From assembly GCA_964017155.1 (NCBI GenBank), contig OZ024856.1, positions 808,501-872,500 of the forward strand: a stretch of DNA of 64,000 bases, written 5' to 3'. The notes under the pieces were generated by a model. It made no database searches and was not told the DNA's origin. It saw nothing but the letters and a program-made list of their open reading frames with translations. Shown piece after piece: positions 1 to 64,000 of the stretch (within the stretch, counting starts at the first letter, position 1; every line of letters begins with the position of its first letter). The stretch comes from Oasisia sp. SBJ-2009. Its lineage: Eukaryota > Annelida > Polychaeta > Sabellida > Siboglinidae. Made by a program: the position numbers and the translations under genes.

Positions 1-580
1 ATAGTCGGAAAAACTGAGAAAAACGACAAAGTCCCATCCGTCTACGGGGGATCAGTTGGGGAAGCGTAAATGTCTGTCTACATTCTTTTCAACAGAATTC
101 CGTACCGACCGGCGGGTAAACGGCGGGAGTAATAAGGAACCACTAACTAGATGAGGTGACGAGGCATTTGGCGACCTTAACAGGGTGATAGTTGGAGAAA
201 TCGAGGAAAACGACGACAAAGTCCGATCCGTCTACGGGGGATCAGTTGGGGAAACGAGAATTTCTGTTTAAACCTGTTTCAACAAAGTTCCGTGCCGTGC
301 CGTGCCGACCGGTGGGTAAACGGCGGGAGTAATAAGGTACCACTAATATAAAATCATTAGACGCCGAGCGAGGCATTTGGCGACCTTAACAGGGTGATAG
401 TCGGAAAAACTGAGAAAAACGACATAGTCCGATCCGTCTACGGGGGATCAGTTGGGCAAGCGTAAATGTCTGTCTACATTCTTTTCAACAGAATTCCGTG
501 CCGACAGGTGGGAAAACGGCGGGAGTAATAAGGAACCACTAGCTAGATGAGGTGACGAGGCATTTGGCGACCTTAGCAGG
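1..580 (+). repeat. Short-unit tract: partial A', B, A'
   Basis: A 184-bp A' unit lacks only its first three bases. It is followed by a 209-bp B unit (185-393) with three GTGCC-type pentamers and by an A' unit (394-580). The B unit has ACGCCGAGCG where most copies have ACGACGAGCG. Confidence 0.9.
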
Positions 581-1329
581 GTGATAGTGGGAGAAATTGA
601 GTAAAACGACGACAAACTCCGATCCGTCTACGGGGGATCAGTTGAGCAAGCGGCGTACCGAAACCTGGCCCGGTCGTGTGCGCCGAAGCCTGGTCGCGTT
701 CCGAAGCCCGGCCGCCGGTCGCATGCAGAAGCCCGGCCCGGTCGTGTGCGCCGAAGCCTTGCCGCCGGTCGCGTTCCCAAGCCAGGCCGGACGCCGGTAA
801 CTGCCCGGCGCGGCCCGGCCCCGCGGCCAAGCTGGGCCCGGCCCGGACCAGCGGAGGGAGAGAGACGGGAAAGACGGACTCGACGACGGTAGAGATCACT
901 TGTGCATGTAGACGAATGACCAACCGAGCGCGTCGTTTTGCCAACTTTTGGAAACAAATCGAGAAAAACGACTAAGTCCTATAAGTCTACGGGGGATCAG
1001 TTCTGCGAATCGAGAAAAACGGCAAAGTTCGACCCGCCGGTCGGTCTTCTCGGGCGTGTGTCGCGCACGGGGAGTAACTACGACTCTCTCGAGGAAGCCC
1101 AATGGCCGTGCGCGTCATTTTGCCAACTTTCGGAAAATCGAGGAAAACGACAAAGTCCGATCCGTCTACGGGGGATCAGTTGGGGAAACGAGAATTTCTG
1201 TTTAAACCTGTTTCAACAAAGTTCCGTGTGCCGTGCCGTGCCGACCGGTGGGTAAACGGCGGGAGTAATAAGGTACCACTAATATAAAATCATTAGACGA
1301 CGAGCGAGGCATTTGGCGACCTTAACAGG
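581..1329 (+). repeat. Long module L1: long C, one D, B
   Basis: The opening is atypical (GTGATAGTGGGAGAAATTGA). The C segment is the long form with an internal repeat of the CGGTCGTGTGCGCCGAAGCC block, ending in a CCCCGCGGCC-type region instead of a CGGCC run. One D and a B tail follow; the B tail has an extra GTG in its GTGCC run. It is nearly identical to 5133-5879. Confidence 0.88.
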
Positions 1330-1706
1330 GTGATAGTCGGAAAAACTGAGAAAAACGACAAAGTCCCATCCGTCTACGGGGGATCAGTTGGGGAAGCGTA
1401 AATGTCTGTCTACATTCTTTACAACAGAATTCCGTACCGACCGGCGGGTAAACGGCGGGAGTAATAAGGAACCACTAACTAGATGAGGTGACGAGGCATT
1501 TGGCGACCTTAACAGGGTGATAGTTGGAGAAATCGAGGAAAACGACTACAAAGTCCGATCCGTCTACGGGGGATCAGTTGGGGAAGCGTAAATGTATGTC
1601 TTCATTCTTTTCGACAGAATTCCGTGCCGACCGGTGGGTAAACGGCGGGAGTAATAAGGAACCACTAGCTAGATGAGGTGACGAGGCATTTGGCGACCTT
1701 AACAGG
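1330..1706 (+). repeat. Short-unit tract: A', A
   Basis: Units of 187 and 190 bp. The second has GACTACAAAG for the usual GACGACAAAG and TGTATGTCTTC in the tail. Both variants are also found at 5880-6256, marking shared descent. Confidence 0.9.
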
Positions 1707-1749
1707 GTGATAGTTGGAGAAATCGAGGAAAACGACGACAAAGTCCGAT

Positions 1750-1769
1750 CCGTCTACGGGGGATCAGTT
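1750..1769 (+). repeat. Core box M, representative copy
   Basis: CCGTCTACGGGGGATCAGTT. This 20-mer is the most conserved piece of the array. It is present once in each short unit and two to four times in each long module, and sequence diverges into tail A, B, C or D directly after it. Common variants are CCGTCTAAGGGGG in many A units of the HOR zone and CCGTTTACGG before the B tail of 687-bp long modules. Its position at every tail switch suggests an exchange point or a protein-binding box; neither is shown by sequence alone. Confidence 0.9.
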
Positions 1770-2137
1770 GGGGAAGCGGCGTGCCGAAACCAGGCCCGGT
1801 CGTGTGCGCCGAAGCCTGGTCGCGTTCCGAAGCGGCCCGGCCCGGCCCGGCCGCACGGCGAGGTGCGGTCCGGTCCGGCCGGGTCCCAGCGCGGCCAGGC
1901 CGGGCCCGGCCCGGGCCGGCGGAGGGAGAGAGACGGGAAAGACGGACTCGACAACGATAGAGATCACATGTGTATGTAGACGAATGACCGACCGGGCGCG
2001 TCGTTTTGCCAACTTTTGGAAACAAATCGAGCAAAACGACTAAGTCCTATCCGTCTACGGGGGATCAGTTCTGCGAATCGAGAAAAACGACAAAGTTCGA
2101 CGCGCCGGTCGGTCTTCTCGGGCGTGTGTCGCGCACG

Positions 2138-2167
2138 GGGAGTAACTACGACTCTCTCGAGGAAGCC
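2138..2167 (+). repeat. Direct 28S R2-site-like block in D tail, representative
   Basis: The block reads GGGAGTAACTACGACTCTCT then CGAGGAAGCC; the remembered 28S is GGGAGTAACTATGACTCTCT then TAAGGTAGCC. I count 26 of 30 identical positions. The central TTAA of the target has become TCGA, giving a CTCGAG hexamer in most D tails (ATCGAG in some second D tails). CCAATGGCC and GCGTCAT follow, echoing 28S CAAATGCC and CGTCAT. This is the uninverted orientation. Confidence 0.72.
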
Positions 2168-2393
2168 CAATGGTCGTGCGCGTCATTTGGCCAACTTTTG
2201 AAAACAAATCGGGAAAAACGACTAAGTCCGATCCGTTTACGGGGGATCAGTAGGGGAAACGAGAATTTCTGTTTAAACCTGTTTCAACAAAGTTCCGTGC
2301 CGTGCCGACCGGTGGGTAAAGGGCGGGAGTAATAAGGAACCACTAATATAAAATCATTAGACGACGAGCGAGGCATTTGGCGACCTTAACAGG

Positions 2394-2580
2394 GTGATAG
2401 GTCGGAAAAACTGAGAAAAACGACAAAGTCCCATCCGTCTACGGGGGATCAGTTGGGGAAGCGTAAATGTCTGTCTACATTCTTTTCAACCGAATTCCGT
2501 GCCGACCGGTGGGTAAACGGCGGGAGTAATAAGGAACCACTAGCTAGATGAGGTGACGAGGCATTTGGGACCTTAACAGG
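2394..2580 (+). repeat. Single A' short unit
   Basis: A 187-bp unit with an extra G in its opening (GATAGGTCGG), a CAACCGAATTCC tail variant and GGCATTTGGGACC at its end. The last two variants also mark the single A' units before the expanded modules at 31825, 32807, 33929 and 40354. Confidence 0.9.
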
Positions 2581-3506
2581 GTGATAGTTGGAGAAATCGA
2601 GGAAAACGACGACAAAGTCCGATCCGTCTACGGGGGATCAGTTGAGCAGGCGGCGTGCCGAAACCTGGTCCGGTCGTGTGCGTCGAAGCCTGGTCGCGTT
2701 CCGAAGCCCGGACGCCGGTCGCATGCCGAAGCCCGGCCCGGTCGTGTGCGCCGAAGCCTTGCCGCCGGTCGCGTTCCGAAGCCCGGCCGGGCGCCGGTAA
2801 CTGCCCGGCGCGGCCCGGCCCGGCCCGGCCCGGCCCGGCCCGGCCCGGCCCGGCCCGGCCCGGCCCGGCCCGGCCCGGCCCGGCCCGGCCCGGCCCGGCC
2901 CGGCCCGGCCCGGCCCGGCCCGGCCCGGCCCGGCCCGGCCCGGCCCGGCCCGGCCCGGCCCGGCCCGCGCGGCGACGTGCGGTCCGGTCCGGCCGGGCCC
3001 AGCGCGGCCAGGCCGGGCCCGGCCCGGGCCGGCGGAGGGAGAGAGACGGGAAAGACGGACTCGACGACCGTAGAGAACACTTGTGCATGTAGACGAATGA
3101 CCGACCGGGCGCGTCGTTTTGCCAACTTTTGGAAACAAATGGAGAAAAACGACTAAGTCCTATCCGTCTACGGGGGATCAGTTCTGCGAATCGAGAAAAA
3201 CGGCAAAGTTCGACGCGCCGGTCGGTCTTCTCGGGCGTGTGTCGCGCACGGGGAGTAACTACGACTCTCTCGAGGAAGCCCAATGGTCGTGCGCGTCATT
3301 TGGCCAACTTTTGAAAACAAATCGGGAAAAACGACTAAGTCCGATCCGTTTACGGGGGATCAGTAGGGGAAACGAGAATTTATGTTTAAACCTGTTTCAA
3401 CAAAGTTCCGTGCCGTGCCGACCGGTGGGTAAACGGCGGGAGTAAAAAGGAACCACTAATATAAAATCATTAGACGACGAGCGAGGCATTTGGCTACCTT
3501 AACAGG
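2581..3506 (+). repeat. Long module L3 with large CGGCC expansion
   Basis: Long-form C followed by about 31 CGGCC pentamers, then a purine-rich stretch, D, the TTTTGAAAACAAATCGGG bridge and a B tail. At 926 bp it is one of the longest modules with a single D. Without most of its pentamers it would match the modules at 31825 and 33929. Long open frames of Gly-Pro-Gly-Arg-Ala or Gly-Pro-Ala-Arg-Pro repeats cross it in several frames and are an effect of the pentamer. Confidence 0.9.
2811..2965. repeat. (CGGCC)n microsatellite, about 31 copies
   Basis: An uninterrupted pentamer run of 155 bases. The minus strand reads (GGCCG)n, giving regular GGG tracts separated by CC, which fits the G3N2G3N2 pattern of potential G-quadruplexes. 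It is 100% G+C, rich in CpG, and likely to vary in length. Confidence 0.95.
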
Positions 3507-3693
3507 GTGATAGTCGGAAAAACTGAGAAAAACGACAAAGTCCCATCCGTCTACGGGGGATCAGTTGCGGAATCGTAAATGTCTGTCTACATTCTTTTCA
3601 ACATAATTCCGTGCCGACCGGTGGGTAAACGGCGGGAGTAATAAGGAACTACTAGCTAGATGAGGTGACGAGGCATTTGGCGACCTTAACAGG
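3507..3693 (+). repeat. Single A' short unit
   Basis: A 187-bp unit with TTGCGGAATCG in place of TTGGGGAAGCG and a GGAACTACTAG end. The same GCGGAATCG change is seen near 34815 and 36285. Confidence 0.9.
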
Positions 3694-4372
3694 GTGATAT
3701 TTGGAGAAATCGAGGAAAACGACGACAAAGTCCGATCCGTCTACGGGGGATCAGTTGGGGAAGCGGCGTGCCGAAACCAGGCCCGGTCGTGTGCGCCGAA
3801 GCCTGGTCGCGTACCGAAGCGGCCCGGCCCGGCCCGGCCGCACGGCGAGGTGCGGTCCGGTCCGGCCGGGTCCCAGCGCGGCCAGGCCGGGCCCGGCCCG
3901 GGCCGGCGGAGGGAGAGAGACGGGAAAGACGGACTCGACAACGATAGAGATCACATGTGTATGTAGACGAATGACCGACCGGGCGCGTCGTTTTGCCAAC
4001 TTTTGGAAACAAATCGAGCAAAACGACTAAGTCCTATCCGTCTACGGGGGATCAGTTCTGCGAATCGAGAAAAACGGCAAAGTTCGACGCGCCGGTCGGT
4101 CTTCTCGGGCGTGTGTCGCGCAAGGGGAGTAACTACGACTCTCTCGAGGAAGCCCAATGGCCGTGCGCGTAATTTTACCAACTTTCGGAAAATCGAGGAA
4201 AATCGAGGAAAACGACAAAGTCCCATCCGTCTACGGGGGATCAGTTGGGGAATCGTAAATGTCTGTCTACATTCTTTTCAACATAATTCCGTGCCGACCG
4301 GTGTTAAACGGCGGGAGTAATAAGGAACCACTAGCTAGATGAGGTGACGAGGCATTTGGCGAACTTAACAGG
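3694..4372 (+). repeat. Long module L4: short C, D fused to an A-type tail
   Basis: Opens GTGATATTTGG. After D, the bridge carries a doubled GGAAAATCGA, and box M (in its CCCATCC context, normally typical of A') is followed by tail A rather than B. The end of the D-B part and the start of A' seem to have been lost in one event. Confidence 0.82.
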
Positions 4373-4752
4373 GTGACAGTTGGAGAAATCGAGGAAAACG
4401 ACGACAAAGTCCGATCCGTCTACGGGGGATCAGTTGGGGAAGCGTAAATGTCTGTCTACATTCTTTTCAACATAATTCCGTGCCGAACGGTGGGTAAACG
4501 GCGGGAGTATTAAGGAGCCACTAGCTAGATAAGGTGACGAGGCATTTGGCGACCTTAACAGGGTGATAGTTGGAGAAATCGAGGAAAACGACGACAAAGT
4601 CCGATCCGTCTACGGGGGATCAGTTGGGGAAGCCTAAATGTCTGTCTACATTCTTTTCAACAGAATTCCGTGCCGACCGGTGGGTAAACGGCGGGAGTAT
4701 TAAGGAGCCACTAGCTAGATGAGGTGACGAGGCATTTGGCGACCTTAACAGG

Positions 4753-4942
4753 GTGATAGTTGGAGAAATCGAGGAAAACGACGACAAAGTCCGATCCGTC
4801 TAAGGGGGATCAGTTGGGGAAGCGTAAATGTCTGTCTACATTCTTTTCAACATAATTCCGTGCCGACCGGTGGGTAAACGGCGGGAGTAATAAGAAACCA
4901 CTAGCTAGATGAGGTGACGAGGCATTTGGCGACCTTAACAGG
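4753..4942 (+). repeat. Representative short unit A (190 bp)
   Basis: The unit opens GTGATAGTTGGAGAAATCGA, then box M (here with CTAAGGGGG), then tail A (AAGCGTAAATGTCTGTCTAC). Next come a direct 28S-like 19-mer and an inverted 28S-like block, and the following unit starts exactly 190 bp on. Four such units stand head to tail from 4373 to 5132 with starts at 4373, 4563, 4753 and 4943. Confidence 0.93.
4872..4890 (+). repeat. Direct 28S-like 19-mer in A tail, representative
   Basis: GGGTAAACGGCGGGAGTAA. As I recall the conserved eukaryotic 28S/26S rRNA, this equals the stretch just upstream of the R2/I-PpoI target. Some copies extend the match with an upstream GC (GCGGGTAAACGG, for example at 5994-6014). 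It occurs in nearly all A and B tails, occasionally with AAAGGGCGG or TATACGG changes. It is a gene fragment, not a working rRNA. Confidence 0.75.
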
Positions 4943-4950
4943 GTGATAGT
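4901..4950 (-). repeat. Inverted 28S R2-site-like block in A tail, representative
   Basis: Read on the minus strand, this block runs ACTATCACCCTGTTAAGG, then TCGCCAAATGCCTCGTCA, then CCTCATCTAGCTAG. The recalled 28S order is ACTATGACTCTCTTAAGG, TAGCCAAATGCCTCGTCA, TCTAATTAG. The central TTAAGGTxGCCAAATGCCTC differs by one base (C for A). The piece lies in opposite orientation to the 28S-like 19-mer about 10 bp upstream, as if the segment had been inverted in place. It recurs in nearly every A unit. Confidence 0.75.
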
Positions 4951-5132
4951 TGGAGAAATCGAGGAAAACGACGACAAAGTCCGATCCGTCTAAGGGGGAT
5001 CAGTTGGGGAAGCGTAAATGTCTGTCTACATTCTTTTCAACATAATTCCGTGCCGACCGGTGGGTAAACGGCGGGAGTAATAAGAAACCACTAGCTAGAT
5101 GAGGTGACGAGGCATTTGGCGACCTTAACAGG

Positions 5133-5879
5133 GTGATAGTTGGAGAAATCGAGGAAAACGACGACAAAGTCCGATCCGTCTACGGGGGATCAGTTGAGCA
5201 AGCGGCGTACCGAAACCTGGCCCGGTCGTGTGTGCCGAAGCCTGGTCGCGTTCCGAAGCCCGGCCGCCGGTCGCATGCAGAAGCCCGGCCCGGTCGTGTG
5301 CGCCGAAGCCTTGCCGCCGGTCGCGTTCCCAAGCCAGGCCGGACGCCGGTAACTGCCCGGCGCGGCCCGGCCCCGCGGCCAAGCTGGGCCCGGCCCGGAC
5401 CAGCGGAGGGAGAGAGACGGGAAAGACGGACTCGACGACGGTAGAGATCACTTGTGCATGTAGACGAATGACCAACCGAGCGCGTCGTTTTGCCAACTTT
5501 TGGAAACAAATCGAGAAAAACGACTAAGTCCTATAAGTCTACGGGGGATCAGTTCTGCGAATCGAGAAAAACGGCAAAGTTCGACCCGCCGGTCGGTCTT
5601 CTCGGGCGTGTGTCGCGCACGGGGAGTAACTACGACTCTCTCGAGGAAGCCCAATGGCCGTGCGCGTCATTTTGCCAACTTTCGGAAAATCGAGGAAAAC
5701 GACAAAGTCCGATCCGTCTACGGGGGATCAGTTGGGGAAACGAGAATTTCTGTTTAAACCTGTTTCAACAAAGTTCCGTGCCGTGCCGTGCCGACCGGTG
5801 GGTAAACGGCGGGAGTAATAAGGTACCACTAATATAAAATCATTAGACGACGAGCGAGGCATTTGGCGACCTTAACAGG
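5133..5879 (+). repeat. Long module L5: long C, one D, B (copy of L1)
   Basis: Differs from 581-1329 by a canonical opening, a GTGTGTGCCG change early in C and a two-base shorter GTGCC region. The match continues into the next two short units, so about 1.1 kb is duplicated about 4.55 kb apart. Confidence 0.9.
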
Positions 5880-6256
5880 GTGATAGTCGGAAAAACTGAG
5901 AAAAACGACAAAGTCCCATCCGTCTACGGGGGATCAGTTGGGGAAGCGTAAATGTCTGTCTACATTCTTTACAACAGAATTCCGTACCGACCGGCGGGTA
6001 AACGGCGGGAGTAATAAGGAACCACTAACTAGATGAGGTGACGAGGCATTTGGCGACCTTAACAGGGTGATAGTTGGAGAAATCGAGGAAAACGACTACA
6101 AAGTCCGATCCGTCTACGGGGGATCAGTTGGGGAAGCGTAAATGTATGTCTTCATTCTTTTCGACAGAATTCCGTGCCGACCGGTGGGTAAACGGCGGGA
6201 GTAATAAGGAACCACTAGCTAGATGAGGTGACGAGGCATTTGGCGACCTTAACAGG
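5880..6256 (+). repeat. Short-unit tract: A', A (copy of 1330-1706)
   Basis: Repeats the private variants GACTACAAAG and TGTATGTCTTC of the earlier tract, extending the duplication that includes the preceding long module. Confidence 0.9.
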
Positions 6257-6447
6257 GTGATAGTTGGAGAAATCGAGGAAAACGACGACAAAGTCCGATC
6301 CGTCTACGGGGGATCAGTTGAGCAAGCGGCGTGCCGTGCCGTGCCGTGCCGTGCCGTGCCGACCGGTGGGTATACGGCGGGAGTAATAAGGAACCACTAA
6401 TATAAAATCATTAGACGACGAGCGAGGCATTTGGCGACCTTAACAGG
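6257..6447 (+). repeat. Hybrid unit: start of C joined to end of B
   Basis: After box M the sequence begins tail C (TTGAGCAAGCGGCGTGCCG). It then passes through six GTGCC pentamers (6331-6360) straight into the B-tail end (GACCGGTGGGTATACGG). All the GC-rich body, the D segment and the B start are missing. The GTGCC motif common to both tails is the likely crossover site. Confidence 0.82.
6331..6360 (+). repeat. (GTGCC)6 microsatellite
   Basis: Six exact pentamers. B tails elsewhere have about two to five, some with a GCGCC or CATGCC variant, as expected for slippage. Confidence 0.92.
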
Positions 6448-6848
6448 GTGATAGTCGGAAAAACTGAGAAAAACGACAAACTCCCATCAGTCTACGGGGG
6501 ATCATTTCTGCGAATCGAGAAAAACGGCAAAGTTCGACGCGCCGGTCGGTCTTCTCGGGCGTGTGTCGCGCACGGGGAGTAACTAAGACTCTCTCGAGGA
6601 AGCCCAATGGCCGTGCGCGTCATTTTGCCAACTTTCGGAAAATCGAGGAAAACGACAAAATCCGAACCGTCTACGGGGGGATCAGTTGGGGAAACGAGAA
6701 TTTATGTTTAAACCTGTTTCAACAAAGTTCCGTGCCGTGCCATGCCGTGCCGTGCCGTGCCGACCGGTGGGTAAAGGGCGGGAGTAATAAGGAACCACTA
6801 ATATAAAATCATTAGACGACGAGCGAGGCATTTGGCGACCTTAACAGG
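6448..6848 (+). repeat. D-only long module
   Basis: An A'-type opening and box M (GGGATCATTT variant) lead directly into D, then into a B tail with an expanded GTGCC run including one CATGCC. No C segment is present. At 401 bp it is about 290 bp shorter than a 687-bp module. Confidence 0.85.
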
Positions 6849-7784
6849 GTGATAGTCGGAAAAACTGAGAAAAACGACAAAGTCCCATCCGTCTACGGGG
6901 GATCAGTTGGGGAAGCGTAAATGTCTGTCTACGTTCTTTTTAACAGAATTCCGTACCGACCGGCGGGTAAACGGCGGAAGTAATAAGGATCCACTAACTA
7001 GATGAGGTGACGAGGCATTTGGCGACCTTAACAGGGTGATAGTTGCAGAAATCGAGGAAAACGACGACAAAGTCCGATCCGTCTAAGGGGGATCAGTTGG
7101 GGAAGCGTAAATGTCTGTCTACATTCTTTTCAACATAATTCCGTGCCGACCGGTGGGTAAACGGCGGGAGTAATAAGAAACCGCTAGCTAGATGAGGTGA
7201 CGAGGCATTTGGCGACCTTAACAGGAGAAATCGAGGAAAACGACGACAAAGTCCGATCCGTCTAAGGGGGATCAGTTGGGGAAGCGTAAATGTCTGTCTA
7301 CATTCTTTTCAACATAATTCCGTGCCGACCGGTGGGTAAACGGCGGGAGTAATAAGAAACCACTAGCTAGATGAGGTGACGAGGCATTTGGCGACCTTAA
7401 CAGGGTGATAGTTGGAGAAATCGAGGAAAACGACGACAAAGTCCGATCCGTCTAAGGGGGATCAGTTGGGGAAGCGTAAATGTCTGTCTACATTCTTTTC
7501 AACATAATTCCGTGCCGACCGGTGGGTAAACGGCGGGAGTAATAAGAAACCACTAGCTAGATGAGGTGACGAGGCATTTGGCGACCTTAACAGGGTGATA
7601 GTTGGAGAAATCGAGGAAAACGACGACAAAGTCCGATCCGTCTAAGGGGGATCAGTTGGGGAAGCGTAAATGTCTGTCTACATTCTTTTCAACATAATTC
7701 CGTGCCGACCGGTGGGTAAACGGCGGGAGTAATAAGAAACCACTAGCTAGATGAGGTGACGAGGCATTTGGCGACCTTAACAGG

Positions 7785-7993
7785 GTGATAGTTGGAGAAA
7801 TCGAGGAAAACGACGACAAAGTCCGATCCGTCTACGGGGGATCAGTTGGGGAAACGAGAATTTCTGTTTAAACCTGTTTCAACAAAGTGCCGTGCCGCGC
7901 CGTGCCGACCGGTGGGTAAACGGCGGGAGCAAAAAGGAACCACTAATATAAAATCATTAGACGACGAGCGAGGCATTTGGCTACCTTAACAGG
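7785..7993 (+). repeat. Representative short unit B (209 bp)
   Basis: It shares the opening and box M with unit A, then carries AAACGAGAATTTCTGTTTAA, a short run of GTGCC-type pentamers, the direct 28S-like 19-mer, and an AT-rich CACTAATATAAAATCATTAG piece inside the inverted 28S-like block. It is always followed by an A'-type opening (GTGATAGTCGGAAAAACTGA). The same unit recurs at 13544, 16920 and 22679. Confidence 0.9.
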
Positions 7994-8001
7994 GTGATAG
8001 T
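7941..8001 (-). repeat. Inverted 28S R2-site-like block in B tail, representative
   Basis: On the minus strand, positions 7989 down to 7970 read TTAAGGTAGCCAAATGCCTC, a perfect 20-base match to the remembered 28S R2 target. The next bases give CTCGTCGTCTAAT, then an insert of about nine AT-rich bases, then TTAGTGG; 28S has CTCGTCATCTAATTAGTG. The TCTAAT and TTAGTG halves are retained around the insert. B tails ending GGCTACCTT keep the perfect core, whereas those ending GGCGACCTT carry the one-base change seen in A units. Confidence 0.75.
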
Positions 8002-9525
8002 CGGAAAAACTGAGAAAAACGACAAAGTCCCATCCGTCTACGGGGGATCAGTTGGGGAATCGTAAATGTCTGTCTACATTCTTTTCAACATAATTCCGTG
8101 TCGACCGGTGGTAAACGGCGGGAGTAATAAGGAACCACTAGCTATATGAGGTGACGAGGCATTTGGCGAACTTAACAGGGTGATAGTTGGAGAAATCGAG
8201 GAAAACGACGACAAAGTCCGATCCGTCTACGGGGGATCAGTTGGGGAAGCGTAAATGTCTGTCTACATTCTTTTCAACAGAATTCCGTGCCGAACGGTGG
8301 GTAAACGGCGGGAGTATTAAGGAGCCACTAGCTAGATGAGGTGACGAGGCATTTGGCGACCTTAACAGGGTGATAGTTGGAGAAATCGAGGAAAACGACG
8401 ACAAAGTCCGATCCGTCTACGGGGGATCAGTTGGGGAAGCCTAAATGTCTGTCTACATTCTTTTCAACATAATTCCGTGCCGACCGGTGGGTAAACGGCG
8501 GGAGTAATAAGAAACCACTAGCTAGATGAGGTGACGAGGCATTTGGCGACCTTAACATGGTGATAGTTGGAGAAATCGAGGAAAACGACGACAAAGTCCG
8601 ATCCGTCTACGGGGGATCAGTTGGGGAAACGAGAATTTCTGTTTAAACCTGTTTCAACAAAGTGCCGTGCCGCGCCGTGCCGACCGGTGGGTAAACGGCG
8701 GGAGTAAAAAGGAACCACTAATATAAAATCATTAGACGACGAGCGAGGCATTTGGCTACCTTAACAGGGTGATAGTCGGAAAAACTGAGAAAAACGACAA
8801 AGTCCCATCCGTCTACGGGGGATCAGTTGGGGAAGCGTAAATGTCTGTCTACATTCTTTTCAACATAATTCCGTGCCGAACGGTGGGTAAACGGCGGGAG
8901 TATTAAGGAGCCACTAGCTAGATAAGGTGACGAGGCATTTGGCGACCTTAACAGGGTGATAGTTGGAGAAATCGAGGAAAACGACGACAAAGTCCGATCC
9001 GTCTACGGGGGATCAGTTGGGGAAGCCTAAATGTCTGTCTACATTCTTTTCAACATAATTCCGTGCCGACCGGTGGGTAAACGGCGGGAGTAATAATGAA
9101 CCACTAGCTAGATGAGGTGACGAGGCATTTGGCGACCTTAACAGGGTGATAGTTGGAGAAATCGAGGAAAACGACGACAAAGTCCGATCCGTCTACGGGG
9201 GATCAGTTGGGGAAGCCTAAATGTCTGTCTACATTCTTTTCAACACAATTCCGTGCCGACCGGCGGGTAAACGGCGGGAGTATTAAGGAGCCACTAGCTA
9301 GATGAGGTGACGAGGCATTTGGCGACCTTAACAGGGTGATAGTTGGAGAAATCGGGGAAAACGACGACAAAGTCCGATCCGTCTACGGGGGATCAGTTGG
9401 GGAAGCGTAAATGTCTGTCTACATTCTTTTCAACACAATTCCGTGCCGACCGGTGGGTAAACGGCGGGAGTAATAAGGAACCACTAGCTAGATGAGGTGA
9501 CGAGGCATTTGGCGACCTTAACAGG

Positions 9526-10212
9526 GTGATATTTGGAGAAATCGAGGAAAACGACGACAAAGTCCGATCCGTCTACGGGGGATCAGTTGGGGAAGCGGCG
9601 TGCCGAAACCAGGCCCGGTCGTGTGCGCCGAAGCCTGGTCGCGTTCCGAAGCGGCCCGGCCCGGCCCGGCCGCACGGCGAGGTGCGGTCCGGTCCGGCCG
9701 CGTCCCAGCGCGGCCAGGCCGGGCCCGGCCCGGGCCGGCGGAGGGAGAGAGACGGGAAAGACGGACTCGACAACGATAGAGATCACATGTGTATGTAGAC
9801 GAATGACCGACCGGGCGCGTCGTTTTGCCAACTTTTGGAAACAAATCGAGCAAAACGACTAAGTCCTATCCGTCTACGGGGGATCAGTTCTGCGAATCGA
9901 GAAAAACGGCAAAGTTCGACGCGCCGGTCGGTCTTCTCGGGCGTGTGTCGCGCACGGGGAGTAATTACGACTCTCTCGAGGAAGCCCAATGGTCGTGCGC
10001 GTCATTTGGCCAACTTTTGAAAACAAATCGGGAAAAACGACTAAGTCCGATCCGTTTACGGGGGATCAGTAGGGGAAACGAGAATTTCTGTTTAAACCTG
10101 TTTCAACAAAGTTCCGTGCCGTGCCGACCGGTGGGTAAAGGGCGGGAGTAATAAGGAACCACTAATATAAAATCATTAGACGACGAGCGAGGCATTTGGC
10201 GACCTTAACAGG
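9526..10212 (+). repeat. Long module, 687-bp type, variant X
   Basis: Opens GTGATATTTGG. It differs from the 1707 module by GGCCGCGTCCC in C and GTAATTACG in the 28S-like part of D. These two markers are shared by the seven modules from here to 26815. Confidence 0.92.
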
Positions 10213-11920
10213 GTGATAGGTCGGAAAAACTGAGAAAAACGACAAAGTCCCATCCGTCTACGGGGGATCAGTTGGGGAAGCGTAAATGTCTGTCTACATT
10301 CTTTTCAACATAATTCCGTGCCGACCGGTGGGTAAACGGCGGGAGTATTAAGGAGCCACTAGCTAGATGAGGTGACGAGGCATTTGGCGACCTTAACAGG
10401 GTGATAGTTGGAGAAATCGGGGAAAACGACGACAAAGTCCGATCCGTCTACGGGGGATCAGTTGGGGAAGCGTAAATGTCTGTCTACATTCTTTTCAACA
10501 TAATTCCGTGCCGACCGGTGGGTAAACGGCGGGAGTAATAAGGAACTACTAGCTAGATGAGGTGACGAGGCATTTGGCGAACTTAACAGGGTGACAGTTG
10601 GAGAAATCGAGGAAAACGACGACAAAGTCCGATCCGTCTACGGGGGATCAGTTGGGGAAGCGTAAATGTCTGTCTACATTCTTTTCAACATAATTCCGTG
10701 CGGAACGGTGGGTAAACGGCGGGAGTATTAAGGAGCCACTAGCTAGATAAGGTGACGAGGCATTTGGCGACCTTAACAGGGTGATAGTTGGAGAAATCGA
10801 GGAAAACGACGACAAAGTCCGATCCGTCTACGGGGGATCAGTTGGGGAAGCCTAAATGTCTGTCCACATTCTTTTCAACATAATTCCGTGCCGACCGGTG
10901 GGTAAACGGCGGGAGTAATAATGAACCACTAGCTAGATGAGGTGACGAGGCATTTGGCGACCTTAACAGGGTGATAGTTGCAGAAATCGAGGAAAACGAC
11001 GACAAAGTCCGATCCGTCTACGGGGGATCAGTTGGGGAAGCGTAAATGTCTGTCTACATTCTTTTCAACAGAATTCCGTGCCGACCGGTGGGTAAACGGC
11101 GGGAGTATTAAGGAGCCACTAGCTAGATGAGGTGACGAGGCATTTGGCGACCTTAACAGGGTGATAGTTGGAGAAATCGAGGAAAACGACGACAAAGTCC
11201 GATCCGTCTAAGGGGGATCAGTTGGGGAAGCGTAAATGTCTGTCTACATTCTTTTCAACATAATTCCGTGCCGACCGGTGGGTAAACGGCGGGAGTAATA
11301 AGAAACCACTAGCTAGATGAGGTGACGAGGCATTTGGCGACCTTAACAGGGTGATAGTTGGAGAAATCGAGGAAAACGACGACAAAGTCCGATCCGTCTA
11401 AGGGGGATCAGTTGGGGAAGCGTAAATGTCTGTCTACATTCTTTTCAACATAATTCCGTGCCGACCGGTGGGTAAACGGCGGGAGTAATAAGAAACCACT
11501 AGCTAGATGAGGTGACGAGGCATTTGGCGACCTTAACAGGGTGATAGTTGGAGAAATCGAGGAAAACGACGACAAAGTCCGATCCGTCTAAGGGGTATCA
11601 GTTGGGGAAGCGTAAATGTCTGTCTACATTCTTTTCAACATAATTCCGTGCCGACCGGTGGGTAAACGGCGGGAGTAATAAGAAACCACTAGCTAGATGA
11701 GGTGACGAGGCATTTGGCGACCTTAACAGGGTGATAGTTGGAGAAATCGAGGAAAACGACGACAAAGTCCGATCCGTCTAAGGGGGATCAGTTGGGGAAG
11801 CGTAAATGTCTGTCTACATTCTTTTCAACACAATTCCGTGCCGACCGGTGGGTAAACGGCGGGAGTAATAAGGAACCACTAGCTAGATGAGGTGACGAGG
11901 CATTTGGCGACCTTAACAGG
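10213..11920 (+). repeat. Short-unit tract of nine units (1708 bp)
   Basis: One A'-type unit of 188 bp (GATAGGTCGG opening) and eight 190-bp A units, with no B unit. Recurs at 19348 and 25107, and forms the start of the tract at 27502. Distinctive variants in order: GTGACAGTTGG, GTGCGGAACGG, TGTCCACATTC and AGGGGTATCAG. Confidence 0.92.
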
Positions 11921-12607
11921 GTGATATTTGGAGAAATCGAGGAAAACGACGACAAAGTCCGATCCGTCTACGGGGGATCAGTTGGGGAAGCGGCGTGCCG
12001 AAACCAGGCCCGGTCGTGTGCGCCGAAGCCTGGTCGCGTTCCGAAGCGGCCCGGCCCGGCCCGGCCGCACGGCGAGGTGCGGTCCGGTCCGGCCGCGTCC
12101 CAGCGCGGCCAGGCAGGGCCCGGCCCGGGCCGGCGGAGGGAGAGAGACGGGAAAGACGGACTCGACAACGATAGAGATCACATGTGTATGTAGACGAATG
12201 ACCGACCGGGCGCGTCGTTTTGCCAACTTTTGGAAACAAATCGAGCAAAACGACTAAGTCCTATCCGTCTACGGGGGATCAGTTCTGCGAATCGAGAAAA
12301 ACGGCAAAGTTCGACGCGCCGGTCGGTCTTCTCGGGCGTGTGTCGCGCACGGGGAGTAATTACGACTCTCTCGAGGAAGCCCAATGGTCGTGCGCGTCAT
12401 TTGGCCAACTTTTGAAAACAAATCGGGAAAAACGACTAAGTCCGATCCGTTTACGGGGGATCAGTAGGGGAAACGAGAATTTCTGTTTAAACCTGTTTCA
12501 ACAAAGTTCCGTGCCGTGCCGACCGGTGGGTAAAGGGCGGGAGTAATAAGGAACCACTAATATAAAATCATTAGACGACGAGCGAGGCATTTGGCGACCT
12601 TAACAGG
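11921..12607 (+). repeat. Long module, 687-bp type, variant Y
   Basis: Like variant X but with CCAGGCAGGGCCC in C instead of CCAGGCCGGGCCC. Variant Y recurs at 21056 and 26815, always after a nine-unit tract. Confidence 0.92.
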
Positions 12608-15284
12608 GTGATAGTCGGAAAAACTGAGAAAAACGACAAAGTCCCATCCGTCTACGGGGGATCAGTTGGGGAAGCGTAAATGTCTGTCTACGTTCTTTTT
12701 AACAGAATTCCGTACCGACCGGCGGGTAAACGGCGGAAGTAATAAGGATCCACTAACTAGATGAGGTGACGAGGCATTTGGCGACCTTAACAGGGTGATA
12801 GTTGCAGAAATCGAGGAAAACGACGACAAAGTCCGATCCGTCTAAGGGGGATCAGTTGGGGAAGCGTAAATGTCTGTCTACATTCTTTTCAACATAATTC
12901 CGTGCCGACCGGTGGGTAAACGGCGGGAGTAATAAGAAACCACTAGCTAGATGAGGTGACGAGGCATTTGGCGACCTTAACAGGAGAAATCGAGGAAAAC
13001 GACGACAAAGTCCGATCCGTCTAAGGGGGATCAGTTGGGGAAGCGTAAATGTCTGTCTACATTCTTTTCAACATAATTCCGTGCCGACCGGTGGGTAAAC
13101 GGCGGGAGTAATAAGAAACCACTAGCTAGATGAGGTGACGAGGCATTTGGCGACCTTAACAGGGTGATAGTTGGAGAAATCGAGGAAAACGACGACAAAG
13201 TCCGATCCGTCTAAGGGGGATCAGTTGGGGAAGCGTAAATGTCTGTCTACATTCTTTTCAACATAATTCCGTGCCGACCGGTGGGTAAACGGCGGGAGTA
13301 ATAAGAAACCACTAGCTAGATGAGGTGACGAGGCATTTGGCGACCTTAACAGGGTGATAGTTGGAGAAATCGAGGAAAACGACGACAAAGTCCGATCCGT
13401 CTAAGGGGGATCAGTTGGGGAAGCGTAAATGTCTGTCTACATTCTTTTCAACATAATTCCGTGCCGACCGGTGGGTAAACGGCGGGAGTAATAAGAAACC
13501 ACTAGCTAGATGAGGTGACGAGGCATTTGGCGACCTTAACAGGGTGATAGTTGGAGAAATCGAGGAAAACGACGACAAAGTCCGATCCGTCTACGGGGGA
13601 TCAGTTGGGGAAACGAGAATTTCTGTTTAAACCTGTTTCAACAAAGTGCCGTGCCGCGCCGTGCCGACCGGTGGGTAAACGGCGGGAGCAAAAAGGAACC
13701 ACTAATATAAAATCATTAGACGACGAGCGAGGCATTTGGCTACCTTAACAGGGTGATAGTCGGAAAAACTGAGAAAAACGACAAAGTCCCATCCGTCTAC
13801 GGGGGATCAGTTGGGGAATCGTAAATGTCTGTCTACATTCTTTTCAACATAATTCCGTGTCGACCGGTGGTAAACGGCGGGAGTAATAAGGAACCACTAG
13901 CTAGATGAGGTGACGAGGCATTTGGCGAACTTAACAGGGTGATAGTTGGAGAAATCGAGGAAAACGACGACAAAGTCCGATCCGTCTACGGGGGATCAGT
14001 TGGGGAAGCGTAAATGTCTGTCTACATTCTTTTCAACAGAATTCCGTGCCGAACGGTGGGTAAACGGCGGGAGTATTAAGGAGCCACTAGCTAGATGAGG
14101 TGACGAGGCATTTGGCGACCTTAACAGGGTGATAGTTGGAGAAATCGAGGAAAACGACGACAAAGTCCGATCCGTCTACGGGGGATCAGTTGGGGAAGCC
14201 TAAATGTCTGTCTACATTCTTTTCAACATAATTCCGTGCCGACCGGTGGGTAAACGGCGGGAGTAATAAGAAACCACTAGCTAGATGAGGTGACGAGGCA
14301 TTTGGCGACCTTAACATGGTGATAGTTGGAGAAATCGAGGAAAACGACGACAAAGTCCGATCCGTCTACGGGGGATCAGTTGGGGAAACGAGAATTTCTG
14401 TTTAAACCTGTTTCAACAAAGTGCCGTGCCGCGCCGTGCCGACCGGTGGGTAAACGGCGGGAGTAAAAAGGAACCACTAATATAAAATCATTAGACGACG
14501 AGCGAGGCATTTGGCTACCTTAACAGGGTGATAGTCGGAAAAACTGAGAAAAACGACAAAGTCCCATCCGTCTACGGGGGATCAGTTGGGGAAGCGTAAA
14601 TGTCTGTCTACATTCTTTTCAACATAATTCCGTGCCGAACGGTGGGTAAACGGCGGGAGTATTAAGGAGCCACTAGCTAGATAAGGTGACGAGGCATTTG
14701 GCGACCTTAACAGGGTGATAGTTGGAGAAATCGAGGAAAACGACGACAAAGTCCGATCCGTCTACGGGGGATCAGTTGGGGAAGCCTAAATGTCTGTCTA
14801 CATTCTTTTCAACATAATTCCGTGCCGACCGGTGGGTAAACGGCGGGAGTAATAATGAACCACTAGCTAGATGAGGTGACGAGGCATTTGGCGACCTTAA
14901 CAGGGTGATAGTTGGAGAAATCGAGGAAAACGACGACAAAGTCCGATCCGTCTACGGGGGATCAGTTGGGGAAGCCTAAATGTCTGTCTACATTCTTTTC
15001 AACACAATTCCGTGCCGACCGGCGGGTAAACGGCGGGAGTATTAAGGAGCCACTAGCTAGATGAGGTGACGAGGCATTTGGCGACCTTAACAGGGTGATA
15101 GTTGGAGAAATCGGGGAAAACGACGACAAAGTCCGATCCGTCTACGGGGGATCAGTTGGGGAAGCGTAAATGTCTGTCTACATTCTTTTCAACACAATTC
15201 CGTGCCGACCGGTGGGTAAACGGCGGGAGTAATAAGGAACCACTAGCTAGATGAGGTGACGAGGCATTTGGCGACCTTAACAGG
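12608..15284 (+). repeat. Short-unit tract of 14 units (2677 bp), second copy
   Basis: Matches 6849-9525 unit by unit, including TACGTTCTTTTT in the first unit and the 12-bp loss in the third. It has CTAGATGAGG near 13903 where the first copy has CTATATGAGG. Confidence 0.92.
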
Positions 15285-15971
15285 GTGATATTTGGAGAAA
15301 TCGAGGAAAACGACGACAAAGTCCGATCCGTCTACGGGGGATCAGTTGGGGAAGCGGCGTGCCGAAACCAGGCCCGGTCGTGTGCGCCGAAGCCTGGTCG
15401 CGTTCCGAAGCGGCCCGGCCCGGCCCGGCCGCACGGCGAGGTGCGGTCCGGTCCGGCCGCGTCCCAGCGCGGCCAGGCCGGGCCCGGCCCGGGCCGGCGG
15501 AGGGAGAGAGACGGGAAAGACGGACTCGACAACGATAGAGATCACATGTGTATGTAGACGAATGACCGACCGGGCGCGTCGTTTTGCCAACTTTTGGAAA
15601 CAAATCGAGCAAAACGACTAAGTCCTATCCGTCTACGGGGGATCAGTTCTGCGAATCGAGAAAAACGGCAAAGTTCGACGCGCCGGTCGGTCTTCTCGGG
15701 CGTGTGTCGCGCACGGGGAGTAATTACGACTCTCTCGAGGAAGCCCAATGGTCGTGCGCGTCATTTGGCCAACTTTTGAAAACAAATCGGGAAAAACGAC
15801 TAAGTCCGATCCGTTTACGGGGGATCAGTAGGGGAAACGAGAATTTCTGTTTAAACCTGTTTCAACAAAGTTCCGTGCCGTGCCGACCGGTGGGTAAAGG
15901 GCGGGAGTAATAAGGAACCACTAATATAAAATCATTAGACGACGAGCGAGGCATTTGGCGACCTTAACAGG
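15285..15971 (+). repeat. Long module, 687-bp type, variant X
   Basis: Starts exactly 5759 bp after the X module at 9526, which sets the HOR period (687 + 1708 + 687 + 2677). I saw no difference from that copy. Confidence 0.92.
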
Positions 15972-18660
15972 GTGATAGGTCGGAAAAACTGAGAAAAACG
16001 ACAAAGTCCCATCCGTCTACGGGGGATCAGTTGGGGAAGCGTAAATGTCTGTCTACATTCTTTTCAACATAATTCCGTGCCGACCGGTGGGTAAACGGCG
16101 GGAGTATTAAGGAGCCACTAGCTAGATGAGGTGACGAGGCATTTGGCGACCTTAACAGGGTGATAGTTGGAGAAATCGGGGAAAACGACGACAAAGTCCG
16201 ATCCGTCTACGGGGGATCAGTTGGGGAAGCGTAAATGTCTGTCTACATTCTTTTCAACATAATTCCGTGCCGACCGGTGGGTAAACGGCGGGAGTAATAA
16301 GGAACTACTAGCTAGATGAGGTGACGAGGCATTTGGCGAACTTAACAGGGTGACAGTTGGAGAAATCGAGGAAAACGACGACAAAGTCCGATCCGTCTAC
16401 GGGGGATCAGTTGGGGAAGCGTAAATGTCTGTCTACATTCTTTTCAACATAATTCCGTGCGGAACGGTGGGTAAACGGCGGGAGTATTAAGGAGCCACTA
16501 GCTAGATAAGGTGACGAGGCATTTGGCGACCTTAACAGGGTGATAGTTGGAGAAATCGAGGAAAACGACGACAAAGTCCGATCCGTCTACGGGGGATCAG
16601 TTGGGGAAGCGTAAATGTCTGTCTACATTCTTTTCAACATAATTCCGTGCCGACCGGTGGGTAAACGGCGGGAGTAATAAGAAACCACTAGCTAGATGAG
16701 GTGACGAGGCATTTGGCGACCTTAACAGGGTGATAGTTGGAGAAATCGAGGAAAACGACGACAAAGTCCGATCCGTCTAAGGGGGATCAGTTGGGGAAGC
16801 GTAAATGTCTGTCTACATTCTTTTCAACATAATTCCGTGCCGACCGGTGGGTAAACGGCGGGAGTAATAAGAAACCACTAGCTAGATGAGGTGACGAGGC
16901 ATTTGGCGACCTTAACAGGGTGATAGTTGGAGAAATCGAGGAAAACGACGACAAAGTCCGATCCGTCTACGGGGGATCAGTTGGGGAAACGAGAATTTCT
17001 GTTTAAACCTGTTTCAACAAAGTGCCGTGCCGCGCCGTGCCGACCGGTGGGTAAACGGCGGGAGCAAAAAGGAACCACTAATATAAAATCATTAGACGAC
17101 GAGCGAGGCATTTGGCTACCTTAACAGGGTGATAGTCGGAAAAACTGAGAAAAACGACAAAGTCCCATCCGTCTACGGGGGATCAGTTGGGGAATCGTAA
17201 ATGTCTGTCTACATTCTTTTCAACATAATTCCGTGTCGACCGGTGGTAAACGGCGGGAGTAATAAGGAACCACTAGCTATATGAGGTGACGAGGCATTTG
17301 GCGAACTTAACAGGGTGATAGTTGGAGAAATCGAGGAAAACGACGACAAAGTCCGATCCGTCTACGGGGGATCAGTTGGGGAAGCGTAAATGTCTGTCTA
17401 CATTCTTTTCAACAGAATTCCGTGCCGAACGGTGGGTAAACGGCGGGAGTATTAAGGAGCCACTAGCTAGATGAGGTGACGAGGCATTTGGCGACCTTAA
17501 CAGGGTGATAGTTGGAGAAATCGAGGAAAACGACGACAAAGTCCGATCCGTCTACGGGGGATCAGTTGGGGAAGCCTAAATGTCTGTCTACATTCTTTTC
17601 AACATAATTCCGTGCCGACCGGTGGGTAAACGGCGGGAGTAATAAGAAACCACTAGCTAGATGAGGTGACGAGGCATTTGGCGACCTTAACATGGTGATA
17701 GTTGGAGAAATCGAGGAAAACGACGACAAAGTCCGATCCGTCTACGGGGGATCAGTTGGGGAAACGAGAATTTCTGTTTAAACCTGTTTCAACAAAGTGC
17801 CGTGCCGCGCCGTGCCGACCGGTGGGTAAACGGCGGGAGTAAAAAGGAACCACTAATATAAAATCATTAGACGACGAGCGAGGCATTTGGCTACCTTAAC
17901 AGGGTGATAGTCGGAAAAACTGAGAAAAACGACAAAGTCCCATCCGTCTACGGGGGATCAGTTGGGGAAGCGTAAATGTCTGTCTACATTCTTTTCAACA
18001 TAATTCCGTGCCGAACGGTGGGTAAACGGCGGGAGTATTAAGGAGCCACTAGCTAGATAAGGTGACGAGGCATTTGGCGACCTTAACAGGGTGATAGTTG
18101 GAGAAATCGAGGAAAACGACGACAAAGTCCGATCCGTCTACGGGGGATCAGTTGGGGAAGCCTAAATGTCTGTCTACATTCTTTTCAACATAATTCCGTG
18201 CCGACCGGTGGGTAAACGGCGGGAGTAATAATGAACCACTAGCTAGATGAGGTGACGAGGCATTTGGCGACCTTAACAGGGTGATAGTTGGAGAAATCGA
18301 GGAAAACGACGACAAAGTCCGATCCGTCTACGGGGGATCAGTTGGGGAAGCCTAAATGTCTGTCTACATTCTTTTCAACACAATTCCGTGCCGACCGGCG
18401 GGTAAACGGCGGGAGTATTAAGGAGCCACTAGCTAGATGAGGTGACGAGGCATTTGGCGACCTTAACAGGGTGATAGTTGGAGAAATCGGGGAAAACGAC
18501 GACAAAGTCCGATCCGTCTACGGGGGATCAGTTGGGGAAGCGTAAATGTCTGTCTACATTCTTTTCAACACAATTCCGTGCCGACCGGTGGGTAAACGGC
18601 GGGAGTAATAAGGAACCACTAGCTAGATGAGGTGACGAGGCATTTGGCGACCTTAACAGG
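15972..18660 (+). repeat. Chimeric short-unit tract of 14 units (2689 bp)
   Basis: The first five units (15972-16919) follow the nine-unit tract (188-bp opening unit, GTGACAG, GTGCGGAACGG). From the B unit at 16920 it follows the 14-unit tract. The 12-bp loss in unit three is absent, explaining 2689 rather than 2677 bp. CTATATGAGG near 17277 matches 8142. Confidence 0.9.
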
Positions 18661-19347
18661 GTGATATTTGGAGAAATCGAGGAAAACGACGACAAAGTCC
18701 GATCCGTCTACGGGGGATCAGTTGGGGAAGCGGCGTGCCGAAACCAGGCCCGGTCGTGTGCGCCGAAGCCTGGTCGCGTTCCGAAGCGGCCCGGCCCGGC
18801 CCGGCCGCACGGCGAGGTGCGGTCCGGTCCGGCCGCGTCCCAGCGCGGCCAGGCCGGGCCCGGCCCGGGCCGGCGGAGGGAGAGAGACGGGAAAGACGGA
18901 CTCGACAACGATAGAGATCACATGTGTATGTAGACGAATGACCGACCGGGCGCGTCGTTTTGCCAACTTTTGGAAACAAATCGAGCAAAACGACTAAGTC
19001 CTATCCGTCTACGGGGGATCAGTTCTGCGAATCGAGAAAAACGGCAAAGTTCGACGCGCCGGTCGGTCTTCTCGGGCGTGTGTCGCGCACGGGGAGTAAT
19101 TACGACTCTCTCGAGGAAGCCCAATGGTCGTGCGCGTCATTTGGCCAACTTTTGAAAACAAATCGGGAAAAACGACTAAGTCCGATCCGTTTACGGGGGA
19201 TCAGTAGGGGAAACGAGAATTTCTGTTTAAACCTGTTTCAACAAAGTTCCGTGCCGTGCCGACCGGTGGGTAAAGGGCGGGAGTAATAAGGAACCACTAA
19301 TATAAAATCATTAGACGACGAGCGAGGCATTTGGCGACCTTAACAGG
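18661..19347 (+). repeat. Long module, 687-bp type, variant X
   Basis: Lies 9135 bp after the module at 9526 and appears identical to it. It follows another X module, breaking the X-Y alternation at the chimeric tract. Confidence 0.92.
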
Positions 19348-21055
19348 GTGATAGGTCGGAAAAACTGAGAAAAACGACAAAGTCCCATCCGTCTACGGGG
19401 GATCAGTTGGGGAAGCGTAAATGTCTGTCTACATTCTTTTCAACATAATTCCGTGCCGACCGGTGGGTAAACGGCGGGAGTATTAAGGAGCCACTAGCTA
19501 GATGAGGTGACGAGGCATTTGGCGACCTTAACAGGGTGATAGTTGGAGAAATCGGGGAAAACGACGACAAAGTCCGATCCGTCTACGGGGGATCAGTTGG
19601 GGAAGCGTAAATGTCTGTCTACATTCTTTTCAACATAATTCCGTGCCGACCGGTGGGTAAACGGCGGGAGTAATAAGGAACTACTAGCTAGATGAGGTGA
19701 CGAGGCATTTGGCGAACTTAACAGGGTGACAGTTGGAGAAATCGAGGAAAACGACGACAAAGTCCGATCCGTCTACGGGGGATCAGTTGGGGAAGCGTAA
19801 ATGTCTGTCTACATTCTTTTCAACATAATTCCGTGCGGAACGGTGGGTAAACGGCGGGAGTATTAAGGAGCCACTAGCTAGATAAGGTGACGAGGCATTT
19901 GGCGACCTTAACAGGGTGATAGTTGGAGAAATCGAGGAAAACGACGACAAAGTCCGATCCGTCTACGGGGGATCAGTTGGGGAAGCCTAAATGTCTGTCC
20001 ACATTCTTTTCAACATAATTCCGTGCCGACCGGTGGGTAAACGGCGGGAGTAATAATGAACCACTAGCTAGATGAGGTGACGAGGCATTTGGCGACCTTA
20101 ACAGGGTGATAGTTGCAGAAATCGAGGAAAACGACGACAAAGTCCGATCCGTCTACGGGGGATCAGTTGGGGAAGCGTAAATGTCTGTCTACATTCTTTT
20201 CAACAGAATTCCGTGCCGACCGGTGGGTAAACGGCGGGAGTATTAAGGAGCCACTAGCTAGATGAGGTGACGAGGCATTTGGCGACCTTAACAGGGTGAT
20301 AGTTGGAGAAATCGAGGAAAACGACGACAAAGTCCGATCCGTCTAAGGGGGATCAGTTGGGGAAGCGTAAATGTCTGTCTACATTCTTTTCAACATAATT
20401 CCGTGCCGACCGGTGGGTAAACGGCGGGAGTAATAAGAAACCACTAGCTAGATGAGGTGACGAGGCATTTGGCGACCTTAACAGGGTGATAGTTGGAGAA
20501 ATCGAGGAAAACGACGACAAAGTCCGATCCGTCTAAGGGGGATCAGTTGGGGAAGCGTAAATGTCTGTCTACATTCTTTTCAACATAATTCCGTGCCGAC
20601 CGGTGGGTAAACGGCGGGAGTAATAAGAAACCACTAGCTAGATGAGGTGACGAGGCATTTGGCGACCTGAACAGGGTGATAGTTGGAGAAATCGAGGAAA
20701 ACGACGACAAAGTCCGATCCGTCTAAGGGGTATCAGTTGGGGAAGCGTAAATGTCTGTCTACATTCTTTTCAACATAATTCCGTGCCGACCGGTGGGTAA
20801 ACGGCGGGAGTAATAAGAAACCACTAGCTAGATGAGGTGACGAGGCATTTGGCGACCTTAACAGGGTGATAGTTGGAGAAATCGAGGAAAACGACGACAA
20901 AGTCCGATCCGTCTAAGGGGGATCAGTTGGGGAAGCGTAAATGTCTGTCTACATTCTTTTCAACACAATTCCGTGCCGACCGGTGGGTAAACGGCGGGAG
21001 TAATAAGGAACCACTAGCTAGATGAGGTGACGAGGCATTTGGCGACCTTAACAGG
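19348..21055 (+). repeat. Short-unit tract of nine units (1708 bp), second copy
   Basis: Offset 9135 bp from 10213-11920. A private change, GACCTGAACAGG near 20669 for GACCTTAACAGG, is one of the few differences I found between the two. Confidence 0.92.
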
Positions 21056-21742
21056 GTGATATTTGGAGAAATCGAGGAAAACGACGACAAAGTCCGATCC
21101 GTCTACGGGGGATCAGTTGGGGAAGCGGCGTGCCGAAACCAGGCCCGGTCGTGTGCGCCGAAGCCTGGTCGCGTTCCGAAGCGGCCCGGCCCGGCCCGGC
21201 CGCACGGCGAGGTGCGGTCCGGTCCGGCCGCGTCCCAGCGCGGCCAGGCAGGGCCCGGCCCGGGCCGGCGGAGGGAGAGAGACGGGAAAGACGGACTCGA
21301 CAACGATAGAGATCACATGTGTATGTAGACGAATGACCGACCGGGCGCGTCGTTTTGCCAACTTTTGGAAACAAATCGAGCAAAACGACTAAGTCCTATC
21401 CGTCTACGGGGGATCAGTTCTGCGAATCGAGAAAAACGGCAAAGTTCGACGCGCCGGTCGGTCTTCTCGGGCGTGTGTCGCGCACGGGGAGTAATTACGA
21501 CTCTCTCGAGGAAGCCCAATGGTCGTGCGCGTCATTTGGCCAACTTTTGAAAACAAATCGGGAAAAACGACTAAGTCCGATCCGTTTACGGGGGATCAGT
21601 AGGGGAAACGAGAATTTCTGTTTAAACCTGTTTCAACAAAGTTCCGTGCCGTGCCGACCGGTGGGTAAAGGGCGGGAGTAATAAGGAACCACTAATATAA
21701 AATCATTAGACGACGAGCGAGGCATTTGGCGACCTTAACAGG
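21056..21742 (+). repeat. Long module, 687-bp type, variant Y
   Basis: Carries the Y marker GGCAGGGCCC and lies 9135 bp from 11921. Confidence 0.92.
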
Positions 21743-24419
21743 GTGATAGTCGGAAAAACTGAGAAAAACGACAAAGTCCCATCCGTCTACGGGGGATCAG
21801 TTGGGGAAGCGTAAATGTCTGTCTACGTTCTTTTTAACAGAATTCCGTACCGACCGGCGGGTAAACGGCGGAAGTAATAAGGATCCACTAACTAGATGAG
21901 GTGACGAGGCATTTGGCGACCTTAACAGGGTGATAGTTGCAGAAATCGAGGAAAACGACGACAAAGTCCGATCCGTCTAAGGGGGATCAGTTGGGGAAGC
22001 GTAAATGTCTGTCTACATTCTTTTCAACATAATTCCGTGCCGACCGGTGGGTAAACGGCGGGAGTAATAAGAAACCACTAGCTAGATGAGGTGACGAGGC
22101 ATTTGGCGACCTTAACAGGAGAAATCGAGGAAAACGACGACAAAGTCCGATCCGTCTAAGGGGGATCAGTTGGGGAAGCGTAAATGTCTGTCTACATTCT
22201 TTTCAACATAATTCCGTGCCGACCGGTGGGTAAACGGCGGGAGTAATAAGAAACCACTAGCTAGATGAGGTGACGAGGCATTTGGCGACCTTAACAGGGT
22301 GATAGTTGGAGAAATCGAGGAAAACGACGACAAAGTCCGATCCGTCTAAGGGGGATCAGTTGGGGAAGCGTAAATGTCTGTCTACATTCTTTTCAACATA
22401 ATTCCGTGCCGACCGGTGGGTAAACGGCGGGAGTAATAAGAAACCACTAGCTAGATGAGGTGACGAGGCATTTGGCGACCTTAACAGGGTGATAGTTGGA
22501 GAAATCGAGGAAAACGACGACAAAGTCCGATCCGTCTAAGGGGGATCAGTTGGGGAAGCGTAAATGTCTGTCTACATTCTTTTCAACATAATTCCGTGCC
22601 GACCGGTGGGTAAACGGCGGGAGTAATAAGAAACCACTAGCTAGATGAGGTGACGAGGCATTTGGCGACCTTAACAGGGTGATAGTTGGAGAAATCGAGG
22701 AAAACGACGACAAAGTCCGATCCGTCTACGGGGGATCAGTTGGGGAAACGAGAATTTCTGTTTAAACCTGTTTCAACAAAGTGCCGTGCCGCGCCGTGCC
22801 GACCGGTGGGTAAACGGCGGGAGCAAAAAGGAACCACTAATATAAAATCATTAGACGACGAGCGAGGCATTTGGCTACCTTAACAGGGTGATAGTCGGAA
22901 AAACTGAGAAAAACGACAAAGTCCCATCCGTCTACGGGGGATCAGTTGGGGAATCGTAAATGTCTGTCTACATTCTTTTCAACATAATTCCGTGTCGACC
23001 GGTGGTAAACGGCGGGAGTAATAAGGAACCACTAGCTAGATGAGGTGACGAGGCATTTGGCGAACTTAACAGGGTGATAGTTGGAGAAATCGAGGAAAAC
23101 GACGACAAAGTCCGATCCGTCTACGGGGGATCAGTTGGGGAAGCGTAAATGTCTGTCTACATTCTTTTCAACAGAATTCCGTGCCGAACGGTGGGTAAAC
23201 GGCGGGAGTATTAAGGAGCCACTAGCTAGATGAGGTGACGAGGCATTTGGCGACCTTAACAGGGTGATAGTTGGAGAAATCGAGGAAAACGACGACAAAG
23301 TCCGATCCGTCTACGGGGGATCAGTTGGGGAAGCCTAAATGTCTGTCTACATTCTTTTCAACATAATTCCGTGCCGACCGGTGGGTAAACGGCGGGAGTA
23401 ATAAGAAACCACTAGCTAGATGAGGTGACGAGGCATTTGGCGACCTTAACATGGTGATAGTTGGAGAAATCGAGGAAAACGACGACAAAGTCCGATCCGT
23501 CTACGGGGGATCAGTTGGGGAAACGAGAATTTCTGTTTAAACCTGTTTCAACAAAGTGCCGTGCCGCGCCGTGCCGACCGGTGGGTAAACGGCGGGAGTA
23601 AAAAGGAACCACTAATATAAAATCATTAGACGACGAGCGAGGCATTTGGCTACCTTAACAGGGTGATAGTCGGAAAAACTGAGAAAAACGACAAAGTCCC
23701 ATCCGTCTACGGGGGATCAGTTGGGGAAGCGTAAATGTCTGTCTACATTCTTTTCAACATAATTCCGTGCCGAACGGTGGGTAAACGGCGGGAGTATTAA
23801 GGAGCCACTAGCTAGATAAGGTGACGAGGCATTTGGCGACCTTAACAGGGTGATAGTTGGAGAAATCGAGGAAAACGACGACAAAGTCCGATCCGTCTAC
23901 GGGGGATCAGTTGGGGAAGCCTAAATGTCTGTCTACATTCTTTTCAACATAATTCCGTGCCGACCGGTGGGTAAACGGCGGGAGTAATAATGAACCACTA
24001 GCTAGATGAGGTGACGAGGCATTTGGCGACCTTAACAGGGTGATAGTTGGAGAAATCGAGGAAAACGACGACAAAGTCCGATCCGTCTACGGGGGATCAG
24101 TTGGGGAAGCCTAAATGTCTGTCTACATTCTTTTCAACACAATTCCGTGCCGACCGGCGGGTAAACGGCGGGAGTATTAAGGAGCCACTAGCTAGATGAG
24201 GTGACGAGGCATTTGGCGACCTTAACAGGGTGATAGTTGGAGAAATCGGGGAAAACGACGACAAAGTCCGATCCGTCTACGGGGGATCAGTTGGGGAAGC
24301 GTAAATGTCTGTCTACATTCTTTTCAACACAATTCCGTGCCGACCGGTGGGTAAACGGCGGGAGTAATAAGGAACCACTAGCTAGATGAGGTGACGAGGC
24401 ATTTGGCGACCTTAACAGG
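21743..24419 (+). repeat. Short-unit tract of 14 units (2677 bp), third copy
   Basis: Shows the 12-bp loss in unit three and CTAGATGAGG near 23038, pairing it with 12608-15284 (9135 bp away) rather than with 6849-9525. Confidence 0.92.
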
Positions 24420-25106
24420 GTGATATTTGGAGAAATCGAGGAAAACGACGACAAAGTCCGATCCGTCTACGGGGGATCAGTTGGGGAAGCGGCGTGCCGA
24501 AACCAGGCCCGGTCGTGTGCGCCGAAGCCTGGTCGCGTTCCGAAGCGGCCCGGCCCGGCCCGGCCGCACGGCGAGGTGCGGTCCGGTCCGGCCGCGTCCC
24601 AGCGCGGCCAGGCCGGGCCCGGCCCGGGCCGGCGGAGGGAGAGAGACGGGAAAGACGGACTCGACAACGATAGAGATCACATGTGTATGTAGACGAATGA
24701 CCGACCGGGCGCGTCGTTTTGCCAACTTTTGGAAACAAATCGAGCAAAACGACTAAGTCCTATCCGTCTACGGGGGATCAGTTCTGCGAATCGAGAAAAA
24801 CGGCAAAGTTCGACGCGCCGGTCGGTCTTCTCGGGCGTGTGTCGCGCACGGGGAGTAATTACGACTCTCTCGAGGAAGCCCAATGGTCGTGCGCGTCATT
24901 TGGCCAACTTTTGAAAACAAATCGGGAAAAACGACTAAGTCCGATCCGTTTACGGGGGATCAGTAGGGGAAACGAGAATTTCTGTTTAAACCTGTTTCAA
25001 CAAAGTTCCGTGCCGTGCCGACCGGTGGGTAAAGGGCGGGAGTAATAAGGAACCACTAATATAAAATCATTAGACGACGAGCGAGGCATTTGGCGACCTT
25101 AACAGG
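24420..25106 (+). repeat. Long module, 687-bp type, variant X
   Basis: Lies 5759 bp after 18661 and 9135 bp after 15285, belonging to both repeat frameworks. Confidence 0.92.
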
Positions 25107-26814
25107 GTGATAGGTCGGAAAAACTGAGAAAAACGACAAAGTCCCATCCGTCTACGGGGGATCAGTTGGGGAAGCGTAAATGTCTGTCTACATTCTTTTC
25201 AACATAATTCCGTGCCGACCGGTGGGTAAACGGCGGGAGTATTAAGGAGCCACTAGCTAGATGAGGTGACGAGGCATTTGGCGACCTTAACAGGGTGATA
25301 GTTGGAGAAATCGGGGAAAACGACGACAAAGTCCGATCCGTCTACGGGGGATCAGTTGGGGAAGCGTAAATGTCTGTCTACATTCTTTTCAACATAATTC
25401 CGTGCCGACCGGTGGGTAAACGGCGGGAGTAATAAGGAACTACTAGCTAGATGAGGTGACGAGGCATTTGGCGAACTTAACAGGGTGACAGTTGGAGAAA
25501 TCGAGGAAAACGACGACAAAGTCCGATCCGTCTACGGGGGATCAGTTGGGGAAGCGTAAATGTCTGTCTACATTCTTTTCAACATAATTCCGTGCGGAAC
25601 GGTGGGTAAACGGCGGGAGTATTAAGGAGCCACTAGCTAGATAAGGTGACGAGGCATTTGGCGACCTTAACAGGGTGATAGTTGGAGAAATCGAGGAAAA
25701 CGACGACAAAGTCCGATCCGTCTACGGGGGATCAGTTGGGGAAGCCTAAATGTCTGTCCACATTCTTTTCAACATAATTCCGTGCCGACCGGTGGGTAAA
25801 CGGCGGGAGTAATAATGAACCACTAGCTAGATGAGGTGACGAGGCATTTGGCGACCTTAACAGGGTGATAGTTGCAGAAATCGAGGAAAACGACGACAAA
25901 GTCCGATCCGTCTACGGGGGATCAGTTGGGGAAGCGTAAATGTCTGTCTACATTCTTTTCAACAGAATTCCGTGCCGACCGGTGGGTAAACGGCGGGAGT
26001 ATTAAGGAGCCACTAGCTAGATGAGGTGACGAGGCATTTGGCGACCTTAACAGGGTGATAGTTGGAGAAATCGAGGAAAACGACGACAAAGTCCGATCCG
26101 TCTAAGGGGGATCAGTTGGGGAAGCGTAAATGTCTGTCTACATTCTTTTCAACATAATTCCGTGCCGACCGGTGGGTAAACGGCGGGAGTAATAAGAAAC
26201 CACTAGCTAGATGAGGTGACGAGGCATTTGGCGACCTTAACAGGGTGATAGTTGGAGAAATCGAGGAAAACGACGACAAAGTCCGATCCGTCTAAGGGGG
26301 ATCAGTTGGGGAAGCGTAAATGTCTGTCTACATTCTTTTCAACATAATTCCGTGCCGACCGGTGGGTAAACGGCGGGAGTAATAAGAAACCACTAGCTAG
26401 ATGAGGTGACGAGGCATTTGGCGACCTTAACAGGGTGATAGTTGGAGAAATCGAGGAAAACGACGACAAAGTCCGATCCGTCTAAGGGGTATCAGTTGGG
26501 GAAGCGTAAATGTCTGTCTACATTCTTTTCAACATAATTCCGTGCCGACCGGTGGGTAAACGGCGGGAGTAATAAGAAACCACTAGCTAGATGAGGTGAC
26601 GAGGCATTTGGCGACCTTAACAGGGTGATAGTTGGAGAAATCGAGGAAAACGACGACAAAGTCCGATCCGTCTAAGGGGGATCAGTTGGGGAAGCGTAAA
26701 TGTCTGTCTACATTCTTTTCAACACAATTCCGTGCCGACCGGTGGGTAAACGGCGGGAGTAATAAGGAACCACTAGCTAGATGAGGTGACGAGGCATTTG
26801 GCGACCTTAACAGG
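25107..26814 (+). repeat. Short-unit tract of nine units (1708 bp), third copy
   Basis: Same variant order as 10213 and 19348, and retains GACCTTAACAGG at the place changed in the 19348 copy. Confidence 0.92.
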
Positions 26815-27501
26815 GTGATATTTGGAGAAATCGAGGAAAACGACGACAAAGTCCGATCCGTCTACGGGGGATCAGTTGGGGAAGCGGCGTGCCGAAACCA
26901 GGCCCGGTCGTGTGCGCCGAAGCCTGGTCGCGTTCCGAAGCGGCCCGGCCCGGCCCGGCCGCACGGCGAGGTGCGGTCCGGTCCGGCCGCGTCCCAGCGC
27001 GGCCAGGCAGGGCCCGGCCCGGGCCGGCGGAGGGAGAGAGACGGGAAAGACGGACTCGACAACGATAGAGATCACATGTGTATGTAGACGAATGACCGAC
27101 CGGGCGCGTCGTTTTGCCAACTTTTGGAAACAAATCGAGCAAAACGACTAAGTCCTATCCGTCTACGGGGGATCAGTTCTGCGAATCGAGAAAAACGGCA
27201 AAGTTCGACGCGCCGGTCGGTCTTCTCGGGCGTGTGTCGCGCACGGGGAGTAATTACGACTCTCTCGAGGAAGCCCAATGGTCGTGCGCGTCATTTGGCC
27301 AACTTTTGAAAACAAATCGGGAAAAACGACTAAGTCCGATCCGTTTACGGGGGATCAGTAGGGGAAACGAGAATTTCTGTTTAAACCTGTTTCAACAAAG
27401 TTCCGTGCCGTGCCGACCGGTGGGTAAAGGGCGGGAGTAATAAGGAACCACTAATATAAAATCATTAGACGACGAGCGAGGCATTTGGCGACCTTAACAG
27501 G
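26815..27501 (+). repeat. Long module, 687-bp type, variant Y
   Basis: The last Y copy, 5759 bp after 21056. The following tract is longer than in other HOR copies, so the regular HOR ends here. Confidence 0.92.
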
Positions 27502-30500
27502 GTGATAGGTCGGAAAAACTGAGAAAAACGACAAAGTCCCATCCGTCTACGGGGGATCAGTTGGGGAAGCGTAAATGTCTGTCTACATTCTTTTCAACAT
27601 AATTCCGTGCCGACCGGTGGGTAAACGGCGGGAGTATTAAGGAGCCACTAGCTAGATGAGGTGACGAGGCATTTGGCGACCTTAACAGGGTGATAGTTGG
27701 AGAAATCGGGGAAAACGACGACAAAGTCCGATCCGTCTACGGGGGATCAGTTGGGGAAGCGTAAATGTCTGTCTACATTCTTTTCAACATAATTCCGTGC
27801 CGACCGGTGGGTAAACGGCGGGAGTAAAAAGGAACTACTAGCTAGATGAGGTGACGAGGCATTTGGCGAACTTAACAGGGTGACAGTTGGAGAAATCGAG
27901 GAAAACGACGACAAAGTCCGATCCGTCTACGGGGGATCAGTTGGGGAAGCGTAAATGTCTGTCTACATTCTTTTCAACATAATTCCGTGCGGAACGGTGG
28001 GTAAACGGCGGGAGTATTAAGGAGCCACTAGCTAGATAAGGTGACGAGGCATTTGGCGACCTTAACAGGGTGATAGTTGGAGAAATCGAGGAAAACGACG
28101 ACAAAGTCCGATCCGTCTACGGGGGATCAGTTGGGGAAGCCTAAATGTCTGTCTACATTCTTTTCAACATAATTCCGTGCCGACCGGTGGGTAAACGGCG
28201 GGAGTAATAATGAACCACTAGCTAGATGAGGTGACGAGGCATTTGGCGACCTTAACAGGGTGATAGTTGCAGAAATCGAGGAAAACGACGACAAAGTCCG
28301 ATCCGTCTACGGGGGATCAGTTGGGGAAGCGTAAATGTCTGTCTACATTCTTTTCAACAGAATTCCGTGCCGACCGGTGGGTAAACGGCGGGAGTATTAA
28401 GGAGCCACTAGCTAGATGAGGTGACGAGGCATTTGGCGACCTTAACAGGGTGATAGTTGGAGAAATCGAGGAAAACGACGACAAAGTCCGATCCGTCTAA
28501 GGGGGATCAGTTGGGGAAGCGTAAATGTCTGTCTACATTCTTTTCAACATAATTCCGTGCCGACCGGTGGGTAAACGGCGGGAGTAATAAGAAACCACTA
28601 GCTAGATGAGGTGACGAGGCATTTGGCGACCTTAACAGGGTGATAGTTGGAGAAATCGAGGAAAACGACGACAAAGTCCGATCCGTCTAAGGGGGATCAG
28701 TTGGGGAAGCGTAAATGTCTGTCTACATTCTTTTCAACATAATTCCGTGCCGACCGGTGGGTAAACGGCGGGAGTAATAAGAAACCACTAGCAAGATGAG
28801 GTGACGAGGCATTTGGCGACCTTAACAGGGTGATAGTTGGAGAAATCGAGGAAAACGACGACAAAGTCCGATCCGTCTAAGGGGTATCAGTTGGGGAAGC
28901 GTAAATGTCTGTCTACATTCTTTTCAACATAATTCCGTGCCGACCGGTGGGTAAACGGCGGGAGTAATAAGAAACCACTAGCTAGATGAGGTGACGAGGC
29001 ATTTGGCGACCTTAACAGGGTGATAGTTGGAGAAATCGAGGAAAACGACGACAAAGTCCGATCCGTCTAAGGGGGATCAGTTGGGGAAGCGTAAATGTCT
29101 GTCTACATTCTTTTCAACATAATTCCGTGCCGACCGGTGGGTAAACGGCGGGAGTAATAAGAAACCACTAGCTAGATGAGGTGACGAGGCATTTGGCGAC
29201 CTTAACAGGGTGATAGTTGGAGAAATCGAGGAAAACGACGACAAAGTCCGATCCGTCTACGGGGGATCAGTTGGGGAAACGAGAATTTCTGTTTAAACCT
29301 GTTTCAACAAAGTGCCGTGCCGCGCCGTGCCGACCGGTGGGTAAACGGCGGGAGTAAAAAGGAACCACTAATATAAAATCATTAGACGACGAGCGAGGCA
29401 TTTGGCTACCTTAACAGGGTGATAGTCGGAAAAACTGAGAAAAACGACAAAGTCCCATCCGTCTACGGGGGATCAGTTGGGGAATCGTAAATGTCTGTCT
29501 ACATTCTTTTCAACATAATTCCGTGTCGACCGGTGGTAAACGGCGGGAGTAATAAGGAACCACTAGCTAGATGAGGTGACGAGGCATTTGGCGAACTTAA
29601 CAGGGTGATAGTTGGAGAAATCGAGGAAAACGACGACAAAGTCCGATCCGTCTACGGGGGATCAGTTGGGGAAGCGTAAATGTCTGTCTACATTCTTTTC
29701 AACAGAATTCCGTGCCGAACGGTGGGTAAACGGCGGGAGTATTAAGGAGCCACTAGCTAGATGAGGTGACGAGGCATTTGGCGACCTTAACAGGGTGATA
29801 GTTGGAGAAATCGAGGAAAACGACGACAAAGTCCGATCCGTCTACGGGGGATCAGTTGGGGAAGCCTAAATGTCTGTCTACATTCTTTTCAACATAATTC
29901 CGTGCCGACCGGTGGGTAAACGGCGGGAGTAATAAGAAACCACTAGCTAGATGAGGTGACGAGGCATTTGGCGACCTTAACAGGGTGATAGTTGGAGAAA
30001 TCGAGGAAAACGACGACAAAGTCCGATCCGTCTACGGGGGATCAGTTGGGGAAACGAGAATTTCTGTTTAAACCTGTTTCAACAAAGTGCCGTGCCGCGC
30101 CGTGCCGACCGGTGGGTAAACGGCGGGAGTAAAAAGGAACCACTAATATAAAATCATTAGACGACGAGCGAGGCATTTGGCTACCTTAACAGGGTGATAG
30201 TCGGAAAAACTGAGAAAAACGACAAAGTCCCATCCGTCAACGGGGGATCAGTTGGGGAAGCGTAAATGTCTGTCTACATTATTTTCAACATAATTCCGTG
30301 CCGAACGGTGGGTAAACGGCGGGAGTATTAAGGAGCCACTAGCTAGATAAGGTGACGAGGCATTTGGCGACCTTAACAGGGTGATAGTTGGAGAAATCGA
30401 GGAAAACGACGACAAAGTCCGATCCGTCTACGGGGGATCAGTTGGGGAAGCCTAAATGTCTGTCTACATTCTTTTCAACATAATTCCGTGCCGACCGGTG

Positions 30501-30950
30501 GGTAAACGGCGGGAGTAATAATGAACCACTAGCTAGATGAGGTGACGAGGCATTTGGCGACCTTAACAGGGTGATAGTTGGAGAAATCGAGGAAAACGAC
30601 GACAAAGTCCGATCCGTCTACGGGGGATCAGTTGGGGAAGCCTAAATGTCTGTCTACATTCTTTTCAACACAATTCCGTGCCGACCGGCGGGTAAACGGC
30701 GGGAGTATTAAGGAGCCACTAGCTAGATGAGGTGACGAGGCATTTGGCGACCTTAACAGGGTGATAGTTGGAGAAATCGGGGAAAACGACGACAAAGTCC
30801 GATCCGTCTACGGGGGATCAGTTGGGGAAGCGTAAATGTCTGTCTACATTCTTTTCAACACAATTCCGTGCCGACCGGTGGGTAAACGGCGGGAGTAATA
30901 AGGAACCACTAGCTAGATGAGGTGACGAGGCATTTGGCGACCTTAACAGG
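27502..30950 (+). repeat. Short-unit tract of 18 units (3449 bp)
   Basis: The first nine units match the nine-unit tract (with GAGTAAAAAGGAACTACTAG in the second). A B unit at 29210 then starts the second half of the 14-unit tract, with a further B at 29985. It is a sum of the two tract types rather than an alternation. Private changes include CTAGCAAGATG near 28789 and TACATTATTTTC near 30276. Confidence 0.9.
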
Positions 30951-31637
30951 GTGATATTTGGAGAAATCGAGGAAAACGACGACAAAGTCCGATCCGTCTA
31001 CGGGGGATCAGTTGGGGAAGCGGCGTGCCGAAACCAGGCCCGGTCGTGTGCGCCGAAGCCTGGTCGCGTTCCGAAGCGGCCCGGCCCGGCCCGGCCGCAC
31101 GGCGAGGTGCGGTCCGGTCCGGCCGCGTCCCAGCGCGGCCAGGCCGGGCCCGGCCCGGGCCGGCGGAGGGAGAGAGACGGGAAAGACGGACTCGACAACG
31201 ATAGAGATCACATGTTTATGTAGACGAATGACCGACCGGGCGCGTCGTTTTGCCAACTTTTGGAAACAAATCGAGCAAAACGACTAAGTCCTATCCGTCT
31301 ACGGGGGATCAGTTCTGCGAATCGAGAAAAACGGCAAAGTTCGACGCGCCGGTCGGTCTTCTCGGGCGTGTGTCGCGCACGGGGAGTAACTACGACTCTC
31401 TCGAGGAAGCCCAATGGTCGTGCGCGTCATTTGGCCAACTTTTGAAAACAAATCGGGAAAAACGACTAAGTCCGATCCGTTTACGGGGGATCAGTAGGGG
31501 AAACGAGAATTTCTGTTTAAACCTGTTTCAACAAAGTTCCGTGCCGTGCCGACCGGTGGGTAAAGGGCGGGAGTAATAAGGAACCACTAATATAAAATCA
31601 TTAGACGACGAGCGAGGCATTTGGCGACCTTAACAGG
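30951..31637 (+). repeat. Long module, 687-bp type
   Basis: Keeps GGCCGCGTCCC of variant X but has GTAACTACG in D like the 1707 module, and a private CATGTTTATG. It looks like an exchange product or an earlier form of X. Confidence 0.9.
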
Positions 31638-31824
31638 GTGATAGGTCGGAAAAACTGAGAAAAACGACAAAGTCCCATCCGTCTACGGGGGATCAGTTGG
31701 GGAAGCGTAAATGTCTGTCTACATTCTTTTCAACCGAATTCCGTGCCGACCGGTGGGTAAACGGCGGGAGTAATAAGGAACCACTAGCTAGATGAGGTGA
31801 CGAGGCATTTGGGACCTTAACAGG
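31638..31824 (+). repeat. Single A' short unit
   Basis: Carries the GATAGGTCGG opening, CAACCGAATTCC and TTTGGGACC variants seen at 2394, linking this zone to the first expanded module. Confidence 0.9.
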
Positions 31825-32619
31825 GTGATAGTTGGAGAAATCGAGGAAAACGACGACAAAGTCCGATCCGTCTACGGGGGATCAGTTGAGCAGGCGGCGT
31901 GCCGAAACCTGGTCCGGTCGTGTGCGCCGAAGCCTGGTCGCGTTCCAAAGCCCGGACGCCGGTCGCATGCCGAAGCCCGGCCCGGTCGTGTACGCCGAAG
32001 CCTTGCCGCCGGTCGCGTTCCGAAGCCCGGCCGGGCGCCGGTAACTGCCCGGCGCGGCCCGGCCCGGCCCGGCCCACCCGAGCGGCGACGTGCGGTCCGG
32101 TCCGGCCGGGCCCAGCGCGGCCAGGCCGGGCCCGGCCCGGGCCGGCGGAGGGAGAGAGACGGGAAAGACGGACTCGACAACGATAGAGATCACATGTGTA
32201 TGTAGACGAATGACCGACCGGGCGCGTCGTTTTGCCAACTTTTGGAAACAAATCGAGCAAAACGACTAAGTCCTATCCGTCTACGGGGGATCAGTTCTGC
32301 GAATCGAGAAAAACGGCAAAGTTCGACGCGCCGGTCGGTCTTCTCGGGCGTGTGTCGCGCACGGGGAGTAACTACGACTCTCTCGAGGAAGCCTAATGGT
32401 CGTGCGCGTCATTTGGCCAACTTTTGAAAACAAATCGGGAAAAACGACTAAGTCCGATCCGTTTACGGGGGATCAGTAGGGGAAACGAGAATTTCTGTTT
32501 AAACCTGTTTCAACAAAGTTCCGTGCCGTGCCGACCGGTGGGTAAAGGGCGGGAGTAATAAGGAACCACTAATATAAAATCATTAGACGACGAGCGAGGC
32601 ATTTGGCGACCTTAACAGG
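31825..32619 (+). repeat. Long module with long C and four CGGCC copies
   Basis: At 795 bp, the shortest pentamer allele of this family: CGGCC run at 32055-32075, then CACCCGAGCGG where sisters have CACCCGCGCGG. Private changes include TTCCAAAGCCC, GTGTACGCC and GCCTAATGGTC in D. Confidence 0.9.
32055..32075. repeat. (CGGCC)4 short allele
   Basis: Four pentamers at the site that holds about 31-32 copies at 2811 and 33037. Confidence 0.9.
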
Positions 32620-32806
32620 GTGATAGGTCGGAAAAACTGAGAAAAACGACAAAGTCCCATCCGTCTACGGGGGATCAGTTGGGGAAGCGTAAATGTCTGT
32701 CTACATTCTTTTCAACCGAATTCCGTGCCGACCGGTGGGTAAACGGCGGGAGTAATAAGGAACCACTAGCTAGATGAGGTGACGAGGCATTTGGGACCTT
32801 AACAGG
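32620..32806 (+). repeat. Single A' short unit
   Basis: Same variants as 31638-31824; spacer between two long modules. Confidence 0.9.
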
Positions 32807-33741
32807 GTGATAGTTGGAGAAATCGAGGAAAACGACGACAAAGTCCGATCCGTCTACGGGGGATCAGTTGAGCAGGCGGCGTGCCGAAACCTGGTCCGGT
32901 CGTGTGCGCCGAAGCCTGGTCGCGTTCCGAAGCCCGGACGCCGGTCGCATGCCGAAGCCCGGCCCGGTCGTGTGCGCCGAAGCCTTGCCGCCGGTCGCGT
33001 TCCGAAGCCCGGCCGGGCGCCGGTAACTGCCCGGCGCGGCCCGGCCCGGCCCGGCCCGGCCCGGCCAGGCCCGGCCCGGCCCGGCCCGGCCCGGCCCGGC
33101 CCGGCCCGGCCCGGCCCGGCCCGGCCCGGCCCGGCCCGGCCCGGCCCGGCCCGGCCCGGCCCGGCCCGGCCCGGCCCGGCCCGGCCCGGCCCGGCCCACC
33201 CGCGCGGCGACGTGCGGTCCGGTCCGGCCGGGCCCAGCGCGGCCAGGCCGGGCCCGGCCCGGGCCGGCGGAGGGAGAGAGACGGGAAAGACGGACTCGAC
33301 AACGATAGAGATCACATGTGTATGTAGACGAATGACCGACCGGGCGCGTCGTTTTGCCAACTTTTGGAAACAAATCGAGCAAAACGACTAAGTCCTATCC
33401 GTCTACGGGGGATCAGTTCTGCGAATCGAGAAAAACGGCAAAGTTCGACGCGCCGGTCGGTCTTCTCGGGCGTGTGTCGCGCACGGGGAGTAACTACGAC
33501 TCTCTCGAGGAAGCCCAATGGTCGTGCGCGTCATTTGGCCAACTTTTGAAAACAAATCGGGAAAAACGACTAAGTCCGATCCGTTTACGGGGGATCAGTA
33601 GGGGAAACGAGAATTTCTGTTTAAACCTGTTTCAACAAAGTTCCGTGCCGTGCCGACCGGTGGGTAAAGGGCGGGAGTAATAAGGAACCACTAATATAAA
33701 ATCATTAGACGACGAGCGAGGCATTTGGCGACCTTAACAGG
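32807..33741 (+). repeat. Long module with long C and about 32 CGGCC copies
   Basis: A 935-bp module. It differs from its upstream neighbour by 140 bp, exactly 28 pentamers, plus a few base changes. D, bridge and B follow as in the 687-bp type. Confidence 0.92.
33037..33197. repeat. (CGGCC)n microsatellite, about 32 copies with one A interruption
   Basis: A 161-base pentamer run. The sixth pentamer reads AGGCC (A near 33067), an interruption absent from 2811-2965. The minus strand has potential G-quadruplex spacing. Confidence 0.94.
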
Positions 33742-33928
33742 GTGATAGGTCGGAAAAACTGAGAAAAACGACAAAGTCCCATCCGTCTACGGGGGATCAG
33801 TTGGGGAAGCGTAAATGTCTGTCTACATTCTTTTCAACCGAATTCCGTGCCGACCGGTGGGTAAACGGCGGGAGTAATAAGGAACCACTAGCTAGATGAG
33901 GTGACGAGGCATTTGGGACCTTAACAGG
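33742..33928 (+). repeat. Single A' short unit
   Basis: Same variants as the units at 31638 and 32620. Confidence 0.9.
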
Positions 33929-34760
33929 GTGATAGTTGGAGAAATCGAGGAAAACGACGACAAAGTCCGATCCGTCTACGGGGGATCAGTTGAGCAGGCG
34001 GCGTGCCGAAACCTGGTCCGGTCGTGTGCGCCGAAGCCTGGTCGCGTTCCGAAGCCCGGACGCCGGTCGCATGCCGAAGCCCGGCCCGGTCGTGTGCGCC
34101 GAAGCCTTGCCGCCGGTCGCGTTCCGAAGCCCGGCCGGGCGCCGGTAACTGCCCGGCGCGGCCCGGCCCGGCCCGGCCCGGCCCGGCCCGGCCCGGCCCG
34201 GCCCACCCGCGCGGCGACGTGCGGTCCGGTCCGGCCGGGCCCAGCGCGGCCAGGCCGGGCCCGGCCCGGGCCGGCGGAGGGAGAGAGACGGGAAAGACGG
34301 ACTCGACAACGATAGAGATCACATGTGTATGTAGACGAATGACCGACCGGGCGCGTCGTTTTGCCAACTTTTGGAAACAAATCGAGCAAAACGACTAAGT
34401 CCTATCCGTCTACGGGGGATCAGTTCTGCGAATCGAGAAAAACGGCAAAGTTCGACGCGCCGGTCGGTCTTCTCGGGCGTGTGTCGCGCACGGGGAGTAA
34501 CTACGACTCTCTCGAGGAAGCCCAATGGCCGTGCGCGTAATTTTACCAACTTTCGGAAAATCGAGGAAAATCGAGGAAAACGACAAAGTCCGATTCGTCT
34601 ACGGGGGATCAGTTGGGGAAACGAGAATTTCTGTTTAAACCTGTTTCAACAAAGTGCCGTGCCGCGCCGTGCCGACCGGTGGGTAAACGGCGGGAGTAAA
34701 AAGGAACCACTAGTATAAAATCATTAGACGACGAGCGAGGCATTTGGCTACCTTAACAGG
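33929..34760 (+). repeat. Long module with long C and about nine CGGCC copies
   Basis: The pentamer run lies at 34159-34204. D ends GCGCGTAATTTTACCAACTT with a doubled AAAATCGAGG bridge, unlike the TTTTGAAAACAAATCGGG bridge of its two upstream neighbours. The B tail has CACTAGTATAAAATC. A close relative is at 40354. Confidence 0.9.
34159..34204. repeat. (CGGCC)9 allele
   Basis: About nine pentamers at the variable site, followed by CACCCGCGCGG. Confidence 0.92.
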
Positions 34761-35517
34761 GTGATAGTCGGAAAAACTGAGAAAAACGACAAAGTCCCAT
34801 CCGTCTACGGGGGATCAGTTGCGGAATCGTAAATGTCTGTCTACATTCTTTTCAACATAATTCCGTGCCGACCGGTGGGTAAACGGCGGGAGTAATAAGG
34901 AACCACTAGCTAGATGAGGTGACGAGGCATTTGGCGACCTTAACAGGGTGATAGTTGGAGAAATCGAGGAAAACGACGACAAAGTCCGATCCGTCTAAGG
35001 GGGATGAGTTGGGGAAGCGTAAATGTCTGTCTACATTCTTTTCAACAGAATTCCGTGCCGACCGGTGGGTAAACGGCGGGAGTATTAAGGAGCCACTAGC
35101 TAGATGAGGTGACGAGGCATTTGGCGACCTTAACAGGGTGATAGTTGGAGAAATCGAGGAAAACGACGACAAAGTCCGATCCGTCTACGGGGGATCAGTT
35201 GGGGAAGCGTAAATGTCTGTCTACATTATTTTCAACATAATTCCGTGCCGACCGGTGGGTAAACGGCGGGAGTATTAAGGAGCCACTAGCTAGATGAGGT
35301 GACGAGGCATTTGGCGACCTTAACAGGGTGATAGTTGGAGAAATCGGGGAAAACGACGACAAAGTCCGATCCGTCTACGGGGGATCAGTTGGGGAAGCGT
35401 AAATGTCTGTCTACATTCTTTTCAACATAATTCCGTGCCGACCGGTGGGTAAACGGCGGGAGTAATAAGGAACTACTAGCTAGATGAGGTGACGAGGCAT
35501 TTGGCGACCTTAACAGG
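34761..35517 (+). repeat. Short-unit tract: A', three A
   Basis: Starts at 34761, 34948, 35138 and 35328. The first has TTGCGGAATCG; the second has AGGGGGATGAGTTGG, a box-M variant also seen near 42190. Confidence 0.92.
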
Positions 35518-36221
35518 GTGATATTTGGAGAAATCGAGGAAAACGACGACAAAGTCCGATCCGTCTACGGGGGATCAGTTGGGGAAGCGGCGTGCCGAAA
35601 CCAGGCCCGGTCGTGTGCGCCGAAGCCTGGTCGCGTTCCGAAGCGGCCCGGCCCGGCCCGGCCCGGCCGCACGGCGAGGTGCGGTCCGGTCCGGCCGGGT
35701 CCCAGCGCGGCCAGGCCGGGCCCGGCCCGGGCCGGCGGAGGGAGAGAGACGGGAAAGACGGACTCGACAACGATAGAGATCACATGTGTATGTAGACGAA
35801 TGACCGACCGGGCGCGTCGTCTTGCCAACTTTTGGAAACAAATCGAGCAAAACGACTAAGTCCTATCCGTCTACGGGGGATCAGTTCTGCTAATCGAGAA
35901 AAACGGCAAAGTTCGACGCGCCGGTCGGTCTTCTCGGGCGTGTGTCGCGCACGGGGAGTAACTACGACTCTCTCGAGGAAGCCCAATGGCCGTGCGCGTA
36001 ATTTTACCAACTTTCGGAAAATCGAGGAAAATCGAGGAAAACGACAAAGTCCGATTCGTCTACGGGGGATCAGTTGGGGAAACGAGAATTTCTGTTTAAA
36101 CCTGTTTCAACAAAGTGCCGTGCCGCGCCGTGCCGACCGGTGGGTAAACGGCGGGAGTAAAAAGGAACCACTAGTGTAAAATCATTAGACGACGAGCGAG
36201 GCATTTGGCTACCTTAACAGG
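35518..36221 (+). repeat. Long module, short C, 704 bp
   Basis: Short-form C with one extra CGGCC relative to 1707, a doubled AAAATCGAGG bridge, and a B tail with CACTAGTGTAAAATC. Private changes: GTCGTCTTGCC and CTGCTAATCGAG. Confidence 0.9.
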
Positions 36222-39200
36222 GTGATAGTCGGAAAAACTGAGAAAAACGACAAAGTCCCATCCGTCTACGGGGGATCAGTTGCGGAATCGTAAATGTCTG
36301 TCTACATTCTTTTCAACATAATTCCGTGCCGACCGGTGGGTAAACGGCGGGAGTATTAAGGAGCCACTAGCTAGATTAGGTGACGAGGCATTTGGCGACC
36401 TTAACAGGGTGATAGTTGGAGAAATCGGGGAAAACGACGACAAAGTCCGATCCGTCTACGGGGGATCAGTTGGGGAAGCGTAAATGTCTGTCTACATTCT
36501 TTTCAACATAATTCCGTGCCGACCGGTGGGTAAACGGCGGGAGTAATAAGGAACTACTAGCTAGATGAGGTGACGAGGCATTTGGCGAACTTAACAGGGT
36601 GACAGTTGGAGAAATCGAGGAAAACGACGACAAAGTCCGATCCGTCTACGGGGGATCAGTTGGGGAAGCGTAAATGTCTGTCTACATTCTTTTCAACATA
36701 ATTCCGTGCCGAACGGTGGGTAAACGGCGGGAGTATTAAGGAGCCACTAGCTAGATAAGGTGACGAGGCATTTGGCGACCTTAACAGGGTGATAGTTGGA
36801 GAAATCGAGGAAAACGACGACAAAGTCCGATCCGTCTACGGGGGATCAGTTGGGGAAGCCTAAATGTCTGTCTACATTCTTTTCAACATAATTCCGTGCC
36901 GACCGGTGGGTAAACGGCGGGAGTAATAATGAACCACTAGCTAGATGAGGTGACGAGGCATTTGGCGACCTTAACAGGGTGATAGTTGCAGAAATCGAGG
37001 AAAACGACGACAAAGTCCGATCCGTCTACGGGGGATCAGTTGGGGAAGCGTAAATGTCTGTCTACATTCTTTTCAACAGAATTCCGTGCCGACCGGTGGG
37101 TAAACGGCGGGAGTATTAAGGAGCCACTAGCTAGATGAGGTGACGAGGCATTTGGCGACCTTAACAGGGTGATAGTTGGAGAAATCGAGGAAAACGACGA
37201 CAAAGTCCGATCCGTCTAAGGGGGATCAGTTGGGGAAGCGTAAATGTCTGTCTACATTCTTTTCAACATAATTCCGTGCCGACCGGTGGGTAAACGGCGG
37301 GAGTAATAAGAAACCACTAGCTAGATGAGGTGACGAGGCATTTGGCGACCTTAACAGGGTGATAGTTGGAGAAATCCAGGAAAACGACGACAAAGTCCGA
37401 TCCGTCTAAGGGGGATCAGTTGGGGAAGCGTAAATGTCTGTCTACATTCTTTTCAACATAATTCCGTGCCGACCGGTGGGTAAACGGCGGGAGTAATAAG
37501 AAACCACTAGCTAGATGAGGTGACGAGGCATTTGGCGACCTTAACAGGGTGATAGTTGGAGAAATCGAGGAAAACGACGACAAAGTCCGATCCGTCTAAG
37601 GGGTATCAGTTGGGGAAGCGTAAATGTCTGTCTACATTCTTTTCAACATAATTCCGTGCCGACCGGTGGGTAAACGGCGGGAGTAATAAGAAACCACTAG
37701 CTAGATGAGGTGACGAGGCATTTGGCGACCTTAACAGGGTGATAGTTGGAGAAATCGAGGAAAACGACGACAAAGTCCGATCCGTCTAAGGGGGATCAGT
37801 TGGGGAAGCGTAAATGTCTGTCTACATTCTTTTCAACATAATTCCGTGCCGACCGGTGGGTAAACGGCGGGAGTAATAAGAAACCACTAGCTAGATGAGG
37901 TGACGAGGCATTTGGCGACCTTAACAGGGTGATAGTTGGAGAAATCGAGGAAAACGACGACAAAGTCCGATCCGTCTACGGGGGATCAGTTGGGGAAACG
38001 AGAATTTCTGTTTAAACCTGTTTCAACAAAGTGCCGTGCCGCGCCGTGCCGACCGGTGGGTAAACGGCGGGAGTAAAAAGGAACCACTAATATAAAATCA
38101 TTAGACGACGAGCGAGGCATTTGGCTACCTTAACAGGGTGATAGTCGGAAAAACTGAGAAAAACGACAAAGTCCCATCCGTCTACGGGGGATCAGTTGGG
38201 GAATCGTAAATGTCTGTCTACATTCTTTTCAACATAATTCCGTGTCGACCGGTGGTAAACGGCGGGAGTAATAAGGAACCACTAGCTAGATGAGGTGACG
38301 AGGCATTTGGCGAACTTAACAGGGTGATAGTTGGAGAAATCGAGGAAAACGACGACAAAGTCCGATCCGTCTACGGGGGATCAGTTGGGGAAGCGTAAAT
38401 GTCTGTCTACATTCTTTTCAACAGAATTCCGTGCCGAACGGTGGGTAAACGGCGGGAGTATTAAGGAGCCACTAGCTAGATGAGGTGACGAGGCATTTGG
38501 CGACCTTAACAGGGTGATAGTTGGAGAAATCGAGGAAAACGACGACAAAGTCCGATCCGTCTACGGGGGATCAGTTGGGGAAGCCTAAATGTCTGTCTAC
38601 ATTCTTTTCAACATAATTCCGTGCCGACCGGTGGGTAAACGGCGGGAGTAATAAGAAACCACTAGCTAGATGAGGTGACGAGGCATTTGGCGACCTTAAC
38701 AGGGTGATAGTTGGAGAAATCGAGGAAAACGACGACAAAGTCCGATCCGTCTACGGGGGATCAGTTGGGGAAACGAGAATTTCTGTTTAAACCTGTTTCA
38801 ACAAAGTGCCGTGCCGCGCCGTGCCGACCGGTGGGTAAACGGCGGGAGTAAAAAGGAACCACTAATATAAAATCATTAGACGACGAGCGAGGCATTTGGC
38901 TACCTTAACAGGGTGATAGTCGGAAAAACTGAGAAAAACGACAAAGTCCCATCCGTCTACGGGGGATCAGTTGGGGAAGCGTAAATGTCTGTCTACATTC
39001 TTTTCAACATAATTCCGTGCCGAACGGTGGGTAAACGGCGGGAGTATTAAGGAGCCACTAGCTAGATAAGGTGACGAGGCATTTGGCGACCTTAACAGGG
39101 TGATAGTTGGAGAAATCGAGGAAAACGACGACAAAGTCCGATCCGTCTACGGGGGATCAGTTGGGGAAGCCTAAATGTCTGTCTACATTCTTTTCAACAC

Positions 39201-39479
39201 AATTCCGTGCCGACCGGCGGGTAAACGGCGGGAGTATTAAGGAGCCACTAGCTAGATGAGGTGACGAGGCATTTGGCGACCTTAACAGGGTGATAGTTGG
39301 AGAAATCGGGGAAAACGACGACAAAGTCCGATCCGTCTACGGGGGATCAGTTGGGGAAGCGTAAATGTCTGTCTACATTCTTTTCAACACAATTCCGTGC
39401 CGACCGGTGGGTAAACGGCGGGAGTAATAAGGAACCACTAGCTAGATGAGGTGACGAGGCATTTGGCGACCTTAACAGG
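36222..39479 (+). repeat. Short-unit tract of 17 units (3258 bp)
   Basis: Parallels 27502-30950 but lacks one late A unit (the one with AATAATGAACC), making it 191 bp shorter. B units start at 37929 and 38704. The first unit is of the GCGGAATCG kind, with CTAGATTAGG. Confidence 0.9.
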
Positions 39480-40166
39480 GTGATATTTGGAGAAATCGAG
39501 GAAAACGACGACAAAGTCCGATCCGTCTACGGGGGATTAGTTGGGGAAGCGGCGTGCCGAAACCAGGCCCGGTCGTGTTCGCCGAAGCCTGGTCGCGTTC
39601 CGAAGCGGCCCGGCCTGGCCCGGCCGCACGGCGAGGTGCGGTCCGGTCCGGCCGCGTCCCAGCGCGGCCAGGCCGGGCCCGGCCCGGGCCGGCGGAGGGA
39701 GAGAGACGGGAAAGACGGACTCGACAACGATAGAGATCACATGTGTATGTAGACGAATGACCGACCGGGCGCGTCGTTTTGCCAACTTTTGGAAACAAAT
39801 CGAGCAAAACGACTAAGTCCTATCCGTCTACGGGGGATCAGTTCTGCGAATCGAGAAAAACGGCAAAGTTCGACGCGCCGGTCGGTCTTCTCGGGCGTGT
39901 GTCGCGCACGGGGAGTAACTACGACTCTCTCGAGGAAGCCCAATGGTCGTGCGCGTCATTTGGCCAACTTTTGAAAACAAATCGGGAAAAACGACTAAGT
40001 CCGATCCGTTTACGGGGGATCAGTAGGGGAAACGAGAATTTCTGTTTAAACCTGTTTCAACAAAGTTCCGTGCCGTGCCGACCGGTGGGTAAAGGGCGGG
40101 AGTAATAAGGAACCACTAATATAAAATCATTAGACGACGAGCGAGGCATTTGGCGACCTTAACAGG
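39480..40166 (+). repeat. Long module, 687-bp type, diverged copy
   Basis: Layout as at 30951, with private changes GGGATTAGTTGG, GTGTTCGCC and CGGCCTGGCC. It has more private changes than the copies between 9.5 and 27 kb. Confidence 0.9.
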
Positions 40167-40353
40167 GTGATAGGTCGGAAAAACTGAGAAAAACGACAAA
40201 GTCCCATCCGTCTACGGGGGATCAGTTGGGGAAGCGTAAATGTCTGTCTACATTCTTTTCAACCGAATTCCGTGCCGACCGGTGGGTAAACGGCGGGAGT
40301 AATAAGGAACCACTAGCTAGATGAGGTGACGAGGCATTTGGGACCTTAACAGG
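40167..40353 (+). repeat. Single A' short unit
   Basis: CAACCGAATTCC and TTTGGGACC variants again precede a long-C module. Confidence 0.9.
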
Positions 40354-41195
40354 GTGATAGTTGGAGAAATCGAGGAAAACGACGACAAAGTCCGATCCGT
40401 CTACGGGGGATCAGTTGAGCAGGCGGCGTGCCGAAACCTGGTCCGGTCGTGTGCGCCGAAGCCTGGTCGCGTTCCGAAGCCCGGACGCCGGTCGCATGCC
40501 GAAGCCCGGCCCGGTCGTGTGCGCCGAAGCCTTGCCGCCGGTCGCGTTCCGAAGCCCGGCCGGGCGCCGGTAACTGCCCGGCGCGGCCCGGCCCGGCCCG
40601 GCCCGGCCCGGCCCGGCCCGGCCCGGCCCGGCCCGGCCCACCCGCGCGGCGACGTGCGGTCCGGTCCGGCCGGGCCCAGCGCGGCCAGGCCGGGCCCGGC
40701 CCGGGCCGGCGGAGGGAGAGAGACGGGAAAGACGGACTCGACAACGATAGAGATCACATGTGTATGTAGACGAATGACCGACCGGGCGCGTCGTTTTGCC
40801 AACTTTTGGAAACAAATCGAGCAAAACGACTAAGTCCTATCCGTCTACGGGGGATCAGTTCTGCGAATCGAGAAAAACGGCAAAGTTCGACGCGCCGGTC
40901 GGTCTTCTCGGGCGTGTGTCGCGCACGGGGAGTAACTACGACTCTCTCGAGGAAGCCCAATGGCCGTGCGCGTAATTTTACCAACTTTCGGAAAATCGAG
41001 GAAAATCGAGGAAAACGACAAAGTCCGATTCGTCTACGGGGGATCAGTTGGGGAAACGAGAATTTCTGTTTAAACCTGTTTCAACAAAGTGCCGTGCCGC
41101 GCCGTGCCGACCGGTGGGTAAACGGCGGGAGTAAAAAGGAACCACTAGTATAAAATCATTAGACGACGAGCGAGGCATTTGGCTACCTTAACAGG
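40354..41195 (+). repeat. Long module with long C and about 11 CGGCC copies
   Basis: The same module as 33929-34760 apart from 10 bp, or two pentamers, in the run at 40584-40639. The doubled AAAATCGAGG bridge and CACTAGTATAAAATC are shared. Confidence 0.92.
40584..40639. repeat. (CGGCC)11 allele
   Basis: About 11 pentamers at the variable site. Confidence 0.92.
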
Positions 41196-42521
41196 GTGAT
41201 AGTCGGAAAAACTGAGAAAAACGACAAAGTCCCATCCGTCTACGGGGGATCAGTTGGGGAATCGTAAATGTCTGTCTACATTCTTTTCAACATAATTCCG
41301 TGCCGACCGGTGTTAAACGGCGGGAGTAATAAGGAACCACTAGCTAGATGAGGTGACGAGGCATTTGGCGAACTTAACACGGTGACAGTTGGAGAAATCG
41401 AGGAAAACGACGACAAAGTCCGATCCGTCTACGGGGGATCAGTTGGGGAAGCGTAAATGTCTGTCTACATTCTTTTCAACATAATTCCGTGCCGAACGGT
41501 GGGTAAACGGCGGGAGTATTAAGGAGCCACTAGCTAGATAAGGTGACGAGGCATTTGGCGACCTTAACAGGGTGATAGTTGGAGAAATCGAGGAAAACGA
41601 CGACAAAGTCCGATCCGTCTACGGGGGATCAGTTGGGGAAGCGTAAATGTCTGTCTACATTCTTTTCAACATAATTCCGTGCCGAACGGTGGGTAAACGG
41701 CGGGAGTATTAAGGAGCCCCTAGCTAGATAAGGTGACGAGGCATTTGGCGACCTTAACAGGGTGATAGTTGGAGAAATCGAGGAAAACGACGACAAAGTC
41801 CGATCCGTCTACGGGGGATCAGTTGGGGAAGCCTAAATGTCTGTCTACATTCTTTTCAACATAATTCCGTGCCGACCGGTGGGTAAACGGCGGGAGTAAT
41901 AATGAACCACTAGCTAGATGAGGTGACGAGGCATTTGGCGACCTTAACAGGGTGATAGTTGCAGAAATCGAGGAAAACGACGACAAAGTCCGATCCGTCT
42001 ACGGGGGATCAGTTGGGGAAGCGTAAATGTCTGTCTACATTCTTTTCAACAGAATTCCGTGCCGACCGGTGGGTAAACGGCGGGAGTATTAAGGAGCCAC
42101 TAGCTAGATGAGGTGACGAGGCATTTGGCGACCTTAACAGGGTGATAGTTGGAGAAATCGAGGAAAACGACGACAAAGTCCGATCCGTCTAAGGGGGATG
42201 AGTTGGGGAAGCGTAAATGTCTGTCTACATTCTTTTCAACAGAATTCCGTGCCGACCGGTGGGTAAACGGCGGGAGTATTAAGGAGCCACTAGCTAGATG
42301 AGGTGACGAGGCATTTGGCGACCTTAACAGGGTGATAGTTGGAGAAATCGAGGAAAACGACGACAAAGTCCGATCCGTCTAAGGGGGATGAGTTGCGGAA
42401 GCGTAAATGTCTGTCTACATTCTTTTCAACATAATTCCGTGCCGACCGGTGGGTAAACGGCGGGAGTAATAAGAAACCACTAGCTAGATGAGGTGACGAG
42501 GCATTTGGCGACCTTAACAGG
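41196..42521 (+). repeat. Short-unit tract of seven units
   Basis: An A' of 186 bp (GGTGTTAAACGG), then six 190-bp units. The opening at 41382 is GTGACAG. The last two units carry AGGGGGATGAGTTG and are near copies of each other. Confidence 0.92.
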
Positions 42522-43390
42522 GTGATAGTTGGAGAATTCGAGGAAAACGACGACAAAGTCAGATCCGTCTACGGGGGATCAGTTGAGCAAGCGGCGTGCC
42601 GAAACCTGGCCCGGTCGTGTGCGCCGAAGCCTCGTCGCGTTCCGAAGCGGCCCGGCCCGGCCCGGCCGCACGGCGAGTTGCGTTCCGGTCCGGCCGGGCC
42701 CAGCGCGGGCAGGCCGCGCACGGCCCGGCCGGCGGAGGGACAGAGACGGGAAAGACGGACTCGACGACAGTAGAGATCACTTGTGCATGTAGACGAATGA
42801 CAGACCGGGCGCGTCGTTTTGCCAACTTTTCGAAACAAATCGAGCAAAACGACTAAGTCCGATCCGTCTATGGGGGATCAGTTATGCGAATCGAGAAAAA
42901 CGGCAAAGTTCGACGCGCCGGTCGGTCTTCTCGGGCGTGTGTCGCGCACGGGGAATAACTACGACTCTCTCGAGGAAACCCAATGGCCGTGCGCGTCATT
43001 TGGCCAACTTTCGGAAAATCTAGGAAAACGACAAAGTCCTATTCGTCTACGGGGGATCAGTTCTGCGAATCGAGAAAAACGGCAAATTTCGACGCGCCGA
43101 TCGGTCTTCTCGGGCGTGTGTCGCGCACGGGGAGTAACTACGACTCTCTCGAGCAAGCCCAATGGCCGTGCGCGTCATTTTGCCAACTTTAGGAAAATCG
43201 AGGAAAACGACGACAAAATCCGATCCGTCTACGGGGGATCAGTTGGGGAAACGAGAATTTCTGTATAAACCTTTTTCCACAAAGTTCCGTGCCGTGCCAT
43301 GCCGACCGGTGGGTAAACGGCGGGAGTAATAAGGAACCACTAATATAAAATCATTAGACGACGAGGGAGGCATTTGGCGACCTTAACAGG
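42522..43390 (+). repeat. Long module with short C and two D segments (869 bp)
   Basis: The first module of the two-D family. C is a distinct subtype (GCCTCGTCGCG, GGCGAGTTGCG, GCAGGCCGCGCACGG, GGGACAGAGACGGG). Two D segments, each with a 28S-like block, follow in tandem, then a B tail of the GTATAAACCTTTTTCCAC subtype. Its next unit opens GTGATAGTTGG rather than the A' opening. Confidence 0.9.
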
Positions 43391-43580
43391 GTGATAGTTG
43401 GAGAAATCGAGGAAAACGACGACAAAGTCCGATCCGTCTACGGGGGATCAGTTGGGGAAGCGTAAATGTCTGTCTACATTCTTTTCAACAGAATTCCTTA
43501 TCGACCGGCGGGTAAACGGCGGGAGTAATAAGGAACCACTAACTAGATGAGGTGACGAGGCATTTGGCGACCTTAACAGG
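43391..43580 (+). repeat. Single A short unit
   Basis: A 190-bp unit with AATTCCTTATCGACCGGCGG, a tail variant confined to the part of the window beyond 43 kb. Confidence 0.9.
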
Positions 43581-44441
43581 GTGATAGTTGGAGAAATCGA
43601 GGAAAACGACGACAAAGTCAGATCCGTCTACGGGGGATCAGTTGAGCAAGCGGCGTGCCGAAACCTGGCCCGGTCGTGTGCGCCGAAGCCTGGTCGCATT
43701 CCGAAGCGGCCCGGCCCGGCCGCACGGCGAGGTGCGGTCCGGTCCGGCCGGGCCCAGCGCGGGCAGGCCGGGCACGGCCCGGCCGGCGGAGGGACAGAGA
43801 CGGTTAAGACGGACTCGACGACGGTAGAGATCACTTGTGCATGTAGACGAATGACTGACCGGGCGCGTCGTTTTGCCAACTTTTGGAAACAAATCGAGCA
43901 AAACGACTAAGTCCGATCCGTCTACGGGGGATCAGTTTTGAGAATCGAGAAAAACGGCTAAGATCGACGCGCCGGTCTGTCTTCTCGGGCTTGTGTCGCG
44001 CACGGGGAGTAACTACGACTCTCTCGAGGAAACGCAATGGCCGTGCGCGTTATTTGGGCAACTTTCGGAAAATCGAGGAAAACGACAAAGTCCTATCCGT
44101 CTACGGGGGATGAGTTCTGCGAATCGAGAAAAACGGCAAAGTTCGACGCGCCGGTCGGTCTTCTCGGGCGTGTGTCGCGCACGGGGAGTAACTACGACTC
44201 TATCGAGGAAGCCCAATGGCCGTGCGCGTAATTTTGCCAACTTTCGGAAAATCGAGGAAAACGACAAAGTCCGATCCGTCTACGGGGGATCAGTTGGGGA
44301 AACGAGAATTTCTGTTTAAACCTGTTTCAACAAAGTGCCGTGCCGCGCCGTGCCGACCGGTGGGTAAACGGCGGGAGTAAAAAGGAACCACTAGTATAAA
44401 ATCATTAGAAGACGAGCGAGGCATTTGGCTACCTTAACAGG
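43581..44441 (+). repeat. Long module with two D segments (861 bp)
   Basis: C is near the 1707 form but shortened (GGTCGCATTCC, GCAGGCCGGGCACGG, CGGTTAAGACGG). The first D starts TTTTGAGAATCGAG with GGCTAAGATCGACG; the second starts CTGCGAATCGAG after GGGGATGAG. The B tail has GTTTAAACCTGTTTC and CATTAGAAGACGAGC. Confidence 0.9.
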
Positions 44442-44628
44442 GTGATAGTCGGAAAAACTGAGAAAAACGACAAAGTCCCATCCGTCTACGGGGGATCAGT
44501 TGGGGAAGCGTAAATGTCTGTCTACATTCTTTTCAACAGAATTCCGTACCGACCGGCGGGTAAACGGCGGGAGTATTAAGGAGCCACTAGCTAGATGAGG
44601 TGACGAGGCATTTGGCGACCTTAACAGG
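44442..44628 (+). repeat. Single A' short unit
   Basis: A 187-bp unit with CCGTACCGACCGGCGGG, extending the direct 28S-like match by two bases. Confidence 0.9.
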
Positions 44629-45494
44629 GTGATAGTTGGAGAATTCGAGGAAAACGACGACAAAGTCAGATCCGTCTACGGGGGATCAGTTGAGCAAGCG
44701 GCGTGCCGAAACCTGGCCCGGTCGTGTGCGCCGAAGCCTCGTCGCGTTCCGAAGCGGCCCGGCCCGGCCCGGCCGCACGGCGAGTTGCGGTCCGGTCCGG
44801 CCGGGCCCAGCGCGGGCAGGCCGCGCACGGCCCGGCCGGCGGAGGGACAGAGACGGGAAAGACGGACTCGACGACAGTAGAGATCACTTGTGCATGTAGA
44901 CGAATGACCGACCGGGCGCGTCGTTTTGCCAACTTTTCGAAACAAATCGAGCAAAACGACTAAGTCCGATCCGTCTACGGGGGATCAGTTATGCGAATCG
45001 AGAAAAACGGCAAAGTTCGACGCGCCGGTCGGTCTTCTCGGGCGTGTGTCGCGCACGGGGAATAGCTACGACTCTCTCGAGGAAACCCAATGGCCGTGCG
45101 CGTCATTTGGCCAACTTTCGGAAAATCGAGGAAAACGACAAAGTCCTATTCGTCTACGGGGGATCAGTTCTGCGAATCGAGAAAAACGGCAAATTTCGAC
45201 GCGCCGATCGGTCTTCTCGGGCGTGTGTCGCGCACGGGGAGTAACTACGACTCTCTCGAGGAAGCCCAATGGCCGTGCGCGTCATTTTGCCAACTTTAGG
45301 AAAATCGAGGAAAACGACAAAATCCGATCCGTCTACGGGGGATCAGTTGGGGAAACGAGAATTTCTGTATAAACCTTTTTCCACAAAGTTCCGTGCCGTA
45401 CCGTGCCGACCGGTGGGTAAACGGCGGGAGTAATAAGGAACCACTAATATAAAATCATTAGACCACGAGGGAGGCATTTGGCGACCTTAACAGG
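44629..45494 (+). repeat. Long module with two D segments (866 bp)
   Basis: The C subtype of 42522. The first D contains GGGGAATAGCTACGACTC, a private change in the 28S-like block shared only with 49224-50089. The B tail has CATTAGACCACGAGGG. Confidence 0.9.
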
Positions 45495-46063
45495 GTGATA
45501 GTTGCAGAAATCGAGGAAAACGACGACAAAGTCCGATCCGTCTATGGGGATCAGTTGGGGAAGCGTAAATGTCTGTCTACATTCTTTTCAACAGAATTCC
45601 TTATCGACCGGCTGGTAAACGGCGGGAGTAATAAGGAACCACTAACTAGATGAGGTGACGAGGCATTTTGCGACCTTAACAGGGTGATAGTTGGAGAAAT
45701 CGAGGAAAACGACGACAAAGTCCGATCCGTCTACGGGGGAATAGTTGGGGAATCGTAAATGTCTGTCTACATTCTTTTCAACATGATTCCGTGCCGACCG
45801 GTGGGTAAACGGCGGGAGTAATAAGGAACCACTAGCTAGATGAGGTGACGAGGCATTTGGCGACCTTAACAGGGTGATAGTTGGAGAAATCGAGGAAAAC
45901 GACGACAAAGTCCGATCCGTCTACGGGGGATCAGTTGGGGAAGCGTAAATGTCTGTCTACATTCTTTTCAACAGAATTCCGTTCCGACCAGTGGGTAAAC
46001 GGCGGGAGTATTAAGGAGCCACTAGCTAGATGAGGTGACGAGGCATTTGGCGACCTTAACAGG
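45495..46063 (+). repeat. Short-unit tract: three A units
   Basis: Starts at 45495 (189 bp, with CTATGGGGATCAG), 45684 and 45874. The second has GGGGGAATAGTTGGGG and CAACATGATTCC. Nearly identical to 50090-50658. Confidence 0.92.
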
Positions 46064-46932
46064 GTGATAGTTGGAGAATTCGAGGAAAACGACGACAAAG
46101 TCAGATCCGTCTACGGGGGATCAGTTGAGCAAGCGGCGTGCCGAAACCTGGCCCGGTCGTGTGCGCCGAAGCCTCGTCGCGTTCCGAAGCGGCCCGGCCC
46201 GGCCCGGCCGCACGGCGAGTTGCGGTCCGGTCCGGCCGGGCCCAGCGCGGGCAGGCCGCGCACGGCCCGGCCGGCGGAGGGACAGAGACGGGAAAGACGG
46301 ACTCGACGACAGTAGAGATCACTTGTGCATGTAGACGAATGACCGACCGGGCGCGTCGTTTTGCCAACTTTTCGAAACAAATCGAGCAAAACGACTAAGT
46401 CCGATCCGTCTATGGGGGATCAGTTATGCGAATCGAGAAAAACGGCAAAGTTCGACGCGCCGGTCGGTCTTCTCGGTCGTGTGTCGCGCACGGGGAATAA
46501 CTACGACTCTCTCGAGGAAACCCAATGGCCGTGCGCGTCATTTGGCCAACTTTCGGAAAATCTAGGAAAACGACAAAGTCCTATTCGTCTACGGGGGATC
46601 AGTTCTGCGAATCGAGAAAAACGGCAAATTTCGACGCGCCGATCGGTCTTCTCGGGCGTGTGTCGCGCACGGGGAGTAACTACGACTCTCTCGAGGAAGC
46701 CCAATGGCCGTGCGCGTCATTTTGCCAACTTTAGGAAAATCGAGGAAAACGACGACAAAATCCGATCCGTCTACGGGGGATCAGTTGGGGAAACGAGAAT
46801 TTCTGTATAAACCTTTTTCCACAAAGTTCCGTGCCGTGCCATGCCGACCGGTGGGTAAACGGCGGGAGTAATAAGGAACCACTAATATAAAATCATTAGA
46901 CGACGAGGGAGGCATTTGGCGACCTTAACAGG
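46064..46932 (+). repeat. Long module with two D segments (869 bp), copy of 42522
   Basis: Offset 3542 bp from 42522. Differences seen include GTTGCGGTCC for GTTGCGTTCC, GACCGACC for GACAGACC and a private TCTCGGTCGTGTG. Confidence 0.9.
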
Positions 46933-47122
46933 GTGATAGTTGGAGAAATCGAGGAAAACGACGACAAAGTCCGATCCGTCTACGGGGGATCAGTTGGGGA
47001 AGCGTAAATGTCTGTCTACATTCTTTTCAACAGAATTCCTTATCGACCGGCGGGTAAACGGCGGGAGTAATAAGGAACCACTAACTAGATGAGGTGACGA
47101 GGCATTTGGCGACCTTAACAGG
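46933..47122 (+). repeat. Single A short unit
   Basis: Copy of 43391-43580 at 3542 bp. Confidence 0.9.
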
Positions 47123-47983
47123 GTGATAGTTGGAGAAATCGAGGAAAACGACGACAAAGTCAGATCCGTCTACGGGGGATCAGTTGAGCAAGCGGCGTGC
47201 CGAAACCTGGCCCGGTCGTGTGCGCCGAAGCCTGGTCGCATTCCGAAGCGGCCCGGCCCGGCCGCACGGCGAGGTGCGGTCCGGTCCGGCCGGGCCCAGC
47301 GCGGGCAGGCCGGGCACGGCCCGGCCGGCGGAGGGACAGAGACAGTTAAGACGGACTCGACGACGGTAGAGATCACTTGTGCATGTAGACGAATGACTGA
47401 CCGGGCGCGTCGTTTTGCCAACTGTTGGAAACAAATCGAGCAAAACGACTAAGTCCGATCCGTCTACGGGGGATCAGTTTTGAGAATCGAGAAAAACGGC
47501 TAAGATCGACGCGCCGGTCTGTCTTCTCGGGCTTGTGTCGCGCACGGGGAGTAACTACGACTCTCTCGAGGAAACGCAATGGCCGTGCGCGTTATTTGGG
47601 CAACTTTCGGAAAATCGAGGAAAACGACAAAGTCCTATCCGTCTACGGGGGATGAGTTCTGCGAATCGAGAAAAACGGCAAAGTTCGACGCGCCGGTCGG
47701 TCTTCTCGGGCGTGTATCGCGCACGGGGAGTAACTACGACTCTATCGAGGAAGCCCAATGGCCGTGCGCGTAATTTTCCCAACTTTCGGAAAATCGAGGA
47801 AAACGACAAAGTCCGATCCGTCTACGGGGGATCAGTTGGGGAAACGAGAATTTCTGTTTAAACCTGTTTCAACAAAGTGCCGTGCCGCGCCGTGCCGACC
47901 GGTGGGTAAACGGCGGGAGTAAAAAGGAACCACTAGTATAAAATCATTAGAAGACGAGCGAGGCATTTGGCTACCTTAACAGG
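47123..47983 (+). repeat. Long module with two D segments (861 bp), copy of 43581
   Basis: Offset 3542 bp. Private changes: AGACAGTTAAGACGG, CCAACTGTTGG, GCGTGTATCGCG and AATTTTCCCAAC. Confidence 0.9.
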
Positions 47984-48170
47984 GTGATAGTCGGAAAAAC
48001 TGAGAAAAACGACAAAGTCCCATCCGTCTACGGGGGATCAGTTGGGGAAGCGTAAATGTCTGTCTACATTCTTTTCAACAGAATTCCGTACCGACCGGCG
48101 GGTAAACGGCGGGAGTATTAAGGAGCCACTAGCTAGATGAGGTGACGAGGCATTTGGCGACCTTAACAGG
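47984..48170 (+). repeat. Single A' short unit
   Basis: Copy of 44442-44628 at 3542 bp. Confidence 0.9.
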
Positions 48171-49036
48171 GTGATAGTTGGAGAATTCGAGGAAAACGAC
48201 GACAAAGTCAGATCCGTCTACGGGGGATCAGTTGAGCAAGCGGCGTGCCGAAACCTGGCCCGGTCGTGTGCGCCGAAGCCTCGTCGCGTTCCGAAGCGGC
48301 CCGGCCCGGCCCGGCCGCACGGCGAGTTGCCGTCCGGTCCGGCCGGGCCCAGCGCGGGCAGGCCGCGCACGGCCCGGCCGGCGGAGGGACAGAGACGGGA
48401 AAGACGGACTCGACGACGGTAGAGATCACTTGTGCATGTAGACGAATGACTGACCGGGCGCGTCGTTTTGCCAACTTTTGGAAACAAATCGAGCAAAACG
48501 ACTAAGTCCGATCCGTCTACGGGGGATCAGTTTTGAGAATCGAGAAAAACGGCTAAGATCGACGCGCCGGTCTGTCTTCTCGGGCTTGTGTCGCGCACGG
48601 GGAGTAACTACGACTCTCTCGAGGAAACGCAATGGCCGTGCGCGTTATTTGGGCAACTTTCGGAAAATCGAGGAAAACGACAAAGTCCTATCCGTCTACG
48701 GGGGATGAGTTCTGCGAATCGAGAAAAACGGCAAAGTTCGACGCGCCGGTCGGTCTTCTCGGGCGTTTGTCGCGCACGGGGAGTAACTACGACTCTATCG
48801 AGGAAGCCCAATGGCCGTGCGCGTAATTTTGCCAACTTTCGGAAAATCGAGGAAAACGACAAAGTCCGATCCGTCTACGGGGGATCAGTTGGGGAAACGA
48901 GAATTTCTGTTTAAACCTGTTTCAACAAAGTGCCGTGCCGCGCCGTGCCGACCGGTGGGTAAACGGCGGGAGTAAAAAGGAACCACTAGTATAAAATCAT
49001 TAGAAGACGAGCGAGGCATTTGGCTACCTTAACAGG
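48171..49036 (+). repeat. Chimeric long module with two D segments (866 bp)
   Basis: C is of the 42522/44629 subtype (GCCTCGTCGCG, GCAGGCCGCGCACGG). From the end of C on (GACGACGGTAGAG, GACTGACC, TTTTGAGAATCGAG) it is of the 43581/47123 subtype. The switch lies near 48411-48450. Confidence 0.88.
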
Positions 49037-49223
49037 GTGATAGTCGGAAAAACTGAGAAAAACGACAAAGTCCCATCCGTCTACGGGGGATCAGTTGGGG
49101 AAGCGTAAATGTCTGTCTACATTCTTTTCAACAGAATTCCGTACCGACCGGCGGGTAAACGGCGGGAGTATTAAGGAGCCACTAGCTAGATGAGGTGACG
49201 AGGCATTTGGCGACCTTAACAGG
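49037..49223 (+). repeat. Single A' short unit
   Basis: A repeat of 47984-48170. With the module before it, it makes the 1053-bp extra segment of the second 3.5-kb copy. Confidence 0.9.
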
Positions 49224-50089
49224 GTGATAGTTGGAGAATTCGAGGAAAACGACGACAAAGTCAGATCCGTCTACGGGGGATGAGTTGAGCAAGCGGCGTG
49301 CCGAAACCTGGCCCGGTCGTGTGCGCCGAAGCCTCGTCGCGTTCCGAAGCGGCCCGGCCCGGCCCGGCCGCACGGCGAGTTGCGGTCCGGTCCGGCCGGG
49401 CCCAGCGCGGGCAGGCCGCGCACGGCCCGGCCGGCGGAGGGACAGAGACGGGAAAGACGGACTCGACGACAGTAGAGATCACTTGTGCATGTAGACGAAT
49501 GACCGACCGGGCGCGTCGTTTTGCCAACTTTTCGAAACAAATCGAGCAAAACGACTAAGTCCGATCCGTCTACGGGGGATCAGTTATGCGAATCGAGAAA
49601 AACGGCAAAGTTCGACGCGCCGGTCGGTCTTCTCGGGCGTGTGTCGCGCACGGGGAATAGCTACGACTCTCTCGAGGAAACCCAATGGCCGTGCGCGTCA
49701 TTTGGCCAACTTTCGGAAAATCGAGGAAAACGACAAAGTCCTATTCGTCTACGGGGGATCAGTTCTGCGAATCGAGAAAAACGGCAAATTTCGACGCGCC
49801 GATCGGTCTTCTCGGGCGTGTGTCGCGCACGGGGAGTAACTACGACTCTCTCGAGGAAGCCCAATGGCCGTGCGCGTCATTTTGCCAACTTTAGGAAAAT
49901 CGAGGAAAACGACAAAATCCGATCCGTCTACGGGGGATCAGTTGGGGAAACGAGAATTTCTGTATAAACCTTTTTCCACAAAGTTCCGTGCCGTGCCGTG
50001 CCGACCGGTGGGTAAACGGCGGGAGTAATAAGGAACCACTAATATAAAATCATTAGACCACGAGGGAGGCATTTGGCGACCTTAACAGG
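49224..50089 (+). repeat. Long module with two D segments (866 bp), copy of 44629
   Basis: Shares GGGGAATAGCTACG and CATTAGACCACGAGGG with 44629-45494, 4595 bp upstream. The private GGGGATGAGTTGAGC removes one base of box M. Confidence 0.9.
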
Positions 50090-50658
50090 GTGATAGTTGC
50101 AGAAATCGAGGAAAACGACGACAAAGTCCGATCCGTCTATGGGGATCAGTTGGGGAAGCGTAAATGTCTGTCTACATTCTTTTCAACAGAATTCCTTATC
50201 GACCGGCTGGTACACGGCGGGAGTAATAAGGAACCACTAACTAGATGAGGTGACGAGGCATTTGGCGACCTTAACAGGGTGATAGTTGGAGAAATCGAGG
50301 AAAACGACGACAAAGTCCGATCCGTCTACGGGGGAATAGTTGGGGAATCGTAAATGTCTGTCTACATTCTTTTCAACATGATTCCGTGCCGACCGGTGGG
50401 TAAACGGCGGGAGTAATAAGGAACCACTAGCTAGATGAGGTGACGAGGCATTTGGCGACCTTAACAGGGTGATAGTTGGAGAAATCGAGGAAAACGACGA
50501 CAAAGTCCGATCCGTCTACGGGGGATCAGTTGGGGAAGCGTAAATGTCTGTCTACATTCTTTTCAACAGAATTCTTTATCGACCGGCGGGTAAACGGCGG
50601 GAGTAATAAGGAACCACTAACTAGATGAGGTGACGAGGCATTTGGCGACCTTAACAGG
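50090..50658 (+). repeat. Short-unit tract: three A units
   Basis: Copy of 45495-46063, with GGCTGGTACACGG instead of GGCTGGTAAACGG and AATTCTTTATCGACC in the third unit. Confidence 0.92.
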
Positions 50659-51340
50659 GTGATAGTTGGAGAAATCGAGGAAAACGACGACAAAGTCAGA
50701 TCCGTCTACGGGGGATCAGTTGAGCAAGCGGCGTGCCGAAACCTGGCCCGGTCGTGTGCGCCGAAGCCTGGTCGCATTCCGAAGCGGCCCGGCCCGGCCG
50801 CACGGCGAGGTGCGGTCCGGTCCGGCCGGGCCCAGCGCGGGCAGGCCGGGCACGGCCCGGCCGGCGGAGGGAGAGAGACGGGAAAGACGGACTCGACGAC
50901 GATAGAGATCACTTGTGTATGTAGACGAATGACCGACCGGGCGCGTCGTTTTGCCAACTTTTGGAAACAAATCGAGCAAAACGACTAAGTCCGATCCGTC
51001 TACGGGGGATCAGTTTTGAGAATCGAGAAAAACGGCCAAGATCGACGCGCCGGTCTGTGTTCTCGGCCTTGTGTCGCGCACGGGGAGTAACTACGACTCT
51101 CTCGAGGAAACGCAATGGCCGTGCGCGTTATTTGGCCAACTTTCGGAAAATCGAGGAAAACGACAAAATCCGATCCGTCTACGGGGGATCAGTTGGGGAA
51201 ACGAGAATTTCTGTTTAAACCTGTTTCAACAAAGTGCCGGGCCGCGCCGTGCCGACCGGTGGGTAAACGGTGGGAGTAAAAAGGAACCACTAATATAAAA
51301 ACATTAGACGACGAGCGAGGCATTTCGCTACCTTAACAGG
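50659..51340 (+). repeat. Long module, short C, one D (682 bp)
   Basis: C as at 43581 but with GGGAGAGAGACGGG. One D (TTTTGAGAATCGAG, GGCCAAGATCGACG, TGTGTTCTCGGCC) goes into a B tail with GTGCCGGGCCGCGCC and ATAAAAACATTAG. Confidence 0.9.
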
Positions 51341-52097
51341 GTGATAGTCGGAAAAACTGAGAAAAACGACAAAGTCCCATCCGTCTACGGGGGATCAGTT
51401 GGGGAATCGGAAATGTCTGTCTACATTCTTTTCAACATAATTCCGTGCCGACCGGTGGGTAAACGGCGGGAGTATTAAGGCGCCACTAGCTAGATGAGGT
51501 GACGAGGCATTTGGCGACCTTAACAGGGTGATAGTTGGAGAAACCGAGAAAAACGACGACAAAGTCCGATCCGTCTACGGGGGATCAGTTGGGGAAGCGT
51601 AAATGTCTGTTTACATTCTTTTCAACATAATTCCGTGCCTACCGGTGGTTAAACGGCGGGAGTAATAAGGAACCACTAGCTAGATGAGGTGACGAGGCAA
51701 TTGGCGGCCTTAACAGGGTGATAGTTGGAGAAATCGAGGAAAACGACGACAAAGTCCGATCCGTCTACGGGGGATCAGTTGGGGAAGTGTAAATGTCTGT
51801 CTACATTCTTTTCAACAGAATTCCTTATCGACCGGCGGGTAAACGGAGGGAGTAACAAGGAACCACTAGCTAGATGAGGTGACGAGGCATTTGGCGACCT
51901 TAACAGGGTGATAGTTGGAGAAATCGAGGAAAACGACGACAAAGTCCGATCCGTCTACGGGGGATCAGTTGGGGAAGCGTAAATGTCTGTCTACATTCTT
52001 TTCAACAGAATTCCTTATCGACCGGCGGGTAAACGGCGGGAGTAATAAGGAACCACTAACTAGATGAGGTGACGAGGCATTTGGCGACCTTAACAGG
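51341..52097 (+). repeat. Short-unit tract: A', three A
   Basis: Starts 51341, 51528, 51718 and 51908. Scattered private changes (GAAACCGAGAAAAACG, GTGCCTACCGGTGG, GGCAATTGGCGGCC, GTAACAAGG) make these among the more diverged short units. Confidence 0.9.
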
Positions 52098-53052
52098 GTG
52101 ATAGTTGGAGAAATCGAGGAAAACGACGACAAAGTCCGATCCGTCTACGGGGGATCAGTTGAGCAAGCGGCGTGCCGAAACCTGGCCCGGTCGTGTGCGC
52201 CGAAGCCTGGTCGCGTTCCGAAGCCCGGCCGCCGGTCGCACGCCGAAGCCCGGCCCGGTCGTGTGCGCCGAAGCCTTGCCGCCGGTCGCGTTCCGACACC
52301 CGCCCGGGCGCTGGTAACTGCCCGGCCCGGCCGCACGGCGAGGTGCGGTCCGGTCCGGCCGGGCCCAGCGCGGGCAGGCCGGGCACGGCCCGGCCGGCGG
52401 AGGGACAGAGACGGGAAAGACGGACTCGACGACAGTAGAGATCACTTGTGCATGTAGACGAATGACCGACCGGGCGCGTCGTTTTGCCAACTTTTGGAAA
52501 CAAATCGAGCAAAACGACTAAGTCCGATCGGTCTACGGGGGATCAGTTCTGCGAATCGAGAAAAACGGCAAAGTTCGACGCGCCGGTCGGTCTTCTCGGG
52601 CGTGTGTCGCGCACGGGGAGTAACTACGACTCTCTCGAGGAAACCCAATGGCCGTGCGCGTCATTTGGCCAACTTTCTGAAAATCGAGGAAAACGACTAA
52701 GTCCTATTCGTCTACGGGGGATCAGTTCTGCGAATCGAGAAAAAGGGCAAATTTCGACGCGCCGATCGGTCTTCTCGGGCGTGTGTCGCGCACGGGGAGT
52801 AACTATGACTCTCTCGAGGAAGCCCAATGGCCGTGCACGTCATTTTGCCAACTTTAGGAAAATCAAGGAAAACGACAAAATCCGATCTGTCTACGGGGGA
52901 TCAGTTGGGGAAACGAGAATTTCTGTATAAACCTTTTTCCACAAAGTTCCGTGCTGTGCCATGCCGACCGGTGGGTAAACGGCGGGAGTAAAAAGGAACC
53001 ATTAATATCAAATCATTAGACGACGAGGGAGGCATTTGGCTACCTTAACAGG
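52098..53052 (+). repeat. Long module with long C and two D segments (955 bp)
   Basis: The only long-form C beyond 42 kb, and without a CGGCC expansion (GGTAACTGCCCGGCCCGGCC then CGCACGG). It is the largest module here and the only long C joined to two D segments. The B tail has CATTAATATCAAATC. Confidence 0.9.
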
Positions 53053-53429
53053 GTGATAGTCGGAAAAACTGAGAAAAACGACAAAGTCCCATCCGTCTAC
53101 GGGGGATCAGTTGGGGAAGCGTAAATGTCTGTCTACTTTCTTTTCAACAGAATTCCGTACCGACCGGCGGGTAAACGGCGGGAGTATTAAGGAGCCACTA
53201 GCTAGATGAGGTGACGAGGCATTTGGCGACCTTAACAGGGTGATAGTTGGAGAAATCGAGGAACACGACGACAAAGTCCGATCCGTCTACGGGGGATCAG
53301 TTGGGGAAGCGTAAATGTCTGTCTACATTCTTTTCAACATAATTCCGTGCCGACCGGTGGGTAAACGGCGGGAGTAATAAGGAACCACTAGCTAGATGAG
53401 GTGACGAGGCATTTGGCGACCTTAACAGG
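53053..53429 (+). repeat. Short-unit tract: A', A
   Basis: The second unit has GAGGAACACGACG, a private change shared with 54119-54495. Confidence 0.9.
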
Positions 53430-54118
53430 GTGATAGTTGGAGAAATCGAGGAAAACGACGACAAAGTCAGATCCGTCTACGGGGGATCAGTTGAGCAAGC
53501 GGCGTGCCGAAACCTGGCCCTGTCGTGTGCGCCGAAGCCTGGTCGCGTTCCAAAGCGGCCCGGCCCGGCCCGGTCGCACGGCGAGGTGCGGTCCGGTCCG
53601 GCCGGGTCCCAGCGCGGCCAGGCCGGGCCCGGCCCTGGCCGGCGGAGGGAGAGAGACGGGAAAGACGGACTCGACGACGATAGAGATCACTTGTGTATGT
53701 AGACGAATGACCGACCGGGCGCGTCGTTTTGCCAACTTTTGGAAACAAATCGAGCAAAACGACTAAGTCCGATCCGTCTACGGGGGATCAGTTTTGAGAA
53801 TCGAGAAAAACGGCCAAGATCGACGCGCCGGTCTGTGTTCTCGGCCTTGTGTCGCGCACGGGGAGTAACTACGACTCTCTCGAGGAAACGCAATGGCCGT
53901 GCGCGTTATTTGGCCAACTTTCGGAAAATCGAGGAAAACGACAAAATCCGATCCGTCTACGGGGGATCAGTTGGGGAAACGAGAATTTTTGTTTAAACCT
54001 GTTTCAACAAAGTGCCGGGCCGCGCCGTGCCGACCGGTGGGTAAACGGTGGGAGTAAAAAGGAACCACTAATATAAAAACATTAGACGACGAGCGAGGCA
54101 TTTCGCTACCTTAACAGG
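53430..54118 (+). repeat. Long module, short C, one D (689 bp)
   Basis: Marked by CTGGCCCTGTCG, TTCCAAAGCGG, CGGTCGCACGG and GGCCCTGGCC in C, and GAATTTTTGTTTAAAC in B. With the tract before it, it forms a 1066-bp repeat. Confidence 0.92.
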
Positions 54119-54495
54119 GTGATTGTCGGAAAAACTGAGAAAAACGACAAAGTCCCATCCGTCTACGGGGGATCAGTTGGGGAAGCGTAAATGTCTGTCT
54201 ACATTCTTTTCAACAGAATTCCGTACCGACCGGCGGGTAAACGGCGGGAGTATTAAGGAGCCACTAGCTAGATGAGGTGACGAGGCATTTGGCGACCTTA
54301 ACAGGGTGATAGTTGGAGAAATCGAGGAACACGACGACAAAGTCCGATCCGTCTACGGGGGATCAGTTGGGGAAGCGTAAATGTCTGTCTACATTCTTTT
54401 CAACATAATTCCGTGCCGACCGGTGGGTAAACGGCGGGAGTAATAAGGAACCACTAGCTAGATGAGGTGACGAGGCATTTGGCGACCTTAACAGG
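54119..54495 (+). repeat. Short-unit tract: A', A
   Basis: Opens GTGATTGTCGG. It keeps GAGGAACACGACG and is the second copy of 53053-53429. Confidence 0.9.
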
Positions 54496-55184
54496 GTGAT
54501 AGTTGGAGAAATCGAGGAAAACGACGACAAAGTCAGATCCGTCTACGGGGGATCAGTTGAGCAAGCGGCGTGCCGAAACCTGGCCCTGTCGTGTGCGCCG
54601 AAGCCTGGTCGCGTTCCAAAGCGGCCCGGCCCGGCCCGGTCGCACGGCGAGGTGCGGTCCGGTCCGGCCGGGTCCCAGCGCGGCCAGGCCGGGCCCGGCC
54701 CTGGCCGGCGGAGGGAGAGAGACGGGAAAGACGGACTCGACGACGATAGAGATCACTTGTGTATGTAGACGAATGACCGACCGGGCGCGTCGTTTTGCCA
54801 ACTTTTGGAAACAAATCGAGCAAAACGACTAAGTCCGATCCGTCTACGGGGGATCAGTTTTGAGAATCGAGAAAAACGGCCAAGATCGACGCGCCGGTCT
54901 GTGTTCTCGGCCTTGTGTCGCGCACGGGGAGTAACTACGACTCTCTCGAGGAAACGCAATGGCCGTGCGCGTTATTTGGCCAACTTTCGGAAAATCGAGG
55001 AAAACGACAAAATCCGATCCGTCTACGGGGGATCAGTTGGGGAAACGAGAATTTTTGTTTAAACCTGTTTGAACAAAGTGCCGGGCCGCGCCGTGCCGAC
55101 CGGTGGGTAAACGGTGGGAGTAAAAAGGAACCACTAATATAAAAACATTAGACGACGAGCGAGGCATTTCGCTACCTTAACAGG
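54496..55184 (+). repeat. Long module, short C, one D (689 bp), tandem copy
   Basis: Copy of 53430-54118 at 1066 bp. One difference is CTGTTTGAACAAAG in B for CTGTTTCAACAAAG. Confidence 0.92.
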
Positions 55185-55941
55185 GTGATTGTCGGAAAAA
55201 CTGAGAAAAACGACAAAGTCCCATCCGTCTACGGGGGATCAGTTGGGGAAGCGTAAATGTCTGTCTACATTCTTTTCAACAGAATTCCGTACCGACCGGC
55301 GGGTAAACGGCGGGAGTATTAAGGAGCCACTAGCTAGATGAGGTGACGAGGCATTTGGCGACCTTAACAGGGTGATAGTTGGAGAAATCGAGGAAAACGA
55401 CGACAAAGTCCGATCCGTCTACGGGGGATCAGTTGGGGAAGCGTAAATGTCTGTCTACATTCTTTTCAACATAATTCCGTGCCGACCGGTGGGTAAACGG
55501 CGGGAGTAATAAGGAACCACTAGCTAGATGAGGTGACGAGGCATTTGGCGACCTTAACAGGGTGATAGTTGGAGAAATCGAGGAAAACGACGACAAAGTC
55601 CGATCCGTCTACGGGGGATCAGTTGGGGAAGCGTAAATGTCTGTCTACATTCTTTTCAACATAATTCCGTGCCGACCGGTGGGTAAACGGCGGGAGTATT
55701 AAGGAGCCACTAGCTAGATGAGGTGACGAGGCATTTGGCGACCTTAACAGGGTGATAGTTGGAGAAATCGAGGAAAACGACGACAAAGTCCGATCCGTCT
55801 ACGGGGGATCAGTTGGGGAAGCGTAAATGTCTGTCTACATTCTTTTCAACAGAATTCCTTATCGACCGGCGGGTAAACGGCGGGAGTAATAAGGAACCAC
55901 TAACTAGATGAGGTGACGAGGCATTTGGCGACCTTAACAGG
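55185..55941 (+). repeat. Short-unit tract: A', three A
   Basis: Starts 55185 (GTGATTGTCGG), 55372, 55562 and 55752. The last has the CCTTATCGACCGG tail. Confidence 0.92.
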
Positions 55942-56594
55942 GTGATAGTTGGAGAAATCGAGGAAAACGACGACAAAGTCAGATCCGTCTACGGGGGATC
56001 AGTTGAGCAAGCGGCGTGCCGAAACCTGGCCCGGTCGTGTGCGCCGAAGCCTGGTCGCGTTCCGAAGCGGCCCGGCCCGGCCGCACGGCGAGGTGCGGTC
56101 CGGTCCGGCCGGGCCCAGCGGAGGGACAGAGACGGGAAAGACGGACTCGACGACGGTAGAGATCACTTGTGCATGTAGACGAATGACCGACCGGGCGCGT
56201 CGTTTTGCCAACTTTTGGAAACAAATCGAGCAAAACGACTAAGTCCGATCCGTCTACGGGGGATGAGTTCTGCGAATCGAGAAAAACGGCAAAGTTCGAC
56301 GCGCCGGTCGGTCTTCTCGGGCGTGTGTCGCGCACGGGGAGTAACTACGACTCTATCGAGGAAGCCCAATGGCCGTGCGCGTAATTTTGCCAACTTTCGG
56401 AAAATCGAGGAAAACGACAAAGTCCGATCCGTCTACGGGGGATCAGTTGGGGAAACGAGAATTTCTGTTTAAACCTGTTTCAACAAAGTGCCGTGCCGCG
56501 CCGTGCCGACCGGTGGGTAAACGGCGGGAGTAAAAAGGAACCACTAATATAAAATCATTAGACGACGAGCGAGGCATTTGGCTACCTTAACAGG
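55942..56594 (+). repeat. Long module with 36-bp deletion in C, one D (653 bp)
   Basis: C passes from GGGCCCAGCG directly to GAGGGACAGAG, losing 36 bp of GC-rich sequence. GCG-type bases at both ends suggest a microhomology deletion. The single D is of the second-D kind (GGGGATGAGTTCTGCG). Confidence 0.9.
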
Positions 56595-57367
56595 GTGATA
56601 GTCGGAAAAACTGAGAAAAACGACAAAGTCCCATCCGTCTACGGGGGATCAGTTGGGGAATCGTAAATGTATGTCTACATTCTTTTCAACATAATTCCGT
56701 GCCGACCGGTGGGTAAACGGCGGGAGTAATAAGGAACCACTAGCTAGATGAGGTGACAAGGCATTTGGCGACCTTAACAGGGTGATAGTTGGAGAAATCG
56801 AGGAAAACGACGACAAAGTCCGATCCGTCTACGGGGGATCAGTTGGGGAAACGAGAATTTCTGTATAAACCTTTTTCCACAAAGTGCCGTGCCGTGCCGT
56901 GCCGACCGGTGGGTAAACGGCGGGAGTAAAAAGGAACCACTAATATAAAATCATTAGACGACGAGCGAGGCATTTGGCTACCTTAACAGGGTGATAGTCG
57001 GAAAAACTGAGAAAAACGACAAAGTCCCATCCGTCTACGGGGGATCAGTTGGGGAAGCGTAAATGTCTGTCTACATTCTTTTCAACAGAATTCCGTACCG
57101 ACCGGCGGGTAAACGGCGGGAGTATTAAGGAGACACTAGCTAGATGAGGTGACGAGGCATTTGGCGACCTTAACAGGGTGATAGTTGGAGAAATCGAGGA
57201 AAACGACGACAAAGTCCGATCCGTCTACGGGGGATCAGTTGGGGAAGCGTAAATGTCTGTCTACATTCTTTTCAACATAATTCCGTGCCGACCGGTGGGT
57301 AAACGGCGGGAGTAATAAGGAACCACTAGCTAGATGAGGTGACGAGGCATTTGGCGACCTTAACAGG
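56595..57367 (+). repeat. Short-unit tract: A', B, A', A
   Basis: Starts 56595, 56782 (B, with GTATAAACCTTTTTCCAC), 56991 and 57178. This is the only free-standing B unit beyond 40 kb. Confidence 0.9.
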
Positions 57368-58235
57368 GTGATAGTTGGAGAAATCGAGGAAAACGACGAC
57401 AAAGTCAGATCCGTCTACGGGGGATCAGTTGAGCAAGCGGCGTGCCGAAACCTGGCCCGGTCGTGTGCGCCGAAGCCTGGTCGCGTTCCAAAGCGGCCAG
57501 GCCCGGCCCGGTCGCACGGCGAGGTGCGATCCGGTCCGGCCGGGTCCCAGCGCGGCCAGGCCGGGCCCGGCCCGGGCCGGCGGAGGGAGAGAGACGGGAA
57601 AGACGGACTCGACGACGATAGAGATCACTTGTGTATGTAGACGAATGACCGACCGGGCGCGTCGTTTTGCCAAATTTTGGAAACAAATCGAGCAAAACGA
57701 CAAAGTCCGATCCGTCTACGGGGGATCAGTTTTGAGAATCGAGAAAAACGGCCAAGATCGACGCGCCGGTCTGTGTTCTCGGCCTTGTGTCGCGCACGGG
57801 GAGTAACTACGACTCTCTCGAGGAAACGCAATGGCCGTGCGCGTTATTTGGGCAACTTTCGGAAAATCGAGGAAAACGACAAACTCCTATCCGTCTACGG
57901 GGGATGAGTTCTGCGAATCGAGAAAAACGGCAAAGTTCGACGCGCCGGTCGGTCTTCTCGGGCGTGTGTCGCGCACGGGGAGTAACTACGACTCTATCGA
58001 GGAAGCCCAATGGCCGTGCGCGTAATTTTGCCAACTTTCGGAAAATCGAGGAAAACGACAAAGTCCGATCCGTCTACGGGGGATCAGTTGGGGAAACGAG
58101 AATTTCTGTTTAAACCTGTTTCAACAAAGTGCCGTGCCGCGCCGTGCCGACCGGTGGGTAAACGGCGGGAGTAAAAAGGAACCACTAATATAAAATCATT
58201 AGACGACGAGCGAGGCATTTCGCTACCTTAACAGG
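57368..58235 (+). repeat. Long module, short C, two D (868 bp)
   Basis: C has TTCCAAAGCGGCCAGGCC and GAGGTGCGATCC. The first D is of the TTTTGAGAATCGAG kind and the second of the CTGCGAATCGAG kind. The private CCAAATTTTGG removes the usual CCAACTTTTGG. Confidence 0.9.
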
Positions 58236-58992
58236 GTGATAGGCGGAAAAACTGAGAAAAACGACAAAGTCCCATCCGTCTACGGGGGATCAGTTGGGGA
58301 ATCGGAAATGTCTGTCTACATTCTTTTCAACATAATTCCGTGCCGACCGGTGGGTAAACGGCGGGAGTATTAAGGAGCCACTAGCTAGATGATGTGACGA
58401 GGCATTTGGCGACCTTAACAGGGTGATAGTTGGAGAAACCGAGGAAAACGACGATAAAGTCCGATCCGTCTACGGGGGATCAGTTGGGGAAGCGTAAATG
58501 TCTGTCTACATTCTTTTCAACATAATTCCGTGCCTACCGGTGGTTAAACGGCGGGAGTAATAAGGAACCACTAGCTAGATGAGGTGACGAGGCATTTGGC
58601 GACCTTAACAGGGTGATAGTTGGAGAAATCGAGGAAAACGACGACAAAGTCCGATCCTTCTACGGGTGAACAGTTGGGGAATCGTAAATGTCTGTCTACA
58701 TTCTTTTCAACATGATTCCGTTCCGACCGGTGGGTAAACGGCGGGAGTAATAAGGAACCACTAGCTAGATGAGGTGACGAGGCATTTGGCGACCTTAACA
58801 GGGTGATAGTTGGAGAAATCGAGGAAAACGACGACAAAGTCCGATCCGTCTACGGGGGATCAGTTGGGGAAGCGTAAATGTCTGTCTACATTCTTTTCAA
58901 CAGAATTCCTTATCGACCGGCGGGTAAACGGCGGGAGTAATAAGGAACCACTAACTAGATGAGGTGACGAGGCATTTGGCGACCTTAACAGG
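58236..58992 (+). repeat. Short-unit tract: A', three A
   Basis: Starts 58236 (GATAGGCGG), 58423, 58613 and 58803. The third has a damaged M box (CCTTCTACGGGTGAACAG). The order parallels 51341-52097. Confidence 0.9.
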
Positions 58993-59681
58993 GTGATAGT
59001 TGGAGAAATCGAGGAAAACGACGACAAAGTCAGATCCGTCTACGGGGGATCAGTTGAGCAAGCGGCGTGCCGAAACCTGGCCCGGTCGTGTGCGCCGAAG
59101 CCTGGTCGCGTTCCAAAGCGGCCCGGCCCGGCCCGGCCGCACGGCGAGGTGCGGTCCGGTCCGGCCGGGTCCCAGCGTGGCCAGGCCGGGCCCGGCCCGG
59201 GCCGGCGGAGGGAGAAAGACGGGAAAGACGGACTCGACGACGATAGAGATCACTTGTGTATGTAGACGAATGACCGACCGGGCGCGTCGTTTTGCCAACT
59301 TTTGGAAACAAATCGAGCAAAACGACTAAGTCCGATCCGTCTACGGGGGATCAGTTTTGAGAATCGAGAAAAACGGCCAAGATCGACGCGCCGGTCTGTG
59401 TTCTCGGGCTTGTGTCGCGCACGGGGAGTAACTACGACTCTCTCGAGGAAACGCAATGGCCGTGCGCGTTATTTGGCCAACTTTCGGAAAATCGAGGAAA
59501 ACGACAACATCCGATCCGTCTACGGGGGATCAGTTGGGGAAACGAGAATTTCTGTTTAAACCTGTTTCAACAAAGTGCCGTGCCGCGCCGTGCCGACCGG
59601 TGGGTAAACGGCGGGAGTAAAAAGGAACCACTAATATAAAATCATTAGACGACGAGGGAGGCATTTGGCTACCTTAACAGG
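58993..59681 (+). repeat. Long module, short C, one D (689 bp)
   Basis: Like 53430 but with CCCGGCCGCACGG and GGCCCGGGCC restored, plus private GCGTGGCC and GAGAAAGACGGG. B has CGACAACATCCG before box M. Confidence 0.92.
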
Positions 59682-60058
59682 GTGATAGTCGGAAAAACTG
59701 AGAAAAACGACAAAGTCCCATCCGTCTACGGGGGATCAGTTGGGGAAGCGTAAATGTCAGTCTACATTCTTTTCAACAGAATTCCGTTCCGACCGGCGTG
59801 TAAACGGCGGGAGTATTAAGGAGCCACTAGCTAGATGAGGTGACGAGGCATTTGGCGACCTTAACAGGGTGATAGTTGGAGAAATCGAGGAAAACGACGA
59901 CAAAGTCCGATCCGTCTACGGGGGATCAGTTGGGGAAGCGTAAATGTCTGTCTACATTCTTTTCAACATAATTCCGTACCGACCGGCGGGTAAACGGCGG
60001 GAGTAATAAGGAGCCACTAGCTAGATGAGGTGACGAGGCATTTGGCGACCTTAACAGG
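59682..60058 (+). repeat. Short-unit tract: A', A
   Basis: The first unit has TGTCAGTCTAC and CCGTTCCGACCGGCGTG; the second has CCGTACCGACCGGCGGG and AATAAGGAGCC. Confidence 0.9.
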
Positions 60059-60747
60059 GTGATAGTTGGAGAAATCGAGGAAAACGACGACAAAGTCCGA
60101 TCCGTCTACGGGGGATCAGTTGGGGAAGCGGCGTGTCGAAACCAGGCCCGGTCGTGTGCGCCCAAGCCTGGTCGCGTTCCGAAGCGGCCCGGCCCGGCCC
60201 GGCCGCACGGCGAGGTGCGGTCCGGTCCGGCCGGGTCCCAGCGCGGCCAGGCCGGGCCAGGCCCGGGCCGGCGGAGGGAGAGAGACGTGAAAGACGGACT
60301 CGACGACGATAGAGATCACTTGTGTATGTAGACGAATGACCGACCGGGCGCTTCGTTTTGCCAACTTTTGGAAACAAATCGAGCAAAACGACTAAGTCCG
60401 ATCCGTCTACGGGGGATCAGTTCTGCGAATCGAGAAAAACGGCAAAGTTCGACGCGCCGGTCGGTCTTCTCGGGCGTGTGTCGCGCACGGGGAGTAACTA
60501 CGACTCTCTCGAGGAAACCCAATGGCCGTGCGCGTCATTTGGCCAACTTTCGGAAAATCGAGGAAAACGACAAAATCCGATCCGTCTACGGGGGATCAGT
60601 TGGGGAAACGAGAATTTCTGTATAAACCTTTTTCCACAAAGTTCCGTGCCGTGCCATGCCGACCGGTGGGTAAACGGCGGGAGTAAAAAGGAACCACTAA
60701 TATAAAATCATTAGACGACGAGGGAGGCATTTGGCTACCTTAACAGG
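60059..60747 (+). repeat. Long module, short C, one D (689 bp)
   Basis: C markers GTGTCGAAACC, GCGCCCAAGCC, GGGCCAGGCCC and GAGACGTGAAAG are shared with 61125 and 63107. The B tail is of the GTATAAACCTTTTTCC subtype. Confidence 0.92.
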
Positions 60748-61124
60748 GTGATAGTCGGAAAAACTGAGAAAAACGACAAAGTCCCATCCGTCTACGGGGG
60801 ATCAGTTGGGGAAGCGTAAATGTCTGTCTACATTCTTTTCAACAGAATTCCGTGCCGACCGGTGGGTAAACGGCGGGAGTATTAAGGAGCCACTAGCTAG
60901 ATGAGGTGACGAGGCATTTGGCGACCTTAACAGGGTGATAGTTGGAGAAATCGAGGAAAACGACGACAAAGTCCGATCCGTCTACGGGGGATCAGTTGGG
61001 GAAGCGTAAATGTCTGTCTACATTCTTTTCAACATAATTCCGTACCGACCGGCGGGTAAACGGCGGGAGTAATAAGGAGCCACTAGCTAGATGAGGTGAC
61101 GAGGCATTTGGCGACCTTAACAGG
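60748..61124 (+). repeat. Short-unit tract: A', A
   Basis: Together with the following module it repeats 59682-60747 at 1066 bp, with a repaired first unit (TGTCTGTCTAC, CCGTGCCGACCGGTGGG). Confidence 0.9.
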
Positions 61125-61961
61125 GTGATAGTTGGAGAAATCGAGGAAAACGACGACAAAGTCCGATCCGTCTACGGGGGATCAGTTGGGGAAGCGGCGT
61201 GTCGAAACCAGGCCCGGTCGTGTGCGCCCAAGCCTGGTCGCGTTCCGAAGCGGCCCGGCCCGGCCCGGCCGCACGGCGAGGTGCGGTCCGGTCCGGCCGG
61301 GTCCCAGCGCGGCCAGGCCGGGCCAGGCCCGGGCCGGCGGAGGGAGAGAGACGTGAAAGACGGACTCGACGACGATAGAGATCACTTGTGTATGTAGACG
61401 AATGACCGACCGGGCGCTTCGTTTTGCCAACTTTTGGAAACAAATCGAGCAAAACGACTAAGTCCGATCCGTCTACGGGGGATCAGTTCTGCGAATCGAG
61501 AAAAACGGCAAAGTTCGACGCGCCGGTCGGTCTTCTCGGGCGTGTGTCGCGCACGGGGAGTAACTACGACTCTCTCGAGGAAACCCAATGGCCGAGCGCG
61601 TCATTTGGCCAACTTTCGGAAAATCGAGGAAAACGACTAAACGGCGGATTTCGACGCGAATTTCGACGCGCCGATCGGTCTTCTCGGGCGTGTATCGCGC
61701 ACGGGGAGTAACTACGACTCTCTCGAGGAAGCCCAATGGCCGTGCACGTCATTTTGCCAACTTTAGGAAAATCGAGGAAAACGACAAAATCCGATCCGTC
61801 TACGGGGGATCAGTTGGGGAAACGAGAATTTCTGTATAAACCTTTTTCCACAAAGTTCCGTGCCGTGCCATGCCGACCGGTGGGTAAACGGCGGGAGTAA
61901 TAAGGAACCACTAATATAAAATCATTAGACGACGAGGGAGGCATTTCGCTACCTTAACAGG
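61125..61961 (+). repeat. Long module, two D with rearranged junction (837 bp)
   Basis: Same C as 60059. After the first D, GGAAAACGACTAAACGGCGG jumps into a short GATTTCGACGCGAATTTCGA duplication near 61647-61670, then into the second D. Against the intact sister at 63107 this lacks 31 bp net, including the whole M box. Confidence 0.9.
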
Positions 61962-62344
61962 GTGATAGTCGGAAAAACTGAGAAAAACGACAAAGTCCCA
62001 TCCGTCTACGAGGGATCAGTTGGGGAATCGTAAATGTCTGTCTACATTCTTTTCAACATAATTCCGTACCGACCGGCGGGTAAACGGCGGGAGTAATAAG
62101 GAACCACTAATATAAAATCATCAGACCACGAGGGAGGCATTTGGCTACCTTAACAGGGTGATAGTCGGAAAAACTGAGAAAAACGACAAAGTCCCATCCG
62201 TCTACGGGGGATCAGTTGGGGAAGCGTAAATGTCTGTCTACATTCTTTTCAACATAATTCCGTACCGACCGGCGGGTAAACGGCGGGAGTAATAAGGAAA
62301 CACTAACTAGATGAGGTGACGAGGCATTTGGCGACCTTAACAGG
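61962..62344 (+). repeat. Hybrid A/B unit plus A' unit
   Basis: 61962-62157 (196 bp) starts as A' with tail A, then ends as tail B (CCACTAATATAAAATCATCA). The switch lies in or just after the shared GGGTAAACGGCGGGAGTAA. A normal A' unit follows (62158-62344). Confidence 0.85.
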
Positions 62345-62729
62345 GTGATAGTTGGAGAAATCGAGGAAAACGACAAAGTCCTATCCGTCTACGGGGGATC
62401 AGTTCTGCGAATCGAGAAAAACGGCAAAGTTCGACGCGCCGGTCGGTCTTCTCGGGCGTGTGTCGCGCACGGGGAGTAACTACGACTCTCTCGAGGAAAC
62501 CCAATGGCCGTGCGCGTCATTTGGCCAACTTTCGGAAAATCGAGGAAAACGACAAAGTCCGATCCGTCTACGGGGGATCAGTTGGGGAAACGAGAATTTA
62601 TTTTTAAACCTGTTTCAACAAAGTGCCGTGCCGTGCCGTGCCGACCGTTGGGTAAACGGCGGGAGTAATAAGGAACCACTAATATAATATCATTAGACGA
62701 CGAGCGAGGCATTTTGCTACCTTAACAGG
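62345..62729 (+). repeat. D-only long module (385 bp)
   Basis: An A-type opening and box M run straight into D, then into a B tail with GAATTTATTTTTAAACC and an intact three-pentamer GTGCC run. C is absent. It arose in a different context from the D-only module at 6448. Confidence 0.87.
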
Positions 62730-63106
62730 GTGTTAGTCGGAAAAACTGAGAAAAACGACAAAGTCCCATCCGTCTACAAGGGATCAGTTGGGGAAGCGTA
62801 AATGTCTGTCTACATTCTTTTCAACAGAATTCCGTACCGACCGGCGGGTAAACGGCGGGAGTAATGAGGAACCACTAACTAGATGAGGTGACGAGGCATT
62901 TGGCGACCTTAACAGGGTGATAGTTGGAGAAATCGAGGAAAACGACGACAAAGTCCGATCCGTCTACGGGGGATCAGTTGGGGAAGCGTAAATGTCTGTC
63001 TACATTCTTTTCAACATAATTCCGTACCGACCGGCGGGTAAACGGCGGGAGTAATGAGGAGCCACTAGCTATATGAGGTGACGAGGCATTTGGCGACCTT
63101 AACAGG
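62730..63106 (+). repeat. Short-unit tract: A', A
   Basis: Opens GTGTTAGTCGG and has CCGTCTACAAGGGATCAG, a damaged M box. Both units have GGGAGTAATGAGG, a change directly after the direct 28S-like 19-mer. Confidence 0.9.
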
Positions 63107-63974
63107 GTGATAGTTGGAGAAATCGAGGAAAACGACGACAAAGTCCGATCCGTCTACGGGGGATCAGTTGGGGAAGCGGCGTGTCGAAACCAGGCCCGGT
63201 CGTGTGCGCCCAAGCCTGGTCGCGTTCCGAAGCGGCCCGGCCCGGCCCGGCCGCACGGCGAGGTGCGGTCCGGTCCGGCCGGGTCCCAGCGCGGCCAGGC
63301 CGGGCCAGGCCCGGGCCGGCGGAGGGAGAGAGACGTGAAAGACGGACTCGACGACGATAGAGATCACTTGTGTATGTAGACGAATGACCGACCGGGCGCT
63401 TCGTTTTGCCAACTTTTGGAAACAAATCGAGCAAAACGACTAAGTCCGATCCGTCTACGGGGGATCAGTTCTGCGAATCGAGAAAAACGGCAAAGTTCGA
63501 CGCGCCGGTCGGTCTTCTCGGGCGTGTGTCGCGCACGGGGAGTAACTACGACTCTCTCGAGGAAACCCAATGGCCGAGCGCGTCATTTGGCCAACTTTCG
63601 GAAAATCGAGGAAAACGACTAAGTCCTATTCGTCTACGGGGGATCAGTTCTGCGAATCGAGAAAAACGGCAAATTTCGACGCGCCGATCGGTCTTCTCGG
63701 GCGTGTATCGCGCACGGGGAGTAACTACGACTCTCTCGAGGAAGCCCAATGGCCGTGCACGTCATTTTGCCAACTTTAGGAAAATCGAGGAAAACGACAA
63801 AATCCGATCCGTCTACGGGGGATCAGTTGGGGAAACGAGAATTTCTGTATAAACCTTTTTCCACAAAGTTCCGTGCCGTGCCATGCCGACCGGTGGGTAA
63901 ACGGCGGGAGTAATAAGGAACCACTAATATAAAATCATTAGACGACGAGGGAGGCATTTCGCTACCTTAACAGG
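63107..63974 (+). repeat. Long module, short C, two D (868 bp)
   Basis: The intact sister of 61125-61961. Both share GGCCGAGCGCGTC and GCGTGTATCGCGC in their D segments. The B tail is GTATAAACCTTTTTCC. Confidence 0.92.
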
Positions 63975-64000
63975 GTGATAGTCGGAAAAACTGAGAAAAA
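63975..64000 (+). repeat. Partial A' unit at window edge
   Basis: The first 26 bases of an A' opening; the array continues beyond the window. Confidence 0.9.

What the first reader, a model, noticed from the sequence alone, without database searches (positions are those of the whole stretch)
7941..8001. Inverted, sometimes perfect, copy of the 28S R2/I-PpoI target core in almost every short unit
On the minus strand, B tails ending GGCTACCTT contain TTAAGGTAGCCAAATGCCTC, which I recall as the invariant 28S rRNA sequence where R2 retrotransposons insert; I-PpoI recognises an overlapping stretch. A units carry it with one change. About two hundred copies lie outside any rRNA gene. If the match holds, the array is a large decoy or secondary target for R2-like elements or homing nucleases, or a fossil of such an element's target.
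Basis: partly seen in the sequence, partly recalled or inferred. Interest (0 to 1): 0.78.

Follow-up and report, generated by a model that had tools for sequence, protein, structure and literature searches.

The report
Satellite built on flipped 28S fragment
A very large family of short tandem repeats in an animal genome carries, in most of its units, a broken and partly flipped copy of the stretch of ribosomal RNA gene that R2 jumping genes attack; it looks like a relic of that target and not like a working one.

Summary
The window (C3:808501-872500 of a 764 Mb, 33-contig assembly) is satellite. It has 219 minus-strand copies (up to 3 mismatches) of TTAAGGTAGCCAAATGCCTC: 25 exact, 168 with one A-to-C change. 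The two pieces abut on the 28S map (-36 to -18 sense; -17 to about +27 antisense). A second module carries the site uninverted but mutated. Similarity to real LSU genes exceeds shuffles; the rest of the unit does not.

The target reading is not supported. R2Bm's two recognition words (RUM, RASIN) are both present but on opposite strands: 0 pairs at the 28S spacing in the window or, as exact pairs, in the assembly. No R2-sized insertion interrupts 210 kb with 752 core-bearing segments. R2 exists in this genome.

Best reading: a satellite seeded by an inverted or folded-back fragment of the 28S R2 target, amplified to 33,922 exact copies of its constant 20-mer. New variant of rDNA-derived satellites; the origin mechanism is inferred.

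The parts
1..64000 (+). Satellite array, all in one orientation; part of an array with first Q module at C3:782315 that runs past C3:992384
   Evidence: Tandem repeat scan; module marker counts on both strands
7914..7929 (+). Sense 28S piece (-36 to -21) in the unit of the finding; contains the exact RUM 13-mer at 7916-7928
   Evidence: Sequence read; 224 such places in the window within 2 mismatches; RUM definition from PMC10499050
7956..8001 (-). Antisense 28S piece (about +27 to -17) of the same unit, with a 4-base insertion
   Evidence: Sequence read; B consensus alignment to 28S
7970..7989 (-). Exact core TTAAGGTAGCCAAATGCCTC of the finding
   Evidence: 0 mismatches
7983..7989 (-). TTAAGGT, the RASIN word, intact but inverted relative to RUM
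   Evidence: Sequence read (194 places in the window with TTAAGGT[AC]GCCAAATGCC on the minus strand)
8034..8053 (+). Constant 20-mer CCGTCTACGGGGGATCAGTT of module start Q
   Evidence: Sequence read; 33,922 exact copies in the assembly
114..132 (+). Exact sense 28S piece GGGTAAACGGCGGGAGTAA of the first A-type unit
161..180 (-). Antisense core of the same unit, one mismatch (TTAAGGTCGCC form)
1070..1089 (+). Sense 28S stretch GGGAGTAACTACGACTCTCT of a T module
   Evidence: exact; 49 such places in the window within 2 mismatches
52703..52881 (+). T module closest to 28S in sense (GGGAGTAACTATGACTCTCT, then a mutated cut site)
2803..3033 (+). GCCCG pentamer run inside a GC-rich G module; no LSU similarity
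   Evidence: G module against LSU

Best explanation
It is a major satellite DNA whose founding unit captured a fragment of the 28S rRNA gene around the R2 insertion site (about -36 to +27) in rearranged form. In the core-bearing modules the upstream part stayed in sense and the cut-site part is inverted next to it; in the sister T module the site is uninverted but mutated at the cut. The unit was then amplified by ordinary satellite processes (unequal exchange, gene conversion, perhaps circles) into arrays on at least two chromosomes. Shown: the 28S homology, its two orientations, the abutting boundaries, R2 in the same genome, no R2-sized insertion in 210 kb, no R2 site in working order. Inferred: that the rearrangement arose at a 28S copy broken at or near the R2 site, for instance by R2, and repaired by snap-back synthesis, which copies the flank of a break in inverted order. 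Fold-back duplication and simple inversion fit the core-bearing units about equally well. Today it behaves as passive satellite.
For: 28S homology above shuffles on both strands against real LSU genes, and confined to the R2 site (also 31). Sense and antisense pieces abut on the 28S map. T is homologous to the core-bearing unit over its length and carries the sense site through the cut. 752 of 1,028 segments in 210 kb have both pieces; sister array on C1; 33,922 exact copies of the constant 20-mer. R2 present: 7 of 7 places with the downstream 28S flank are interrupted just before it, and one open frame matches R2 proteins in the PDB. RUM and RASIN on opposite strands. Snap-back synthesis gives inverted-repeat templated insertions (PMC9962433, passages seen).
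Against: No intermediate with a longer 28S stretch in array context was found. This species' rDNA unit was not obtained, so a spacer origin of the rest of the unit is untested (rRNA family searches unanswered). An antisense arm in T is weak: 3 of 1000 shuffles reach it in one T variant against the arm, 48 of 1000 in the other, 52 of 1000 against the longer 28S piece. The C1 unit prefers simple inversion (99.8 against 93.2), the A unit fold-back (99.2 against 93.6), B is equal. Nothing links R2 itself to the founding event.
Confidence: 0.72

Rival explanations
1. Spacer origin: the unit is a repeat of this species' rDNA intergenic spacer that already held a duplicated, partly inverted 28S piece, and later spread outside rDNA.
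For: Spacers are a known source of satellites (PMC12692304, passages seen). GC-rich G modules look spacer-like (my judgement).
Against: No rRNA gene in the window. Q, T outside the site and G show nothing beyond shuffles against L044 and L045, but L044 holds no spacer and L045 is a distant eukaryote, so this is weak evidence.
Confidence: 0.12
2. R2-derived relic: the unit descends from an R2 RNA, which can start up to 36 nt upstream in 28S, retrotransposed to a new place.
For: R2 RNAs are cut 9 to 36 nt upstream of the junction and earwig R2 carries downstream 28S sequence at its 5' end (PMC3774820, passages seen); the sense piece begins at -36. Some R2 families carry 28S-like sequence in the 3' UTR (PMC5035012, passages seen).
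Against: T runs through the insertion site unbroken. Modules match R2 copies only in the 28S stubs plus weak short matches: best E 0.55 in L029-L037 and 0.16 in L038 and L039. No ribozyme family in the window at E up to 1. The copies seen are 5'-truncated or not shown to be full length, so 5' UTRs are untested.
Confidence: 0.06
3. R2 sponge: the array does not get cut but binds R2 protein through its many intact RUM words and so protects 28S genes.
For: Exact RUM in 197 places in the window and 673 in the 244 kb stretch. R2 lineages are present.
Against: RUM is not consistently the best-kept part of the unit: its exact 13-mer ranks 14 of 178, 76 of 194, 95 of 184 and 61 of 167 windows in four subfamilies; T modules lack it. 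No binding data.
Confidence: 0.06
4. Working secondary target: R2 or a homing nuclease cuts or inserts into the array.
For: 25 exact and 168 one-change 20-mers in the window. RASIN tolerates changes at +2 in R2Bm (PMC10499050, passages seen), and a bird R2 made rare off-target insertions when overexpressed (PMC12222951, passages seen).
Against: No RUM upstream of the inverted RASIN; 0 pairs at 28S spacing; no R2-sized insertion among 1,028 segments; no I-PpoI site within 1 mismatch in the window.
Confidence: 0.04

Closest known systems
rDNA-derived satellite DNAs (from intergenic spacers or 5S rDNA; potato, Vicia, tomato, Hoplias, Physalaemus and others cited in review PMC12692304, passages seen)
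   Same: Tandem non-coding repeat outside rRNA genes with a piece of rDNA in each unit
   Different: The rDNA piece is 28S coding sequence, confined to the R2 site and present in two orientations; the rest of the unit has no known source
28S R2 target site (RUM plus RASIN of R2Bm, PMC10499050, passages seen)
   Same: Both recognition words are present
   Different: They lie on opposite strands, so no working arrangement exists
R2 elements carrying 28S-derived sequence (seven families with 28S-like sequence in the 3' UTR, PMC5035012; earwig R2, PMC3774820; passages seen)
   Same: 28S sequence next to the R2 site moved into repetitive DNA
   Different: No R2 sequence was found in the unit; this is a tandem satellite, not an element
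28S rDNA-like repeat cluster associated with CenH3 in Tribolium castaneum (PMC7598501, passages seen)
   Same: 28S-like repeats named among centromere-associated repeats
   Different: The passage gives no unit structure or R2-site link; no comparison was made here

Membership tests
rDNA-derived satellite DNA | Tandem head-to-tail units outside rRNA genes | tested here: met
rDNA-derived satellite DNA | Unit similar to rDNA beyond chance | tested here: met
rDNA-derived satellite DNA | Source is spacer or 5S rDNA, as in the described cases | tested here: inconclusive
   The recognisable piece is 28S coding; this species' spacer was not obtained
R2 insertion target | Intact RUM (-34 to -22) | tested here: met
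   197 exact places, all plus strand
R2 insertion target | Intact RASIN (-6 to +1) | tested here: met
   194 places, minus strand
R2 insertion target | RUM and RASIN on one strand at 28S spacing | tested here: not met
   0 in the window, 0 exact pairs in the assembly
R2 insertion target | R2 copies inserted in it | tested here: not met
   No segment over 549 bp among 1,028; raw reads not available
I-PpoI homing site | 15-mer CTCTCTTAAGGTAGC (recalled) | tested here: not met
   0 at up to 1 mismatch in the window; 2 at 1 mismatch in 244 kb
R2-derived nonautonomous element | R2 UTR or ORF sequence in the unit | tested here: inconclusive
   Only 28S stubs and weak short matches in the R2 copies at hand; full 5' UTRs not seen

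The most novel reading that the evidence does not exclude
R2 itself seeded a major satellite: a break at the R2 site in 28S was repaired by snap-back synthesis, giving an inverted copy of the target that was amplified to tens of thousands of units. Because core-bearing units keep R2's docking word but have its cutting word flipped, the array became an uncuttable mimic that binds and titrates R2 protein.
Probability: 0.08. Interest if true: 0.82.

Novelty: new variant of a known kind. Interest (0 to 1): 0.5.

Why it matters
The rDNA-derived satellites cited in the review seen come from spacers or 5S rDNA. One seeded by the very stretch that a site-specific retrotransposon cuts, in two orientations, would link transposon-made breaks to the birth of satellite DNA, and could be tested by sequencing relatives. 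It also warns that a perfect 20-bp match to the R2 site, repeated many times, need not be an R2 target.

Tried and rejected
Rejected: chance similarity; an Rfam-recognisable rRNA gene (no match); an intact I-PpoI site; an unusually stable RNA hairpin (four stretches, z-scores 1.47, -0.04, -0.41, 0.98); consistent selection on RUM. Extension of the 28S homology beyond the stated stretch: not significant for A upstream (743 of 1000 shuffles reach the score), Q against 28S sense (108), antisense (684) and antisense upstream part (242), the A mid piece (76) and the A tail (420); borderline for T upstream (21) and the T2 tail (32). Public collections: the constant 20-mer and an exact 52-base 28S stretch had no match in viral contigs; a 48-base 28S stretch gave two contigs with eukaryotic rDNA in genome contigs, used as LSU references. 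Paper searches for a satellite made from the 28S R2 site showed none among the titles listed; lists were cut at 15 or 20 where more papers matched, and only the passages cited were read.

Full report
What was checked. The window is C3:808501-872500 of a 764 Mb assembly in 33 contigs. The core at 7970-7989 is exact and on the minus strand. In the window 219 minus-strand copies lie within 3 mismatches, 25 exact and 168 with one A-to-C change; none lies on the plus strand within 4. 100 shuffles give zero.

The plus strand carries GGGTAAACGGCGGGAGTAA, the 28S sequence immediately upstream, in 224 places within 2 mismatches, 130 exact. Numbered from the R2 cut (TTAAGG|TAGCC) this is -36 to -18. The minus-strand stretch covers about +27 to -17. 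The two pieces therefore meet on the 28S map, but one is flipped. A second module, T, carries the site in sense through the cut, with a mutated cut site (49 places in the window within 2 mismatches; 35 bp at 85.7% identity to LSU).

Is it really 28S? It was repeated against two contigs found in the public genome collection by an exact 28S pattern and identified by Rfam as eukaryotic LSU, one partial and one complete. The core-bearing consensus A scored 46.8 and 44.0 bits in antisense and 29.7 in sense, T scored 38.3; the best of 200 shuffles scored 26.8 (A) and 28.3 (T). The G module's best match, 22.6 bits, is below its shuffles (29.7), and no part of A or T outside the site exceeded theirs. 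So the recognisable 28S part is confined to the R2 site.

Array anatomy. On C3 the first Q module is at 782,315, after a different repeat, and the array runs past 992,384; a 1.5 kb sample at C3:1,090,001 is outside. This 210 kb holds 1,029 copies of Q and thus 1,028 segments: 752 with both 28S pieces, 186 T (85 of them with a loose antisense match), 83 G, 2 with core and T, 1 with T and G, and 4 of 71 bp with no marker. C1 carries a sister array from about 530.0 kb on; in the seven C1 loci examined T and core-bearing modules mostly alternate. The 20-mer CCGTCTACGGGGGATCAGTT occurs 17,803 times forward and 16,119 times in reverse in the assembly; at about 190 bp a unit that is roughly 6 Mb (inference). 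The exact core 20-mer occurs 379 times in reverse and 4 times forward; the 4 were not located.

R2 in this genome. A search for the 28S sequence just downstream of the cut, up to 3 mismatches, found seven places, and in seven of seven the sequence directly upstream is not 28S, as expected for R2 3' junctions. Two of them (C9, C10) also have 28S on the upstream side. One open frame (C10) matches PDB entry 8gh6 at E 4e-64 (R2Bm by recall and the paper) and chains named R2 retrotransposon protein; Pfam gives only RVT_1. The rest were judged by their junctions, and C9 and L033 also by unsearched reading frames.

Can R2 use the array? In R2Bm, specificity comes from RUM, -34 to -22, and RASIN, -6 to +1 (motif TTNANNT). 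Their spacing must be as in 28S or one base longer, and mutating +6 to +37 kept activity (PMC10499050, passages seen). RUM is exact in 197 places in the window, all plus; RASIN with its 28S continuation is present in 194 places, minus. Pairs at the 28S spacing number 0 on either strand, also with 4 mismatches allowed in RUM; one exact RUM has a RASIN-like word one base too near. On the minus strand the -34 to -22 position holds unrelated sequence in A, B and C1 units. The assembly has no exact pair at 28S spacing (the tool warns that very common words may be skipped in DNA searches), and a search for the site across the cut found only two places, both with a mismatch at the cut, so an intact 28S copy of the site seems not to be assembled. 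No segment of the C3 stretch is longer than 549 bp, so no R2-sized insertion is there. By the rules of R2Bm the array is not a target; the host's R2 may differ.

Fold-back or inversion. Against a fold-back model the A, B, C1 and T2 consensus units score 99.2, 91.6, 93.2, 59.2; against a simple inversion 93.6, 91.6, 99.8, 33.4; against direct 28S 54.2, 46.4, 52.2, 53.2. The core-bearing units cannot tell the first two apart; T fits direct or fold-back. An antisense arm in T is weakly supported (3 of 1000 shuffles for T2 and 48 of 1000 for T against the arm, 52 of 1000 for T2 against the longer piece).

How it may have arisen. R2 cuts at this site, and snap-back synthesis by polymerase theta can yield inverted templated insertions (PMC9962433, passages seen). 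Repair of an R2-broken 28S copy could place both orientations side by side within tens of bases. This is inference; no intermediate was found. The sense piece starts at -36, the furthest upstream ribozyme cut reported for R2 RNA (PMC3774820, passages seen), but T runs through the cut site, which an R2 RNA would not; I treat this as an unexplained coincidence.

Function. In four subfamilies (435, 149, 45 and 48 units) the RUM 13-mer ranks 14 of 178, 76 of 194, 95 of 184 and 61 of 167 windows by the share of units exact over it; only in the largest does it stand out (93.6% of units exact, median window 77.7%), and there an antisense-core window ranks first. That is no consistent sign of selection. 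RNA folding is ordinary. The sponge reading is not excluded but has no positive evidence beyond the words being there.

Novelty. The review seen names spacers among sources of satellites and cites 5S-derived ones (PMC12692304, passages seen). Six paper searches listed no title on a satellite made from the 28S R2 site; they cover open-licence papers only and some lists were cut.

Noticed in passing
L012 positions 1-3800 (C3:778501-782300) and L028 start (C1:1-600): A different AT-rich repeat with inverted copies of itself flanks the array on the left and, judged by eye, is the same as the repeat at the very start of C1.
   Followed up: no
window 2803-3033 and 33029-33268: Runs of the pentamer GCCCG inside GC-rich G modules that recur at changing spacings (84 G markers in the 244 kb stretch).
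   Followed up: partly
window 9455-26744: Long units recur 2395, 3364, 3376, 2395, 3364 and 2395 bp apart, a higher-order repeat.
   Followed up: no
L030 positions 1493-1571 (C11:32209081-32209159): A lone fragment of 28S across the R2 site, with one change at the cut and other flanking DNA; no R2 inserted between its two halves.
   Followed up: partly
L031-L037: Seven R2-type 3' junctions with several different upstream ends, so probably several R2 lineages; L031 and L032 end in a T run, and in L033 and L037 the downstream 28S is joined to upstream 28S.
   Followed up: partly
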